Assembly: GCF_965363235.1 (NCBI RefSeq)
Contig: NC_134840.1
Location: 93,384,416-93,448,415 of the forward strand
DNA: 64,000 nt
Source: Mytilus galloprovincialis
Taxonomy: Eukaryota > Mollusca > Bivalvia > Mytilida > Mytilidae
Direction: 5' to 3'
Both the position numbers and the translations under genes were made by a program. The notes beneath the pieces were generated by a model. That model saw only the letters and a program-made list of their open reading frames with translations. It was not told the origin of the DNA and did not search any database. Positions within the stretch are counted from its first letter, which is position 1. Each line of letters starts with the position of its first letter. This document shows positions 1 to 64,000 of the stretch, in pieces.

Positions 1-1705
1 TTAATGCTCCAAAACAAGCCATTAACTTTTAATTATTTTCATGTGTTTTCGTGAATTTCGAGAATTTTTACCATTTAAATATCTGAAAAGGTTTATTTAA
101 CTTAAATACCCATAATATTAATATTTTAGTATTATGCGTCCTTGATAAAAGTAAGGAGAACGAACCCAGGGCCTTACTGCTGATTAATGTTGATGTTTGA
201 GTTCTTTTATATACGTTATAATATGAATATACCCAATAATCTAGAAAACTTGCAATAAAAACATAATCAACCTAGTTGTTTTATACTCATCTAAAATAGA
301 TATTTTTCAAAGGTCTTTTTTATTTTTTTACCGTACACCTTTTACATTTATTGACATTATAATAAAAATCATAAAAATTTATGAATTACAATTAATATAT
401 ATCTTTATTTTTATTTCTTATATACATGATAAATATATTTTTTATTGGGGCCGGATCGATTTTAAATATGGGATGGATCGACGTTGGGCCGGATCGACTT
501 GGGCCGGATCTACGTGGGGCCAGATCGAACCAAAAGCTTATTCTTGCTGTGACACTTTCCTGTCGCAGAAAGGGATCAAGGCAAGAAATAAAATAGCCTT
601 TCATGACTTCACAAAAATAACATATTTTATATTTTTCCAGCACCAGCAATAATTTTATCCCTCTATACAGGTATAAACACCATATAGAGGGTTTGTTCCC
701 AACCGGATAAATAAAACTTAGATATGATGTCTTCTCCTTGTACATTTTTTGTACTTAGCTACAAAAGGACAGCAGGAGTCTACATGCCAGTTTGTAGAAT
801 TTGAAGCGTTTTACGTTTTTGTGGTTTTATCATAGAGTATTGACCCTTTGACTGCCATGGCATTGAAAAACGTTTTACCTTTGACTGCTAAGAATCGGCC
901 TGGCTTCGAACTTTATCAAACAGCGCCATGGCAACCCTGACAACAATTGATAACGTCACGCTATTCTGCATGGTACCTGTATATGATTGCTCGTGTGATG
1001 ACACCACAGTATGTCTGCTTTGTTCATTTATCACTCTCAAGTGTCGAATGTTTTTACTGTATTTGTGTTTTTTTTTATATTTGATCAGTCTTTTAATTGG
1101 TGTTAATTGCAATTTATTAGTATTTGTAAAAACTGATAGCCTCATTGACTTTAATGGTATTCAGAAAATCTGTGCCACATGGCCAATATTTTGGCCTTAA
1201 AGTTATTTCTCAAAAATGCCACGGCCCATTTTAAATCGTTTGTGTTGTATGAAATAAACCATAATTAGTTATGGTGACAACACCAGTGTTTAGTTTAAAA
1301 TATTTAACGGTTTTACTTCGATTGACATCAGAAGAAGTGTGACGTCTTTTGCATCACTTTTAAATTCACGACAGGCTCCCGTTCTAGAACAAACTCTATG
1401 TGTAATATGCTTTATTAAACTCAAATGTTCGGATTTGTGTATCAAATTCCATTGTCAAACTTTTGAAGAAGAAAAATAAAAACAATAAAAAAACTTCGGG
1501 CTTTGGAAAAGTTTTCTGATTTTGTTCTACATGCCTTTAGTTTGTATAATATCAAACATCGTCACAGCAAATAGGTATTTCGTCAATTACGGTAAATGAT
1601 AGAGCGAGAATATAAATTTATTTGTGAAAATTGCCACTGTGTGAAATTAAGTTCCTACAATTACAGACAGGCAAATTTTCTTTGTCTTGTTTTACTTTTT
1701 AGTTG
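1..1705. other. AT-rich stretch, no gene recognised
   Basis: No convincing exon, domain or RNA gene was seen on either strand. The only structure noticed is a short G-rich degenerate repeat at about 446-530, in which GGGCCGGATC recurs several times. Short open frames here have no recognisable similarity and no splice context. The region would be downstream of the FGFR-like gene on the minus strand, so missing kinase exons could have been expected here, but no catalytic-loop or DFG-like sequence was found. Confidence 0.5.
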
Positions 1706-1708
1706 ATG

Positions 1709-1765
1709 ATAAAATTGAAAATGGAAATGGGGAATATGTCAAAGAGACAAGAACCCGACCAAATA
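1709..1765 (+). repeat. fragment of the 'GTGTCAAAGAGACAA' interspersed repeat
   Basis: This is a short fragment similar to the start of the longer copy at about 60308-60640: both have AAAATTGA(A/G)AATGGAAATGG followed by a GTCAAAG(A/C)GACAA motif and ACCCGACCA. It has no coding potential. Confidence 0.6.
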
Positions 1766-1845
1766 TGTTAAAGGATGGCTTCTTAAAGTCAAGTGGCAAA
1801 TAAATATGCATATATTAAGGACGTGAACATGCCACTTCTTCATTT

Positions 1846-1985
1846 ACTGTGGATTCATTTATTTTCGTGGGTATCAATTTTCGTGGATAGAGAAAAAAAG
1901 ACGTTTCGTGGTATACGTAAATTCGTGGATCGCTGATTACAACCAAAACAATTAGATACGTAATTCGTGGATTTCTTTTTGATTT
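1846..1985 (+). mobile_element. MITE-like fragment (ACTGTGGATTCATT terminus)
   Basis: It begins with ACTGTGGATTCATT followed by a TTTTCGTGG motif repeated several times. The same terminus occurs inverted at about 5011-5053 and again at 7183, defining a family of small terminal-inverted-repeat elements. Only one end is clear here, so this copy is probably truncated. Confidence 0.6.
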
Positions 1986-1999
1986 AGGAGATTATATAA

Positions 2000-3795
2000 C
2001 ATCCTTGGTTCGATCAATAATAAAACAAAACAAAAAAGAAGGAATTCATTGAAAAAGTTTTGAGTTGTCAAAATCCTCCCTTAATTGGTCATTCTAGGTT
2101 AAAGTGTTCATTGATAACTTCGATTACAATAATGGGCAGAGACAACTAATAGTGTTTCCTGCAGCTTTTAAAAAGGGCAGGGTAATTGTTAGCTCAGAGG
2201 GCACATTAAGCGCGATGGACAACAATTTTAGGGCACTTACTTAACATAAACAGGCAATTTCTATAAAATGGATTCATTTAAAACATACTAGTTTAATACT
2301 ATAATAGGGACATATACATCTGTAATCAATCATTAAAACAAATTGTTAAACAAGAAAAAGTGTGTAAAACATATATATATGAAATATTTAAAACAATAAA
2401 CACAATTAAAAACAAAATCAGTTCTTTAAAAACAAGAAAGCACTATGTCATATACATGTATATAAAAATATTGCTTTGGTCATATCAATTGTCATTGACA
2501 AATCCTCCTTTTTTTCCTTAAAAACAGGTTGACACATTCCCTGATATCCAGGGTAATTTTTAGTAACCAAAATTTATTAAATTACAAAAAAAAATAACTT
2601 TACAAATTAACCCCTTCCCCTCTACACCCTTTTCCAAATTAAATTAATATAGATACAACAAGTTTTACTACTTTCATGGCACTACCATATCAGCTGTTTA
2701 TTTTAAATGTCTATAAATAGCCAGACATAGTTGTCTGTTACTTAGGTGTTTTCCCCAAGTATTTTTCCCGCCTAAAATGATCATGTGACATGTTTGTAAA
2801 CAAAAGAAAACATTTGATCACGGAATCCATTTATTTTGTGGATAATTCTGCTTTTAATAATTTAGTTTGGATTTTTATTCATTTCATTTAAGGTACAGTC
2901 AAGCATTTGTATTTAAAAAATAGTTTGCAAAGAATTTTTACTTTTCAATTTGACAAATGTCTCATGTCAGATCGCCGTTCATTGGCTTGTTCAACCATGC
3001 AAACAATGTAAATTATGTAAATTAGAAATCTATCAGCTGTAAAAAAAAATTATCTAAGCATCACATCGATGTTTTTTCATTAATCTTCTAGGCAAAACGA
3101 TGTTTCTGGGACTTGGGGGATACAATCAGGACCCGTGATTAGTATCTGTATTCACTATTCAATCTATTGCAGTTTGCTAATCAGCTGATTACGAAATCGA
3201 TTACAAAATGGCGACCTAGTGAACTTTTGTTTTGAAGGGAAATAACTCGAGCGGTATTCATAAAATATGTCTTTCAGTACCAGTTGTTAATTACGACGAT
3301 AAAGGCATGGCGTCAGGAATTTCGACAAAATTAGGGCAGGGCGCAAATTTTTTTTCCCAAAAAGGGCAGGGCTTCGAGAAATCGCGGCAGGGCGCCATTA
3401 CACGCCAAAACCACCTGTAGGAAACACTAACTAATTATTTGTTTGTTTTACAATTTATAAATTCTTGTCTGAATTCTATAAGGCATTCAAAACTTTATGA
3501 TTGAAAGCTAATTTCCCTAATCACGATAGAATAAACAGTGATATAAGTATAAGGTGTGAAAATAAATGTTCCTGTCATAAACAATATTACCTACGGGCAA
3601 TATCCCCGTATTTAATCAATTTTAAAAGTAAATTATCACTGATATTCGATATATTTATTATAGATTTATTCAAAATACTTGTATCTTCTTTCAGTAAAAA
3701 TCACGTGTTATGTTACAGTGTTTATCGCTAGTCAACACTATACTAAAACTGCATAACATAACCGGAAATAAACATCCAACTCCATACACAGTTCT
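2000..3795. other. no gene recognised
   Basis: This stretch is AT-rich, with no supported exon. Two short 'AGGGCAGGGCGC' type motifs occur around 3330-3400 with a similar motif near 2180, probably repeat debris. A KH-type or other domain could not be found in the short open frames. Confidence 0.5.
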
Positions 3796-3799
3796 CGGG

Positions 3800-4965
3800 A
3801 TTATTAAGTCTTTCCACTTTTCTGTGGAAAGACTTATTGTTTTTGTTCTGATTATTATTATTTTTTTTATTTTTTTCTTCCGCCAAATTTTGTTCTTGCG
3901 CAAAATGTTTGTTTCGCAATATGTCGCTTAGATATTTCTCATATAGTATCGTATAGTAAATGCGCTTTTAAATTTCACACTGCTGAGCGGAACCATTATC
4001 TATGTAAGAGTTATCTCCCTTTTTCACTGTTTACCCTCTGTGTGCATCTCCTTCGTAACAAAACAAGATAGCGACAAAATTCTTTTTACAAATTGTTCGT
4101 TTCATCCTCAGTAATTTTTGGCGTATTTGGATCGAAGCGATTCGATGAAATTTTATAGGAGTTATCTACCTTTACAAAATAAATTTGTCGGTATGTTTGT
4201 TTAACTCATAAACAGTTAACCGTATAACCCTGGAATGTTTTTATTTGAGTCCTCTAGGTCCCAACTTAGAAAATGAGGTCAAGGTCAAAGGTCAAGGTCA
4301 AGTTCTGAATTGTGATTTTTGCTTGTTTTTGCATTTTCTCCGACATTTTGAGAGGTACAGAGAAAAAACAAGTGGAAAATGTCAGTTTTTTTGTAATGAA
4401 GATATGCTACATTTAGTCTTATACAATTAAATGGCATCTTATAGGAGTTATTGCCCCTGAAATGTCTTGATATAAAGTTATTTGATTACAACTTCAATTA
4501 AGTTCATTATAAAGACATTTGACCTTATACAAAAGGTTAAGTGACAAATGACCTTGAAAAATGGCTACCGGAAGTGACCTTTAGAAAATCGGAAGTAGCT
4601 TTTTTTGCAATTTTTTTCACATAAAAGTACTCAAAATCCATATAATTTGTCATATAGATACATAAACAGATTACTAAAGACTAAAAATGACTTCCAACAA
4701 ACCGGAAGTGGCCAATTATCTCCCATTCTACATACAAAAGTATATAGAAACTATATATTTTTAGAATCAGTGTGAAAGAAGCTATCATATGAGACCGAAA
4801 GTGACATTCATTTCACCGGAAGTAGCATATTATCTCCCTTATATCACTCAAAAAGATAATTAAACCATCATTTATCGCATCAGTATAAACAAATTACCTT
4901 CTTATCCAAATTTCTCTGGTGTGGAAAGACTTTCAATTGTTCTCTGAACAATTGGTTTTTAATTC
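3800..4965 (+). mobile_element. hairpin-ended interspersed element (family D)
   Basis: A perfect 11 bp-arm hairpin (AGTCTTTCCAC, 6 nt loop, complement) lies at 3807-3834. A second perfect hairpin (CAATTGTTC, 3 nt loop, complement) lies at 4934-4954, preceded by another copy of GTGGAAAGACT. The body contains short recurring motifs such as CCGGAAGT(G/A) and no intact ORF. The arrangement suggests a non-autonomous element of about 1.15 kb. The assignment to a Helitron-like class is inference. Confidence 0.55.
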
Positions 4966-5053
4966 TTCGTTGAATTCTTTAATTCGTGGTTCGCTGTGAC
5001 CCACGAAACCCACGAAAATTGGTATACCACGAATAAAAATGAATCCACAGTAC
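4935..5053 (-). mobile_element. MITE-like fragment, inverted ACTGTGGATTCATT end
   Basis: It ends with the reverse complement of the terminus at 1846: CCCACGAAAATTGGTAT, CCACGAATAA, then AATGAATCCACAGT. It abuts the family D element on its left and the LINE fragment on its right. Confidence 0.6.
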
Positions 5054-5392
5054 CAAGACCTAATTCTGATTTTTTTAAAAGAACATTTAAATATTCTGGT
5101 CTTATTACCTGGAATAATTTACCAAATAATATTAAAGAAATAGATAATTTAGATACATTTATGACCAACTGTTCAAACTATTTTCTAACTGAACAGAATA
5201 AAGATGCATGAAACTAATGTATTTCTTTTTCTTCTTCTACTGAATGCATATGTGCTTATTTAACTGTATTATGTATTTTATATTGTATGTATTTTTGTAC
5301 GTTTTTTATTTGTATTGATAGTTTTTGAAGATTAACATGTAATTGTTAAATGTGTTACCTTCGTTAAATAAAGAATTTTATTATTATTATGT
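5054..5392 (+). pseudogene. 3' end of a LINE (reverse transcriptase ORF C-terminus and 3' UTR)
   Basis: The frame ending in a stop at 5211 contains FKRTFKYSGLITWNNLP followed by NNIKEIDNLDTF. This matches the pattern F-x-Y-S-G-x3-W-N-x-LP-x2-I-K found at the C-terminus of many LINE (CR1/Jockey/L2-type) reverse transcriptases. After the stop come about 180 bp of AT-rich 3' UTR and a tail AATAAAGAATTTTATTATTATTAT, typical of a LINE 3' end with a short repeat tail. The reverse transcriptase catalytic part is absent, so this is a 5'-truncated, dead copy. Confidence 0.7.
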
Positions 5393-6310
5393 AAACAATC
5401 GCCATATTGCTTTGTGACGTATTGGAATTTCCACAACAATATATATATTTTCGAATAACAGCCACTTTAACTCGCTTTGTAACTACGATGTACACCTTAT
5501 CTACTAATATATATAAATAACGTCACATAATCTGTATATCTGTGTGGACCTAATCTACCATGTACCTATCTGATCACGTGACATGAATATTAATACACAA
5601 ATTCTTGTTCAAATGTATAATTCCATAATATTTAAATAAACACAATTGCTTTTATGGTTGTGAAAATATTGAAGTTTCAAATATTAAACTCATGCAACAC
5701 ACATTATTTACATTTACCACAATTGATATTCTTTACAAAACAAAATCGAATAATACTGCATTCTTTTATACTAAATAAAATATCTGATATATAGATTCAC
5801 TTACGTTTGCATGCAGTTTATTCACATTCGAGAGATATTTTCCTTTTCGTGTTTCAACACATCATCTCATTGTCAACTCATTGTCAACATTGATGTAAAC
5901 AATCGCCATATTGCTTTGTGAAGTATTGGAATTTCCACAATAATATATATATATATATTTCGATTCACAGCCACTTTAACTCGCTTTGTAACTACGATGT
6001 ACACCTTATCTGCCAATATATTTAAATGACGTCACATAATCTGTATATCTGTGTGCACCTTATCTACTATCGTGCCTATCTTATCACGTGACATGAATAT
6101 TAATACACAAATTCTTGTTCAGATGTTAGATTCCATAATATTTAAATAAACACAATTTCTTTTATGGTTGTGAAAATATTGAAATTTCAAATATTAAATT
6201 CATGCAACACACATTATTTATATTTACCACAATTGATATTCTTATCTACCAATATATTTAAATGACGTCACATAATCTGTATATCTGTGTGCATCTTATC
6301 TACTATATGT
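5391..6310 (+). repeat. two-and-a-bit direct copies of a ~345 bp unit
   Basis: A unit starting GTAAACAATCGCCATATTGC occurs at 5391-5735 and again at 5895-6243, about 504 bp apart and nearly identical. A third partial copy (CCAATATATTTAAATGACGTCACATAATC) lies at 6242-6305. Each unit contains GACGTCA- and CACGTG-like 6-8 bp motifs, but no gene could be linked to them. Confidence 0.75.
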
Positions 6311-6599
6311 ATGATAACTTTTTAATTTACAGTAATTTTTGGGCCGAATAAGGGCCTTATTGCTCCTACTCCTTTGATTGGTTAAGTTCCAGTGATGGTT
6401 ATTTTCTTGTATGCAATCAAATGTTATGTTATATTTTTTCTATAGTACTGGACAGGATAAAACTTTACTCATGCCAAGTATATCTTTATTTGTAACAAAG
6501 ATAAATTCTGCACATTTTTTCTAAAAGTGCAAATTTAACAAAGACTATGGTCGAGTTGTTGTCGCTTTGACACATTCCCCATTTCCTTTTTCAATTTTA

Positions 6600-6955
6600 A
6601 TAGGGAAAAATCAATTGTGGTATTACACCTAGAGCAAATCTGACATGTGTGGGTAATCTTCTTTCTATGAAACTACTGAGACACATTTAACCATACTTGA
6701 CCATAATAATTAATATGTTTTTTCTTTAAAAAATGTATCAGATGACCCCACCTTCCAACCCTCATGGCCCACATGAATAAAAATGGAACATAGGGGTAAA
6801 ATGTAGATTTTTGTATATATCTCTGAAACTAAACCATTTTGAGCAAATCAGACAGGGGGCAGTTGATGGTTTTCTCAGAGCATGGGTCCTGTGTAATTTC
6901 GAGGAGAAGATTTTTTAAAAGTTAACGGACATTTAATATGGACGACAGACAACAA
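6600..6955 (+). repeat. diverged copy of the 'GCTCACC...GGTGAGC' element (family B)
   Basis: The segment shares the family B body: a 'CATAGGGGTAAAATG' segment, 'GAGCAAATCAGACA', and the end 'GAGAAGATTTTTTAAAAGTTAACGGAC' followed by GGACGAC. Its terminal GGTGAGC hairpin is missing. It directly abuts the FGFR alpha-C exon on the intron side. Confidence 0.5.
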
Positions 6956-7007
6956 GTGCTGCCCATTGGACCAAGATCGTTTTTAACCCTTAAAGTACAC
7001 CACTTAC

Positions 7008-7118
7008 CATTTTGTGTACAACATCCCAGGAAATTAATAATATTTTCATGGCATCCTATTAATTTCATCACTTCCATTTCTTGCATTAAATCTGTCAATT
7101 CTCTATCGGTTGCATCCT
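7008..7118 (-). CDS. FGFR-like receptor tyrosine kinase, alpha-C helix exon
   Basis: This 111 nt exon has acceptor TTTTAG at 7119-7124 and donor GTAAGTG at 7001-7007. With the phase-1 G of the preceding exon it encodes [19 protein letters not shown] followed by [18 protein letters not shown]. It matches the FGFR kinase segment between the beta3 strand and the hinge. The glutamate in QEMEVMK aligns with the alpha-C Glu that salt-bridges the catalytic lysine, and NIINFLG is the family's NIINLLG. Exon phase (2 nt in, 1 nt out) fits the glycine-loop exon at 15325-15437, 8.2 kb upstream. The next kinase exons (hinge, HRD, DFG) were not found to the left, and the window edge may cut them off. No internal stop is present. 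Confidence 0.9.
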
Positions 7119-7182
7119 CTAAAATATTTAAATAATATTGACAATTATTAATGGATAAAACCATTGGTCACATTCAAAGAAT

Positions 7183-7362
7183 ACTGTGGATTCATTCATT
7201 TTCATGGATTGCTTAAAACTTGCATAATTGTGGATATTTGATTTTGTAATTTTTCCAATCTCTGTATTCAAAGCCTATTCAAAATATGTTATTCAATGAA
7301 CATTTGAATTCAATGTTCACCTGTACCCACGAAAATTGGTATCAAACTAATGTTAATGAATC
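7183..7362 (+). mobile_element. small MITE-like element (ACTGTGGATTCATT family)
   Basis: It starts ACTGTGGATTCATTCATTTTC and ends with CCCACGAAAATTGGTATCAAAC and AATGAATC, an imperfect inverted copy of the start. It is about 180 bp, non-coding, and lies just upstream of the alpha-C exon within the large FGFR intron. Confidence 0.6.
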
Positions 7363-8237
7363 AAAAGTAATTTGTCCCAACCCAGGACTATATGTCCCCA
7401 TTCAAAAACATTGATCAGGAACCCTCCCCTTGCAGTGGCATAGCTTGCATGTATGCTCAGATGCTCAAGCATCCACATCATTTTGACAAAACAAAAATAA
7501 AAAAAACAGCAGTTTAACTCGGAAGTATCAAAATGTAACAAGGCTGAGGATATGAGGATAACATCCAGTCATTTTCGAAGCAGTATGCCTGGTCTTTCAT
7601 TTAGGATAATTTAGTTTGATACATGAATCGCAGAATAGTGTTTCAAGTTAACTTTTCTTCGTATAAATAGTCTATGTCATCAGCTAAGGCAAGCGGAGAG
7701 GACTGATACGCAGACCCGTGGATATGTTTCATCTGAAATTGAACCTAGTGGAGGGATGGCTTCTCATTTGACTATAGTAACTAACAACTAAAACACCATA
7801 TCCTGATATCGTTTCTTGCGACATTGTAAACGACGTGATAAAACAAATCAATTTGTAATAGATCGTGATAAGTCCTAGGCTTATGAATTCCCGTTTCTAT
7901 TTAGGTTCAAATACTAATTTTATTTTTATTCAGTAAAGAACAAAGATCCAATATTCCCCGCCATGCACATTACATGTCATATTTTATCTATCAAAGGCCA
8001 AGGAACAAGGGAATAACTAAAAAAAACTTTTATTTCTTTTTCTTTTTTATTTTTAATATCTAAAAAGAAATAAAAGCTTCACAGCAAATGAAATGGGATT
8101 TCCATTACAATTTATATTTCAAAGGGACATTACTAGTTAAAAATATTTGATTACGAATTATTTTCAAAATTGTCAAAGACATTGCTTATGATATGAGTTT
8201 CACTTAATCTGACATGAATTGTACACATGAGAGTGCT
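7363..8237. other. intronic sequence, repeat fragments
   Basis: This lies within the 8.2 kb FGFR intron. At 7377-7465 there is a fragment (CCCAACCCAGGACTATATGTCCCCATTC) related to the G-rich repeat at 58140-58310. No exon was recognised in the rest. Confidence 0.45.
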
Positions 8238-8271
8238 AAAAATACCGGACGATCGGACGCCCGGTATTTTT
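8238..8271. repeat. perfect inverted repeat, AAAAATACCGG arms
   Basis: Arms of 11 bp (AAAAATACCGG and CCGGTATTTTT) are separated by a 12 bp GC-richer loop containing CGATCG. It lies in an otherwise unremarkable intron segment. It may be the terminus or remnant of a mobile element. Confidence 0.8.
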
Positions 8272-9460
8272 ATGTCTCCTGCATGCGTTTAGCTCAGTAA
8301 TAAAAAATCCAAGGTTGTAGACTCAAATTCCTGGAAAGAGAAGTCACTTCAGTTCCTATACTCAGAAGTTCCTAAATTATACAGAAGTGCTGCTGTAATG
8401 GAGTCCGTTTAAACGGTTTTTGATATGTCAAATAGAAGATTGGGGGGGAAACTTTACATCAAATATTTATGAATTGAATGATGGTAGTTTCAAGAAAACA
8501 ATAAAATTTGGTTAAAAATATAAATATATGAATTGGTGGGTATTTTGAATTTAAACAAAAATCTAACTAGTGTCGGATTCTGGGGGAGGACATGTGCTTA
8601 AATAAAAAATATTTTCTGCACAAAAAGGTCCAAAACATTTTTCGGCTCGCTCGACTCGGCAAAACATCCACATCATTTCAACCCTGGCTACGCCACTGCC
8701 TTGGATCCCCAATAGAACAAGCAGAGCTTGCATTGCTCACAAGTTTGTTTTTTTGCTTAAATCTTTCATCAATGACTGTTTTTGCTTTTCAATTTATATT
8801 TAATAATAAGAGGCTTACAAATGCCAATACAATGTTCATTGTATCTGTCATATTTTCATTAAAAGCAAATAAATGCATTTTACCCATTTGTTCCATTTTA
8901 ACCATAGTGTCTTTGTTTCTTGAAGTACAAGGAAATAAAATACAAATTTATACTAAATTCATTTGCGAAGATTTATAAAGTTAAAAAAACAAAGCGCGAA
9001 AGCGCTGTAAAGGCAGTTAATTACAGGTTGTGTGTATTTCTAGTCCAGTTATATCATTATCTTCCATAGAACAGAGGTGGTTTGTAGTATTTAAGATTTA
9101 GAGTTCTCTTGTACCTAGTTCACCTATATCTATAGTCTACTGTTTACAGTATATTTTCTGTACCTCGCCATGAAATGCATTTTTAAGACATAAGAACTTT
9201 TCCTTTTTAATGTAAATAAAACTATTTTTAATAATTGATTATATACACATATTCAATTACTCATATCCTATGAAAAATAATTCACAAAGATTGACTAGTC
9301 TCCGTTCTGTGTGTATTGCTGGAACATCAAGTAACATAATGGTTAATGTACATAGTAACATGTCAACTCTTTTGAAGACAGAACTTTTTTAAAATTCTCC
9401 CTCCAAGCAAAATTATTTTTCAGTATAAACATGATAAAGTTATCTACCTGTATTAATGAC

Positions 9461-10205
9461 CTCAAGAGCCTGTGTCGCTCACCTTGGACGGTCTATGTGC
9501 ATATTAAACAACGGACACATATAAAATGACAAAATTGTGTTTTTGATGATGGGGATGTGTTTGTAGATCTTTCTTTACTGAACATTCTTGGTGCTACAAT
9601 TATCTCTATCTATAATAAACATGGCCCAGTATTTACAGTTGAAAATATTTTAAAAAATACAAAAATTTATGAAAATTGTTAAAAATTGACTATAAAGGGC
9701 AATAACTCTTTAAGGGGTCAACTTAAAATTTTGGTCATATTGACTTATTTGTAGATCTTACTTTGCAGAACATTATTGCTGTTTACAGTTTATCTCTATC
9801 TATAATAATATTTAAGATAATAACCAAACTCTGCAAAATTTCCTTCAAATTACTAATTTGGGGGCAGCAATCCATCAACGGGTTGTCAGATTTGTCTGAA
9901 AATTCCTGGTCAGATAGATCTTCACTGAAGAGACAATTTCACCCTATGTCAGATTTGCTCTAAATGCTTTGGTTTCAGAGTTATAAGCCAAAATCTACAT
10001 TTTACCTGTATGTTCTATTTTTGGCCATAGTGGCCATCTCGGTTGGTTGACCGGGTCTAACCACACATTTTTTAAATTAGATACCGCAATGATGATTTTG
10101 GCTAAGTTTGGTTAAATTTGGCACAGTAGTTTCAGAGAAGATTTTTTTGTAAAAGTTTATGGACGACGAAACCAAGTGATGAGTCAGGTCAGGTGAGCTA
10201 AAAAG
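9461..10205 (+). mobile_element. family B interspersed element
   Basis: It opens with CAAGAGCCTGTGTCGCTCACC and closes with GGTCAGGTGAGCTAAAAAGG. The body carries the family landmarks: 'AAAGGGCAATAACTC' then 'AAGGGGTCAA', 'TGTTTACAGTTTATCTCTATCTATAATA', 'GTTATAAGCC', and 'GTAGTTTCAGAGAAGA' before the GACGACG stretch. It has no coding capacity. Other copies lie at 15751-16393, 24858-27278 and (inverted, partial) 34519-34775. Confidence 0.75.
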
Positions 10206-10209
10206 GAGT

Positions 10210-10665
10210 TTTTAATCAAGGTAACAATGACATCTGGTGGCCATAAAAGCTGTCTCATTAGCATTTTAACCACTTCCCATATTTGCTTTTAAGACAATAG
10301 AAGAAAATTATTCAATGCAAAAACAAAACTTACTTGTAAATATGAAATTCTCTTTACAGTATGAGTTTTTCTCATTGTTGGAGATTGTACAGTAGTACAG
10401 TCCTGTAACTGCTTATACCCATTTCTTTTCCCCTTTAGTTTGATAAACTCACAGAATATCATATATTTACATTGTGCCACATCTCCTTATTTTTATATGC
10501 ATTACAATAACATGAACAATTGTAATTCAAATCTATATATCAAAGCAAAATGAATTTCACTACTTTCATTCATGCATCCTTTGGAAAAATATAAGTTCTA
10601 AAATGACACAATATATGTTTATTTATATGAAAATAATATTTAGTTTTCGACTCTTAACAGGTATA
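10210..10665. other. intronic sequence, nothing recognised
   Basis: This is an AT-rich spacer within the large FGFR intron. No exon-like open frame with splice sites and no clear repeat was seen. Confidence 0.4.
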
Positions 10666-10667
10666 AA

Positions 10668-10972
10668 CAAGAATGTGTCCCCAATACACGAATGCCCCAC
10701 TCGCTCTATCATTTTCCATGTTCAGTGGACCGTGACATTGGGGTAAAAACTCGTAATTTGGCATTAAAATTAAAAAGATCATATCATAGGGAACATGTGT
10801 ACCAAGTTTGAAGTCGATTGGACTTCAACTTCATCAAAAACTACCTTGACCAAAAACTTTAACCTGAAGAGGGACAGACGGACGGACGAACGGACGAACG
10901 GACGAACGGACGAACGGACGCACAGACCAGAAAACATAATGCCCCCCTACTATCGTAGGTGGGGCATAAAAA
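10668..10972 (+). mobile_element. family A interspersed element (GGTGGGGCATAAAA terminus)
   Basis: It starts CAAGAATGTGTCCCCAATACACG, contains the 'TTCAGTGGACCGTGA' and 'CCTTGACCAAAAACTTTAACC' blocks and a GACGGACGAACGG microsatellite (about 10873-10921), and ends at the CTACTATCGTAGGTGGGGCATAAAA hairpin. Copies recur at 13546, 28611, 43293, 44072 (inverted) and 45547. Confidence 0.8.
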
Positions 10973-11763
10973 TGCACAGCTGTGTCATGATTTGTGAAAT
11001 CTGTGCTGAAAACATAGGCATTTATGGTGTTTGAGTAATTCCATCTGTGAAGCTCAACATTAGCTCGTCAGTTGGTGGTGGACAGTTATAAATCTTTCCT
11101 GCAGGATGAATGTACATCTGTTCAAGAAAACCAATTTCACAAATCAAAACTTTCCTCTAGATTTCTCCTACAATATTCATCCAGTTTAGTTCTTTTGGTT
11201 TAACGGGACACCGTCCTGATTTTTAATTTTGTAAACCATTCAGTCTCTTGCTTACAAATGGTGCATGAAAATAGGATGGGAATGCATGGCAGTAGACAAG
11301 TCTCTATAAAGTGGGTATGTGCCCTGAATAAAGTTTTATAACATTAGCTTTTTTGAAACTTGTGAAAGAATTGTGCAACACACATACCTAAATAACTATA
11401 ACATAGGTGGAGAGCATCATTCATGTCAATGTTTTGTTCCTGTTTACATTGTCATTGATATTTTTCAAGAAAGCCCGAGGCATAGCTCATGAATTCTTGT
11501 CATTACAACCGAAATTTACATAATTACTGCCAAAATAATTATCAGTATAATATATCTCTTGTAGAAAAACCATACAATTGTAGTATTAACCAAAAAATGT
11601 CAAACAGATGATATTGAATCGTAATCCCAAAAGTTATGACGTCTTGAATTCACCCCCCTTTTTATTCTAAAACGATAATTGCGGTTGCAAACAGACTTTG
11701 GTTTACTTGCATGGAGATTATATAAATAACAGTATATATTTCTTAAAGAAAATAAAGTTTTAC

Positions 11764-11971
11764 CATGAATAGTTTCCTGAACGTAGTCGTTTTCAGTAAA
11801 ATGTGCCTTGCAAACAACAGCTGATTGATATGGTTCTACGATTGCATCGCACATGACAATCTACGTTTGAGCCATGGCGTTGATCCAACTTTTCCTTCTT
11901 ATTAAGTCATTTAGAAATGCAAGTCCTCCTCTTAAATGACACTCAGGTACACACCAACAAGGACTAGGCAT
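11764..11971 (-). pseudogene. THAP-domain exon with an in-frame stop
   Basis: From an ATG at 11971 the frame reads MPSPCWCVPECHLRGG, AFLNDLIRRKSWINAMAQT, a TAG stop at 11863-11861, then without frame change IVMCDAIVEPYQSAVVCKAHF and TENDYVQETIHG up to a possible donor GTAAAAC. This follows the THAP zinc-finger plan (C2CH): an N-terminal Cys pair, the conserved Trp in RRKSWINA, a Pro, and C-x2-H followed by F and a DY. The AVPT-type box is missing and would lie in a later exon. The stop falls in the middle of the domain, so as written the product is a non-functional 36-residue fragment. It lies in an FGFR intron on the same strand. It is probably a relic of a THAP transposase-type or transcription-factor gene. 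Confidence 0.65.
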
Positions 11972-12028
11972 CGTTAATTGTGTGATTGTTTTGCAGTGCA
12001 AAAACGGAAGTTAAGGACGGAACTGACT

Positions 12029-12636
12029 GGTCTCACTAATAAGAGACAAGAAGAATTTTAGAGACAAACAGCGACAAGAAGTTTAATTTAGTGACGAAGC
12101 GACAATAACTAACAAGGGACAAGCGAATCGTAATTCTCTCACGAGGCTATTCTCATTTGATGTGATAGGGTGAAGCTACACCTATCAAATATGTCCCTAT
12201 GAAAAAGAAGAATTTCACTGTTAGAAAGGAAATGATATTGCATGGTTTTGATTCAATAAATTCTTTAAAAGGAAATTGAAATTTTTTTGTTTTGATGGCC
12301 AATTTTTAGCGTGTGCATAAAATATATTTTTTTTATATCTAATAAAAACTAATCCCTTTCTTCTTAATAAAAACATATTTTTATCTATCAATGTACAGTA
12401 ATATAAAAAATGTTTTATAACCGCCCCTATAATAAAAAATAATGCATGTTTTTTTAATATCTATGGGGAATAAGTTGTTGCAATGACATTTTTTTTATTT
12501 ATGTATAGTCGCTATATAGTCTTCTTGACGCTTCTTTTCGCTAAATTAATTATATTGTCGCTTCTTATCGCTATTTTAATTTTATTGTCGCTCCTTATCA
12601 CTTTTTGACGCTTCTTGTCTTTAATTAGTGGAACCC
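12029..12636. mobile_element. terminal-inverted-repeat element with GCGACAAGAAG subterminal repeats
   Basis: The left end (GGTCTCACTAATAAGAGACAAGAAG) and the reverse complement of the right end (GGTTCCACTAATTAAAGACAAGAAGCG) match over about 25 bp. Subterminal blocks repeat 'GCGACAA' on the left and the complement 'TTGTCGCTTCTTATCGC' on the right three times. It is about 610 bp, AT-rich inside, with no ORF, so it is likely a non-autonomous DNA transposon. Confidence 0.7.
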
Positions 12637-13139
12637 TATTCAGGAACGATAATTTCATATTTTACATAACTGAGACCGAAATAACTATAACGTCATACGG
12701 CTTCACGTACAGAAATACTTTAAATTGTATATTATGCAATATAATTCACGGTCAGTCGACTTTTAATTATAATATCATGTTATATCAACGAGTGAAATGA
12801 TTTTAAAATATCTTTAGATCGCAAATAGTACTCGAAATTGAACGGACCTCTTTCCACACGGAATTAGAATAATGATAGTTTGTAATCAGATTGACTGCTT
12901 ATAATGCAAAAGACACATTAATAAACAGATTTTTAAAACGAACAATACACAGTGATCGTTTCTTTATTTCCCAATGTAAATGAAAGGAACAAAAACCAAT
13001 ACATACCACAAAAAGTAGAGGAGAAATTTAAACATTTCTGGATCTATTTCTTGCAAAATGACCCCCAGCAAAGATTTGCGTGAGGAAAGATGAACCTCAT
13101 GACTTGAAAGTCAGGCCTTAAAGCACTGCCTTTAAAAAT

Positions 13140-13540
13140 AAAACAACTTGTGTAATTTTCCTTAAAGGTCAATAACTCCGTAACGGGTCAATTGACAATT
13201 TTTGTCATAAAAAACATTTTTGAAGATGTTACTTTGCTGAACATTTTTTGCTGTTTACAGTTTATCTTTATCTTTAATTAATTTCATACAAAAACTAAAA
13301 AAAATCCTTAAAATAACCAATTTAGTGGCAGGAACCCAACAATGGCAGCCATGTTTGTCGATGGATCAAAACTTCGGATACAATTTATAAGCAAGATATA
13401 CCAGATAATTAAGGAAATTTTTTTTTGTTAAAGTTTGAAATCTTTGGCCCAGTAGTTTCAGAGAAGGTTTTTTGAAATAGTTAACAACAGATGATGATGG
13501 ACGCCAAGTCATTAGTGATAACATAAGCTCAAATGGTTAT
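13140..13540 (+). repeat. partial family B element
   Basis: The body shares 'AAAGGTCAATAACTCCGTAACGGGTCAATTGACAATTTT', 'TGCTGTTTACAGTTTATCTTTATC', 'CCCAGTAGTTTCAGAGAAGG' and 'GATGGACGCCAAGT' with the other family B copies. The termini are decayed. Confidence 0.65.
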
Positions 13541-13545
13541 AGCTA

Positions 13546-13834
13546 ACAAGAATGTGTCCCCAGTACATGAATAGCCCATCCACACTATCATTTTCTATGT
13601 TCAGTGGACCTTGAAAATGGGGGAAAATTTCTAGTTTGGCATAAAAATTACAAAGATTATAAAATAGAAAACATCAGCCCTAAGTTTCAAGTTGATTGGA
13701 CTTCAACTTCATCAAAGACAAACGGACAGAAGAATGAACCAATGGATGGACAGATGAACAAATGGACAGACAAAAGAACGAATGAATGGACGCACAGAAC
13801 AGAAAACATAATGCACCAAAATGGGGCATAATAA
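13546..13834 (+). mobile_element. family A element, diverged terminus
   Basis: It starts ACAAGAATGTGTCCCCAGTACATG and ends with AAATGGGGCATAATAAA, where the usual CTACTATCGTAG hairpin is replaced by a shortened sequence. The microsatellite is degraded to ATGGACAGATGAAC-like units. It follows directly after a family B copy. Confidence 0.75.
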
Positions 13835-13839
13835 ATGGG

Positions 13840-15030
13840 ACATTAAAATGGGCTTTAATCGATCCTACAAACTATCCATGTTTATGTACTGTCTTTTGGT
13901 ATGTATAACGAACACATTTACATTTATACCCTCATTACCCTGTGTGTTATACATGACTACAAATATTTTCTTAGTTTTTTTTCAGGTCCAAAATTGGACC
14001 AAGAAATTTCCAATTGAAGTGAAAAGTAAGGATTTTTTTTGCTCAAACCTTGATTGTTTTTTATGTGTTATAATATTAATATTCTTGATTTGTCATGTTT
14101 TATTCAAATAAAATACATTTTATATCTTTGTTGTTACGTTTTTTCGTGTAAATTTGTCAATATGTTTTGCAATCCGGAAATTTGCCAATTGTCTTAATAT
14201 TGAAGACACAATAAAGCATTTGTTATTGGTTAAATCAGCCTAGAGTTGTGTTCCTTGTTGTCATACCTTATTGTTTTGTATGTGTTCATCATAAAGAGTT
14301 GAAGAAAAGTGTATGAAAATTGAATAAACAACACTCATTTTGAAAAGATAAACCATATAATATATCAGGTGATCACAAGTCATGTTGGTCAGTCATGTGA
14401 CATAATATTGTAAAGTGATGATTTATTCTATGAGAAGTTTATTTTTATAAATACGTTTTTACTTTGTAACTTTTCAACTTTTAAACAACTGTTTAAAACC
14501 TTTCAAGAAATTATGATTGAAAACATGATTATCACATAATTGTAACCTGAACAAATTTAATTAGGAACAAGGTCAACCTGTCACTGATTTGTTTTGACAT
14601 TCATTAGACCTGGGGTTAAAGTCATAAAACTTTGCTCAGTGCTCGGAGCACAAAAATCTTGCTCAAAACATAAAATCCAGCATTTTGATTGGTTTTTATT
14701 TGTTTAAGTACAAAAAACTGACTCAAATATTTATTACTTCAAGGCCTGTTGATTGAGGTGGGATAATCCAGATTAACAGCTAGAATCATCAAACAAAAAA
14801 TAAAAGTATTGAGATTTTAACAATTCATTACAGCACTAATGACATTAATTGATTTGTAATTATTTCATTGTTTGAATCAGAACATTAATTGGATATTTAT
14901 AATCTTGTCCTTTATACTCAAACAATTCATCCTTTTAACTGTGATTTTCAAAAAATTATCAAAGTTCAAAGCCCATAATTATAGCAAAAATGAGCCAAGC
15001 AGAACAAAACTGAAACTTAACAATTCCTAG
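13840..15030. other. intronic sequence, nothing coding recognised
   Basis: This AT-rich sequence in the large FGFR intron contains a possible repeat fragment at about 14606-14700 ('GGGTTAAAGTCATAAAACTT...GCTCAGTGCTCGGAGCAC'). No exon was supported. Confidence 0.4.
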
Positions 15031-15033
15031 TTG

Positions 15034-15103
15034 TGGAATTAGGGAATGACAGAATGATGGAATGACGGAATGACAGAATTACGGAATGACAGAATTACGG
15101 ACA
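15034..15103 (+). repeat. short tandem repeat, GGAATGACAGAATTAC type
   Basis: About five degenerate units of GGAATGACAGAAT(T/G)A(C/T) run head to tail. They are non-coding, within the intron just 3' of the glycine-loop exon on the gene strand. Confidence 0.8.
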
Positions 15104-15324
15104 TGGGTAAAACTATATGGCACCGACATCTTTGTTGCGGGCCATATTCGTTGCAGGGCCATAACAATGCAAATTTTTCAATAAAGATAAAAAAGATGGA
15201 AAAAATTCAATTCTTATTTCCCAAAATTTTATGCTTGTCTAATAAAAAAAGAAAACCTTAGCATAAATCCAGTTTTCATTAATACTATTTGATTTTTGAT
15301 CTAAAATATATAAGTAAATTTTAC

Positions 15325-15437
15325 CCTTCAACATCTTGACTGCTATGGCAGTTGTTGGAGCTTTATTTAAACCAACAGTTTCTGCTTTAAAAACTTTACC
15401 AAATGCTCCTTCCCCAAGAGGTTCACCAAGTGATAAC
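15325..15437 (-). CDS. FGFR-like receptor tyrosine kinase, glycine-loop exon
   Basis: This 113 nt exon has acceptor TTATAG at 15438-15443 and donor GTAAAAT ending at 15324. It encodes [20 protein letters not shown], then [17 protein letters not shown]. The glycine loop GEGAFG, the V of the loop (GKV) and the catalytic lysine in AVKMLK are all present. The wording is that of FGFR kinases (LTLGKPLGEG.FGQV...VAVKMLK). The first G completes a Gln codon begun in the juxtamembrane exon (CA|G), and the last G begins the Glu codon of the alpha-C exon, so the phases agree on both sides. Of the kinase core only the beta1-alphaC part (this and the 7008-7118 exon) is visible. Function in ATP binding is inferred from family knowledge. 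Confidence 0.92.
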
Positions 15438-15550
15438 CTATAACAATAAATAAATTATTTCATCTCATATTCATTTAGATATTGAGATACTGATTGATGT
15501 AACCATATATATATAACTAAATAAAATTCTAATAGTTTTCACATTTTCTT

Positions 15551-15750
15551 AGATATAAGAAGATATGGTATGAGTGCCAATGAAACAACTCTCCATCCAA
15601 ATGACAATTTATAAAAGTAAACCATTATATGTCATTGTACGGCCTTAACACAGAGCCTTGGCTCACACTGAACAACAAGCTATAAAGGGCCCCAAAATTA
15701 CTAGAGTAAAACCATTCAAACGGGAAAACCAACGTTCTAATCTATATAAA
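15551..15750 (+). repeat. SINE-like 'TGGTATGAGTGCCAATGAAACAAC' repeat
   Basis: It contains the family string GAAGATATGGTATGAGTGCCAATG, AACAACTCTCCA, a GTACGGCCTT block and 'GCTATAAAGGGCCCC', then AACCATTCAAACGGGAAAACC. Related copies occur at 58540, 59220 and 59640 (plus) and as inverted fragments near 39730, 45050 and 63880. Confidence 0.7.
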
Positions 15751-16393
15751 ACCAGAGGCTCTAAAGAGCCTGTGTCGCTCACTTTTGTCTATGTGAATAT
15801 TCAAGGACATGACAAAATTGTGTTTTGGTGATAACTAAGATTTATGAAAAATGGTTAAATATTGACTATAAAGGGCAATAACTCCTAAAGGGGTCAACTG
15901 ACCATTTCGGTTATGTTGACTTATTTGTAAAACTTACTTTGCTGAACATTATTGCTGTTTAGTTTATCTCTATCTATTATAATCATGATAATATTCAAGA
16001 TAATAACCAAAAACAGCAAAATTCAGGGGTAGCAACCCAACAAAAGGTTGTCCGATTCATCTAAAATTTTTAGGGCAGATAGATCTTGACCTGATAAACA
16101 ATTTCACTCTATGTCAGATTTGTTCTAAATGCTTTGGTTTTTGAGTTATAAGCCAAAAGCTGCATTTTACCCCTATGTTCTATATTTAGCCCTGGCGGCC
16201 ATCTTGGTTGTTTGGCCGGGTCACTGGACACAATTTTTAAACTAGATACCCTAATAATGTTTTGGCCATGTTTGGTTAAATTTGGCCCAGTAGTTTCAGA
16301 GGAGAAGATTTTTATAAAAGTTAACGACGATGGATGACGGACGCCAAGTGATGAGAAAAGCTCACTTGGACCTTCGGGCCAGGTGAGCTAAAA
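15751..16393 (+). mobile_element. family B element with intact terminal hairpin
   Basis: It starts AGAGGCTCTAAAGAGCCTGTG (itself a small inverted repeat, AGGCTCT/AGAGCCT) and ends with a strong hairpin at 16359-16389: AGCTCACTTGGACC, TTC loop, GGGCCAGGTGAGCT (12 of 14 paired). A GGACGCCAAGTGATGAG block precedes it. Non-coding, in the intron between glycine-loop and juxtamembrane exons. Confidence 0.8.
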
Positions 16394-16966
16394 ACAAGAA
16401 ACGAGAAACACATGTAAATTATATAAACAAACTACAACTACTGTACATCAGATTCCTGACTTAGGACAGGTGCAAACATTTGCAGTGATGGATTAAATGT
16501 TTTAATGGGTTAAACCATTTATTACTAATGATTTACAATTTTCAGTGTTTTTGAACAATTTTGTACCGAGACACATGTTTTTTTTTATCTAGGTAATGTG
16601 AGAATGTTATATTTGCTCTTTTAAAAAATTACCAGAAAATCAAGTTTCTCACATTGTATTGCATGATCAGACCTCTACAATAATATTTTTTTCAACTTGT
16701 CCAGGAGGACTTTGCATTATAAGTTGATTCAAGGAACAAAAGAAATTTAAAACAATAGAACAGAAGTTGGTTTTATATCTTTTGAAATATTTTTCAAAAA
16801 TTATGAGTCAAGAAAAACTGAAACTAGTCATGTCACAGAACTTAGGATCTACTTTTTAACAATGCCAAGTCAAATCAGACTTGCATATGAGGCACCGTCT
16901 GATAGGCATGTCAATGTAAATTCATTGGTTTTGTATCTTGTTTTTATTTTAAAGTCGAATTTTTTG

Positions 16967-18020
16967 TCAGCTTTTTCCAGTTTTATCCATTTCATACAGT
17001 AAGTAGAGTGAGTCATGGATGATATTACGACACTCATTCCAATTTATAATTGACTGGGGAAGATAATTAGGTCCTTTACTGAGGAATGAATTTAACTCTC
17101 CGTCTTGAAATATGTTAAGATCTCCTGTTATAACATGGAAAATTGGTCCATAAATGTATTTGGAATTACTGCAATTACATGAAGTAGGTGTATTTTCACT
17201 GATATTAAAATCTTTACACAATTGGCTATAATTTAACACAAATTTCCAGGTAGATTTCTTGTAAATATAACAAATAAGAGGGAGCTCAGTATTATCAAAA
17301 TATCAAGCAATTTGTTCTTTAACAGAATGGTTGTAAAAAAAATACCAGCAATATTTACAAAATCAAAGCCTTTATTGACATACTTTATTTTAATAAAAAT
17401 GTTTTTTATGATCTTCAGGACGATCAATTTTAGGAAACAGTTTAGAATAACAATATGCCATTATAATTTGAACAATTTCGTACTTAGGACTGCTATATGA
17501 AATTGTGTTGCAATCCTCTAAAATTTTATTTAACTTATTAATCGGTAATGAACAGAGCTTTGTTAACAGATAATGTCTTCCGTTGTTTTTTGAAATAGAA
17601 ATTAGGTCTGAAATATTGGTGTGATTGGTCCGAAATTTTCTTTGATTGTGATTTTTTCTACGACCATGAGAATGTTTTTTTTCGAACAGTTTTAGAAACA
17701 ATATCCAAAATGTTAACAGTATCGGTTCTTGATATTTTTTAATCTAATTTAATTCAATTATTTTCCGTGATTGTACAAACTTTGAATGAGATTCACCAGG
17801 CTGCTTATTTACTTCTTCCAAAGGTTGAACTGCTAAATATTTGATAGGATGACTGTGCTTCTTAAGGTGTTGATAAATGATACTTTTGAATTTATTGGGT
17901 TATTTTCTTGAGTGCGTTTAGATAAATATCTACCAGTTTAACCTATGTACTGAATACCGCATCCTGGTTTGTTTCATGTGAGTAAATAAATAAGACTGTT
18001 TGTTTTTCAAGTTATATCAG
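16967..18020 (-). pseudogene. decayed mobile-element ORF with a GIY-YIG-like motif
   Basis: Reading the minus strand leftwards, a frame near 18000-17900 gives NKPGCGIQYIG, stop, TGRYLSKRTQE, which resembles the GIY-YIG nuclease core (G-I-Q-Y-I-G-x-T-G-R-x-L). It is followed at 17701-17390 by a frame with NISDLISISKNNGRHYLLTK, then at 17427-17233 VNKGFDFVNIAGIF, and at 17239-16967 SCNCSNSKYIYGP, HVITGDLNIFQDGELN, SFLSKGPNY. Such CNC...HV(I/V)TGDL...LISKGPKY strings accompany GIY-YIG-type motifs in multicopy invertebrate retroelement-like proteins, as I recall them. Several stops and frame changes separate the pieces, so the copy is dead. The exact element class (for example Penelope-like) is not settled. 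Confidence 0.5.
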
Positions 18021-18906
18021 TTTCAAATTTTAAAGAAAATGAGCGACCATTAAGTGTGGACCTTACCGTATTGTTGGTGGAAAGACAGGGACATGTTACT
18101 CATTTTTTGGCATGACACTTATCGATAGAAGGGTAACCACGATTTTTATTTTTAAAAATGTTAGCGATGGTAGTATTTTTAGATAGGCGATTTTGAAGAT
18201 TGAGACGTGTAATTACCCTTTGAACGAGTTAAGTATTTAATATTTTTCCATTTCTAAGCTTCCTATTTGTTTTTTGTTTGTGAATTATATTAGAAAGGAG
18301 CAAAGACTGGTGTCCAGAATATGAACCAGCATACAATGAATTAAGTTATGAAAAAATGATAAATCTGTTCAGCTAAAGATGTCAAACGCTATCTGTATTA
18401 ATTACCCCAAAAAGATAGGGTATATCAGGGTAGCGACTGACGTCTGACTAAATATTCTCGCTCGGACACACATAATCTAGTATATTATAAGAGCATATAA
18501 ACCTGTTAAATTAAATTAATATTGATATAGCTTTTACTTGTCTGACCTTTTTATCCTCTAGTACAAGACAATCAGACAAGTGTTATTGTTGAGCCCTAAT
18601 GATTCCAGTATATATATGAGAAAATGTTAAACCTTGGAAAAAAAGAGTTTTTGGAAAAACTTCTTGTTATATTTCATACTACAGTGGTTACAATATCTAT
18701 TGAATTCATCTGAAAATTGATACAACCAATCAAATATCAGGTCATTATACAGCTTTTAACCAAAGAAACAATCTGGATGTCAGAAACAGTGAGAAATGCT
18801 ATTTGTGGGTCGACAGATATAAGTTAAAATGTTGTCATGAGTCAATATATATGTCTTTACAGTATGATAACTTTCATGGAATGGTCAATGTTATGCTTTA
18901 ACTTAC

Positions 18907-19091
18907 TGTTCCTGTCTAAATTCCCAGTGTTTGTCCAGAGGGAGATCATACTCTGACATCATGGTCAAATCAGATGACAAGCGTCTTCTTGGACCAGGTT
19001 CAATTCTGATTGTGGGTAAAACAAATGGTTGTGTACCATCATAAGATTTGTATGGATGGTAATTCTCATTCTGGAATTGATGCAAAACATT
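18907..19091 (-). CDS. FGFR-like receptor tyrosine kinase, juxtamembrane exon
   Basis: This 185 nt exon has acceptor CATATCAG at 19092-19099 and donor GTAAGT at 18901-18906. It encodes NVLHQFQNENYHPYKS, then QPFVLPTIRIEPGPRRRLSS, then SEYDLPLDKHWEFRQE plus CA. The SEYDLPxDxxWEFxR string is the hallmark of FGFRs just before the kinase domain (SEYELPEDPKWEFPRDKL). In vertebrate FGFRs this region binds FRS2, but that interaction is not deduced here. The exon ends in phase 2 and joins the glycine-loop exon cleanly. The acceptor is phase 0, matching a junction after CAG in the transmembrane exon. Confidence 0.9.
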
Positions 19092-19542
19092 CTGATATGA
19101 AATTAAAATGTATACCTGTTTTAAATTTGTGTGCAGATCCATGTCATTTTTTTAATTATCATGATTTTGTAATAGAAATAAACATCATAAAAGTTTGAAG
19201 AGCACACAGACTATCGCTAATAATAAATGAAGCAAGTCCAGATGCAAAGCTGTTATAAATATTCAAATCTAAAATTGACAAAAACTTCCTTAAAACTAAA
19301 TTAGATTCTGTCTAGATTGAATATCTCTATTTTCATAATCTAAACATTACTGATGAACATTTAATGAATCTCAATAATCTTCCTTTCTTAAGACTTACTA
19401 TGTAACTTTTACACCATATAAAGACAACTTCCTCATAAAACTTCATTTCCTAATTATAACCGAATAAGTCAAACATATTCTTTTTTGTGCACTTGTATTT
19501 GAACTTATCAGTAATAAAATATGTTTGAATATTGAAACTAGC

Positions 19543-19739
19543 CTGTGTCATGACAATTACTCTCTTGACATTTCTATATTTGCTGGACTGAACCCTCTTG
19601 TAACGTCTATAACATATAAATATCAGGAGTAACAGGAAGAGAACAACTACTGATGCGACACCACCGATAATGTAGATTACTATTTGCTCTTTATCGTTTG
19701 TTCCTCCTGACCTAATGTCTACTGCTTCTGCTTGTTCAT
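19543..19739 (-). CDS. FGFR-like receptor tyrosine kinase, transmembrane exon
   Basis: This 197 nt exon has acceptor AATTGCAG. After the shared Asp codon (G|AT) it encodes EQAEAVDIRSGGTNDKEQ, a single hydrophobic span (IVIYIIGGVASVVVLFLLLL followed by IFIC), a basic stop-transfer YRRYKR, and VQSSKYRNVKRVIVMTQ. KRVIVM resembles the juxtamembrane KR(V/I)xV segment of FGFRs. The 3' boundary is uncertain. Ending after CAG gives a natural VIVMTQ-NVLHQ junction but requires a GC donor (CAG|GCTAGT). Ending earlier at AAG AGA|GTAATT uses a GT donor and loses five residues. Both are phase 0. Confidence 0.85.
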
Positions 19740-20249
19740 CTGCAATTAAAGTATTTGTAATTAAAAAGTTTTCAAAAGATGAAATAATATGTTTGAAAGG
19801 AAATGGTAAATATGTGTCAGCTCAATAGCTGGCTTATCTACAATATTTATAACCAATTCAATCCTTTTTTCCTCCTCATCAAACTTTTAATTGTTAAAAG
19901 TCTTTATTTTAGGAATGATTGTAATATTTTTTTCTGTCTATGAAGGAATAATATCATTAAAAAAAATGTGGTGCACACTGAATAACCCACTACATAAGTT
20001 ACTCTAAAGTGTGTATCAAATTCAACATTTTTAACGATGGCCATGATTATTTTTGGTGTTAAAACTGCTTATTCTCCTTTTTTGTAAGTGTTCTATACTT
20101 TAAGCACCTGCATAGCCATTTTTACTTGATAGAAATATAAGATAAGGGGGTTTCAAATATTTATTCATTACATATATAAAGTTAAGATAAAGTGATCAGC
20201 CATCATATATAGTTGGTAAAAAGTATCTCTGCTTAAGCTACATAATGTC

Positions 20250-20445
20250 AACTTTGGTAACACTATTGAGCAGTGGCTTTCTGGTAGGTAGCTGTCTCAA
20301 TATGTTTAATAAAGTCATTAGGGTCACCATAGTCAGCTTGGCAAGAAGTGTAGTAAGCATGATCTTGACCCAATGGCACTGGACTTGTACAATTTACAGA
20401 TCTCCAGGCAGAGAAAATATGGCTAGATAATTGGTTGAATTTAAT
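20250..20445 (-). pseudogene. possible mobile-element coding fragment
   Basis: On the minus strand an open frame reads AWRSVNCTSPVPLGQDHAYY, TSCQADYGDPNDFIKHIETA, TYQKATAQ and then stops. The amino-acid composition looks protein-like, but I do not recognise the family and there are no clear splice sites. It lies in the intron between Ig and transmembrane exons and is probably repeat-derived. Confidence 0.25.
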
Positions 20446-20449
20446 TTGC

Positions 20450-22020
20450 TGCTAGGGTATTTGGTAATAACAGAGACATACATGTATAATACATTATATG
20501 TCTATGGGATAACATAGTTTGCATTTCATCAAATTATAAAAATTTAGAATTTTCAAAGACAAACATACTTATACTTAGGTATTCCATTGGTTTAGTTAGA
20601 AAACAAGCCATAAATATCGTATTTGATTTCATTAAGACATTTGTCTTTGAGGCTCAGTACTAATAACTGTTCAATGTTTTCAACAGCATCAAATTAAAGT
20701 CTTTTTTTTAACATCTTAATCCATTGTCAGTATTTCACTTTTAATCATCCAGACGTGTGTCTTAAACTAGCTAGTTGATGACCAGGTAATTGCCAATAAT
20801 TTGTTATTGCTGTATATATAGTCTAATAATAAACACCTTCATTGATTACTCGAAGCTATTTACCTTACGACACAAAAACAAGAAAAAGAAATGGTGACCT
20901 TCTGTTTTTACAGACTTTTCCGATATCAATTTCGAGTTTCTCAAGAGTTTTACCCTGTCAGTTTTAATTCTGTAAACAAAAATGTTTACTGAAACTTTTT
21001 CGATGTTGACATTTTCAAAAGTTGTAGATTTCAAATTTTAATGGGAGGGATGGAAGAGGGTCTGAAAAACAAGAGATTTCGACTCCCATCGGAAGAATCA
21101 CATGTATGACATACAAAATTTAATTATTACACAATACAAACTAGACTAAGTGAAATCCCTGGCCACACTTCACTCTGAAACTGTTTTATAGCAAAGTCAA
21201 TGTTGGATTTCTTTGACAGACACAAATGATGCCCCTGCAGATGCAAAGTCTTATTTAAAAATAACTGTCTAACACTTTACCTTAAATATGACAAAGGTAA
21301 ATTATATTATCACCCAAAAGAGCAAATATAAATAAGAATCAAAATCCTGACCCCATGCACAAAAAATGGAAAAACCACCAACTAAGTGAACACTTCCTAA
21401 CAGTTGTTATCCATTCTTTTGATGTGCTTGGACTTTTGATTTTGCCTTTTGATTTTTGATTTTCCTTTTTGAATTTTCCTCGGAGTTCAGTATTTTTGTG
21501 TTTTTACTTTTTCCTAGCATAAAACTGTAGGACAATTATCTGTATGCGAGCTCCCCTTATGCAAGTAACTACTACAAAAAATGATTAAGAGCAAATATTA
21601 AACAAAATCAAAACCCTGACCACATGCACACCTTCAATACATGTACAAAGACTACAAACAGACATCAGAGTGAAAACTTCCTAGAATTCAAACTGTAGGA
21701 GGAGTTAAGTGGAATAACTGTACACCCATAATGGGAAGGACATACAGAGAGACACTGACAGGGGTAAAATAATATGACGTTTCAGTTGTGGCGGCTTTAA
21801 AAGAATTAATTTTTTTAGAAAAAACTGTACATTTCCAATTTTCATGATGCCAAACCTCCTATTTTTATGACAGTCTATAAAAAATTTATTGATAATGATG
21901 TAATCGAAAATTGATAATTAAATTCTCCAAACGATTAAATCATTTTTATGTGAATATTTTGCTCTAAGACGTATTATTTCTTGGTGAAAAACAAACATTT
22001 CTCATTCTTATCTAAGCCTT
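20450..22020. other. intronic sequence, nothing recognised
   Basis: This AT-rich intron sequence between the Ig and transmembrane exons has low-complexity T-rich text near 21425-21510 (TTTTGATTTT repeats). No exon is supported. Confidence 0.45.
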
Positions 22021-22023
22021 TAC

Positions 22024-22159
22024 CTAAAACTGTTAGCCAGGCAGTCTGGTAATATCTACCAAGTGGATTAGAAATCAAGCAACCATACCATCCAGCATTA
22101 TCTTTTGCTACATTCTTTATTGTCAGTATTTCTGGGTGACTTAAATTCACCATGGATTG
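22024..22159 (-). CDS. FGFR-like receptor tyrosine kinase, second half of membrane-proximal Ig domain
   Basis: This 136 nt exon has acceptor ATTTTAG (22160 upward) and donor GTAAAG at 22018-22023. It encodes QSMVNLSHPEILTIKNVAKD, then NAGWYGCLISNPLGRYYQTA, then WLTVL plus G. DNAGWYGC is the Ig D-x-G-x-Y-x-C motif, and the run matches FGFR Ig-III ([25 protein letters not shown]...SAWLTVL). This half-domain is the part that is alternatively spliced (IIIb/IIIc) in vertebrates. Only one copy was seen here. The partner exon with the first half of the domain was not found to the right, nor were Ig-I, Ig-II or a signal peptide. Confidence 0.88.
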
Positions 22160-22650
22160 CTAAAATATCAAATAAAACAGCATTAGAGGATGAGTATATA
22201 AAACATTGAAAAGCAAAATTTTCAAAAAAGTGAACTAAGACAATAAATTATAAAAAAAGTGAAAAAAGAAGAAAATATTTCAATAAACTAGACAATTAGA
22301 ATCACATTATTTTCTTAAGTCACTTGAGATTTGTCATGCAGTCAGTTTTTTAAATATACACATGTATATATACTATTGTATAACACTTTTTAACAGCAAG
22401 ATAAACTTATCAACAGACAATAAGAAATTAAATTTAAAGAAACATTCACATCAAGATCATTCAGACACACCATATCTGTAAACATTTCATGACTCAGTGA
22501 GACATTTTTCAAGCGACATACATTTTGGTGTGAAAATCACAATGCAACCTTCTACTTGAGGTATTAATAAGTTGAAGTTATGAAATAACTGTTTCACAAA
22601 TGATATCGGATATGTTCCTTATGTTGTTACTACAATCCCCTTCCCTTTCA
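22160..22650. other. no gene recognised
   Basis: This is A-rich sequence upstream of the Ig exon. No first-half Ig exon, with its Cys and Trp, was found despite being expected nearby. Confidence 0.45.
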
Positions 22651-22654
22651 TGAA

Positions 22655-22930
22655 TGTGACCTACCAAATTAGACTATTTACCGGACTTGTTATTACATAA
22701 GCAACATGACGGGTGCCACATGTGGAGCAGAATCTGCTTACCATTCCGGAGCACCTGAGATGACCCCCAATTTTTGATGGGATTCGTGTTGCTTATTCTT
22801 TATTTTCCTATGTTGTGTCATGTGTTCTATTGTTTGTCTTTTTTATTTTTAGCCAGGTGCATGTTGTCAATTTTTTTTAGTTGATTTATAAGTTTGACTG
22901 TTCCTCTGGTATCTTTCGTCACTCTTTTTT
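22655..22930 (+). repeat. family G interspersed repeat ('ACGGGTGCCACATGTGGAGCAG')
   Basis: The order is: TGACCTACCAAATTAGACTATTTACC, ACATAAGCAACATGACGGGTGCC, TTCCGGAGCACCTGAGATGA, CGTGTTG, 'TATGTTGTGTCATGTGTTCTATTG', then 'TTTGACTGTTCCTCTGGTATCTTTCGTC'. An inverted copy lies at about 53890-54175. Confidence 0.8.
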
Positions 22931-22979
22931 TGAAGTCTAGATTGACTATATAGATATAGATAGAAAAATACTGGTCTTG

Positions 22980-23745
22980 GCCCGTAATTCCTAAACAGTT
23001 TGGACCATCACCACCAAAAAAAAAATCTGAATCTTCCTTTTGTGGTTTTAATATAACTAAAAAGTGTGTGAAGATTTATGGAATAATCATAAATAGTTTC
23101 TGAGATACGGCACAACATGTATTTTTAATAAACATGATCACTCTAAAATAAGATAAAGAATCATCACAAAAAAGTAAACAGATCTTCAGATTAATATAAC
23201 TTACAACTGAACCATGAAAATGAGGTCAAGTTCAGATGACACCTGCCAGTTGGACATGTACACCTTACAGTCCTTCCATACACCGAATATACTAGCCATA
23301 TTGCTTGTAGTATCTGAGATATGGACTTGACCACCAAAACTTAACCTTGTTCACTGATCCATGAAATGAGGTCGAGGTCAAGTGAAAACTGTCTGACAGA
23401 CATGAGGACCTTTCAAGGTACGCACATATCAAATATAGTTATCCTATTACTTATAATAAGAGAGAATTCAACATTACAAAAAATCTGAACTTTTTTTTCA
23501 AGTGGTCACTGAACCATGAAAATGAGGTCAAGGACATTGGACATGTGACTGACAGAAACTTCGTAACATGAGGCATCTATATACAAAGTATGAAGCATCC
23601 AGATCTTCCACCTTCTAAAATATAAAGCTTTTAAGAAGTTAGCTAACACCGCTGCTGCCGCCGCCGCCGGATCACTATCCCTATGTCGAGCTTTCTGCAA
23701 CAAAAGTTGCAGGCTCGACAATTAGCATCCACAGATTTTATCAAA
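22980..23745. repeat. diverged repeat with 'AATGAGGTCAAG' units
   Basis: Motifs such as TGAACCATGAAAATGAGGTCAAG recur at about 23210, 23355 and 23510, spaced about 150 bp apart, indicating a decayed tandem core. A CTGCTGCCGCCGCCGCCGG microsatellite lies near 23653, and a short inverted repeat (GTCGAGCTTTCTGCAAC...GTTGCAGGCTCGAC) at 23684-23717 ends the block. This is the same architecture (tandem core, GC-rich microsatellite, hairpin) as the other element families. Confidence 0.55.
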
Positions 23746-23769
23746 ACATTATATGATTAGGCGTTGTTA

Positions 23770-24180
23770 ATTAAAGTCTATTTTTGCTAATGAGAGTAAT
23801 ATTAACATGTCGGGATAAATTGAGTTATTTTGTGTTTTAGTATAAATATCGTTGCAAAATTTTGGAAGAGCAGTCACCCTTCGGAAACACAAACTTGCAC
23901 TGCTAAAGTCTATTATACTGGACCTGTAGGACTGACGATCAGTCTTCCAGTTGACTTTGTAGTGTTTGGACAAAAATGTATTTTTTGACTCCCCTTTTAT
24001 TTTTGAGAATATTTTAAGATAGCAGTCAGTGTTCTGGAAGCGTAACCTCACACTACTCGTCATGCTCATGTCATTATACTAGACCTAAAAGATTGTTTTA
24101 CCAGTCTACTAGTTGACTGTGCAGTGTTGAGACAAAATTTATCTCTGAATCATAATTTAATTTTAGAAAATACTTTTAAG
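23770..24180. repeat. two diverged tandem copies of a ~180 bp unit
   Basis: Blocks 'AGCAGTCACCCTTCGGAAACACAAACTTGCACTGCT...ATTATACTGGACCTGTAGGA' (about 23868-23935) and 'AGCAGTCAGTGTTCTGGAAGCGTAACCTCACACTACT...ATTATACTAGACCTAAAAGA' (about 24020-24092), each followed by CCAGTTGACT-like sequence, are diverged copies. A 100-codon open frame on the minus strand falls across them but is not recognised as a gene. Confidence 0.55.
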
Positions 24181-24429
24181 ACTTTTATATTTTGATTTTG
24201 AGATTAAGTTCATTTTATGATTTAGTAAATTTGGCATTTATTTTATATTTTACATTATAAGGAGAAAATAGTTTTACTTTGGATTTTTTATTTTGAATTG
24301 ATACTATGTACTTTAATTGGATTATTATTATTATTTGGAATTGTTTAATAATTGATTTATTATCATCATATGTCTAAATTATTATAGTAATTAAAGTATG
24401 AAAACCTAGTGATTTTTAGCCTTATGTTA

Positions 24430-24645
24430 CAGTTCTATGTAATATAGGCATTTTCTAGTAATATTACTGTTTTATGTAATATGGAGACTATATATATATA
24501 TATTACACATTTCAGTAATATAACAATATTACAGGTTTTAGTAATATAAGAATTATATTACTATTTTTTGTAATATTACTTTTACTTGTAATATTATATA
24601 AACAAGTAATATTACAGTTTTCAGTAATTGCCTGGACTGTGATAA
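24430..24645. repeat. palindrome-rich TAATATTAC cluster
   Basis: The self-complementary core GTAATATTAC/GTAATAT recurs about ten times on both strands in 200 bp, along with a TATATATATATA tract. It could form several alternative hairpins. Non-coding. Confidence 0.65.
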
Positions 24646-25919
24646 CAGCAAAATAAAATTTCATGTAGACAAGAAAAGATACCAAAGAAGACATCATAAG
24701 TCTTAGCTTGTGTCTCATTCCCTTTGATGATTACAAATAAAATATGTTTATATTAAGGGGGCTCTCCAGTATAAATCTTTTTTTTCTTTCTAATATATGA
24801 TTTCTTTATATTTTTCTATAAACATGATAAATGAACTTTATCATATACTTAATAGAACAAGAGGCTCTCAAGAGCCTGAATCGCTCACCTGGTAAACAAT
24901 GCCTTATTGAACATATTGAACCATGCCAGGCAAACATGTACAGCTAACAATTCTTCAATATTAGAAATACAAGTTCTACCATGTTTACACGTTTCCTTCT
25001 AATATAATATGCATACAAGAAGAGCGGCAGGACGTTATTTTTATTACATTATAGTTACAATAAAAGAATTTTAACAATAAAATTGTTATTGTTACATTAT
25101 TAAATTGTTATTCTTTCGAATTTCTTCATTCATGATTTGGATTTATTCCACTGCTGAGAAGGGGCAAGGGGCTCCAATAACAGCAAAACAGTTAAATGAT
25201 TTCATTAATAACAGTTAGGCATGGACCATTTAACTTGTAGGGGGACATGGTTTTTTTTCTAGTCAGAATATTTTCTATTTTTTGGAAGTAGCACAAGAAA
25301 TTATTTTTTTTGCAAATTGCAAATTGAAAATTTCAGGACAGGTAGACCTTGACCTAATAAATATTTTAACTTCTAGTCTTATTTGCTCTAAATGCTGGAG
25401 TTTTTTAGATATAAGCCAAAAACTGCATTTTACCCTGTGTTCTATTTTTAGCCATGACGGCCATGTTTTTAGACAAAATAGAAAATAAAACACAAACTTT
25501 ATTTTATACACCCTACTGATCATTCAGTTGAAGTTTGGTTGAATTTGGTTGAGTAGTATTAGAGGAGAAGATTTTTTAAAGTTAGCAAATATGATGAACA
25601 AATTGTGAAAAAATTGTCATTAAAGGACAATAACCCCTTAAGGGGTCAATTGACAATTTTGGTCATTTTTAACTTATTTGTAGATCTTACTTTGCTGATC
25701 ATTTTTGCTGTTTACAGTTTATCTTTATCTATAATGATATTCAAGATAATGACCAAAAACTGCAAAATTTCCTTAAAATTACCAATTAAGTGGCAGCAAC
25801 CCAACAATGGTTTGTTTGATTCGTCTGAAAATTTCAGGGCTGATAGATCTTGACCTAATGAACATTTTTACCCCATGTCAGATTTGCTCTAAATGCTTTT
25901 GTTTTTGAGATATAAGCCA

Positions 25920-27027
25920 ACAAGAGGCTGTCACAACGACAGCAAACCGGATTTATTAATATTTATTTGTGTCCTGGCAATATCACAAGAACCATTACTG
26001 ATGAATGGTGAAAGTGAAAATCGTCAATATCAAATTTGACCTCCATTTTGTCATCAGTATCAACATCTTAAAATTTGAAAAGCTTAGATTGAATGGTTCA
26101 TGAGTAAATGCAACAACGTGAATGGAAACGCCATTTCACAATCTTTCAAGAACCATAACTCCTGAACGGTAAAAGTCAAAATCGTCATTATTGAACTTGA
26201 CCTCTAATTTGCCATCAGTAACAACATATAAAAATTTCAAAAGCTTTGGTTGAATGGTTCATGAGAAAATGCACGGACACGACTGGAAACACCATTTTTC
26301 AATCTTTCAAGAACCATAACTCCTGAACGGTAAAAGTCGCAATCGTCATTATTAAACTTGACCTTTATTTTGTCATCAGTAACAACATATTAAAATTTGG
26401 GAAGCTTTGGTAAAACAGTTCATGCGTAAATGCACGGACACGACTGGAAACACCATTTTTCAATCTTTCAAGAACCATAACTCCTGAACGGTAAAAGTCG
26501 CAATCGTCATTATTAAACTTGACCTCCATTTTGTCATCAGTAACAACATATTAAAATTTGGGAAGCTTAGGTAGAACAGTTCATGTGTAAATGCACGGAC
26601 ACGACTGGAAACTCCATTTTTCAATCTTTCAAGAACCATAACTCCTGAACGGTAAAAGTCAAAATCGCCATTATTGGACTTGATCTCCATTTTGTCATCA
26701 GTAACAACATATTAAAATTTGGAAAGCTTAGGTAGAACAGTTCATGCGTAAATGCAGGGACACGACTGGAAACTCCATTTTTCAATCTTTCAAGAACCAT
26801 AACTCCTGAACGGTAAAAGTCAAAATCGCCATTATTGAACTTGACCTTCATTTAGTTGTCAGTAACAACATATTAAAATTTTAAAAGCTTTGGTTGAACG
26901 GTTCATGAGTTAATGCACGGACAACATTTGATTCCCGCCCGCCCGCCCGCCCGCCCGCCCGACCGACCGCCCGCCCGCCGTACATCCCCAAATCAATAAC
27001 CGACATTTTTGTCACAAAAATCCGGTT
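25920..27027 (+). mobile_element. family E element with 161 bp tandem core, nested in family B
   Basis: The 5' end carries a hairpin GCTGTC-ACAAC-GACAGC followed by AAACCGGATTT, and the 3' end is CAAAAATCCGGTT, giving inverted AACCGGATTTTT-type ends. Between them is a tandem array with strict 161 bp period: AATCTTTCAAGAACCATAAC occurs at 26140, 26301, 26462, 26623 and 26784. A (CCCG)n microsatellite at 26935-26985 precedes the 3' end. The small open frames here are repeats of one another and not genes. Confidence 0.8.
26935..26986 (+). repeat. (CCCG)n microsatellite
   Basis: About a dozen CCCG/CCGA units in an otherwise AT-rich context. They belong to the 3' part of the family E element. Confidence 0.95.
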
Positions 27028-27278
27028 AAAAACTGCATTTGACCCCTATGTTCTATTTAAAGTAAGGGCGGCCATGTTTTTTGACGGATCAAAAATCGAA
27101 GCACACACTTTGTGCAGGATAATCTAAAGGAACTATCATGCTAAGTTTCATCCAAATCCATTCAGTAGTTTCAGAGGAGAAGATGTTTGAAAAATTGGTA
27201 ACGACGAGAGACGACGACGACGGACGCCAAGTGATGAGAAAAGCTCACATGGCCTTTTAGGCCAGGTGAGCTAAAAAT

Positions 27279-27774
27279 GAAATAAAAAAATTGGGTCACC
27301 GTTCATTTACGCTAACAATCTGCCTCTGAAAGAAGCATAATTTTTTGTTAATGTCCTTATTTACTGTTGAACTAATAGGAGAAAAAGAGGTAATATCGAA
27401 ATAAAAAAAGAACTAAATTACAGAAATCGCTTAAATTTTACAAGTATTTAGTTTATGTACAGCTTTTTGAAAACAATAATAAAAAATATAGGTCATCGAT
27501 GATTTAAAAAAGATATTTCAACTTTAATGCCAAAAAAATGTATTTTTGCATCAAAGGGAGATAATTTGGAGCTTTTTCAATGCTATAAACATATTAAAAG
27601 TCACCTGGGGGCAAACAAAATTGATTTTTTTAGTTGATTTTTGTACCATATCATAAAGCAATAACTAATAGTGTGATGAATAAAATTTGTAATGAAAAAA
27701 TTCGTAAGGGTTCCGTGGAACCCAGTGTCTCACCTACTTTTGCTGTAAATCGCAGGCTGAACAAAAAAAGGAAA
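27279..27774. other. no gene recognised
   Basis: An AT-rich spacer between two repeat elements. No splice-bounded open frame was recognised. Confidence 0.4.
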
Positions 27775-28468
27775 ACAAGAGGCTGTCACAACGACAGCAA
27801 ACCGGATTTATTAACATTTATTTGTGTCCTAGCAATATCACAAGAACCATTACTGATGAATGGTGAAAGGGAAAATCGTCAATATCAAATTTGACCTCCA
27901 TTTTGTCATCAGTATCAACATATTAAAATTAGAAAAGCTTAGATTGAATGGTTCATGAGTAAATGCAATAAAGTGAATGGAAACGCCATTTTACGATCTT
28001 TCAAGAACCATAACTCCTGAACGGTAAAAGTCAAAATCGTCATTTTGAACTTGACCTCCATTTTGTCATCAGTAACAACATATTAAAATTTGAGAAGCTT
28101 TGGTAGAACAGTTCATGTGTAAATACACGGACACGACTGGAAACTCCATTTCTCAGTCTTTATAACTCCTGAACGGTAAAAGTCAAAATCGTCATTATTG
28201 AACTTGACCTCCATTTTGTCATCAGTAACAACATATTAAAATTTGGGAAGCTTTGGTAGAACAGTTCATGCGTAAATGCACGGACACGACTGGAAAAACC
28301 ATTTTTCAATCTTTCAAGAACCATAACTCCTGAACGGTAAAAGTCAAAATCGCCATTATTGAACTTGACCTTCATTTAGTTGTCAGTAACAACATATTAA
28401 AATTTTAAAAGCTTTGGTTGAACGGTTCATGAGTTAATGCACGGACAACATTTGATTGACGCCCGAAA
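27775..28468 (+). mobile_element. second family E element, 3' truncated
   Basis: It starts ACAAGAGGCTGTCACAACGACAG like the copy at 25920 and contains about three of the ~161 bp core units (one with a small internal deletion at 28155-28165). It loses identity after GACAACATTTGATTGACGCCCG, where the (CCCG)n and the CCGGTT terminus should be. Confidence 0.75.
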
Positions 28469-28610
28469 AATACCGAAAAAATGAATTTAATTTGGATACT
28501 ATCTTATGATCATAAACAAGCTTCTGTCCAAGTTTGGTACAAACCCAGGATAGTTTAAGAAAGTTAAAGTTAAAAAACTACCTTGATCAAAAACTTTAAC
28601 CTGAACTTTG

Positions 28611-28882
28611 CTCTATCATTTTCTATGTTCAGTGGACCATGAAACTTGGGTCAAAACTATAATTTGGCATTAAAATTAGAAAGATCATATCATGGGGAAC
28701 ATGTGTACTAAGCTGAATGGACTTCAAATTCTTCAAAAACTACCTTGACCAAAAACTTAAACCTGAAGCGAACGGACACACAGATGGACGAACTAACGAA
28801 TGAACGAACGGAGGCACAGACCAGAAAACATAATGCCTCTCTACTATCGTAGGTGGGGCAATCGTAGGTGGGGCATAAAAAT
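28611..28882 (+). mobile_element. family A element with duplicated terminus
   Basis: Only the 3' two-thirds is present. The terminus is partly repeated: CTACTATCGTAGGTGGGGCA is followed directly by ATCGTAGGTGGGGCATAAAA. The microsatellite is reduced to GAACTAACGAATGAACGAACGG. Confidence 0.75.
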
Positions 28883-28884
28883 GA

Positions 28885-29435
28885 AATCACATTTAAACTT
28901 TTTTTTTACACCAGAAATAAGGGACGTTCTCTGAAAGCAGGAAATATATTTCCTGACTTGTGCTCAACCTGTTCAGACGTCTCAGACTATTTTTACTCAA
29001 AAGATTTTATCCTTTAAACAGGAACAGAGGTTAAAGACAAATCCAATCAAGGTGCACTCAGTGGGTTGAAAGATGCTTCAGATTTAAGATAACCCTTGCA
29101 CACAACACAAATCATGTGGCAAGGCATTATGTTTGTTTTCCTTGATTCCAAATCATATAGAAGCTTCAAAGCAAAAAAGCTTTGATTTAAAACGTTTGAT
29201 GACTGCAGCATCAGAAAGGTATAAAAAAAACCAACGCATCGGAAAGATATCACTAAAAACCAACATAGAAAAAAAAAATTTGGACAAGAATGGCCAATAA
29301 AAATTTTCGTGTTGCAGTGATTTTACAGGGTTAGTCGTGGAAAGGGAAACAAACAATAATTAATTTTTGGCCTAAATAGCTAGTTGACACACAATGAATG
29401 TTGTGTTAGAACTTAAAAAAATTAAATTGGACATT
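28885..29435. other. apparently unique sequence, no gene recognised
   Basis: This stretch does not resemble the other repeats in the window. Short minus-strand open frames (for example 29253-29047) have no recognisable motif. Missing VMP1 C-terminal or FGFR N-terminal exons were looked for here and not found. Confidence 0.4.
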
Positions 29436-29439
29436 TACC

Positions 29440-29850
29440 TGCTATGGTCCAATATACAAAATCTAAATACATGATTTGATTCAGCATATTTTAAAAAGAA
29501 CCCCAACAATTCAATTTTTGATGAAATCAAAGAAAGTTCAATTTTGGAACCTCTAGAACTCAATGTGGACCAATTTGATAAAGGGGCCCAGACATCACAA
29601 ATCTAAATAAACGATTAGAATCGGCATATCAAAGAACCCCAATAATTCAATTTTTGATGAAATCAAACAAAGTTTAATTTTGGACCCTTTTGGCCCCTCA
29701 TTCCTAAACTGTTGGAACCAAAACTCTAAAAATCAATCCCAATCTTCCTTTTGTGGTCATAGATTTCTATTTACTTATAAATACTAAAGTTATTATCCCG
29801 AAATCATTGGTCTTGGATGACGCTCAACAAGGCAGATGACAACAACGTAT
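29440..29850 (+). repeat. relict of family F
   Basis: It shares 'TCAGCATATTTTAAAAAGAACCCCAACAATTCAATTTTTGATGAAATCAAA' and 'AAACTGTTGGAACCAAAACTC' with the larger family F copies at 32609 and 50720, but the ends and ACGACG tail are missing. Confidence 0.65.
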
Positions 29851-31780
29851 AACAAATATCAACTAAATTTTTTTTAATTATTTTTGCGGTTGTATCAAAC
29901 GGACATATAAACCCATAACGTTAAAAGTGAATGTACCCAAATTCATGCTTCATTAAAAATTTGTGTGAATAAGCATTGTGTATACATTTTTTATATTATT
30001 TGGTTGATGCAAACTTCAGTTAGAGAATGGAAACAGAAAATTCAGCATTGTTTCCATAATTGTAAAGAAATATTTAACTTAAATGGAAATTAAGACCTCA
30101 TTTAACACAAAATTAAAAATAAAAGGTTGAAAAATAAAAGGCAAAGCTACAATATTTACAAACCTTTCGGCTCACTAATGCCATGAATTGATAGTCATAC
30201 CACAGTGGTAACATCCTGTGTTATCTGATCTAGAAAAGAAAAAAAATACAAAAATAAATATGTAGTAAATATATATACTGTCTTAAGTGTTGAGGTACAA
30301 TATCCAATAAAGAAAAATAAATCTAACATTAAGACAACGTTGCAAGTGTTGAATTAATATTTCTGAATGCAGTTGTTTGCCAGCCCAGAATTGCATCAAT
30401 TGAGGGCAGTATGTTTATTATACTAAGTGCTTGCAGAAATTAATCCTAACTACATAAGCCAAGGTTGTTTATAATTATTAGGATTTTAAATAGCATGAAA
30501 CATAACCAGTGCTTAACAATTGTAAAGTATTGTGTAACTTATATTCAGAACTGTTAACGTTGGATTATGTTGCTTGATGAATTTGGTGATTAGATTTTGT
30601 CAGTTGTCATGGTTGTTGTAGGATTTTTCTTGGATTTCAGTATTTCTGTTATTCTACTTTTTTTGTTATGTATAACAGCACTTACAAAAAGATTTTAATC
30701 ATTTTAATTAGCCAAACATCATGTAGTCGCCAGAAATATGGTCATTGTATCAAAGCACATGTGAATGGTTCCAGTATGAAAAGAAGATAATTACACTTTT
30801 GCGAGATATGAACAAAGAAATGTTTAGCAACATTTTGAAAGCATATATTTCATGCTATTTTCATTGCATGAAGTTTTAGAAGAACAATAATGTATACAAA
30901 ATCATACATGTACATGTATTATTGGGGAAAAAAATTAAAAGCAAAGGAAGGGTGCTTTGGCTGTTGTCTTTCATCCTAAGGTCATGGTCAAATGGTGAGT
31001 ACCCTGATTTAACATAAGTGAATTTCTTTGTTAGTGTGAGTAACCCTGCAAAGACGCCATTGGCATTGCAACAATTAATAAAAGTATATTTCAGGTGTAA
31101 GTAGGATGACAAAAGTATCTCTTATATTTGGAACTTGTAGCTTAACAGTGGAAAAGGTGTTTTCTAGAATTGATGCCACAGTAAACCAATCTTATTTCTC
31201 GGATTTAAACAAATGAGTAAAGGTTCTGTGCTACAAGAAAAAAAAGTATCATAAGTATAATGTGTACATACATTTTGAAGTTATTTTGCATTTTTTACAA
31301 AAAATATTTACATGGTAATAACATGAATAATGAGAAGTTCTGTTAATATTCACATGCAAATTTCAAAAACGCACACATGACATAGAGGGAATAAAAAGCC
31401 ATATCTAGTTGTTACAATGGTCAACAAATATGGTCATAATTTAACTTAGGACTCAATAAAAACCAACGCATCCCAGCTGGAGAAAACTCTGCAAATTTTG
31501 TTTGTTTTTGGATTTGCAAATTTTAAATTCTTCTTCTTGTCTTTATCATGTTTATGTGTTTACAGATTTTTTTACATCATTTATTAATCTCCCACATTCA
31601 TGACATTTGAATCAAATGATTGATGATTTGAAACAATCACATGGTCACAGTGTGCCCACATATAACGCATCCAAAGACGATTGTGTACGATTTATTTTAA
31701 TTCATTCAGAAGTTATATTATAACTTGCTTATTTATAAAAATCTGACATTTTTTTTTTGATATTGCAATGTATTGTAATG
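29851..31780. other. no gene recognised
   Basis: AT-rich sequence. A 78-codon minus-strand frame (31112-30876) and a short segment at 30220-30150 with AG/GT flanks were examined and not accepted as exons. Several TACATGTA-type palindromes occur. Confidence 0.4.
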
Positions 31781-31784
31781 AAAG

Positions 31785-31972
31785 AAAAAACAGTGTATCG
31801 TAATTTTCTGTCGATAAACACATCTACATATTTTGTTCTTGTTATCTACAGAGTTTTATAAAATTCTGTTGAGTGGTTTCAGAGGAGTTGGGATGACTAG
31901 AACAGGACTGATGGACAAAGTCAAAAACATTATACCCTACAGAACTTTGATCCATGGGTTATAATTAATGTA
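31785..31972 (+). repeat. relict of family C
   Basis: It contains CGTAATTTTCTGTCGATAAAC, 'GTGGTTTCAGAGGAGTTGGGATGAC', 'AACATTATACCCTACAGAAC' and GGGTTATAAT. It is a single diverged core unit plus degraded terminus of the element seen intact at 45838 and 47561. Confidence 0.65.
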
Positions 31973-32608
31973 CATGAAATAAAAATCTCAGACATAAGAG
32001 ATTTTATTTTACTTACACACAATTTTCCATTAGGATCCCCCATGATGCAAACTGTCACATGTCAGTTCTTACCATGCTGACCAAACCAATCACTCTGTTT
32101 TTCTCGATACTGTAACAAAAAAGAAAGATACATGTATAACAAAGGTATATGTTCCATACTCCAAGGTATATCTAAAAGTAAATGTCCATAAAAACTGTCA
32201 ATACAAAATCCCACTATCATATCACTATTAGGTAAAAATACCATTTTTTTTTTAATCATTGTTAATGTTCCATTTTCTGTTCATCGTTCCAGAGTTTTAT
32301 TTTTTTTACACTATCTACATGTATAGTATATAAATACAAATGGTGTTGTGATGTAAACAAATGACACCATAATGACATTTATGTGGTGAAAACAGATACT
32401 TTTGCAGTATAAGCTATTTATTTGTCTAGCAAATATGAATAATTGCATACAATTCACATTTTGTATCATAATCCTTCATGCTTAACAAATAAATTATATA
32501 CATGTACATGTAATCTGGCATATTTGACTGTAAACACTGAATTTGACTGAGAATGTGTATGTATGCATTGAAAGAAGTGAGCTCCTTCTTCATGTGTTCA
32601 TCAGAAAA

Positions 32609-34518
32609 ACCAGATGCTCCGCAGGGCGTAGCTTTATACGACCGCAGAGGTTGAACCCTGAACGGTTGGGGCAAGTATGGACACAACATTCAAGCTGGAT
32701 TCAGCTCTAAATTTGGATTGTGATTAAATAGTTGACACATCATAGGTTTCTGACACAGAATGAATGTGTTCTAATGAACTTAAAATTTTTGTTTTCTCTT
32801 AGAGCAATTCACTATGCTGTTGAATATTAAACCTCTCAAAAAAATGTTTGAAGAAATTTTCTTTTTTATTTATGAAATTTCAAATGAGAAAAATTGAAAT
32901 TTTTTTAATCACATCCCCCTTTCCCTTATTCCAAAACTAATCTCAATTAAAATTTCTAATGGAGTTTGCAACAATAACTACTCATTTAAATACATCATAA
33001 AATATTAAGATGTAAAAAAAACTGCTTGTTATCACTGAATGGTAAAGATTATTTTAATTTATCAGTTGGTAGTAAAAAGTGAATATACATTGTATGTTGT
33101 ATATAACAAAGATTTAAGTTGATTCTGGACAAAGAAAGATAACTCCAATTAAAAAAAAATCTTGCTATTGCACAATATTTTGCAATTAGATATTTCTTGC
33201 TTACTATTCTGGACAAAGAAAGATAACTCTAATTAGAAAAAAAATTGCTATTTCACAATATTGTGCAATTAGATATTTCTTGCCATTGCGCAATACTGTG
33301 CAATTGAAAAGACTTGCTATTGCACAATACTTAATATAATAATTTTAGATCCTGATTTGGACCAACTTGAAAACTGGGCCCATAATAAAAAATCTAAGTA
33401 CATTTTTGGATTCAGCATATCAAAGAACCCCAAGATTTCAATTTTTGTTAAAATCAGACTAAGTTTAATTTTGGACCCTTTGGACTTTAGTGTAGACCAA
33501 TTTGAAAACAGGACCAAAAATGAAGAATCTACATACACAGTTAGATTTGGTATATCAAAGAACCCCATTTATTCAATTTTTGATGAAATCAAACAAAGTT
33601 TAATTTTGGACCCCGATTTGGACCAACTTGAAAACTGGGCCAATAATCAAGAATCTAAGTACATTTTTAGATTCAGCATATCAAAGAACCTAACTGATTC
33701 ATTTTTTGTCAAAATCAAACTAAGTTTAATTTTGGACCCTTTGGACCTTAATGTAGACCAATTTGAAAACGGGACCAAAAGTTAAGAATCTACATACACA
33801 GTCATGACAGTTAGATTCGGCATATCAAAGAACCCCAATTATTCAACTTGGATGAAATCAAACAAAGTTTAATTTTGGACCCTTTGGGCCCCTTATTCTG
33901 TTGGGACCAAAACTCCCAAAATCAATACCAACCTTCCTTTTATGGTCATAAACCTTGTGTTTAAATTTCATAGATTTCTATTTACTTATACTAACGTTAT
34001 GGTGCGAAAACCAAGAAAAATGCTTATTTGGGTCCCTTTTTGGCCCCTAATTCCTAAACTGTTGGGACCTTAACTCCCAAAATCAATACCAACCTTCCTT
34101 TTGTAGTCATTAACATTGTGTTTAAATTTCATTGATTTCTATTTACTTAAACTAAAGTTATTGTGCAAAAACCAAGAATAATGCTTATTTGGGCCCTTTT
34201 TTGGCCCCTAATTCCTAAACTGTTGAAACCAAAACTCCTAAAATCAATCCCAACCGTTCTTTTGTGGTCATAAACCTTGTGTCAAAATTTCATAGATTTC
34301 TATTAACTTAAACTAAAGTTATAGTGCGAAAACCAAGAAAATGCTTATTTGGGCTCTTTTTGGCCCCCAATTCCTAAAATGTTGGGACCAAAACTCCCAA
34401 AATCAATACCAACCTTCCTTTTGTGGTCATAAACCTTGTGTTAAAATTTCATAGATTTCCATTCACTTTTACTAAAGTTAGAGTGCAAAAACTAAAAGTA
34501 TTCGGACGACGACGACGA
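32609..34518 (+). mobile_element. family F element, 3' truncated
   Basis: It starts ACCAGATGCTCCGCAGGGCG and CTTTATACGACCGCAGAGGT, and contains repeated cores: 'CCAACTTGAAAACTGGGCC...AGCATATCAAAGAACCCC' (three to four copies, ~120 bp apart) and 'CCTAAACTGTTGGGACC...CCTTCCTTTTGTGGTCATAAA' (four copies, ~175 bp apart). It ends at TTCGGACGACGACGACGAT, where it is cut by an inverted family B fragment. The 142-codon frame at 33357-33785 is an artefact of the repeating core. Confidence 0.8.
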
Positions 34519-34775
34519 TCCCCTAAGGAGTTATTGCCCTTCATAGTCAATTTTTAACAATTTTCTTAAAATTTGAAGATTTTCAATAACATTTTCCACA
34601 GAAAGTACTGTTATAGATAGAGATAATTGTAAGCAGCAAGAATGTTTAGTAAAGTAAGATCTACAAACACATCACCATCACCAAAACACAATTTTGTCAT
34701 GAATCCATCTGTGTCCATTGTTTAATATTCACATAGACCAAGGTGAGCGACACAGGCTATTTAGAGCCTCTAGTT
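34519..34775 (-). repeat. inverted, truncated family B element
   Basis: It reads on the minus strand from AGAGGCTCTAAATAGCCTGTG and TCGCTCACC into 'AATTGTGTTTTGGTGATGGTGATGTG', ending at 'GGGCAATAACTCC'. It abuts the broken ACGACG tail of family F. Confidence 0.7.
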
Positions 34776-34825
34776 CTATAGTACACTGCAAATGTGTATG
34801 AATTACAATAAATGAGTATTCATTA

Positions 34826-35095
<270 letters not shown>

Positions 35096-35369
35096 TTAAA
35101 AGATTACAATACCAATTTCTAAAATTAGCCTATATCTAATATTTTATCAATAGATATGTACCAACATCTGAGCATCTGCAACTCATATATTTAACTGACA
35201 GACTTCTTATACAGATTTAAAAATAGAATTAAAGAACAAAGAGGCACAGATTAAAATAAAGCATGTTTTTTTGTCTGATAATGGACAAATTGACCATGTT
35301 TATAGAAAAAATGTTTTGTCGTTTGGAAAAGTTTTTCCAGAAGTGATGTTTTTAAGATTAATACCTGCA

Positions 35370-35591
35370 TACTGTAAACCAACTTATTTTCGCGGATACT
35401 TTATTTCGCGTTTATCTCCAGCTAGTCTACTTCACGGCGATTTAATTTCGCGATTTTTTAGTTAACTTGATATAGTTTAATAAGGAAAGATCCAAGTTAT
35501 ACATATTCGCGACGATTTAATTTCGCGTTATTTTTCTTCCCCCAAGAGTCGCGAAAATTAATCAGTTGCAAAATTAAGTTGGTTTACAGTA
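35370..35591. mobile_element. MITE with TACTGTAAACCAACTTA inverted ends
   Basis: The left end TACTGTAAACCAACTTATTTT and right end AAAATTAAGTTGGTTTACAGTA are inverted repeats of about 20 bp. Internal GCGAAATTAAA/TTTCGCG motifs recur. It is about 220 bp and non-coding, in the VMP1 intron 3' of the SINE-like insertion. Confidence 0.85.
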
Positions 35592-35674
35592 TTCAGAATT
35601 TCAGACACAAATTAAAAGTACCATTTATTAAGATTAAACCTTACATAGAAACCCCAGTAATGTTTATCTAGCTT

Positions 35675-36130
35675 AGTACTTACCGATTGATTGATTGATT
35701 GTTGGTTGCTTAACGTCCAGTGGCAATTATTTCATGCATATTCAGGACGAGAACAAGTTCACAATAAATACAATAGGTAGGTCTTGTCACAATAGAGGCC
35801 ATCTGGGATGATGGTCGGGGAAATTTGGACTGCCACTGGAAAATGAGGGTTTATTGGATAGGGAAAGAAATTTTGCCTTGCAACAGGCCACCTACGGACC
35901 CCTCAAAGAGTTGTTGCAAGGGTTCTTTACGTGCAAAGAGCGTGGCACTCTCTCTACACGAGACATCGGATTTAACGTCCCCATTCTGACCGGACGTGAC
36001 TGCGAACTTGATACATCCCGCACAGCCAAACGGACACCCCACTTCAGCAAGCGTTTTACTGCCAGTCGAGAGAAGACCAAGTGACCACATTTCTATTCCC
36101 CAGTCACCCTTGGGGTCAGTACTTACCGAT
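35675..36130 (-). mobile_element. SINE-like insertion with 13 bp target-site duplication across a VMP1 splice donor
   Basis: AGTACTTACCGAT occurs at 35675-35687 and again at 36118-36130, flanking a ~430 bp element (35688-36117). Read on the minus strand the element starts GACCCCAAGGGTGACTGGGG and ends with GCCACTGGACGTTAAGCAAC followed by a CAATCAATCAATCA tail, as expected for a retroposed SINE-like element with a short repeat tail. The duplicated 13-mer is four exon bases plus nine intron bases of the VMP1 donor (ATCG|GTAAGTACT), so an identical donor now exists on both sides of the insertion. A related fragment lies at 57508-57570. Confidence 0.85.
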
Positions 36131-36207
36131 GCACAGGCTAAGATACCAAAGAATCCAACTTTCTGTACAAGGTTATGTACAGCTAATTTAGATTTTTCCA
36201 TAAATCC
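36127..36207 (-). CDS. VMP1: VMP1 exon: [15 protein letters not shown] segment
   Basis: This 81 nt, phase 0/0 exon has acceptor TATTTTCAG and donor GTAAGTACT. It encodes [18 protein letters not shown] then FFGILACAS, matching vertebrate VMP1 ([23 protein letters not shown]). It precedes the [10 protein letters not shown] exon. The donor is the one duplicated by the adjacent SINE-like insertion. If the donor at 36126 is not used, the frame runs on into the element for about 92 further codons and stops at 35851. With the proximal donor the original protein is preserved. Confidence 0.95.
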
Positions 36208-36239
36208 CTGAAAATAAAAAATAAAACAATAGACAAGAA

Positions 36240-36660
36240 TATATTAATCAAAGCACCAAAGGCGCTGTAGGCAGTTAAGTAAAAAAAAAAAGCAGAGGCA
36301 AACTTGGCAGAAGTTTATATAATAAGACAAATATTGTCGCTTCAAATTGTTTTTTGAAGATTTTTTTAAAAAGAACAAACATTAAACAATCATATATTGT
36401 ACATTTATGTTCATTTAATGAATTAATCATTGCAAATAATTCATATTTTGTCAAAGTTTTTAAAAGCAACACATATATATATATATATATATATCAAGTA
36501 TATTTTTTTCATGGTCATGAGTCTGCAGTGGTACAAGTTTGCAATGATTGCAGTTCGTTAACGTTAGTATTGGTTGACTGTTAGAAGTTCAAATTGACTT
36601 TAGTACGAGCTTGTAAAAGTATGAATAGACTTGCTTCCCTAGAAAGAAATCTGAGTTTGT
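36240..36660. other. intronic sequence with a TA microsatellite
   Basis: VMP1 intron sequence. A TATATATATATATATATATA tract lies at 36473-36494. No exon was recognised. Confidence 0.5.
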
Positions 36661-36689
36661 ATGTGTTCAACAGTACACTTAGTTATCAA

Positions 36690-38145
36690 ACAGGAATGGG
36701 TAGGGTGACCCTAAGGACTCTCCCTTTATTTCATTTGATCAGTTCTCATACATGAATATATATGGTTTAATTTAAAGGTGGGGGTCTCAACTGTTTAAAA
36801 TTTCTCAATCAGGAGGGGTGGGGTGACTGCAGGGACTCTCCCTATATTTCATTTTATTAAGAGGTTGGGATCCCAACTGTTTCCAAGTTCTTAAACAGGA
36901 GGGGTATGGTGACCACAGGGACTTCCCCTATATTTCATTTGATTTGTTATATAGTCCCATACATGAGTATATATGGTTAAGGGGTGAGGATCTCGAATTT
37001 TTCCAAGTTCTCAAACAGGAGGGTGTACAGTGACCATAGGGACCCCCTTATAATTTATTTGATTTGTAATATTATCCCATACATAAATATATATGGTTTA
37101 AGATAGTGGATCTCGACCATTATAAATTCTCAAACAGGAAGGGGTAGAGTGGCCCCACGAACTCCATCTATATTTCATTTGATTTGTTATTTTGTCCCAT
37201 ACATGAATATATATGGTTTAGGGGTGGGGATCATGACCGTTACCAAGTTCTCAAACAGGAGGGGTGGGATGACCTCCAGGGAACCCCCTATATTTCATTT
37301 GAATAGTTATATTGTCCCATACATGAATAAATATGGTTTAGGGTTGAGGATCTCGAATGTTTCCAAGTTCTCAAACAGGAGGATGAACAGTGACCCTAGG
37401 AACCCCCACATTATTCCTTTGATTTGTTATATTGTCCCATACATGAATATATATGGTTTAAAATTGGTGATCTCAACTGTTTCCAAATTCTCTAACCGGA
37501 AGGGGGAGAGTGGCCTTACGAACTCCACCTATATTTCATATGATTTGTTATATTGTCCCATACATAAATATATATGTTTAGGGGTGGGGATCTCGACCGT
37601 TTCCAAGTTCTCAAATAGGACGGGTGGGGTGATCCCCAGGGACTCCCTCTACATATTTGATTTGATTTATTATTTTGTCCCATACATAAATATATATGGT
37701 TTAGGGGTGGGGATCTCGACCGTTTCCAAGTTCTCAAATAGGAGGGGTGGGGTGATCCCCAGGGACTCCCTCTACATATTTCATTTGATTTGTTATATTG
37801 TCCACTACATGAAGATATATGGCTTAGGGATAGGGATCTCGACCGTTACCAAGTTATCAAACAGGAGGGATGGGGTGATCCCCAGGGACACCCCCTATAT
37901 TTCATTTGATTAATTATATATTGTCCCATACATGAATAAATATGGTTTAGGGGTGGGAATCTCGACTGTTTCCAAGTTCTAAAACATGAGGGGTTGGGGT
38001 GACCCTGGGGACTTCCCCTATATTTCATTTGATTATTTATTTAGTCTCATACATGAATGTATATGGTCGAGGGTTGGGGATCTCATCCGTTTCAAAGTTA
38101 TCAAACAGGAGGAGGCAGAGTGGCCCAATGGACTCCACCTATATA
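36690..38145 (+). repeat. 120 bp minisatellite array (about 12 units)
   Basis: The unit contains CCCATACATGAATATATATGG, 'GGGGTGGGGATCTCGACCGTTTCC', 'AAGTTCTCAAACAGGAGGGG' and 'TATATTTCATTTGATTTGTTATATTG'. The CATACAT(G/A)AATA landmark recurs at about 36960, 37079, 37199, 37319, 37439, 37560, 37680, 37804, 37929 and 38049, mostly exactly 120 bp apart. Because 120 is divisible by three, one plus-strand frame stays open over 37149-37913 (254 codons) with ~40-residue repeats (FHLICYIVPYMNIYGLGVGI then STVSKFSNRRGG). There is no sign that it is a real protein. It lies antisense in a VMP1 intron. Confidence 0.9.
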
Positions 38146-38147
38146 TA

Positions 38148-39449
38148 CAGTCCGCCAAAAGTTAAGCACCACCGAAATATAATTGGCAATATTTTTTTAA
38201 CAATTTCGAAAAAAAAATGTATGTTTGGTGTTATGAATTACCCTTAACACACACTAAGAAAATTCATTACGACAAAAAAGATTGAACTCCGATAAAGCAG
38301 TCAAGCAACCTTTTATTAAAGGTCATCTCTGAGTTAACAAATACACTGTTTCCCCAGGTGGTCGTATTAGTGTTCATACATTGGTCCGTCGACTGCATAG
38401 AGGCAACCTAAGAGCGAGTCGTGGTGTATAGAGACCTGTAATTACAAGCAGGCACTCTATCGTCAGGTTTCAATGGGAAAATGACGTTCTATGCTTGAAA
38501 ATAGGAAGCTGACAAAACACTCATTGGTCAGATGGGAATCAGTATCTTTTACTGTCAGTAGACCCCATAATACGAATTTCGCTGGAAAACAAAACGGCCG
38601 ATGACCAAGACAATGTTTGCACAAGGACTGCATTCAGTGCTGGTGTTGTTCCAGTACGGGATTGCTTCTTATACCGTTATAAGCTGGGTATGCATATTCT
38701 GATGGGTAACATAAACGGACAGACATACAGAGATTTGATGCCTTAACACATTTTAGTCCCTTGTTTTAATAATCCCCCACTTGCGTCAACATTGTCAAGA
38801 CCCTTGTACATGGACGACAACGCTAGACCACACAGGGCACGGATTTTAACCGAGTCCAAAGAGCAACAAGCCATTTACACTATGTTTTGACCTTGCATGT
38901 CTCAATACAAAAACCCTACCAAACATGTATGAGGTGCCATTGGCGGAAATCTCAATCGCAGAGATCCACCTTCACAATATTTTGTCGATTTTAAAGTGGC
39001 ATTTGTTGTTTAATGCAACAGATTCGTTAACTAAACTTTTGAAGGCTTGTACCGAGAATGATACGTCGTGTTATGAAATTGTACCGGAAGAGAGGTTGTT
39101 ACACATGCTATTGACTCAAATATTGACATTAAATTTACCAAACATACCAAAGATTATGTGTAGAAAATTTTATTGGTATTAGGTAATCAATTGTTGTAAA
39201 AAAATAAAATCACAGTGAAACTTAAATTCTGTTTCTGAATTGTGTAATTAACACTACTTATATGAACGAAAAACCTACATGCATAGAACCTTCATAAGTG
39301 ACCAAAATTATATTTGTGGTTTGTTTATGGTATACATTAGCAAAATTGCTATATGATTGTTTTCTTTTTTTCGAGGAATCATTGATTTTTTATATTTGAA
39401 AAAAATTCGATGCAATAAAAATAGGTGGTGCTTAACTTTTGGCGGACTG
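38148..39449 (+). mobile_element. Tc1/mariner-type transposon, dead copy
   Basis: Inverted ends CAGTCCGCCAAAAGTTAAGC-ACCACC and the exact complement at 39424-39449 (26 bp or more) are flanked by TA on both sides (38146-38147 and 39450-39451). The total is 1302 bp, a normal length for Tc1/mariner. It sits at the right edge of the 120 bp minisatellite. Confidence 0.92.
38330..39180 (+). pseudogene. degenerate Tc1-type transposase
   Basis: Within the inverted repeats, broken plus-strand frames retain transposase landmarks: LGMHILMGNINGQTYRDLMP, stop, and MDDNARPHRARILTESKEQQ around 38810-38870. The latter is the second catalytic-Asp region of Tc1/mariner DDE transposases (x-DDNAxPHxA). The N-terminal helix-turn-helix is hinted at by 'GGRISVHTLVRRLHRGNLRA'-like text near 38355-38415. 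Multiple stops and frameshifts show it is inactive. Confidence 0.85.
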
Positions 39450-39455
39450 TATATA

Positions 39456-41340
39456 ATAAGATTTGCTTACATTCAGGTATCATATATATAGTTGCACTAT
39501 TTGTGCCTGTCCCAAGTCAGGAGCCTGTAATTCAGTGGTTGTCGTTTGTTTATGTGTTACATATTTGTTTCATAGTTATTTTTTTTATATAAATAAGGCT
39601 ATTAGTTTTCTCGTTTGAATTGTTTCACATTTTCTTATCGGGGCCTTTTATAGCTGACTATGTGGTAATGGTATGGGCTTTGCTCATTGTTGAAGGCAGT
39701 ACGATGACCTATAGTTGTTAATGTCTGTGTCATTTTGGTATCTTGTGGACAGTTGTCTCATTGGCAATCATACATGTACATCTTTATTTTATATAAGAAA
39801 CTTCCATCTATTTTAACTGACCCATCAAAATTGAGAAGAAAAAAATACCCCTTGAAATTGCAGTAATATGTTTAACTTTAAAAGCATCTAACATGCATTA
39901 CCAACATTTATCACTGATAAAGAAAATTTATACTGTTACCAGGAACATATATATTGTTAGATAAACTGTTCCCAGCTGTCACATTGTATTGGATTTTGAC
40001 ATTAAAATTTGTGTACAAAATGTTTTCTCCTTTTTCTTTCTTTTACATATATCTTTTGGTTTTCAATTTTAGTGTTTATATTTATTTACCATGCATAGAT
40101 GTATTTTGCCACCTGTCTGGATTTTTTTTAAATGATAGCCAAACCCGGGATTACCATTATCCGCTTCCGGAATCGGATCCGATATTGTAATTGTCTTCCC
40201 CGGCCGCCATTTTATTTTCAATGTTGTTTTTGACAGATGGAGTGAGATACGATTTTACTCGGATTTACACATTATTTGTCGGCGATTTTCTGTATAAATC
40301 TAGCGGTTGAACTAATTGAACATCGCTGTCATGGATAGTAATGATGAAAATAAGTCTGAGATCGTTTATTAGAAAACTTTGGTAAAAATGTTTGGAAAGT
40401 TATTTTTTTATTTTCTTTCAAGGTCCGTCGGGCATGTAGGGCGTAGCAAGTAACCAAGTAGAAAGTCCGACTGCAAAAATGGAAGGTCGCAGACCTCGGA
40501 CCACCGCTTATTTGAACCCCTGCGTCCAAATTGAAAAGATACGAAATTTCGTATTCTAATTCAAAATTGCCGCCAACAGCGTGATCAGTCGAACTTATCT
40601 TAATAGACTGCTGACGTAAATGACTACATATTGATGACAAACAATATTCCTACGACTTTTGCAATTTCGGAAATCTAAACTACTTATCTTTAGAGATTTT
40701 CGGCGATTAAATATTTCATACATTTGTTCTTTGACATCTTAGCCAAGAGATCAGGGGAAAATAAAATACATAAGGATTCCTAATGTGCTCTACTTCCTAT
40801 GTGCAACTTCAAAACTTTTGGGAAAATCGACGATCATTTAAGGTTTTTTTGGTCATATTTTTTGTAATCCAGAATGAAAAGTATGAAAAAAATGTCCAAT
40901 AAGTTATAAATAACATAATATCCAGCTAGATAATAACAATGGCACGTATTTCAGCATTTATTGGGTAGAACACAAATCCAGGGTGCTCGCATAAGGCAGC
41001 TTAACTGCCTAAAAATTCTTTTCCAATTATCATGCTTGAGATAACAGAAATTTCAAATCCTTCTTGTTTGTTTACTATTTAAATGCATTTGGACACATTT
41101 AATTCTACTTTTTAACCATTGTTAACTCTAGATCTACTTGAAATATGAACTGATTTAAAATAATGGATAAATTTTTTGTTGCTAATTTGCTTCTAGCTAT
41201 ATTTTCCTCGTTTTAGGTCATATGCTCTTATTTTTTTTTTATAAGTTTTGGATTTTCAAATATTTCCACCTAAAGCATTGCTGAAGAGTCATTTCTTGTC
41301 AAAATGCACATCTGGTGCAGAAAAATTGGTACCTTTAATG
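39456..41340. other. intronic sequence, repeat fragments and a GC-rich patch
   Basis: Repeat fragments lie at 39500-39780 (for example GTCTCATTGGCAATCATAC, inverted SINE-like, and CCTGTCCCAAGTCAGGAGCC). A patch at about 40140-40215 is richer in CpG (CGCTTCCGGAATCGGATCC, CCCCGGCCGCCATTTT), unlike the surrounding intron. The complement of the latter, AAAATGGCGGCC, is the textbook YY1 motif, but no gene start could be tied to it. Confidence 0.4.
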
Positions 41341-41343
41341 TTA

Positions 41344-41754
41344 TTAATTACAGTAATAACTAACAAACACAGTGAACAAAGCTAACAAAGTCATACCCTC
41401 TAAGCACTGTAAAAAGTGTGACAAATCAAGCCAACATAACAAAGAAGCAAAGTCGTGAGTTTTGTTAAGACGTAGCATATGGTTATTTATGTGCTCAATA
41501 TCATTATGCAAGAAACATTCTTTAATTTTTTTAAATGAAATCCATTTCAATGCTGGTTCAGAAACAAGATGCCTAAAAACTTCTGAAGATATAGCAGTCC
41601 AAATATGAGACATGAGAATGAACAGACAAACAGACCAACAAGTTAAACATACAATTACTATATACAGCTCCCTTAAAAAGGGAGGTATAATACCTACACT
41701 GTTAGTGAATTTTAAAATGGATATCCCCAAAACCATAAATAATATTATCTTCAC
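41344..41754 (-). CDS. hypothetical membrane protein, 136 codons, inside VMP1 intron
   Basis: An uninterrupted minus-strand frame starts at ATG 41754 and ends in TAA at 41344. It opens MKIILFMVLGISILKFTNS (signal-like or first membrane span), has a second hydrophobic span ELYIVIVCLTCWSVCLFILM, a hydrophilic middle (SEPALKWISFKKIKECFLHN then DIEHINNHMLRLNKTHDF), and a third hydrophobic stretch rich in Leu (LTVFVSYY-type C-terminus). Seven Cys residues lie mostly in the hydrophobic parts. I do not recognise the family. The composition is protein-like and the frame is long for this AT-rich sequence, but no upstream promoter, splice sites or polyadenylation signal were established. It could be a single-exon gene, an exon of something else, or chance. 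Confidence 0.35.
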   Translation of the reverse strand: MKIILFMVLGISILKFTNSVGIIPPFLRELYIVIVCLTCWSVCLFILMSHIWTAISSEVFRHLVSEPALKWISFKKIKECFLHNDIEHINNHMLRLNKTHDFASLLCWLDLSHFLQCLEGMTLLALFTVFVSYYCN

Positions 41755-41825
41755 TCGGACAGTAAGAACAAGATAACGTTTCTTTGTTTACACCGTCAAG
41801 TAGTGTTCAACAACTGTATCTATAT

Positions 41826-41966
41826 AGATTCCTACACTGCATCAAGTGTATTACGATATTTCTCCACTCGAGACAGTTAAATTTTATTATTTAAAGCACG
41901 AGGCTTAAAATTTAACTGTCTCAAGTGGAGAAATATCGTAATACACGAGTTATAGTGTCGGAATCT
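41826..41966. repeat. foldback palindrome with ~60 bp arms
   Basis: The left arm 41826-41885 (AGATTCCTACACTGCATCAA...CGATATTTCTCCACTCGAG then ACAGTTAAATTTT) is complementary to the right arm 41907-41966, with a ~21 nt AT-rich spacer. The inner ~40 bp are nearly perfect and the outer ~20 bp have several mismatches. This is typical of a small foldback element. It lies just upstream of the 136-codon frame on the minus strand. Confidence 0.9.
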
Positions 41967-41969
41967 GTT

Positions 41970-43290
41970 TCTCTAATGATTTTTATCCTTCTTTTTCAAA
42001 GATTTTCAGAAACTTGTGTTCTTTATATGCGACGTCATCAGGCATTGCCGCCTTTTTTCATGGCGTCACCATAGGACAATTCAGAAGAAAAAAAAACATT
42101 TAGATGTCATAATCAAATTTCGACTGATCATTTGCCGAGAACAGATTTTTCACTAGTGAGGAGAAATATTTTTCTCACACCGGTCAGGAAATGTGAAAAT
42201 AGCACAAAAATTAGAGAAAGTATCATCAATGTCTGTGCATAGATGTTAAAGAGGAGTTACACTTACAAGAGACAATTACCATAAAAAGCTCAGTATGATA
42301 AGTCCCCATTCCCTTTTTGCAACAGGAATTCAGAAAAACCTTTTTGTCACTCAGTGAAATTCTTCAACTTTCAAGATCATGGTCGTTTAAAATGTTTATA
42401 GTTCAAAATGTTGAAAAGGATTCTAGAACACTGTTATGACTGTACAGATGCTAAATAAACACAAAATAAAAAAATAAATAATATTGGAAAGTTTTTGTGT
42501 AAATTATAAACAATTTCATTGTAAGTATGTAAAACATGTAGAAATCCGATCCATAATAAATATTGGGGAAAAAATACAACTTGATATTAGGTGTTAGCTT
42601 TTAGTAAATTACTGTTCAATTTATTCATGGCTTGAACGTGTGATGACCGTAGCCAAATTATCCGCCAGCAGCTGTCTGAAACACCAAATCCAATAAATAA
42701 CTTCTTACGTAAAAATGTAGTTTATACATCATTATGCAATGCTATGAATAGAAGTAAGAAATGTCTAATGAATTATATTACATTTTGATATTTATTAGTA
42801 AATATTTTTAATTGAATATTAGTATGGAACAGATAATCATTAAAGAATTTGAAAAGAAATAAAGGTGCCCTCTACTCTTTCAGAACATTTCGCAAAGTAA
42901 GCAAACATCACAAAATTCTTGCCTTAAGTACTTAAAAATTTGCACTGCTGCCCAGCAATTTGAGATTTGCAGTAAGACTATTGATTTTGCAAGCCCGAGT
43001 ACGGTGCCACATATTGTAATATTGAAGTAGGTTCAATTATCTCCCCTATCATAATACGACCAAGATTATATTCCTTCATGTACATTGTCAGGTAGAGTTC
43101 TACAACTGTGTAAAGTGACCAACAGACAGATAGGTAGTCTGATTCCTAGATTTAAACCTCAAAAGCTTAGGTTGTTGGAAGGGGAGTTTAAAAAAGATAG
43201 AATGCCACTTACATTTTAAATCGTGTCAATGGTTTCACAAAAGTTGACACAAAATGCACAAAGGACAAAAGTAAAAATTATAAAATAGAC
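41970..43290. other. intronic sequence, nothing recognised
   Basis: VMP1 intron sequence without recognisable exons or repeats of the families described. Confidence 0.4.
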
Positions 43291-43292
43291 AG

Positions 43293-43577
43293 AACAAGAA
43301 TGTGTCCAAAGTACACAGATGCCCCACTCGCACTATCCTTTTCCATGTTCGATGGACTGTGAAATTGGGTAATAATCTAATTTGGCATTAAAATTAGAAA
43401 GATTATATCATAAGCAACAAGTGTACTAAGTTTCAAGTTGATTGGACTTCAGCTTCATCAAAAACTACCTTGACCAAAAACTTTAACCTGAATGGATGCA
43501 CAGACGAACGGACAGACGAACGGAGCCACAGACCAGAAAACATAATGCCCCTCTACTATCGTAGGTGGGGCATAAAA
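43293..43577 (+). mobile_element. family A element
   Basis: It starts ACAAGAATGTGTCCAAAGTAC and ends CCCCTCTACTATCGTAGGTGGGGCATAAAA, with a short GACGAACGGACAGACGAACGG microsatellite. It lies 94 bp 3' of a VMP1 donor. Confidence 0.8.
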
Positions 43578-43670
43578 AACAGAGTGATTACTAGAAGGCA
43601 CCCACAAAAACATGAAAGGCCAAAAATAACAGTACACACTCTCACTCGGACCATAACCTGTGAGACTTAC

Positions 43671-43811
43671 TAATTCTTCAGGATGCTCTTTTTTCTCATG
43701 AATGAGTTCTTCTATTTCTTCAAACTCATCGTCATCAAGATCTGCCCCTGACAGCGTGGCTGCCCTTGCCATAAAATAGGGCGGCAATTCTCCAAGTGCT
43801 GTCCCAGCACC
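43671..43811 (-). CDS. VMP1: VMP1 exon: [12 protein letters not shown] segment
   Basis: This 141 nt, phase 0/0 exon has acceptor ATGTTTCAG and donor GTAAGTC. It encodes [47 protein letters not shown]. [21 protein letters not shown] is invariant in animal VMP1, followed by an acidic linker whose sequence varies between species. The join to the [10 protein letters not shown] exon 7.5 kb downstream is in phase. The exon expected upstream of it (vertebrate ...IICPDEEG...SKVRIEACMW) would have to start in phase 2 and end in phase 0 and was not found between 43812 and 47464. Confidence 0.95.
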
Positions 43812-44071
43812 CTGAAACATAAAGATATATTTTTTTAATCTCTCACTCTATAATATAAATTATCCAATAATTAGTACTTCTTGTATGGTGTGGTATAAAA
43901 AATATTCTTGCATTTTTGTGCCTGTCCCAAGTCAGGAGCCTCTGGCCTGTGTTAGTCTTGTATGATTTTTAATTTTAGTTCATTTATATATTTCGGGTTT
44001 AACATCCATTATCACTGAGCTAGTACACATTTTTGTTTAGAGGCCAGCTAAAGCATGCCATGGGTGCGGGA

Positions 44072-44895
44072 TTTTTATGCCCCATTTATGGGCATTATGT
44101 TTTCTGGTCTGTGCGTCCGTTCGTCCGTCTGTTCGTTCGTCCGTTCGTTCGTCCGTTCGTCCGTCCCGCTTCAGGTTAAAGTTTTTGGTCGAGGTAGTTT
44201 TTGATGAAGTTGGAGTCTAATCAACTTGAAACTTAGTATATATGTTCTGTATGATATGATCTTTCTAATTTAAATGCCAAATTAGAGTTTTGACCCCAAT
44301 TTTACGGTTCACTGAACATAGAAAATGATAGTGCAAATTTCAGGTTAAAGTTTTTGGTCAAGGTAGTTTTTGATGAAGTTGAAGTCCAATCAACTTGAAA
44401 CTTAGTATACATGTGCCCTATGATATGATCTTTCTAATTTAAATGCCAAATTAGAGTTTTGACCCCAATTTTACGGTTCACTGAACATAGAAAATGATAG
44501 TGCAAATTTCAGGTTAAAGTTTTTGGCTTCAGGTTAAAGTTTTTGGTCAAGGTAGTTTTTGATGAAGTTGAAGTCCAATCAACTTGAAACTTAGTATACA
44601 TGTGCCCTATGATATGATCTTTCTAATTTAAATGCCAAATTAGAGTTTTGACCCCAATTTTACGGTTCACTGAACATAGAAAATGATAGTGCAAATTTCA
44701 GGTTAAAGTTTTTGGTCAAGGTAGTTTTTGATAAAGTAGAAGTCCAATCAACTTGAAACTTAGTATACATGTTCCCTTTGATAAGATCATTCTAATTTTA
44801 ATGCCAAATTAGAGAATTTATTCCAATTTCACAGTCCTTTAAACATAGAAAATGATAGTGTGAGTGGGGCATCCGTGTACTGTGGACACATTCTT
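44072..44895 (-). mobile_element. family A element with 169 bp tandem core, inverted
   Basis: Read on the minus strand it runs from AACAAGAATGTGTCCACAGTAC to ATGCCCATAAATGGGGCATAAAAA. The core block CAGGTTAAAGTTTTTGGTC recurs at 44172, 44341, 44510/44530 and 44699 (169 bp period with a 20 bp stutter). The (ACGG/ACGA)n microsatellite is at 44110-44166. It shows how the short family A copies relate to an expanded, tandem-core form. Confidence 0.85.
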
Positions 44896-44899
44896 GTTC

Positions 44900-45546
44900 T
44901 CTTTGTGTTGATGACCCATTGGTGGTCTTTGGTGAATATTGCTCTCAGGTTGGGTTGTTGTCTCTTTAACACATTCCCTATATCCATTCTCAATTTTATC
45001 TAAATATATATGATGAGTTTATTTATTTGCTATGATAGTTTCTGTATCATTTTGGTTTCTTGAGGAGAGTAGTCTTATTGTCAATCATACCACATCTTCT
45101 TTTTTATAATAAATATTTAAGAAACTATATGTCATACAACTAATAGGGAAAGAAACACAAGCAAATTAAAGAAAAATGCTATTTCAACATAAGAAATTTA
45201 TTAAAAAAAATCCAGAAAATTATAAAATTCAGAATTGATTCCTATCATTCACAAAATAAAACAATTCAAACAGGAAAATTAATCTTCAAAATATTACTGA
45301 ACACAAAACTTTGTTTTTGATGAAGTAGAAAAGTATCAAATGAAAAATAACTTTCCAACTACTTAAAGATACTGTTTATATTGGAAGGTTAAAAATTTAG
45401 GAAGATTAACACAATCATACTATTCCGTGAAATTTAAGTGTAAGCAAGTCTTTCAGAAACTTTAAATCAAAATTTTATAAAGCATTCACTGAATCCATTG
45501 ATACATGTATCTTACTAAATTAAGAAATATGGGAAGTATTAGCAAA
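44900..45546. other. intronic sequence, nothing coding recognised
   Basis: Contains fragments 'GTTGTTGTCTCTTTAACACATTCCC' (~44955) and 'ATTGTCAATCATACCACATCTTC' (~45078), both ends of common repeats. The missing VMP1 exon was looked for here without success. Confidence 0.4.
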
Positions 45547-45815
45547 CAAGAATGTGTCAATGGTACACGGATACCCTATTAACACTATCATTTTCTATGT
45601 TCAGTGGACTGTGAAATTGGGGACAGAACTCTAATTTGGCATTAACATAAAAAAAGATCATATCATAGGGAACATGCTATAAGTTTCAAGTTGATTGGAC
45701 TTCAACTTCATCAAAAACTACCTTGACCATAAACTTTAACCTGAAGCAGGATAGACAGACAAATAAACGACGCACATACCTAAAAAGGTACTGCCCCTAG
45801 GTGGGGTATAAAAAT
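45547..45815 (+). mobile_element. family A element, diverged
   Basis: It starts CAAGAATGTGTCAATGGTAC and ends TGCCCCTAGGTGGGGTATAAAAA. It retains 'TCAGTGGACTGTGAAATTGGGG' and 'ACCTTGACCATAAACTTTAACC', with a degraded microsatellite. It directly precedes a family C element. Confidence 0.75.
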
Positions 45816-45837
45816 TTTAAACACAACATTTTTAAAT

Positions 45838-47394
45838 TAAAGAACCTTAGTGAGCGCGCTCACATACCCCACGTCCCCACATTGTCATTGGAGAAAAAAA
45901 AATTGTATAAAAAAAAAAATGAATCATAATTTCCTGTCGATATACACATCTACATAGTATGTCCTTATTATCTGAAAAGGTTTCATGAAATTCTGTTGTG
46001 TGGTTTGAGAGGAGTTGCGATGACAAAAGGTTGCAGTAGTATATTGGGCAAATAAGTTCAAAGGGGCGTAACTCCTGGGAAAAAAATTGAATCGTAATTT
46101 CCTGTTGATATGCACATCTAAGTAGTATGTCCTTATTATCTGAAAAGGTTTCATGAAATTCTGTTGTGCGGTTTCAGAGGAGTTGAGATGACAAACTGTT
46201 GCAGTAGTACATTAAAGTAAATAAGTTCAAAGGGGCGTAACTCCTGGGAAAAAAAATGAATCGTAATTTCCTGCCGATATGCACATCTAAGTAGTATGTC
46301 CTTATTATCTGAAAAGGTTTCATGAAATTCTGTTGTGTGGTTTGAGAGGAGTTGCGATGACAAGGCTTGCAGTAGTATATTGATCAAATAATTTCAAAGG
46401 GGCGTAACTCCTGGAAAAAAAATTGAATCGTAATTTCCTGTGGATATGCACATCTACGTAGTATGTCCTTATTATCTACAAAGTTTCATGAAATTTTGTT
46501 GTGTGGTTTCAGAGGAGTTGAGATGACAAACTGTTGCAGTAGTACATTAAAGTAAATAAGTTCAAAGGAGCGTAACTCCTGAAAAAAAAATGAATCGTAA
46601 TTTCCTGTCGATATGCACAACTACATAGTATGTCCTTATTATCTAAAAAGGTTTCGTGAAATTCTGTTGTGTGGTTTGAGAGGAGTTGCGATGACAAACT
46701 GTTGCAGTGGTACATTAAAGTAAATAAGTTCAAAGGGGCATAACTCCTAGAAAAAAAATTGAATCGCAATTTCCCGTCGATATGCACAACTACATAGTAT
46801 GTCCTTATTATCTGAAAAGGTTTCATGAAATTCTGTTGTGTGGTTTGAGAGGAGTTGCGATGACAAAAGCTTGCAGTAGTATATTGATCAAATAATTTCA
46901 AAGGGGCGTAACTCCTAGAAAAAAAATTGAATCGTAATTTACTGTCGATATGCACATCTACGTAGTATGTCCTTATTATCTACAAAGTTTCATGAAATTT
47001 TGTTGTGCGGTTTCAGAGGAGTTGAGATGACAAACTGTTGCAGTAGTACATTAAAGTAAATAAGTTCAAAGGGGCGTAACTCCTGGGAAAAAAAATGAAT
47101 CGTAATTTCCTGTCGATATGCACAACTACATAGTATGTCCTTATTATCTAAAAAGGTTTCTTGAAATTCTGTTGTGTGGTTTGAGAGGAGTTGCGATGAC
47201 AAACTGTTGCAGTAGTACATTAAAGTAAATAAGTTCAAAGGGGCGTAACTCCTAGAAAAAAAATTGAATCACAATTTCCCGTCAATATGCACAACTACAT
47301 AGTATGTCCTTATTATCTGAAAAAGTTTCGTGAAATTCTGTTGTGTGGTTTGAGAGGAGTTGCGATGACAAGAAACAGGACTGACTGGCGGACG

Positions 47395-47430
<36 letters not shown>

Positions 47431-47450
47431 TCGTTGCGTGGGGTATAATA
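45838..47450 (+). mobile_element. family C element, ~168 bp tandem core (eight to nine units)
   Basis: It starts TAAAGAACCTTAGTGAGCGC and the palindrome GTGAGCGCGCTCAC. The core TTCAAAGGGGCGTAACTCCT recurs at 46057, 46226, 46393, 46561, 46729, 46897 and on to about 47237 (167-169 bp apart). The end has GGCGGACGGACGGACGGG, then AACATTATACCCTCCGCAAC-TTCG-TTGCGTGGGGTATAATAA, a hairpin (CGCAAC/GTTGCG inside ATTATACCC/GGGTATAAT). Open frames here (for example 46955-46509) merely repeat the unit. Confidence 0.88.
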
Positions 47451-47464
47451 AACTTTATACATAC

Positions 47465-47544
47465 TCTGTTGGATATGGTGGTTCTGGAAAGTTTGTAGAT
47501 TTACATTCATAAGCTGCTAACGTTACTGCTGCAATATGTGGTCC
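47465..47544 (-). CDS. VMP1: VMP1 exon: [14 protein letters not shown] segment
   Basis: This 80 nt exon (phase 0 in, phase 2 out) has acceptor TTATTTCAG and donor GTATGT. It encodes [20 protein letters not shown] then EPPYPT plus GA (Glu or Asp). Vertebrate VMP1 has [27 protein letters not shown], so only a few positions differ. It joins directly after the TFLLYL end of the 48910-49020 exon. It sits in a 110 bp gap between two direct copies of the family C element. Confidence 0.95.
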
Positions 47545-47560
47545 CTGAAATAATACAAAT

Positions 47561-48316
47561 TAAAGAACCTTAGTGAGCACGCTCACATACCCCAAGTCCC
47601 CACATTGTCATTGGAGAAATTAAATAAGTACAAGAAAAAAAAATGGTATAAGAAAAAATATTGAATAATAATTTCCTGTCAATATACACATCTACATAGT
47701 ATGTCCTTATTATCTACAAAATTCCATGAAATTTTGTTGTGTGTTTTCAGAGGAGTTGATATGACAAACTGTTGCAGAAGTACATTGAAGCAAATAAGTT
47801 CAAAGGGGCGTAACTCCTAGAAATAAAATTGAATCGTAATTTCCCGTCGATATGCACAACTACATAGTATGTCCTTATTATCTGAAAAGGTTTCATGAAA
47901 TTCTGTTGTGTAGTTTCAGAGGAGTTTCGATGACAAACTGTTGCAGTAGTACATTAAAGTAAATAAGTTCAAAGGGGTGTAACTCCTAGAAAAAAAATTG
48001 AATCGCAATTTCCCGTCCATATGCACAACTACATAGTATGTCCTTATTATCTGAAAAGGTTTCGTGAAATTCTGTTGTGTGGTTTGAGAGGAGTTGCGAT
48101 GACAAACTGTTGTAGTAGTACATTAAAGTAAATAAGTTCAAAGGGGCGTAATTCCTAGAAAAAAAATTAAATCGCAATTTCCTGTCGATATGCACAACTA
48201 CATAGTATGTCCTTATTATCTGAAAAGGTTTCGTGAAATTCTGTTGTGTGGTTTGAGAGGAGTTGCGATGACAAGAAACAGGACTGACGGACGGACTGAC
48301 GGACGGACTGACGGAA

Positions 48317-48349
<33 letters not shown>

Positions 48350-48370
48350 TCGTTGCGTGGGGTATAATAA
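47561..48370 (+). mobile_element. family C element, four-unit copy
   Basis: Same start (TTAAAGAACCTTAGTGAGCA) and same end hairpin (CCGCAACTTCGTTGCGTGGGGTATAATAA) as the copy at 45838, same orientation, with about four core units and a (GGACGGACTGAC)n microsatellite at 48282-48325. The start palindrome is imperfect here (GTGAGCACGCTCAC). Confidence 0.88.
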
Positions 48371-48629
48371 CATTTAACATGGGATATTGTGTATATGGAG
48401 TTGTAGAGGATGGCATCTAAATTCCTGTAAAAATAAACTCTGAATCTAGAATTTCTGAAAAACACAAAGTAATCTTTTTAACAGACTTAGAGATAAGACA
48501 AAATATACAAGTTTACAAAACACAACAGAACTGCATGTAATCCTGGTCAATCACAAGATACTCAAAAAATGTTTGTAATCATGTGTTTCATGACAGACTA
48601 ATGTTAATACACCTAGATAAAGTGCTCAC

Positions 48630-48969
48630 CAGATATAATAGAAATGTATGTAATCCTGTCCCCAGACCTACAGATGATAGTACACCAAGATATACTCACC
48701 AGATATAATAGAAATGTATGTAATCCTGTCCCCAGACCTACAGATGATAGTACACCAAGATATACTCACCAGATATAATAGAAATGTATGTAATCCTGTC
48801 CCCAGACCTACAGATGATAGTACACCAAGATATACTCACCAGATATAATAGAAATGTATGTAATCCTGTCCCCAGACCTACAGATGATAGTACACCAAGA
48901 TATACTCACCAGATATAATAGAAATGTATGTAATCCTGTCCCCAGACCTACAGATGATAGTACACCAAG
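48630..48969 (-). repeat. five tandem copies of a VMP1 exon 3' end with its splice donor
   Basis: A 70 bp unit made of the last 60 nt of the exon (CTTGGTGTACTATCATCTGT... through ...CTATTATATCTG) plus 10 nt of intron start (GTGAGTATAT) is repeated. Donors follow exon-like ends at 48910, 48840, 48770, 48700 and 48630. The first four read CTG|GTGAGTAT, and the last, which leads into the intron, reads CTG|GTGAGCAC. The copies look identical by eye. 70 is not a multiple of three, so using a later donor shifts the frame. Confidence 0.93.
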
Positions 48970-49020
48970 ACCTAACCAATATGCACACCATAATACATAT
49001 TTCTCTATTTTTGCAACATA
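48910..49020 (-). CDS. VMP1: VMP1 exon: [17 protein letters not shown] segment
   Basis: This 111 nt, phase 0/0 exon has acceptor CATTTTTCAG and the first of five consecutive donors. It encodes [37 protein letters not shown]. Vertebrate VMP1 has [37 protein letters not shown]. It is predicted to form a membrane or re-entrant segment at the start of the VTT domain. Only the donor at 48909 keeps the frame into GPHIAAV. The donor one unit on (48839) adds 70 nt and leads to a stop in the following exon, and longer versions meet a TAG in the second unit. Upstream exons (about the first 100 residues in vertebrates) were not found to the right. Confidence 0.95.
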
Positions 49021-49130
49021 CTGAAAAATGAGGACATAATATCATGGGTTATAAATTCTTATTGATTTCTTCTTAATAAATCTAATATTTCTTTTAACCC
49101 TTTCACCGATTGCTGCCCAGACAGAAGCTA

Positions 49131-50368
49131 CCGTAGATAATCGCCTATAAGTCGATCCGACTATAAGTCGGATACCCTTTTCAGCTCCAAATTCTGAGGA
49201 TTTAGTCTTGACCCTCGTATAAGTAGGACAAAATTTGGACATTTTTGTTTGCAGCTGACAGTTACTGAACGTCGGTAAAACCAATGCAAATCCAGGAATT
49301 ATATTCATTTTCTGCATGAATGTTTGTTTGGTTTAAATTTAGTTGATGTTGATTATGATAATTTATAAAGCTGTTTAATAATAAAGATGTATTTATTCCT
49401 GTTGTTTTGTTCACTGTTTGATTACAGATTAGCCATGTGTTGTTTACGTAATGCATCAATGATTTTGTAGGGTATGACTAACAACCTATTGTTTGAAAAA
49501 GCGAACATAAACCAATATGAACCTGAAAAAATTTAAAGTCAATCAATATTTTCACAGCACACATAACTCAGCGTTAAAGGAGCATGTACACTTCATAATT
49601 CTCATTATATTGTGATGATTTATAAAGGATTAAAAAAATTAAGTGAAGCTAATCAACTTTATATTAAAATAACTCCCAACTCATTAGTGTCATCTGTTCA
49701 CATATCATGCATATCACTGATGTTTTTCACACCTTTAGTGAATACAACTCTTTGTCTCTTAATTAAGGGTTATCAATGGATTATATTGGCTTGCCAATCA
49801 ATTTTGTAATCTTTGTGTTTACCTCACTGTGGTTTACCTGAGACCTTTTAATGAATAATATTTTGATCTTGGGAATGAATCTTAAAATTATTTTTGATTA
49901 TTGTATGATTTATAAGTATTGAATTGATATCATGATATCACAATAATGACACAATAACTCCGCTGAATACATCCTTTTACATAGTTGGTACATTAGTATC
50001 TCGTTTTCATTTTTGGTTCTTGGCTTTTTCTTTTGGGTTTATGCACAAACCATTTGACCATGAAAATCAATACACAAACCGGAAACAGTCGGAGATTCAA
50101 AACAAATTGACAGAAAAATGTTAACAGAGAACAAATAAAACACAAAGACAGTATTGTAGTCATTTATTTTTAACAAAAACTTTTAATTTAGGGATTTATG
50201 TAGGTTTGGCAATCACCGACGTAGTTTTGACCAGGAAATTCACTCCTGACCACTTTTCTCGAGCTTGGATTTTTCCTCTGGTCGCTGGATCTCTCTTATA
50301 AGTCGGTACCCCTCTCTGGATTCTGAATTTTACTCCCAAACTTCCGACTTATAAGCGAGTATCTACGG
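49131..50368. mobile_element. DNA transposon-like element with CCGTAGATA inverted ends
   Basis: The left end CCGTAGATAATCGCCTATAAG-TCG and right end CGACTTATAAGCGAGTATCTACGG are inverted repeats (about 24 bp with few mismatches), flanked by TA on both sides (49129-49130, 50369-50370). Subterminal CTTATAAGTCGG motifs recur. It is 1238 bp, with no intact transposase in the short frames inside, so it is probably non-autonomous or decayed. The TA target fits the Tc1/mariner superfamily. Confidence 0.82.
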
Positions 50369-50370
50369 TA

Positions 50371-50715
50371 CTCTGAGACGATGGCTTCCCTGGCTACTAT
50401 TGCTCAAGTGGGAGATCTTCATAATAAATGTCAATAAAAACTTGTTTGTAGTTATTTGTGTATTTATTTCATTCACTTACACCATGTTCACAGTTTTATT
50501 CATGTTTTGATCATTTTTTCCTCATAAAATATTCAAATTTTCAAATTTTCGGCATTATATCTAGGTGAAATTCTCAAAATTCTGCTATTTGACCCCAAAT
50601 CGTAATTTTTTAACCCAAAACGGCAAACTTTTGAAAAATTTTATGAGGCTGTACAAATTCCTCACACTGAACGATGTCCATCCCAAGTGTTTTGTACATA
50701 AAACGACATTTTATG
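50371..50715. other. no gene recognised
   Basis: An AT-rich spacer between two elements, with no exon-like frame supported. Confidence 0.4.
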
Positions 50716-50719
50716 TCAA

Positions 50720-52950
50720 ACCAGGTGCTCCGCAGGGCGCAGCTTTATACAACCGCAGAGGTCGAACCCTGAACAGTTGGGGCAAGTATGGACAAAACAT
50801 TCAAGCGTGATACAGCTCTGAATTTGGATTGTGATCAAATTTTTTACATTATATGTTTTTTTTTTTACACAAAACAAATGTCAAGATTTTACAAATCAAT
50901 TAAAGATTTCTTCAAACTTTTTAAATCTAAAATTAAATAGTTGACACAGCATAGGTTTCTGACACAGAATGAATGTGGTCTAATGAACTTAAAAGTTTTT
51001 TTTTGCCTTTGAGCAATTCACTATGCTGTTGAATATTAATCCTCTCAAAAAAATGTTTGAAGAAATTTTCTTTTTATTTATGAAATCTGAAATGAGAAAA
51101 ATTTAACCCCCCCCCTTTTTTTCACATCCCCGTTTCCCTTTTTCCAAAACTGATATCAATTCAAATTTCTAATGGAGTTTGCAACAATAACTACTCTTTT
51201 AAATACATCATAAGATATTAAAATGTAAAATAAAGTGCTTGTTATCACTGAATGGTAAAGATTGGTTGGTAGTAAAAGTGAATATACATTGTTTATTGTA
51301 TAAAACAATAAAAAAAACTTCATCAGCAACATTTTATATTGGCAAATTTCCAATGAAGTTATTTACATAAAGTTATTGGCAAATAAAAATAGAAAATGAC
51401 ATCATAGTCATGTCTGGCAAATGTCCAACATACATTATCTAAAAACATTTTAGATAAGATAAGGAAAAAAAGCTTCATCAGCAACATTTTATATTGGCAA
51501 ATTTCCAATGAAGTTATTTACATAAAGTTATTGGCAAATAAAAATAGAAAATGACATCATAGTCAAGTCTGGTAAATTTCCAACATATATTATCAACTAC
51601 TATTCTATACAAAGAAAGATAACTCCAATTGAAAATTAATTGCTATTGCACAATATTGTGCAATTAGATATTTCTTGCTATTGTGCAATACTGTGCAATT
51701 GAAAATTTCTTGCTATTGCACAATACTTGATATGGAATCCTGATTTAGACCAACTTGAAAACTGGGCCCATAATCAAAAATCAAAGTACATATCTAGATA
51801 AAGCATATCAAATAAGCCCAAGAATTTAATTTTTGTTAAAATCAAACTTAGTTTAATTTTGGACCCTTTGGACGTTAATGTAAACCAATTTGAAAACGGA
51901 CCAAAAATTAAGAATCTACATGTACACAGTTAGATTTGGCATATCAAAGAACCCCAATTATTCAATTTTTGATGAAATCAAACAAAGTTTAATTTTGGAC
52001 CCCGATTTGGACCAACTTGAAAACTGGGCCAATAATAAAAAATCTAAGTACATTTTTAGATTCAGCATATCAAAGAACCCCAAGGATTCAATTTTTGTTA
52101 AAATCAAACTAAGTTTAATTTTGGATCCTTTGGACCTTAATGTAGACCAATTTGAAAACGGGACCAAAAATTAAGAATCTACATACACAGTTAGATTCGG
52201 CATATCAAAGAACCCCAATTATTCAATTTTTGATAAAATCAAACAAAGTTTAAATCTGGACCCTTTGGGCCCTTTATTCCTAAACTGTTGGGACCAAAAC
52301 TCCCAAAATCAATACCAACCTTCCTTTTACGGTCATAAACCTTGTGTTTAAATTTCATAGATTTCTATTTACTTATACTAAAGTTATGGTGCGAAAACCA
52401 AAAAAAATGCTTATTTGGGTCCCTTTTTGGCCCCTAATTCCTAAACTGTTGGGACCTAAACTCCCAAAATCAATACCAACCTTCCTTTTGTGGTCATAAA
52501 CATTGTGTTTAAATTTCATTGATTTCTATTTACTTAAACTAAAGTTATTGTGCGAAAACCAAGAATAATGCTTATTTGGGCCCTTTTTTGGCCCCTAATT
52601 CCTAAACTGTTGAAACCAAAACTCCCAAAATCAATCCCAACCTTTCTTTTGTGGTCATAAACCTTATGTCAAAATTTCATAGATTTCTATTTACTTAAAC
52701 TAAAGTTATAGTGCGAAAACCAAGAAAATGCTTATTTGGGCCCTTTTTGGCCCCTAATACCTAAAATGTTGGGACTAAAACTCCCAAAATCAATCCCAAC
52801 CTTCCTTTTGTAGTCATAAACCTTGTGTTAAAATTTCATAGATTTCTATTCACTTTTACTAAAGTTAGAGTGCGAAAACTAAAAGTATTCGGACGACGAC
52901 GACGCCAACGTGATAGCAATATACGAGCAAAATTTGAAAGTCGTATAAAA
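50720..52950 (+). mobile_element. complete family F element
   Basis: It starts ACCAGGTGCTCCGCAGGGCG followed by CTTTATACAACCGCAG, and ends AGTCGTATAAAAA, so the ends contain inverted TTTATAC(G/A)AC. The body has a 160 bp direct duplication (CTTCATCAGCAACATTTTAT at about 51318 and 51473), the 'GCAATATTGTGCAATT' palindromic block, three copies of the 'ACCAACTTGAAAACTGGGCC' unit and four of 'CTAAACTGTTGGGACC'. It then has TTCGGACGACGACGACGCC before the end. It has no coding capacity. Confidence 0.85.
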
Positions 52951-53095
52951 ATGTAATATTTAAAAACTAAATAAAAAAATTGTATAAATTAAAAATATGA
53001 AAACATATGACCAAAAACAACTTTGAATAAGAAATATTTTGTTAATTTATATTTTGACAAAAATTATCAACATAAATTTATTAAAAAACATTTAC

Positions 53096-53518
53096 CAGGC
53101 ATGCGCCGGAAAGTAAACATCAGTACGTTGATGGTTTTCTGTAACAAAAGAAGAGAAGAAGAAATCCAACCCCCATAATAGATCATGAATTTATACATTT
53201 TTAGAATTATTTATATTTATTTTATCAAATATTATAGGATGCCGAATTGACTTTAAATAGGTGCTGATTTGACTAGTTCCGATTTAACAAGGTGCCGATT
53301 TGAACAGGTGCCGATTTGACTTGAAGTTGTACCCATTCCGACAGAATTTCGGCTGTAAAATCTCGTCTCTGTCCACATTTCAATCCTAACCTTTTGAAAT
53401 GTGATGTAACATCCCCCTGGCAATCAAATAACTCTACTAAATGTGTGCCATGAAGATGTAAACATAAAACATAAATTGATAATGTTACAGACAGCATCCA
53501 TGTTGTATACAGCGCCAT
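53096..53518 (-). CDS. candidate two-exon secreted protein (hypothetical)
   Basis: A minus-strand ATG at 53518 opens MALYTTWMLSVTLSIYVLCL-HLHG, a good signal peptide pattern, followed by THLVELFDCQGDVTSHFKRL, GLKCGQRRDFTAEILSEW. A possible donor (TGG|GTACAA, exon end 53333) is phase 0, and 194 nt on there is an acceptor TTGTTACAG with a 43 nt phase-0 exon (53138-53096) encoding KTINVLMFTFRRMP plus G, then donor GTAAATG. Without splicing the frame runs into a short AATCGGCACCTG repeat and ends at 53273. I do not recognise a family. Further exons were not found. Whether this is a real gene, possibly truncated by repeats on its 3' side, is undecided. Confidence 0.3.
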
Positions 53519-53889
53519 CTATAAATAGTTCTAAAGGGAGATAAGGTAAACTTCTTCTTCTTCTTCCAAATTTTCACATCCTTTGTAGGACAACCACACC
53601 GTTACGGCGTGTAGAACAAAACCCACCACCATGAATGTAGGAATATAATATGTACACTATATATTGAATAATGATATCCTCCACTAATATATACAGAATC
53701 ACTTTCTAGTTGCACAGAACGGGCAGATTTAATACTGCTGTTCCTCAATCCCAATCTTAACCAGCGCATACCAAATTTAAAGCACAGAGAACTTGAGAAA
53801 ATACGTCGAGGAAAACGCACCAGAGAGGAAAACTGCACATTGGGACAATTCGTGCCAACAGGCCATAAGATTGAGGATTGAGGACGTAT

Positions 53890-54175
53890 AGAAGAGGGAC
53901 GAAAGATACCAAAGGGACAGTCTAACTCATAAATCTAAAACAAACTGACAACGCCATGGCTAAAAATGAAAAATATTAACAGACAAACAAAAGTATACAT
54001 GACACAACATAGAAAACTAAAGAAAAAACAACACGAACCCCACCAAAAACTAGGGGTGATCTCAGGTGCTCCGGAAGGGTAAGCAGCCGGATCCTGCTCC
54101 ACATTTGGCACCCGTCGTGTTGCGTATGAGATAACAAATCCAGTAAATAGTCTAATTCGGTAGGTCACATAGCTT
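53890..54175 (-). repeat. inverted family G repeat
   Basis: The reverse complement of the unit at 22655: GACGAAAGATACCAAAGGGACAG, AACTGACAACGCCATGGCTA, GATCTCAGGTGCTCCGGAAGG, ACCCGTCGTGTTGCGTATGAG, GTCTAATTCGGTAGGTCACA. Confidence 0.8.
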
Positions 54176-54244
54176 GTAGTATGCATTCTTAGTTGCGTTA
54201 AAAATTGTTAGGCTAGTTACCGGACATATATACAGGGGGGATTA

Positions 54245-54394
54245 CAGTGGCGGATCCAGAACTTTTCATAAGGGGGCCCGTTGACTGACCTAAGGGGGCT
54301 CCAGTCATGCGTCAGTGATTCCTTATATAAGCAACCAATTTTTCCCACACAAAAGGCGGGCGGGCCCCCAGGCCCCCCCTGGATCCGCCTATGG
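54245..54394. mobile_element. MITE with GGCGGATCCAG inverted ends
   Basis: CAGTGGCGGATCCAG at 54245 and CTGGATCCGCCTATG at 54380-54394 are inverted copies. The interior is about 120 bp and includes GGGGGCCCG and GCGGGCGGGCCCCC runs. It is non-coding. Similar GGGGCGGATCCA text starts the G-rich fragment at 58144. Confidence 0.8.
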
Positions 54395-54399
54395 GTTAT

Positions 54400-55080
54400 A
54401 TATGTTTACGTAGTAAAATAGTAAAAGATAAATGTTGTAAAATAAATTACTTCACTCACATTCACACGGGTAAAAAGAATAACAAGCTTGCAGCATTTAA
54501 ATCTAAAAATAGTTCGCTTTTCACAATATAGACTAAGGATCTAAAAGCTAAAACACTTTGTCTTCTTTTCATCAGAGACTCTGTTTTCATTAACTAAAAT
54601 CGAATAAAACGTTCATAGTGTCTACATACTTAATCCACGCATAGAATTTGTCGTTTTACATCATAACATCTAATAAAAAGGTTTTTAAGATTTCATCGTA
54701 TCTATATATTAGCACTTTGTGTGACGTTTACGATCTAGGCACGCACTGTATATGTAAAGCCAATTGTCATGTTTTTATTTACTTAGATCTAAAACTTAAA
54801 AACTTGTCTTCGTCTCAACTCGGCCGATTGCGTACCCTCATCTAGGAAGGAGCTAGAGTATCGGATTCTACCGAGGATTGTCGAATGCAAACCACCCTTC
54901 AGCTAATCAGAAAATGTTTCACGACTATTTTTCTGACTTACAGTGGTTTTTTTTTTGGTTTTTTTTATAACCTTCTTCAGTTCAAATAATGATAACCTAG
55001 AATTTATTGTCGTTCTTTGCAAATCAAAGAACTGTGTTTTGTTTTTTTACAATTTTGGTATGGATACATACAGGATCATA
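54400..55080. other. no gene recognised
   Basis: A 65-codon plus-strand frame at 54648-54845 was considered. No family recognised and no splice evidence was found. Confidence 0.4.
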
Positions 55081-55084
55081 AACT

Positions 55085-55285
55085 GATAAAGGGGGGAATA
55101 GGACCTTTATCGGGACTCCGGGATCGGGTGTTTTTAAACTCGGGATTTCGGGATTGACCCTTTCGGGATCCGGGAATCCTTTTTTTCGGATTTCGGGATG
55201 TCGGGATTTGCTTTATTTAAATTCGGGACCTCGGGATTTTTTTCAAGTCCGGGATTTCGGGATTAAGACCCCTCCTATCCCCCCT
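55085..55285 (+). repeat. TCGGGA-rich repeat, copy 1
   Basis: CGGGAT(T/C)/TTCGGGAT motifs recur more than a dozen times in 200 bp, including 'GGGATTGACCCTTTCGGGATCC' and 'GGGACCTCGGGATTTTT'. The many GGG runs on one strand make it an outlier in base composition. A second, shorter copy follows at 55540. Confidence 0.85.
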
Positions 55286-55539
55286 CATAAAGGGAAACTG
55301 ATAATTTTTTGTATGATATGTGCTCTTGTTTTTCAGCGATGATCCTTTTGTGCTGGGTTTTATACTGAATAAAATTAGTTAGTTAGTTTCTGTACTTTTT
55401 TTTATTAAATGGCTATCCGCAATATGTTTAATAAGATCATTTAGTCTGAGTTGTTTGATTGAGTATCGAGAAAGAAAAAAAAATCTGATGTATGCAGCAT
55501 AAACACGAAAATTTTGATAACTACATGGCAGAGGGAGGG

Positions 55540-55690
55540 GCAGGACTTTTTCGGGACGTCGGGATCGGGTGTTTTTAAGCTCGGGCCTGATTTCGGGATT
55601 GACCCTTTCGGGATCCAAGATTTATTTTTTCTAATTTCGGGATGTCGGGAATTAAATTTCTTTAAATTCGGGACCTCGATTATTTAGATA
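55540..55690 (+). repeat. TCGGGA-rich repeat, copy 2
   Basis: Same order of motifs as the copy at 55085 (GGGATCGGGTGTTTTTAA, CGGGATTGACCCTTTCGGGA, TCGGGATGTCGGGA, AAATTCGGGACCTCG) with small insertions and a degraded 3' end, about 450 bp downstream. It ends before a poly-T tract at 55700-55730. Confidence 0.85.
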
Positions 55691-55763
55691 TAGAGGTTGT
55701 TTTTTTTTTTTTTTTTTCTTTTTTTTTTTATTATTAAAGACAGTTTTTGTACTAGTGTAAATT

Positions 55764-56341
55764 CATTTACCTGAATGGTCTCAAATATTAGATAGTATCA
55801 GATAGTAGAGAAACAACAGTCATATCACATCCCATATATATGATAATAAGAGATGTTTCTGGAATTACGTATATCAAAATATTTAAGTTTAGTGCTTTTC
55901 GGTAAAATCCTATTTATTACAGAAATGCAATCTAAAACAAAAACCAAAGGCATCTTTTTTAAATAACAAGATACCCAAGTCGGAAGAATTAATATTTTAA
56001 TTAATGATTAAAAAAAGGAAGCTGAAAGTATCTATTTAAGGTCTTTCATAACAGCGGTATTTGTTAAAGGGACTGAAACGATTAGACGCGTGCTCAAAAT
56101 CAGCATGCATGATGAGTTGGTTACCGTTATGTGGTTAAAAGCTTGATAAGTGAAATGACAACTTTATTGCACCTACGCCTACGCAGGTCAATTCAGTTCA
56201 ATGATGCACCGTCTAATAGTTCTCGCACTTATATCATTAGCAACGCCAAAGTAAATACATCATTTGAGTGAAACATTTATATGCAACAGTTTTATCAAAC
56301 GGTGCGAAAAGATGCAATTTAGTATTATGATTTGTATTTTT
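55764..56341 (+). repeat. ~575 bp direct duplication, copy 1
   Basis: From CATTTACCTGAATGGTCTCA to TAGTATTATGATTTGTATTTT. It matches the copy at 56407-56983 almost base for base. By eye only a handful of substitutions and 1-2 nt indels differ (for example ACAAAAACC versus ACAAAGACC, GGTGCG versus GGCGCG). No gene was recognised in the unit. Confidence 0.92.
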
Positions 56342-56406
56342 ATATGTTGAATTTATATGTAGTAGTTTTAGACAAAACCGATTAATAATCTGATTGAAAA
56401 AAATAC

Positions 56407-56983
56407 CATTTACCTGAATGGTCTCAAATATTAGATAGTATCAGATAGTAGAGAAACAACAGTCATATCACATCCCATATATATGATAATAAGAGATGTT
56501 TCTGGAATTACGTATATCAAAATATTTAAGTTTAGTGCTTTTCGGTAAAATCCTATTTATTACAGAAATGCAATCTAAAACAAAGACCAAAGGCATCTTT
56601 TTAAATAACAAGATACCCAAGTCGGAAGAATTAATATTTTAATTAATGATTAAAAAAAGGAAGCTGAAAGTATCTATTAAAGGTCTTTCATAACAGCGGT
56701 ATTTGTTAAAGGGACTGAAACGATTAGACGCGTGCTCAAAATCAGCATGCATGATGAGTTGGTTACCGTTATGTGGTTAAAAGCTTGATAAGTGAAATGA
56801 CAACTTTATTGCACCTACGCCTACGCAGGTCAATTCAGTTCAATGATGCACCGTCTAATAGTTCTCGCACTTATATCATTAGCAACGCCAAAGTAAATAC
56901 ATCATTTGAGTGAAACATTTATATGCAACAGTTTTATCAAAAGGCGCGAAAAGATGTAATTTAGTATTATGATTTGTATTTTT
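56407..56983 (+). repeat. ~575 bp direct duplication, copy 2
   Basis: The second copy, offset 643 bp from the first, with about 65 bp of unrelated AT-rich sequence between the two. The near identity implies a recent event or an assembly duplication of two haplotypes. Confidence 0.92.
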
Positions 56984-56984
56984 T

Positions 56985-57505
56985 TAAAAACTTTACATCA
57001 GTAGGATACAGTCCTGCATGATCTAAGCCGTGGAGATTTTTTTAAGGCAAAATAAAGCTATTAATCTGTTATGGCATGCAGATAATAACATGCTAAAACA
57101 ACAAGTTCTAAGGTTTTTGGATTTTCTAATAACCACTCAAAGATAGAAAAATATAGTACATGTTCTAGAAATGGGACAACTTTGACAGATTATCTATACA
57201 CATACATTTAATGCATTAAAAAGAATGAAGGAAATTGAAAAGAAACTTCAGTTTTACATATAATATTACGTTTACATGCATTTAATAATCTAACCATACT
57301 CATTTTTTTCTAATAACCTATAATGAGACTTAATTAATTAATTAACTTAATTAATTTTTGTTGTTTTGTTTTTTTCAATGTAATAATGTCAAACTGTAAC
57401 CAACACAAGAATGACGTTAAGATTTATACCGAAAACATGAATTTGGATGGTTTCGTTTTCCTGCGTTATGATATAATAGACCAAACATCAAAAACAATGT
57501 ATGGA
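56985..57505. other. no gene recognised
   Basis: AT-rich with a TTAATTAATTAATTAACTTAATTAATT palindromic tract near 57331-57357. No exon is supported. Confidence 0.45.
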
Positions 57506-57507
57506 TA

Positions 57508-57570
57508 TAAGTTGTTTGCTTCACGTCCAATGGACAATATTTCATGATATTCAGGACGATACTAATTAAC
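57508..57570 (-). repeat. fragment of the SINE-like element
   Basis: GTTGTTTGCTTCACGTCCAATGGACAATATTTCATGATATTCAGGACGA corresponds to the 3' tail region of the insertion at 35688-36117 (GTTGGTTGCTTAACGTCCAGTGGCAA...TATTCAGGACGAG). Confidence 0.65.
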
Positions 57571-57611
57571 AAAAACACTCAGTTGTATTAGCATTAGCAA
57601 AACTCATATCC

Positions 57612-57900
57612 GTGATTCAAGATTCAAGATTCAAAGTTTTATTTAGAGTCGATATTCAATAAACTACATAACACAAGCTCTAGACTTAATAACAAAATAC
57701 AATACACACATACACAATACAATACACACATACAAAAGTCATGAAAAACAACACAATTTTAAACATATAATGCATAGTAAGATACCATAAATGACATATA
57801 TAAGTTAAAAGCATATAGTACACTTAAAACACAGCACAAGTTAATAATAAGATTGCACAAATCATATAGTCACACAAAAAATAAAAGCAAAATAAAACAG
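57612..57900 (+). repeat. GATTCAA and CAATACACACATA repeat block
   Basis: GATTCAAGATTCAAGATTCAAAG is followed by an A-rich stretch with CAATACACACATACA repeated twice. It is probably one end of an interspersed repeat. Non-coding. Confidence 0.5.
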
Positions 57901-58142
57901 GCATAAACACTATATGCATGCACTCCACTGGCATGAGCTATATTATGAATATTATATGAATGCATGGTCGACTTTGAAACTTTTGCTTATATATTATATA
58001 TACTTTCTATGTTGAAGTTTGTGATGGAATGTCTGTCAATCAAAGATGGACCCATATAAAGCTGCTCAGTCTTAATATTTGGTATGCAGGTGTAATAATA
58101 TTAGAACATCTCATTTCTTTGCCGCATAGTACATGGCCCAGC

Positions 58143-58300
58143 AGGGGCGGATCCAACCATTTTAAAAAGGGGGGTTCCTAACCCAGGACAAAGGGAGGGG
58201 GGGTCCTAACCCAGGACAAAAGGGGGGGGGGGTTCCAATTACATGTCCCCATTCAAATGCATTGATCGTCCAAAAAAAAGGGGGGTTCCAATGGACTGTT
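58143..58300 (+). repeat. G-rich repeat fragment with internal duplication
   Basis: GGGGCGGATCCAACCATTTT is followed by two copies of GGTTCC/TCCTAACCCAGGACAAAGGG with long G runs, then TGTCCCCATTCAAATGCATTGATC. It is related to the fragment at 7377-7465. Confidence 0.65.
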
Positions 58301-58535
58301 CACCGACTGGAACTTTTCTTCTATGGTACTGGCACGATTTAATTTATGATTATCATGATTATAGGTCCCTTATATTAATGATATATGGTACGCAATTGGA
58401 TTAACATCGACATATCTCAATTCACTGAGATAATTTTACTCTACAATCAATGAAGTTTTTCACCAGTTATTTAATCGTGTAATCTTTCGGGGTTTCCCTT
58501 ACAAAAAATGCTTAACTAGTATATTTATATATATA

Positions 58536-58745
58536 AATATAGGAAGATTTGGTATGATTGCCAATGAGACAAATCTCCACATGGTCAGAGAACAAATGCA
58601 CAAGAATTATACAACTATTAGTTAACGTACGGTCTTCAAAAATGAGCAAAACCCAAACCACATATAGCAAGCTATGAAAGGCCTCAAATGACAAATATAA
58701 AACAACTAACGGCCTGACTTATGTACAACAACAGCGGAAAAATAT
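58536..58745 (+). repeat. SINE-like 'TTGGTATGATTGCCAATGAGAC' repeat
   Basis: Contains GGTATGATTGCCAATGAGAC, AAATCTCCACATGG, 'ACGTACGGTCTTCAAAAATGAGC', 'AAACCACATATAGCAAGCTATGAAAGGCC' and 'AACTAACGGCCTGACTTATGTAC', the ordered blocks of the family also seen at 15551 and 59222. Confidence 0.75.
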
Positions 58746-59215
58746 TATGATATATAGCAATAAATGCAAGCATACAGATTTATACAGGCTACTAACTTGC
58801 TACATGCACATTTAGAATGACGCGGATTTAAACTAGTTTGCTGCCTCAAGAACTCCCTGATAACCTGGGACAGTGCATGGTGAACTAGTACATAGAACAT
58901 AAGAACAAACTATAAAAAAAATCATTGAAAAGGGCTTAACTCATCAGATTGATCGAAAGCACAAAACAACTAACAGAACACATCCTGGACGTGCCAGGGA
59001 TTTATTCAACCCCACAACAACAACAGACACATAACGTTACTCGCAGTTACTAACAGTTAGTTCAAAGTCAATAACAAATAATTAAAAAAATATCTAATAC
59101 AGATCTTATCAAAACGGGAAGCTCCCTTTCTGAATTGTATTGAAAATAGGTTAAAGGTTCCCCATATTAAGTTTTTTCTGGTGCAATTGAATACCTATAA
59201 ACTGGTATCAATATA
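58746..59215. other. repeat flank, no gene recognised
   Basis: Continuation of A-rich repeat-like sequence after the SINE-like unit. It includes CATCCTGGACGTGCCAGGG and an ACAACAACAACAG tract. Nothing coding is supported. Confidence 0.4.
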
Positions 59216-59221
59216 AAAATG

Positions 59222-59490
59222 AATACATGGTATGATTGCCAATGAGACAACTCTCTACAAGAGACCAAATGACACAGAAATTTACAGATATACATTAGGT
59301 CGCCACGTGCGCACGGGCTTCAAGAATGAGTAAAACCCATACCGTATAGTCAACCATAAAAGGCTTCAAAATGACAAATGAAAAAAATGAAATATGTACT
59401 AAAACAATGAACGGAAAACAAATATGATATACAGCAACAAATGACAACCTCTGGTTTACAGGCTCCTAAGTAGGAACAGGCATATATATT
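59222..59490 (+). repeat. SINE-like 'TGGTATGATTGCCAATGAGACAAC' repeat
   Basis: Ordered blocks TGGTATGATTGCCAATGAGACAAC, TCTCTACAAGAGACCAAATGACAC, 'GGCTTCAAGAATGAGTAAAACCCATACCG' and 'CCTCTGGTTTACAGGCTCC'. The last is a tail continuing beyond the other copies. A TATATATATATATAC tract follows. Confidence 0.75.
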
Positions 59491-59642
59491 TATATATATA
59501 TATACATAATGTGACAGGGTTAAATCATGTTAAAGGCGCCAATCATTCATGACCTTGGAAAATGGTGTAACGATTGGAATATTCGATTAAAAAAAATAAA
59601 ATAATTAAAAATGAGCTTTCCAAAATTTTCTGTACTTGTAAA

Positions 59643-59715
59643 ACGAAGATGTGGTACGATTACCGATGAGACAACTCTCCACAAGAGACAAAATGACACA
59701 GAAATTAACAGAACA
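59643..59715 (+). repeat. short SINE-like fragment
   Basis: GAAGATGTGGTACGATTACCGATGAGACAACTCTCCACAAGAGACAAAATGACACAG is a 5' fragment of the same family. Confidence 0.7.
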
Positions 59716-59719
59716 GTAT

Positions 59720-60300
59720 AATCAATGATCGAGATCTTCATTTGTACTTGTGAGAGAACGAAACGGATGCAATCAACTGAAAACCAAGATATCTTATCCT
59801 AATCAATTAATAAATCAATATGTCTACGACATCTTTAGAATTTCACTCATTTCAAGTGTTTATTTCATCGCATGTTATTTAAAGCAAATGTCTAAACTTC
59901 TTGAGATAGCGGATAACTGCAAGCTATTTTCTTCTAGCTAGATTATTAATATAGAAAAACATGTATGAGAAATCTGACATCTCCGAACCGTAACCACCAA
60001 CAGAAGTTTCATCTTTAAAGACATTTATGAAGCAACATAATAATGAGAAAATGTAGTAAAATTGCCAATGAAACAATTAGTACAGACGAGAGTCAGATTT
60101 TGAACTTTTGTTTAATTTTGTAGACTGGGTATCTCAAATCTTTTTATCTAAAAAAAAAAACGAAATGCCTTTAGTGGGAACTCTCGAGCTGAAACCTACA
60201 CTATTCAGGCTAGCTGGGACAATATACTTTGTTATTTAGTTTTGTCATTTTTGTGCATGGGATCGTTAAAGAGACTGTCAGTGGTTTAAAGCATTGCTTG
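59720..60300. other. no gene recognised
   Basis: AT-rich. A 63-codon plus frame at 59750-59941 was looked at and is not recognised. It includes a short AATGAGAAAATGTAGTAAAATTGCCAATGAAACAA fragment of the SINE-like family at 60042. Confidence 0.4.
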
Positions 60301-60307
60301 TCAAAGA

Positions 60308-60640
60308 CATAAAATTGAGAATGGAAATGGAGAATGTGTCAAAGCGACAACAACCCGACCATAGAGCGGACAACAGTCGAAGGCCACCAATGGGTCTTCA
60401 ATGTAGCGAGAAACTTCCACACACGGAGGTGTCATTTAGCCGGTCCCTTAACAAGATGTATACTAGTTCAGTGATAATGGACGTCATACTAAAATCCGAA
60501 TTATACACAAGAAACTAATACTAAAAATCATAAAAGACTAACAGAGGCCAGAGGTCTCTGACTTGGGACAGGGGCAAATTGCGGCGGGGTTAAACATGTT
60601 TTTAGAGATCTCAACCCTCCAAACATGCTCCTTTTGAATA
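60308..60640 (+). repeat. interspersed repeat 'GTGTCAAAGCGACAACAACCCGACC...GGCGGGGTTAAACATG'
   Basis: Ordered blocks: AATGGAAATGGAGAATGTGTC, GACAACAACCCGACC, AAGGCCACCAATGGGTCTTC, ACTAGTTCAGTGATAATGGACG, GACTAACAGAGGCCAGAGG, TGACTTGGGACAGGGGC, GGCGGGGTTAAACATG and GATCTCAACCCTCC. Fragments of it occur at 1709 and (inverted) 43921-44065. The 74-codon frame inside is not considered a gene. Confidence 0.8.
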
Positions 60641-60644
60641 GCGA

Positions 60645-61480
60645 CTGCTCTCTTTATTCTCAGAATTACTCTTTTCTATTGGAAATAGATATTCTACATT
60701 ATTAGGTGTCGACTTTAAGTAAGGAATGTAACCTTATCCTTGGAAATGTTATATATCTTCTCATTACTTATTGTTTTCCCTTAAGGTAGCTGACACAATA
60801 TTAAGATAGTTTTGCTTTAAAATTATCTATTCCACTAGTTGTTCAAAATTATTAGAGTTTGAGCTTTTTCATATCCAGCGGCACATATTACAGTGTAATC
60901 CGGATTCACTATTAAACGATTCGGGGAAATTTCTATTGTCAAATTCAATTTCAAATAATAATATTTATGTTTAACAAAACTATGATCTGTTTGTGAAACG
61001 TGAAGGATATATAATGATTGGTGTGTTCATTGTTGGTCTTTAACGCCACTTTTATCATTATTCGCTATTTCATGGCATGTAGAGAAAAACTGGGAAGCCT
61101 GGAGAGAGACACTGACCTTCGACATGGAATCTGTCCATCCTTGTCAACTACGAATGAAGTGAAACTAAGCACCAAGTGTTCAAACTCTGAAATAAGTAAT
61201 GAAGCAGTATTTTTCGAATTCACTAATGAAAGAAAATTCAGTTTTCGTTTTATTTGAATTTTTCAAATTGGAGAAACAAAGAGGTTTTAAAAACGAACTG
61301 AAGAATAAAAAGGTAGCAAAATGCTAAGTTCTTTCAAAAATATTCTTTTATCGCTAAGAGGCTGGCTTGTCATGCCAAGAAATTGCCTCCGTTGAAATTT
61401 CAAACATCCAATAGAGCAAATTACATCGATGATTAATATTGACCTTATAAAAGAGGAAGGAAGTCATAAAAACAAATATT
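60645..61480. other. no gene recognised
   Basis: A plus-strand frame at 61018-61257 (79 codons) has no known motif. A YY1-like or other promoter element was not recognised. AT-rich sequence otherwise. Confidence 0.4.
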
Positions 61481-61485
61481 GCAAA

Positions 61486-61652
61486 AGCGCAAATGTCCTA
61501 TGTAAAAAGCACAAATGTACATTTTTAAAAAGCGCAAATGTCCTATGATTTGAAGCGCAAGTGTCCAAAATTAAAAGCGCAAATGTCCTATGATTTGAAG
61601 CGCAAGTGTCCAAAATTAAAAGCGCAAATGTCCTATGAAAAAGCGCAAACGT
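61486..61652 (+). repeat. tandem repeat of AAAAGCGCAAATGTCC units
   Basis: The motif AGCGCAA(A/G)TGTCC recurs about seven times in two alternating spacings, including two copies of a 44 bp composite (AAAAGCGCAAATGTCCTATG, then ATTTGAAGCGCAAGTGTCC). It leads directly into the satellite on the right. Confidence 0.9.
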
Positions 61653-61654
61653 CC

Positions 61655-64000
61655 CGCGCCGATATCGAAATACGCGTGAACATTAAGAAATAGCTTATTT
61701 TAAATGATGAAATGAACTGCTGCGACATTTCATCCCTTAATTCAGGAAAACTTTATGTACCATTTGAGAGTTCATTGCTGTCGCAATGACCATTAGAAGG
61801 ATTACGGAGGATCTAAATGACAAAAATACGCGTGAAAAGAAAGAATTTTGAATGATAGCATGGATATTTTGAATAATGACATGATCTGTTGTGACCCTTC
61901 ATCCCCTAATTTCAGAAATACCTTTAACCTCATTCGAAAGCTTATTTATAGAGGAACTAAAAGTATATAGCTAAAATGTAATGCGGGGAGTAACGAAAGA
62001 CAAAAAATCGAAATACATGTGAGCATTAAGAAATACAATTGTAGCTTATTTTAAATAATGAAATGGATGAATGCGCCCCATCAGCCCATAATTAAGGAAA
62101 ACGTTGTAACCATTTGAAACTTCATTGATAGAGAAACAAAAATGGTTTAGATTATAAATAATATGTGCAGCAACGACCATTAAAGAGGTTGAGGACATAA
62201 ATGCCAAGATAACAGTGAAGATTTAAAAATAGCCAATTTTGAATGATGGAATGGATTGCTGTGACCCTTCAACCCCTAATTACAGATATACATAATACCT
62301 CATTAGAAAGCCTATTAATAGCAGAACAAAATGTATGTAGTTAATATGTTCCGCAACGCATATTATAGGAGTAACGAAGGATCTTAATGTCAAAATATGC
62401 ATAAACATTATGAAATATAGCTTTTTTAATAATATAATGGACTGCTGCGACTCGTCAGTAACAATATCGTTATTTAGAGGCAGTAACTCAGGCCCTAATT
62501 AGCGAAAACTTTATAGACAAAGTGAAAGCTTATTGATAGAGAAACCACAATGACGTTTAATAGGGTTACAGGGGACCAAAATGCCAAAATACGCGTGAAA
62601 ATAAAATAAAAATAGCCAATTTTAGATAATGGAATTGATTGCTTCGATAATTCAGATCCTAATTACAAATAAACATTTTACCTCATTCGAAAGCCTATTA
62701 AAAGAGGAACAAAAGGTATATAGTTAATATGTTCCACAACGAATATTGGAGGAGAAATGAAGTACCAAAAAATCGAAATACGGGTGAACATTATAAAATA
62801 GCTTATTTTGAATCATGAAATGAACTTCTGCAACCCATAAGCCCTATAATTAAGGAAAACTTTATACACCATTTGCAAGGTTATGAATAGAGGAACAAAA
62901 TTTTTATTGATAATATGTGCCCCAATGACAATTAGAAGGGTTACGGAGGACCTAAATACCAAAATACGCGTGAAAATTCAGAAATAGACAATTTGGAATG
63001 GATATTTTGAATAATGCAATGGCCTGCTGTGAACCTTCAGCCCCTAATTACATCTGAACGTTATATCTCATTCGAAAGCCTATTAATAGAGGAACAAAAG
63101 ATATATACTCAATATGTTCTGCAATGCAAATCTGAGGAGTAACGAAGGACTTAAAAATCGAAATGAGGGTGGACATTATGGAAAAGCTTACTTTGAATAA
63201 TGGAATGGACTGATGCGACCTGTCAGCCCCTTATGAAGGACAACTTTATACACCACGTGAAAGCTCATTGATAGAGAAACAAAATGTATCAATAATACGT
63301 CCCTCAATGACCATAAAAACTACTGTGACCCTTCAGCCCTATAATTACAGAAATAACTTCAAGCTCATTCGAAAGCTTAATCATAGAGGAACAAAAGGTA
63401 TATAATATGTATATTGCTAATATGAGTAACGAAGTACCTAAAAATCGAAATACATGTGAACATTAAGAAGTACAAATGTAGCTTTTTTTAAATAATGAAA
63501 TGGACTGCTGAGACTGTCGGCCCCTAATTAAGGAAAACGTTATAACCATTTGAAAGTTCATTGATCGAGAAACAAAGTGGTTTAGGTTATAAATAATATG
63601 TGCCGCAATGACCATTAGAGAGCTCGAGATTACGGAGGACATAAATGCCAAAATAACCGTGAAGATTAAGAAATAGCCAATTTTGAATGATGCAAGGGAT
63701 TGCTGCGACCCTTCAACCCATACTTACATATTTACATGATACCTCATTCGAAAGCCTATCAATAGAAGAACAAAATATATGTAGTTAGTATGTTCCGCAA
63801 CGCATATTAGAGGAGAAACGGAGGATCTAACATGTCGAAAAATACATAATGCATATTATGTGTCATTTAAAACTCTTATGGACCGTTGTCTCATTAGAAA
63901 TCATACCACATCTTCTTTTTTATATAAAAATTAAGACATAGTTCTTTTTAAGAAAAGAATGAATTGCTGTGACTCGTCAGTAATAAAATTTTATTTAGAG
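61655..64000 (+). repeat. diverged satellite, ~380 bp higher-order unit, continuing past the window edge
   Basis: Landmarks CATTCGAAAGCCTATTAATAG, 'AATACGCGTGAA', 'GTTCCGCAACGCATATTAGAGGAG' and 'GACCCTTCAGCCCCTAATTA' recur in fixed order. CATTNGAAAGC occurs at 61931, 62301, 62684, 63069, 63366 and 63744, mostly 370-385 bp apart. Each ~380 bp unit holds two related ~190 bp halves (the CATTTGAAAG/CATTCGAAAG alternation). Divergence is high and no ORF persists. A short inverted SINE-like fragment (GTCTCATTAGAAATCATACC) interrupts it at 63885-63920. Confidence 0.85.

Follow-up and report, generated by a model that had tools for sequence, protein, structure and literature searches.

The stretch of DNA analyzed here (the window, 64,000 nucleotides of Mytilus galloprovincialis) contains on its minus strand five exon matches to VMP1, which are 58-92% identical to human VMP1, as well as a tandem array that extends across the end of one of these exons and its splice donor (Table 1). 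The exon carrying the array starts at 49020 and is preceded by TTTTTCAG. The VMP1 coding set of the window is incomplete, as it comprises parts of residues 101-304 only and residues 165-194 are absent. Searches on the minus strand gave no convincing match for residues 1-100 above 49021 (15 kb upstream, lowest E 0.39) or for residues 303-406 below 34870 (34.8 kb downstream, lowest E 0.51). For the piece covering residues 101-164, Pfam returned no model above the cut-off, and comparison of these 64 residues with solved structures produced one chance-level match only and did not find VMP1. Judged from its predicted exons, the window copy cannot encode whole VMP1.

Table 1. Positions of the VMP1-like exons, the donor array and the surrounding repeat within the window.
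Feature	Position	Strand	Basis
Dispersed carrier repeat, minimum extent	20000..62900		four probes recurring together elsewhere
Limits of homology between window and apparent parent C5:37210154-37225669	34774..49095	-	alignment, parent as far as read
VMP1-like exon, residues 266-304	34862..34978	-	VMP1 match
VMP1-like exon, residues 238-266	36127..36207	-	VMP1 match
VMP1-like exon, residues 195-246	43671..43811	-	VMP1 match
Stretch without exon 165-194 here; exon present in 9/10 other copies read	44077..45032	-	copy comparison
VMP1-like exon, residues 139-164, donor GTATGT	47465..47544	-	VMP1 match
Decayed copy of exon end at intron start	48555..48617	-	local alignment 46 vs maximum 38 in 2000 single-base shuffles
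Donor 5, CTG/GTGAGC, stop 178 nt before junction	48624..48632	-	frame test
Tandem array, 70-bp period, 4.9 units, across exon end and splice donor	48625..48970	-	self-comparison at lag 70
Donor 4, CTG/GTGAGT, stop 108 nt before junction	48694..48702	-	frame test
Donor 3, CTG/GTGAGT, stop 38 nt before junction	48764..48772	-	frame test
Donor 2, CTG/GTGAGT, frameshift, stop 38 nt into next exon	48834..48842	-	frame test
Donor 1, CTG/GTGAGT, sole frame-keeping donor of five	48904..48912	-	frame test into exon at 47544
VMP1-like exon, residues 101-138, 111 nt up to first donor	48910..49020	-	VMP1 match

The array consists of four identical 70-bp units and a fifth with 3/70 differences, all of which fall within its last four bases. 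Self-comparison of the window at a lag of 70 gave 276 consecutive matches, in agreement with the exact 70-bp period of five donors that had been described before for this DNA. The unit, which contains the motif AGGT, is made up of 61 exonic and 9 intronic bases, a correction to the 60 and 10 given in the earlier note. No ungapped stretch within 22 mismatches of the unit was found in the rest of the window on either strand, and a chance repeat could therefore be ruled out as the source of the array. A tandem unit that holds the exon end together with the 5' splice site, here with five donors at a 70-bp period, is a boundary minisatellite of the type represented by the human CBS gene.

At the five donors the exonic sequence ends at 48910, 48840, 48770, 48700 and 48630. 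Testing each of them against the next exon upheld the earlier statements that the first donor alone keeps the frame and that the second leads to a frameshift and a stop in that exon. The later donors had been said to reach a TAG within the second unit; donors 3-5 do meet a TAG, but it is located at 48810-48808, inside the third unit. If the window copy is transcribed, only donor 1 would thus be predicted to join its exons in frame.

To place the array in the genome (1.385 Gb, 331 contigs), a search was performed with a 501-bp array region and all 17 first-look candidates were scored, which revealed the array at 17 genomic places, the window included. Approximately 20 kb was read around 10 of the 16 other array loci, resulting in 11 copies together with the window. 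The remaining carrier loci with the array are C3:84.6, C9:42.0, C5:49.0, C11:0.85 and C7:65.2; the seventeenth locus, the apparent parent at C5:37.2 Mb, was read separately. Unit numbers, which are given as assembled and represent variation between genomic copies of one assembly, amounted to five in the window and the copies at C14:53.3, C14:27.69, C14:27.19 and C5:97.3, six in four copies (C14:29.4, C4:0.17, C1:27.0 and C11:40.6), seven in one (C2:35.3) and eleven in another (C12:7.4). All of these copies are built of 70-bp units, with the 72-bp block described below absent, and the outermost unit and its intron continuation are common to all 11. Among their 67 donors, 55 are CTGGTGAGT, 11 are the outermost form CTGGTGAGC and one is broken (CTGATGAGT). 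An array found at 17 places, with 5-11 units in the copies read, is not explained by an accident of assembly and does not belong to a single VMP1 gene, and the suggestion of a minisatellite expansion over a splice site made in the earlier note is correct.

Comparison of these copies also brought to light several local rearrangements. A SINE-like insertion (window 35675-36129) directly adjoins the donor of the exon at 36207-36127. What appears to be its target duplication, TCGGTAAGTACT, is located at 36129 and 35686 and duplicates the donor of that exon; both exact TCGGTAAGTACT copies are present also in two of the five other copies checked (L024 and L028). The homology skips from 36247 to 41010 in the five copies whose sequence crosses there, and the copy at C14:27.69 reads into the skipped stretch (36248-41009), which includes a 120-bp tandem array. 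The same C14:27.69 copy has window 49132-50368 in common with the window, and the nine other copies lack it. In the C14:53.3 copy (L010 760-5405) exon 165-194 is present four times at a spacing of approximately 1.5 kb, and the neighbourhood of the C12:7.4 copy (L027 7573 onward) includes a 656-codon open frame that by eye resembles a reverse-transcriptase polyprotein.

The surroundings of the array were followed with four 601-bp probes from the window (20000-20600, 30800-31400, 56300-56900 and 62300-62900), for which the best 40 of 211, 46, 78 and 1425 candidates, respectively, were scored. Among the matches listed, the 62-kb probe had a place of the 20-kb probe within 130 kb at 34 of 40 places, with a median spacing of 49.8 kb between the two (42.3 kb in the window). 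Since these two probes co-occur at most places, positions 20000-62900 of the window belong to a repeat that is dispersed and no shorter than 43 kb, hereafter the carrier. Where a probe matched over its full length, the copies are 96-100% alike. The carrier is present at at least about 40 loci, at least 18 of which have the VMP1 fragment (among the matches listed). VMP1 exons 195-304 were found at 19 loci, 18 of them with carrier probes, and clustering of the last three probes with the VMP1 matches yielded 44 clusters on the same basis. Eighteen of these contain both carrier and VMP1 (16 with the array), 25 contain the carrier only, and the single cluster with VMP1 and no carrier probe is C5:37.2 Mb, a locus missing from every carrier-probe list among the matches listed. 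Carrier clusters, again among the matches listed, are distributed over contigs C1-C7, C9, C11-C14, C20, C33 and C105. The small contig C33:35928-83812 (L043) exhibited carrier probes and VMP1 exons 195-304 and no array match, and C5:19.1 Mb likewise has carrier probes and these exons with the array match absent.

Pfam searches with 10 of the 65 stop-to-stop frames of at least 80 codons in the window identified no transposon domain and no RepHel protein. Besides a RepHel protein, terminal motifs and a 3' hairpin are the hallmarks of Helitrons; the ends of the carrier were not found. The carrier may be non-autonomous. A 123-codon frame at 19453-19821 (minus strand) resembles the transmembrane exon of a membrane protein, with PRIMA1 as its best Pfam match (E 0.00066, below the cut-off), and may represent a further gene fragment within the carrier.

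In the search for C-terminal VMP1 residues, which had five candidates, C5:37.2 Mb was the sole locus to reach E 0.001 or better; its two matches sit about 1.4-2.3 kb past exon 266-304, with a weaker match to residues 304-330 in between. With these C-terminal matches and with no carrier probe among the matches listed, this locus looks like the parent VMP1 gene. A search for N-terminal VMP1 exons with a human query gave no match. Beyond window 34774 the sequence of the apparent parent is unrelated to the window. Both edges of the homology adjoin high-copy repeats, and for this reason they may represent later insertions and not the points of capture. A search for an empty site of VMP1 entry into the carrier, whose flanks lie in high-copy repeats, gave no full-length match among the best 40 of 1353 candidates.

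The parental array, read from one 2.75-kb stretch of C5:37.2 Mb, starts from the same exon, after which seven units measure 68-70 bp, fourteen measure 72 bp and one more is stretched by approximately 0.6 kb of other sequence. The 72-bp block was matched at 89% or better at this locus only. The earlier note had considered that the array tunes productive VMP1 mRNA; at the window locus this proposal is not supported, because the window holds a fragment without exon 165-194, and with no N- or C-terminal exons found, that is one of at least 18 dispersed copies. The regulatory reading thereby shifts to the apparent parent, where such an effect is conceivable. A working device of tandem donors that determines the amount of productive VMP1 mRNA, at the parent and perhaps at the window, would be in line with the composition of the parental exon-end copies, as 20/22 are CTGGTGAGT (the other two being CTGGTTAGT and CTGTTGAGT). 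It would also agree with the frames obtained when the next exon of the window serves as stand-in, in which parental donor 1 alone is in frame and productive. Each of the 19 later intact donors runs into a premature stop; for the second donor this stop lies 38 nt before the junction, and for the others the distance is 108 nt or more (18/19 more than 50 nt). As a rule of thumb, most of these would be targets of nonsense-mediated decay, and donor choice at the apparent parent should on this prediction affect VMP1 output. However, the window copy is a truncated fragment, two of the 22 parental donors are altered (GTTAG and TTGAG), and the donor half of the 72-bp units, with 4 variable columns of 44 compared to 7 of 28 in the rest, displays no significant excess of conservation (Fisher p 0.095), so that ordinary homogenisation suffices to account for the parental donors. 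Apart from the intact donors, the sequence lends no support to such a device, which we regard as unlikely. A hypervariable array of about 20 near-identical donors in VMP1, the first alone productive, the length of which would set the share of productive mRNA while the carrier copies would act as a pool of exchangeable units, is a speculative idea to which we give a low probability.

The condition of the exons bears on the question of whether the dispersed copies could be functional paralogues of VMP1, with end exons that dropped out of the assembly or lie beyond the sequence read. Exon divergence is very low, with the fully comparable exons 101, 165 and 195 differing from the parent by few or no bases, and 54 of the 55 exon matches for residues 195-304 are without an internal stop; recent copying would explain these nearly unchanged exons, and constraint would also fit. 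On the other hand, lesions are present in 5 of the 11 copies. Exon 165-194 is found in nine and is missing from the window and C14:27.69, exon 139-164 gave no match in the copies at C5:97.3 and C12:7.4, and the C11:40.6 copy is frameshifted by a 1-nt deletion in exon 101 and has a 10-nt insertion in exon 195. No carrier locus has a C-terminal exon match at E 0.001, and the five other copies that cross window 34774, the point at which homology to the parent gives way to unrelated sequence, stay collinear with the window. Functional paralogues are accordingly very improbable. An assembly artefact, in which the assembler replicated or expanded one array, could be suspected from the near identity of the units and from unit numbers that are as assembled, but a one-off error does not explain why independent copies, located on eight contigs, differ from one another in their flanking insertions and in unit number, nor a parental array with two diverged unit types. 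As a general explanation the artefact, which the earlier note had left standing, is refuted and deserves hardly any credence.

The reading that we prefer, and hold to be very probable, is that a minisatellite of exon end and donor arose in VMP1 and today travels, as a length-variable passenger, within a broken fragment of this gene that has been dispersed. A first indication of how this could have taken place comes from the intron start. Besides the decayed copy of the exon end listed in Table 1, local alignment of the exon end with the parental form of the intron start scored 40, a value reached by 1 of 2000 shuffles. TCTTGGTGTA is present at exon position -61 and, in the common unit form, at intron position +10, exactly 70 bp apart, and the spacing of these direct repeats accounts for the 70-bp length of the unit. 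The outermost copy departs from this, with TCTAGGTGTA as its intronic repeat at +13, and the 70-bp spacing is thus a property of the common unit only. In the 72-bp units the donor half is the same and the middle is different, matching the intron, and nearly all parental units continue with GTGAGTATATCTTGG. Since the intron start is a decayed copy of the exon end and the parental units continue in this manner, GTGAGCAC is, as these alignments suggest, the state of the outermost copy, common to all 11 copies read. The outermost donor does differ from the others, as had been pointed out, and the decayed exon-end copy at the intron start offers an alternative to the inward expansion deduced from this difference. 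We also considered whether the TATA found where units join came from a templated insertion; this idea was dropped, as GTGAGTATATCTTGG is the ordinary intron start in the parental array.

According to the mechanism we propose for this passenger minisatellite, an old duplication would have produced an intron start homologous to the exon end, with TCTTGGTGTA as direct repeat, and slippage or unequal exchange between the repeats would then have generated 70-bp units with a donor in each. Expansion at C5:37.2 Mb would have led to the 22 donor copies, 20 of them intact. From an allele that had 70-bp units, approximately 14 kb may subsequently have been copied into the repeat of at least 43 kb; the distribution of this repeat (at least about 40 loci, at least 18 with VMP1, among the matches listed) is observed, and the copying mechanism is our proposal. 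The unit number now varies between copies (5, 6, 7 and 11).

The tandem architecture of exon end and donor is already on record, and it is the size of the parental array, its two unit families and its spread by a repeat exceeding 40 kb that differ. Turri, Cuin and Porter reportedly described in 1995 a minisatellite with multiple splice donors in a human interferon-induced transcript, which we take to be IFI6/6-16. Its unit is said to be short and the gene is a different one from VMP1, and we know of no mobile carrier for it.

The closest relative is the human CBS 31-bp VNTR c.1444_1467+7(16_21), in which the last 24 coding bases and 7 intron bases are present in 16-21 copies (PMC2630376). As in the VMP1 array, exon end and donor are repeated in tandem at variable copy number (PMC2630376). 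In contrast to this 31-bp unit in one human gene, the VMP1 array has 70/72-bp units, forms two unit families at the parental locus and is dispersed on a large repeat. The window copy, as one of at least 18 dispersed fragments, also differs from the complete single gene of the CBS case, whereas the apparent parent at C5:37.2 Mb, a locus read in part, may be such a complete gene. CBS 844ins68, a 68-bp duplication over an intron/exon junction, leads to neighbouring duplicate splice sites (PMC2630376); it is a single duplication at another junction, while in VMP1 the donors at the exon end form an array.

In human segmental duplications, tandem repeats that vary at exon-intron boundaries can alter splicing and form introns (PMC2812944), and a duplication over a splice boundary can supply splice signals (PMC4974935). 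The AGGT within the 70-bp VMP1 unit is a point in common, but the VMP1 array, as predicted from its sequence, multiplies the donor of an existing intron. With regard to the carrier, fragments of host genes are captured and dispersed by Helitrons, in maize up to 39 kb (PMC6431247), and the Helentrons of oysters are satellite-bearing bivalve elements that carry tandem repeats (PMC7492417). The dispersal of a gene fragment is shared with Helitrons, while the VMP1 carrier measures at least 43 kb and we do not claim Helitron membership for it. A limited look at the openly licensed literature on VMP1 in molluscs and on giant transposons or gene fragments in Mytilus found no work on this VMP1 fragment.

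For the Mytilus genome these findings call for caution, as VMP1 annotations or RNA reads may be mis-assigned among the near-identical copies. The dispersed copies represent a case in which a large repeat carries a gene fragment together with its introns and a minisatellite to many chromosomal places, and they provide replicates for the rate at which the length of an array changes. The apparent parent gene would constitute a natural series of about 20 identical competing 5' splice sites, of which the first alone is predicted to be useful, and its array would make it possible to test directly how the splicing machinery selects one of several equal donors.
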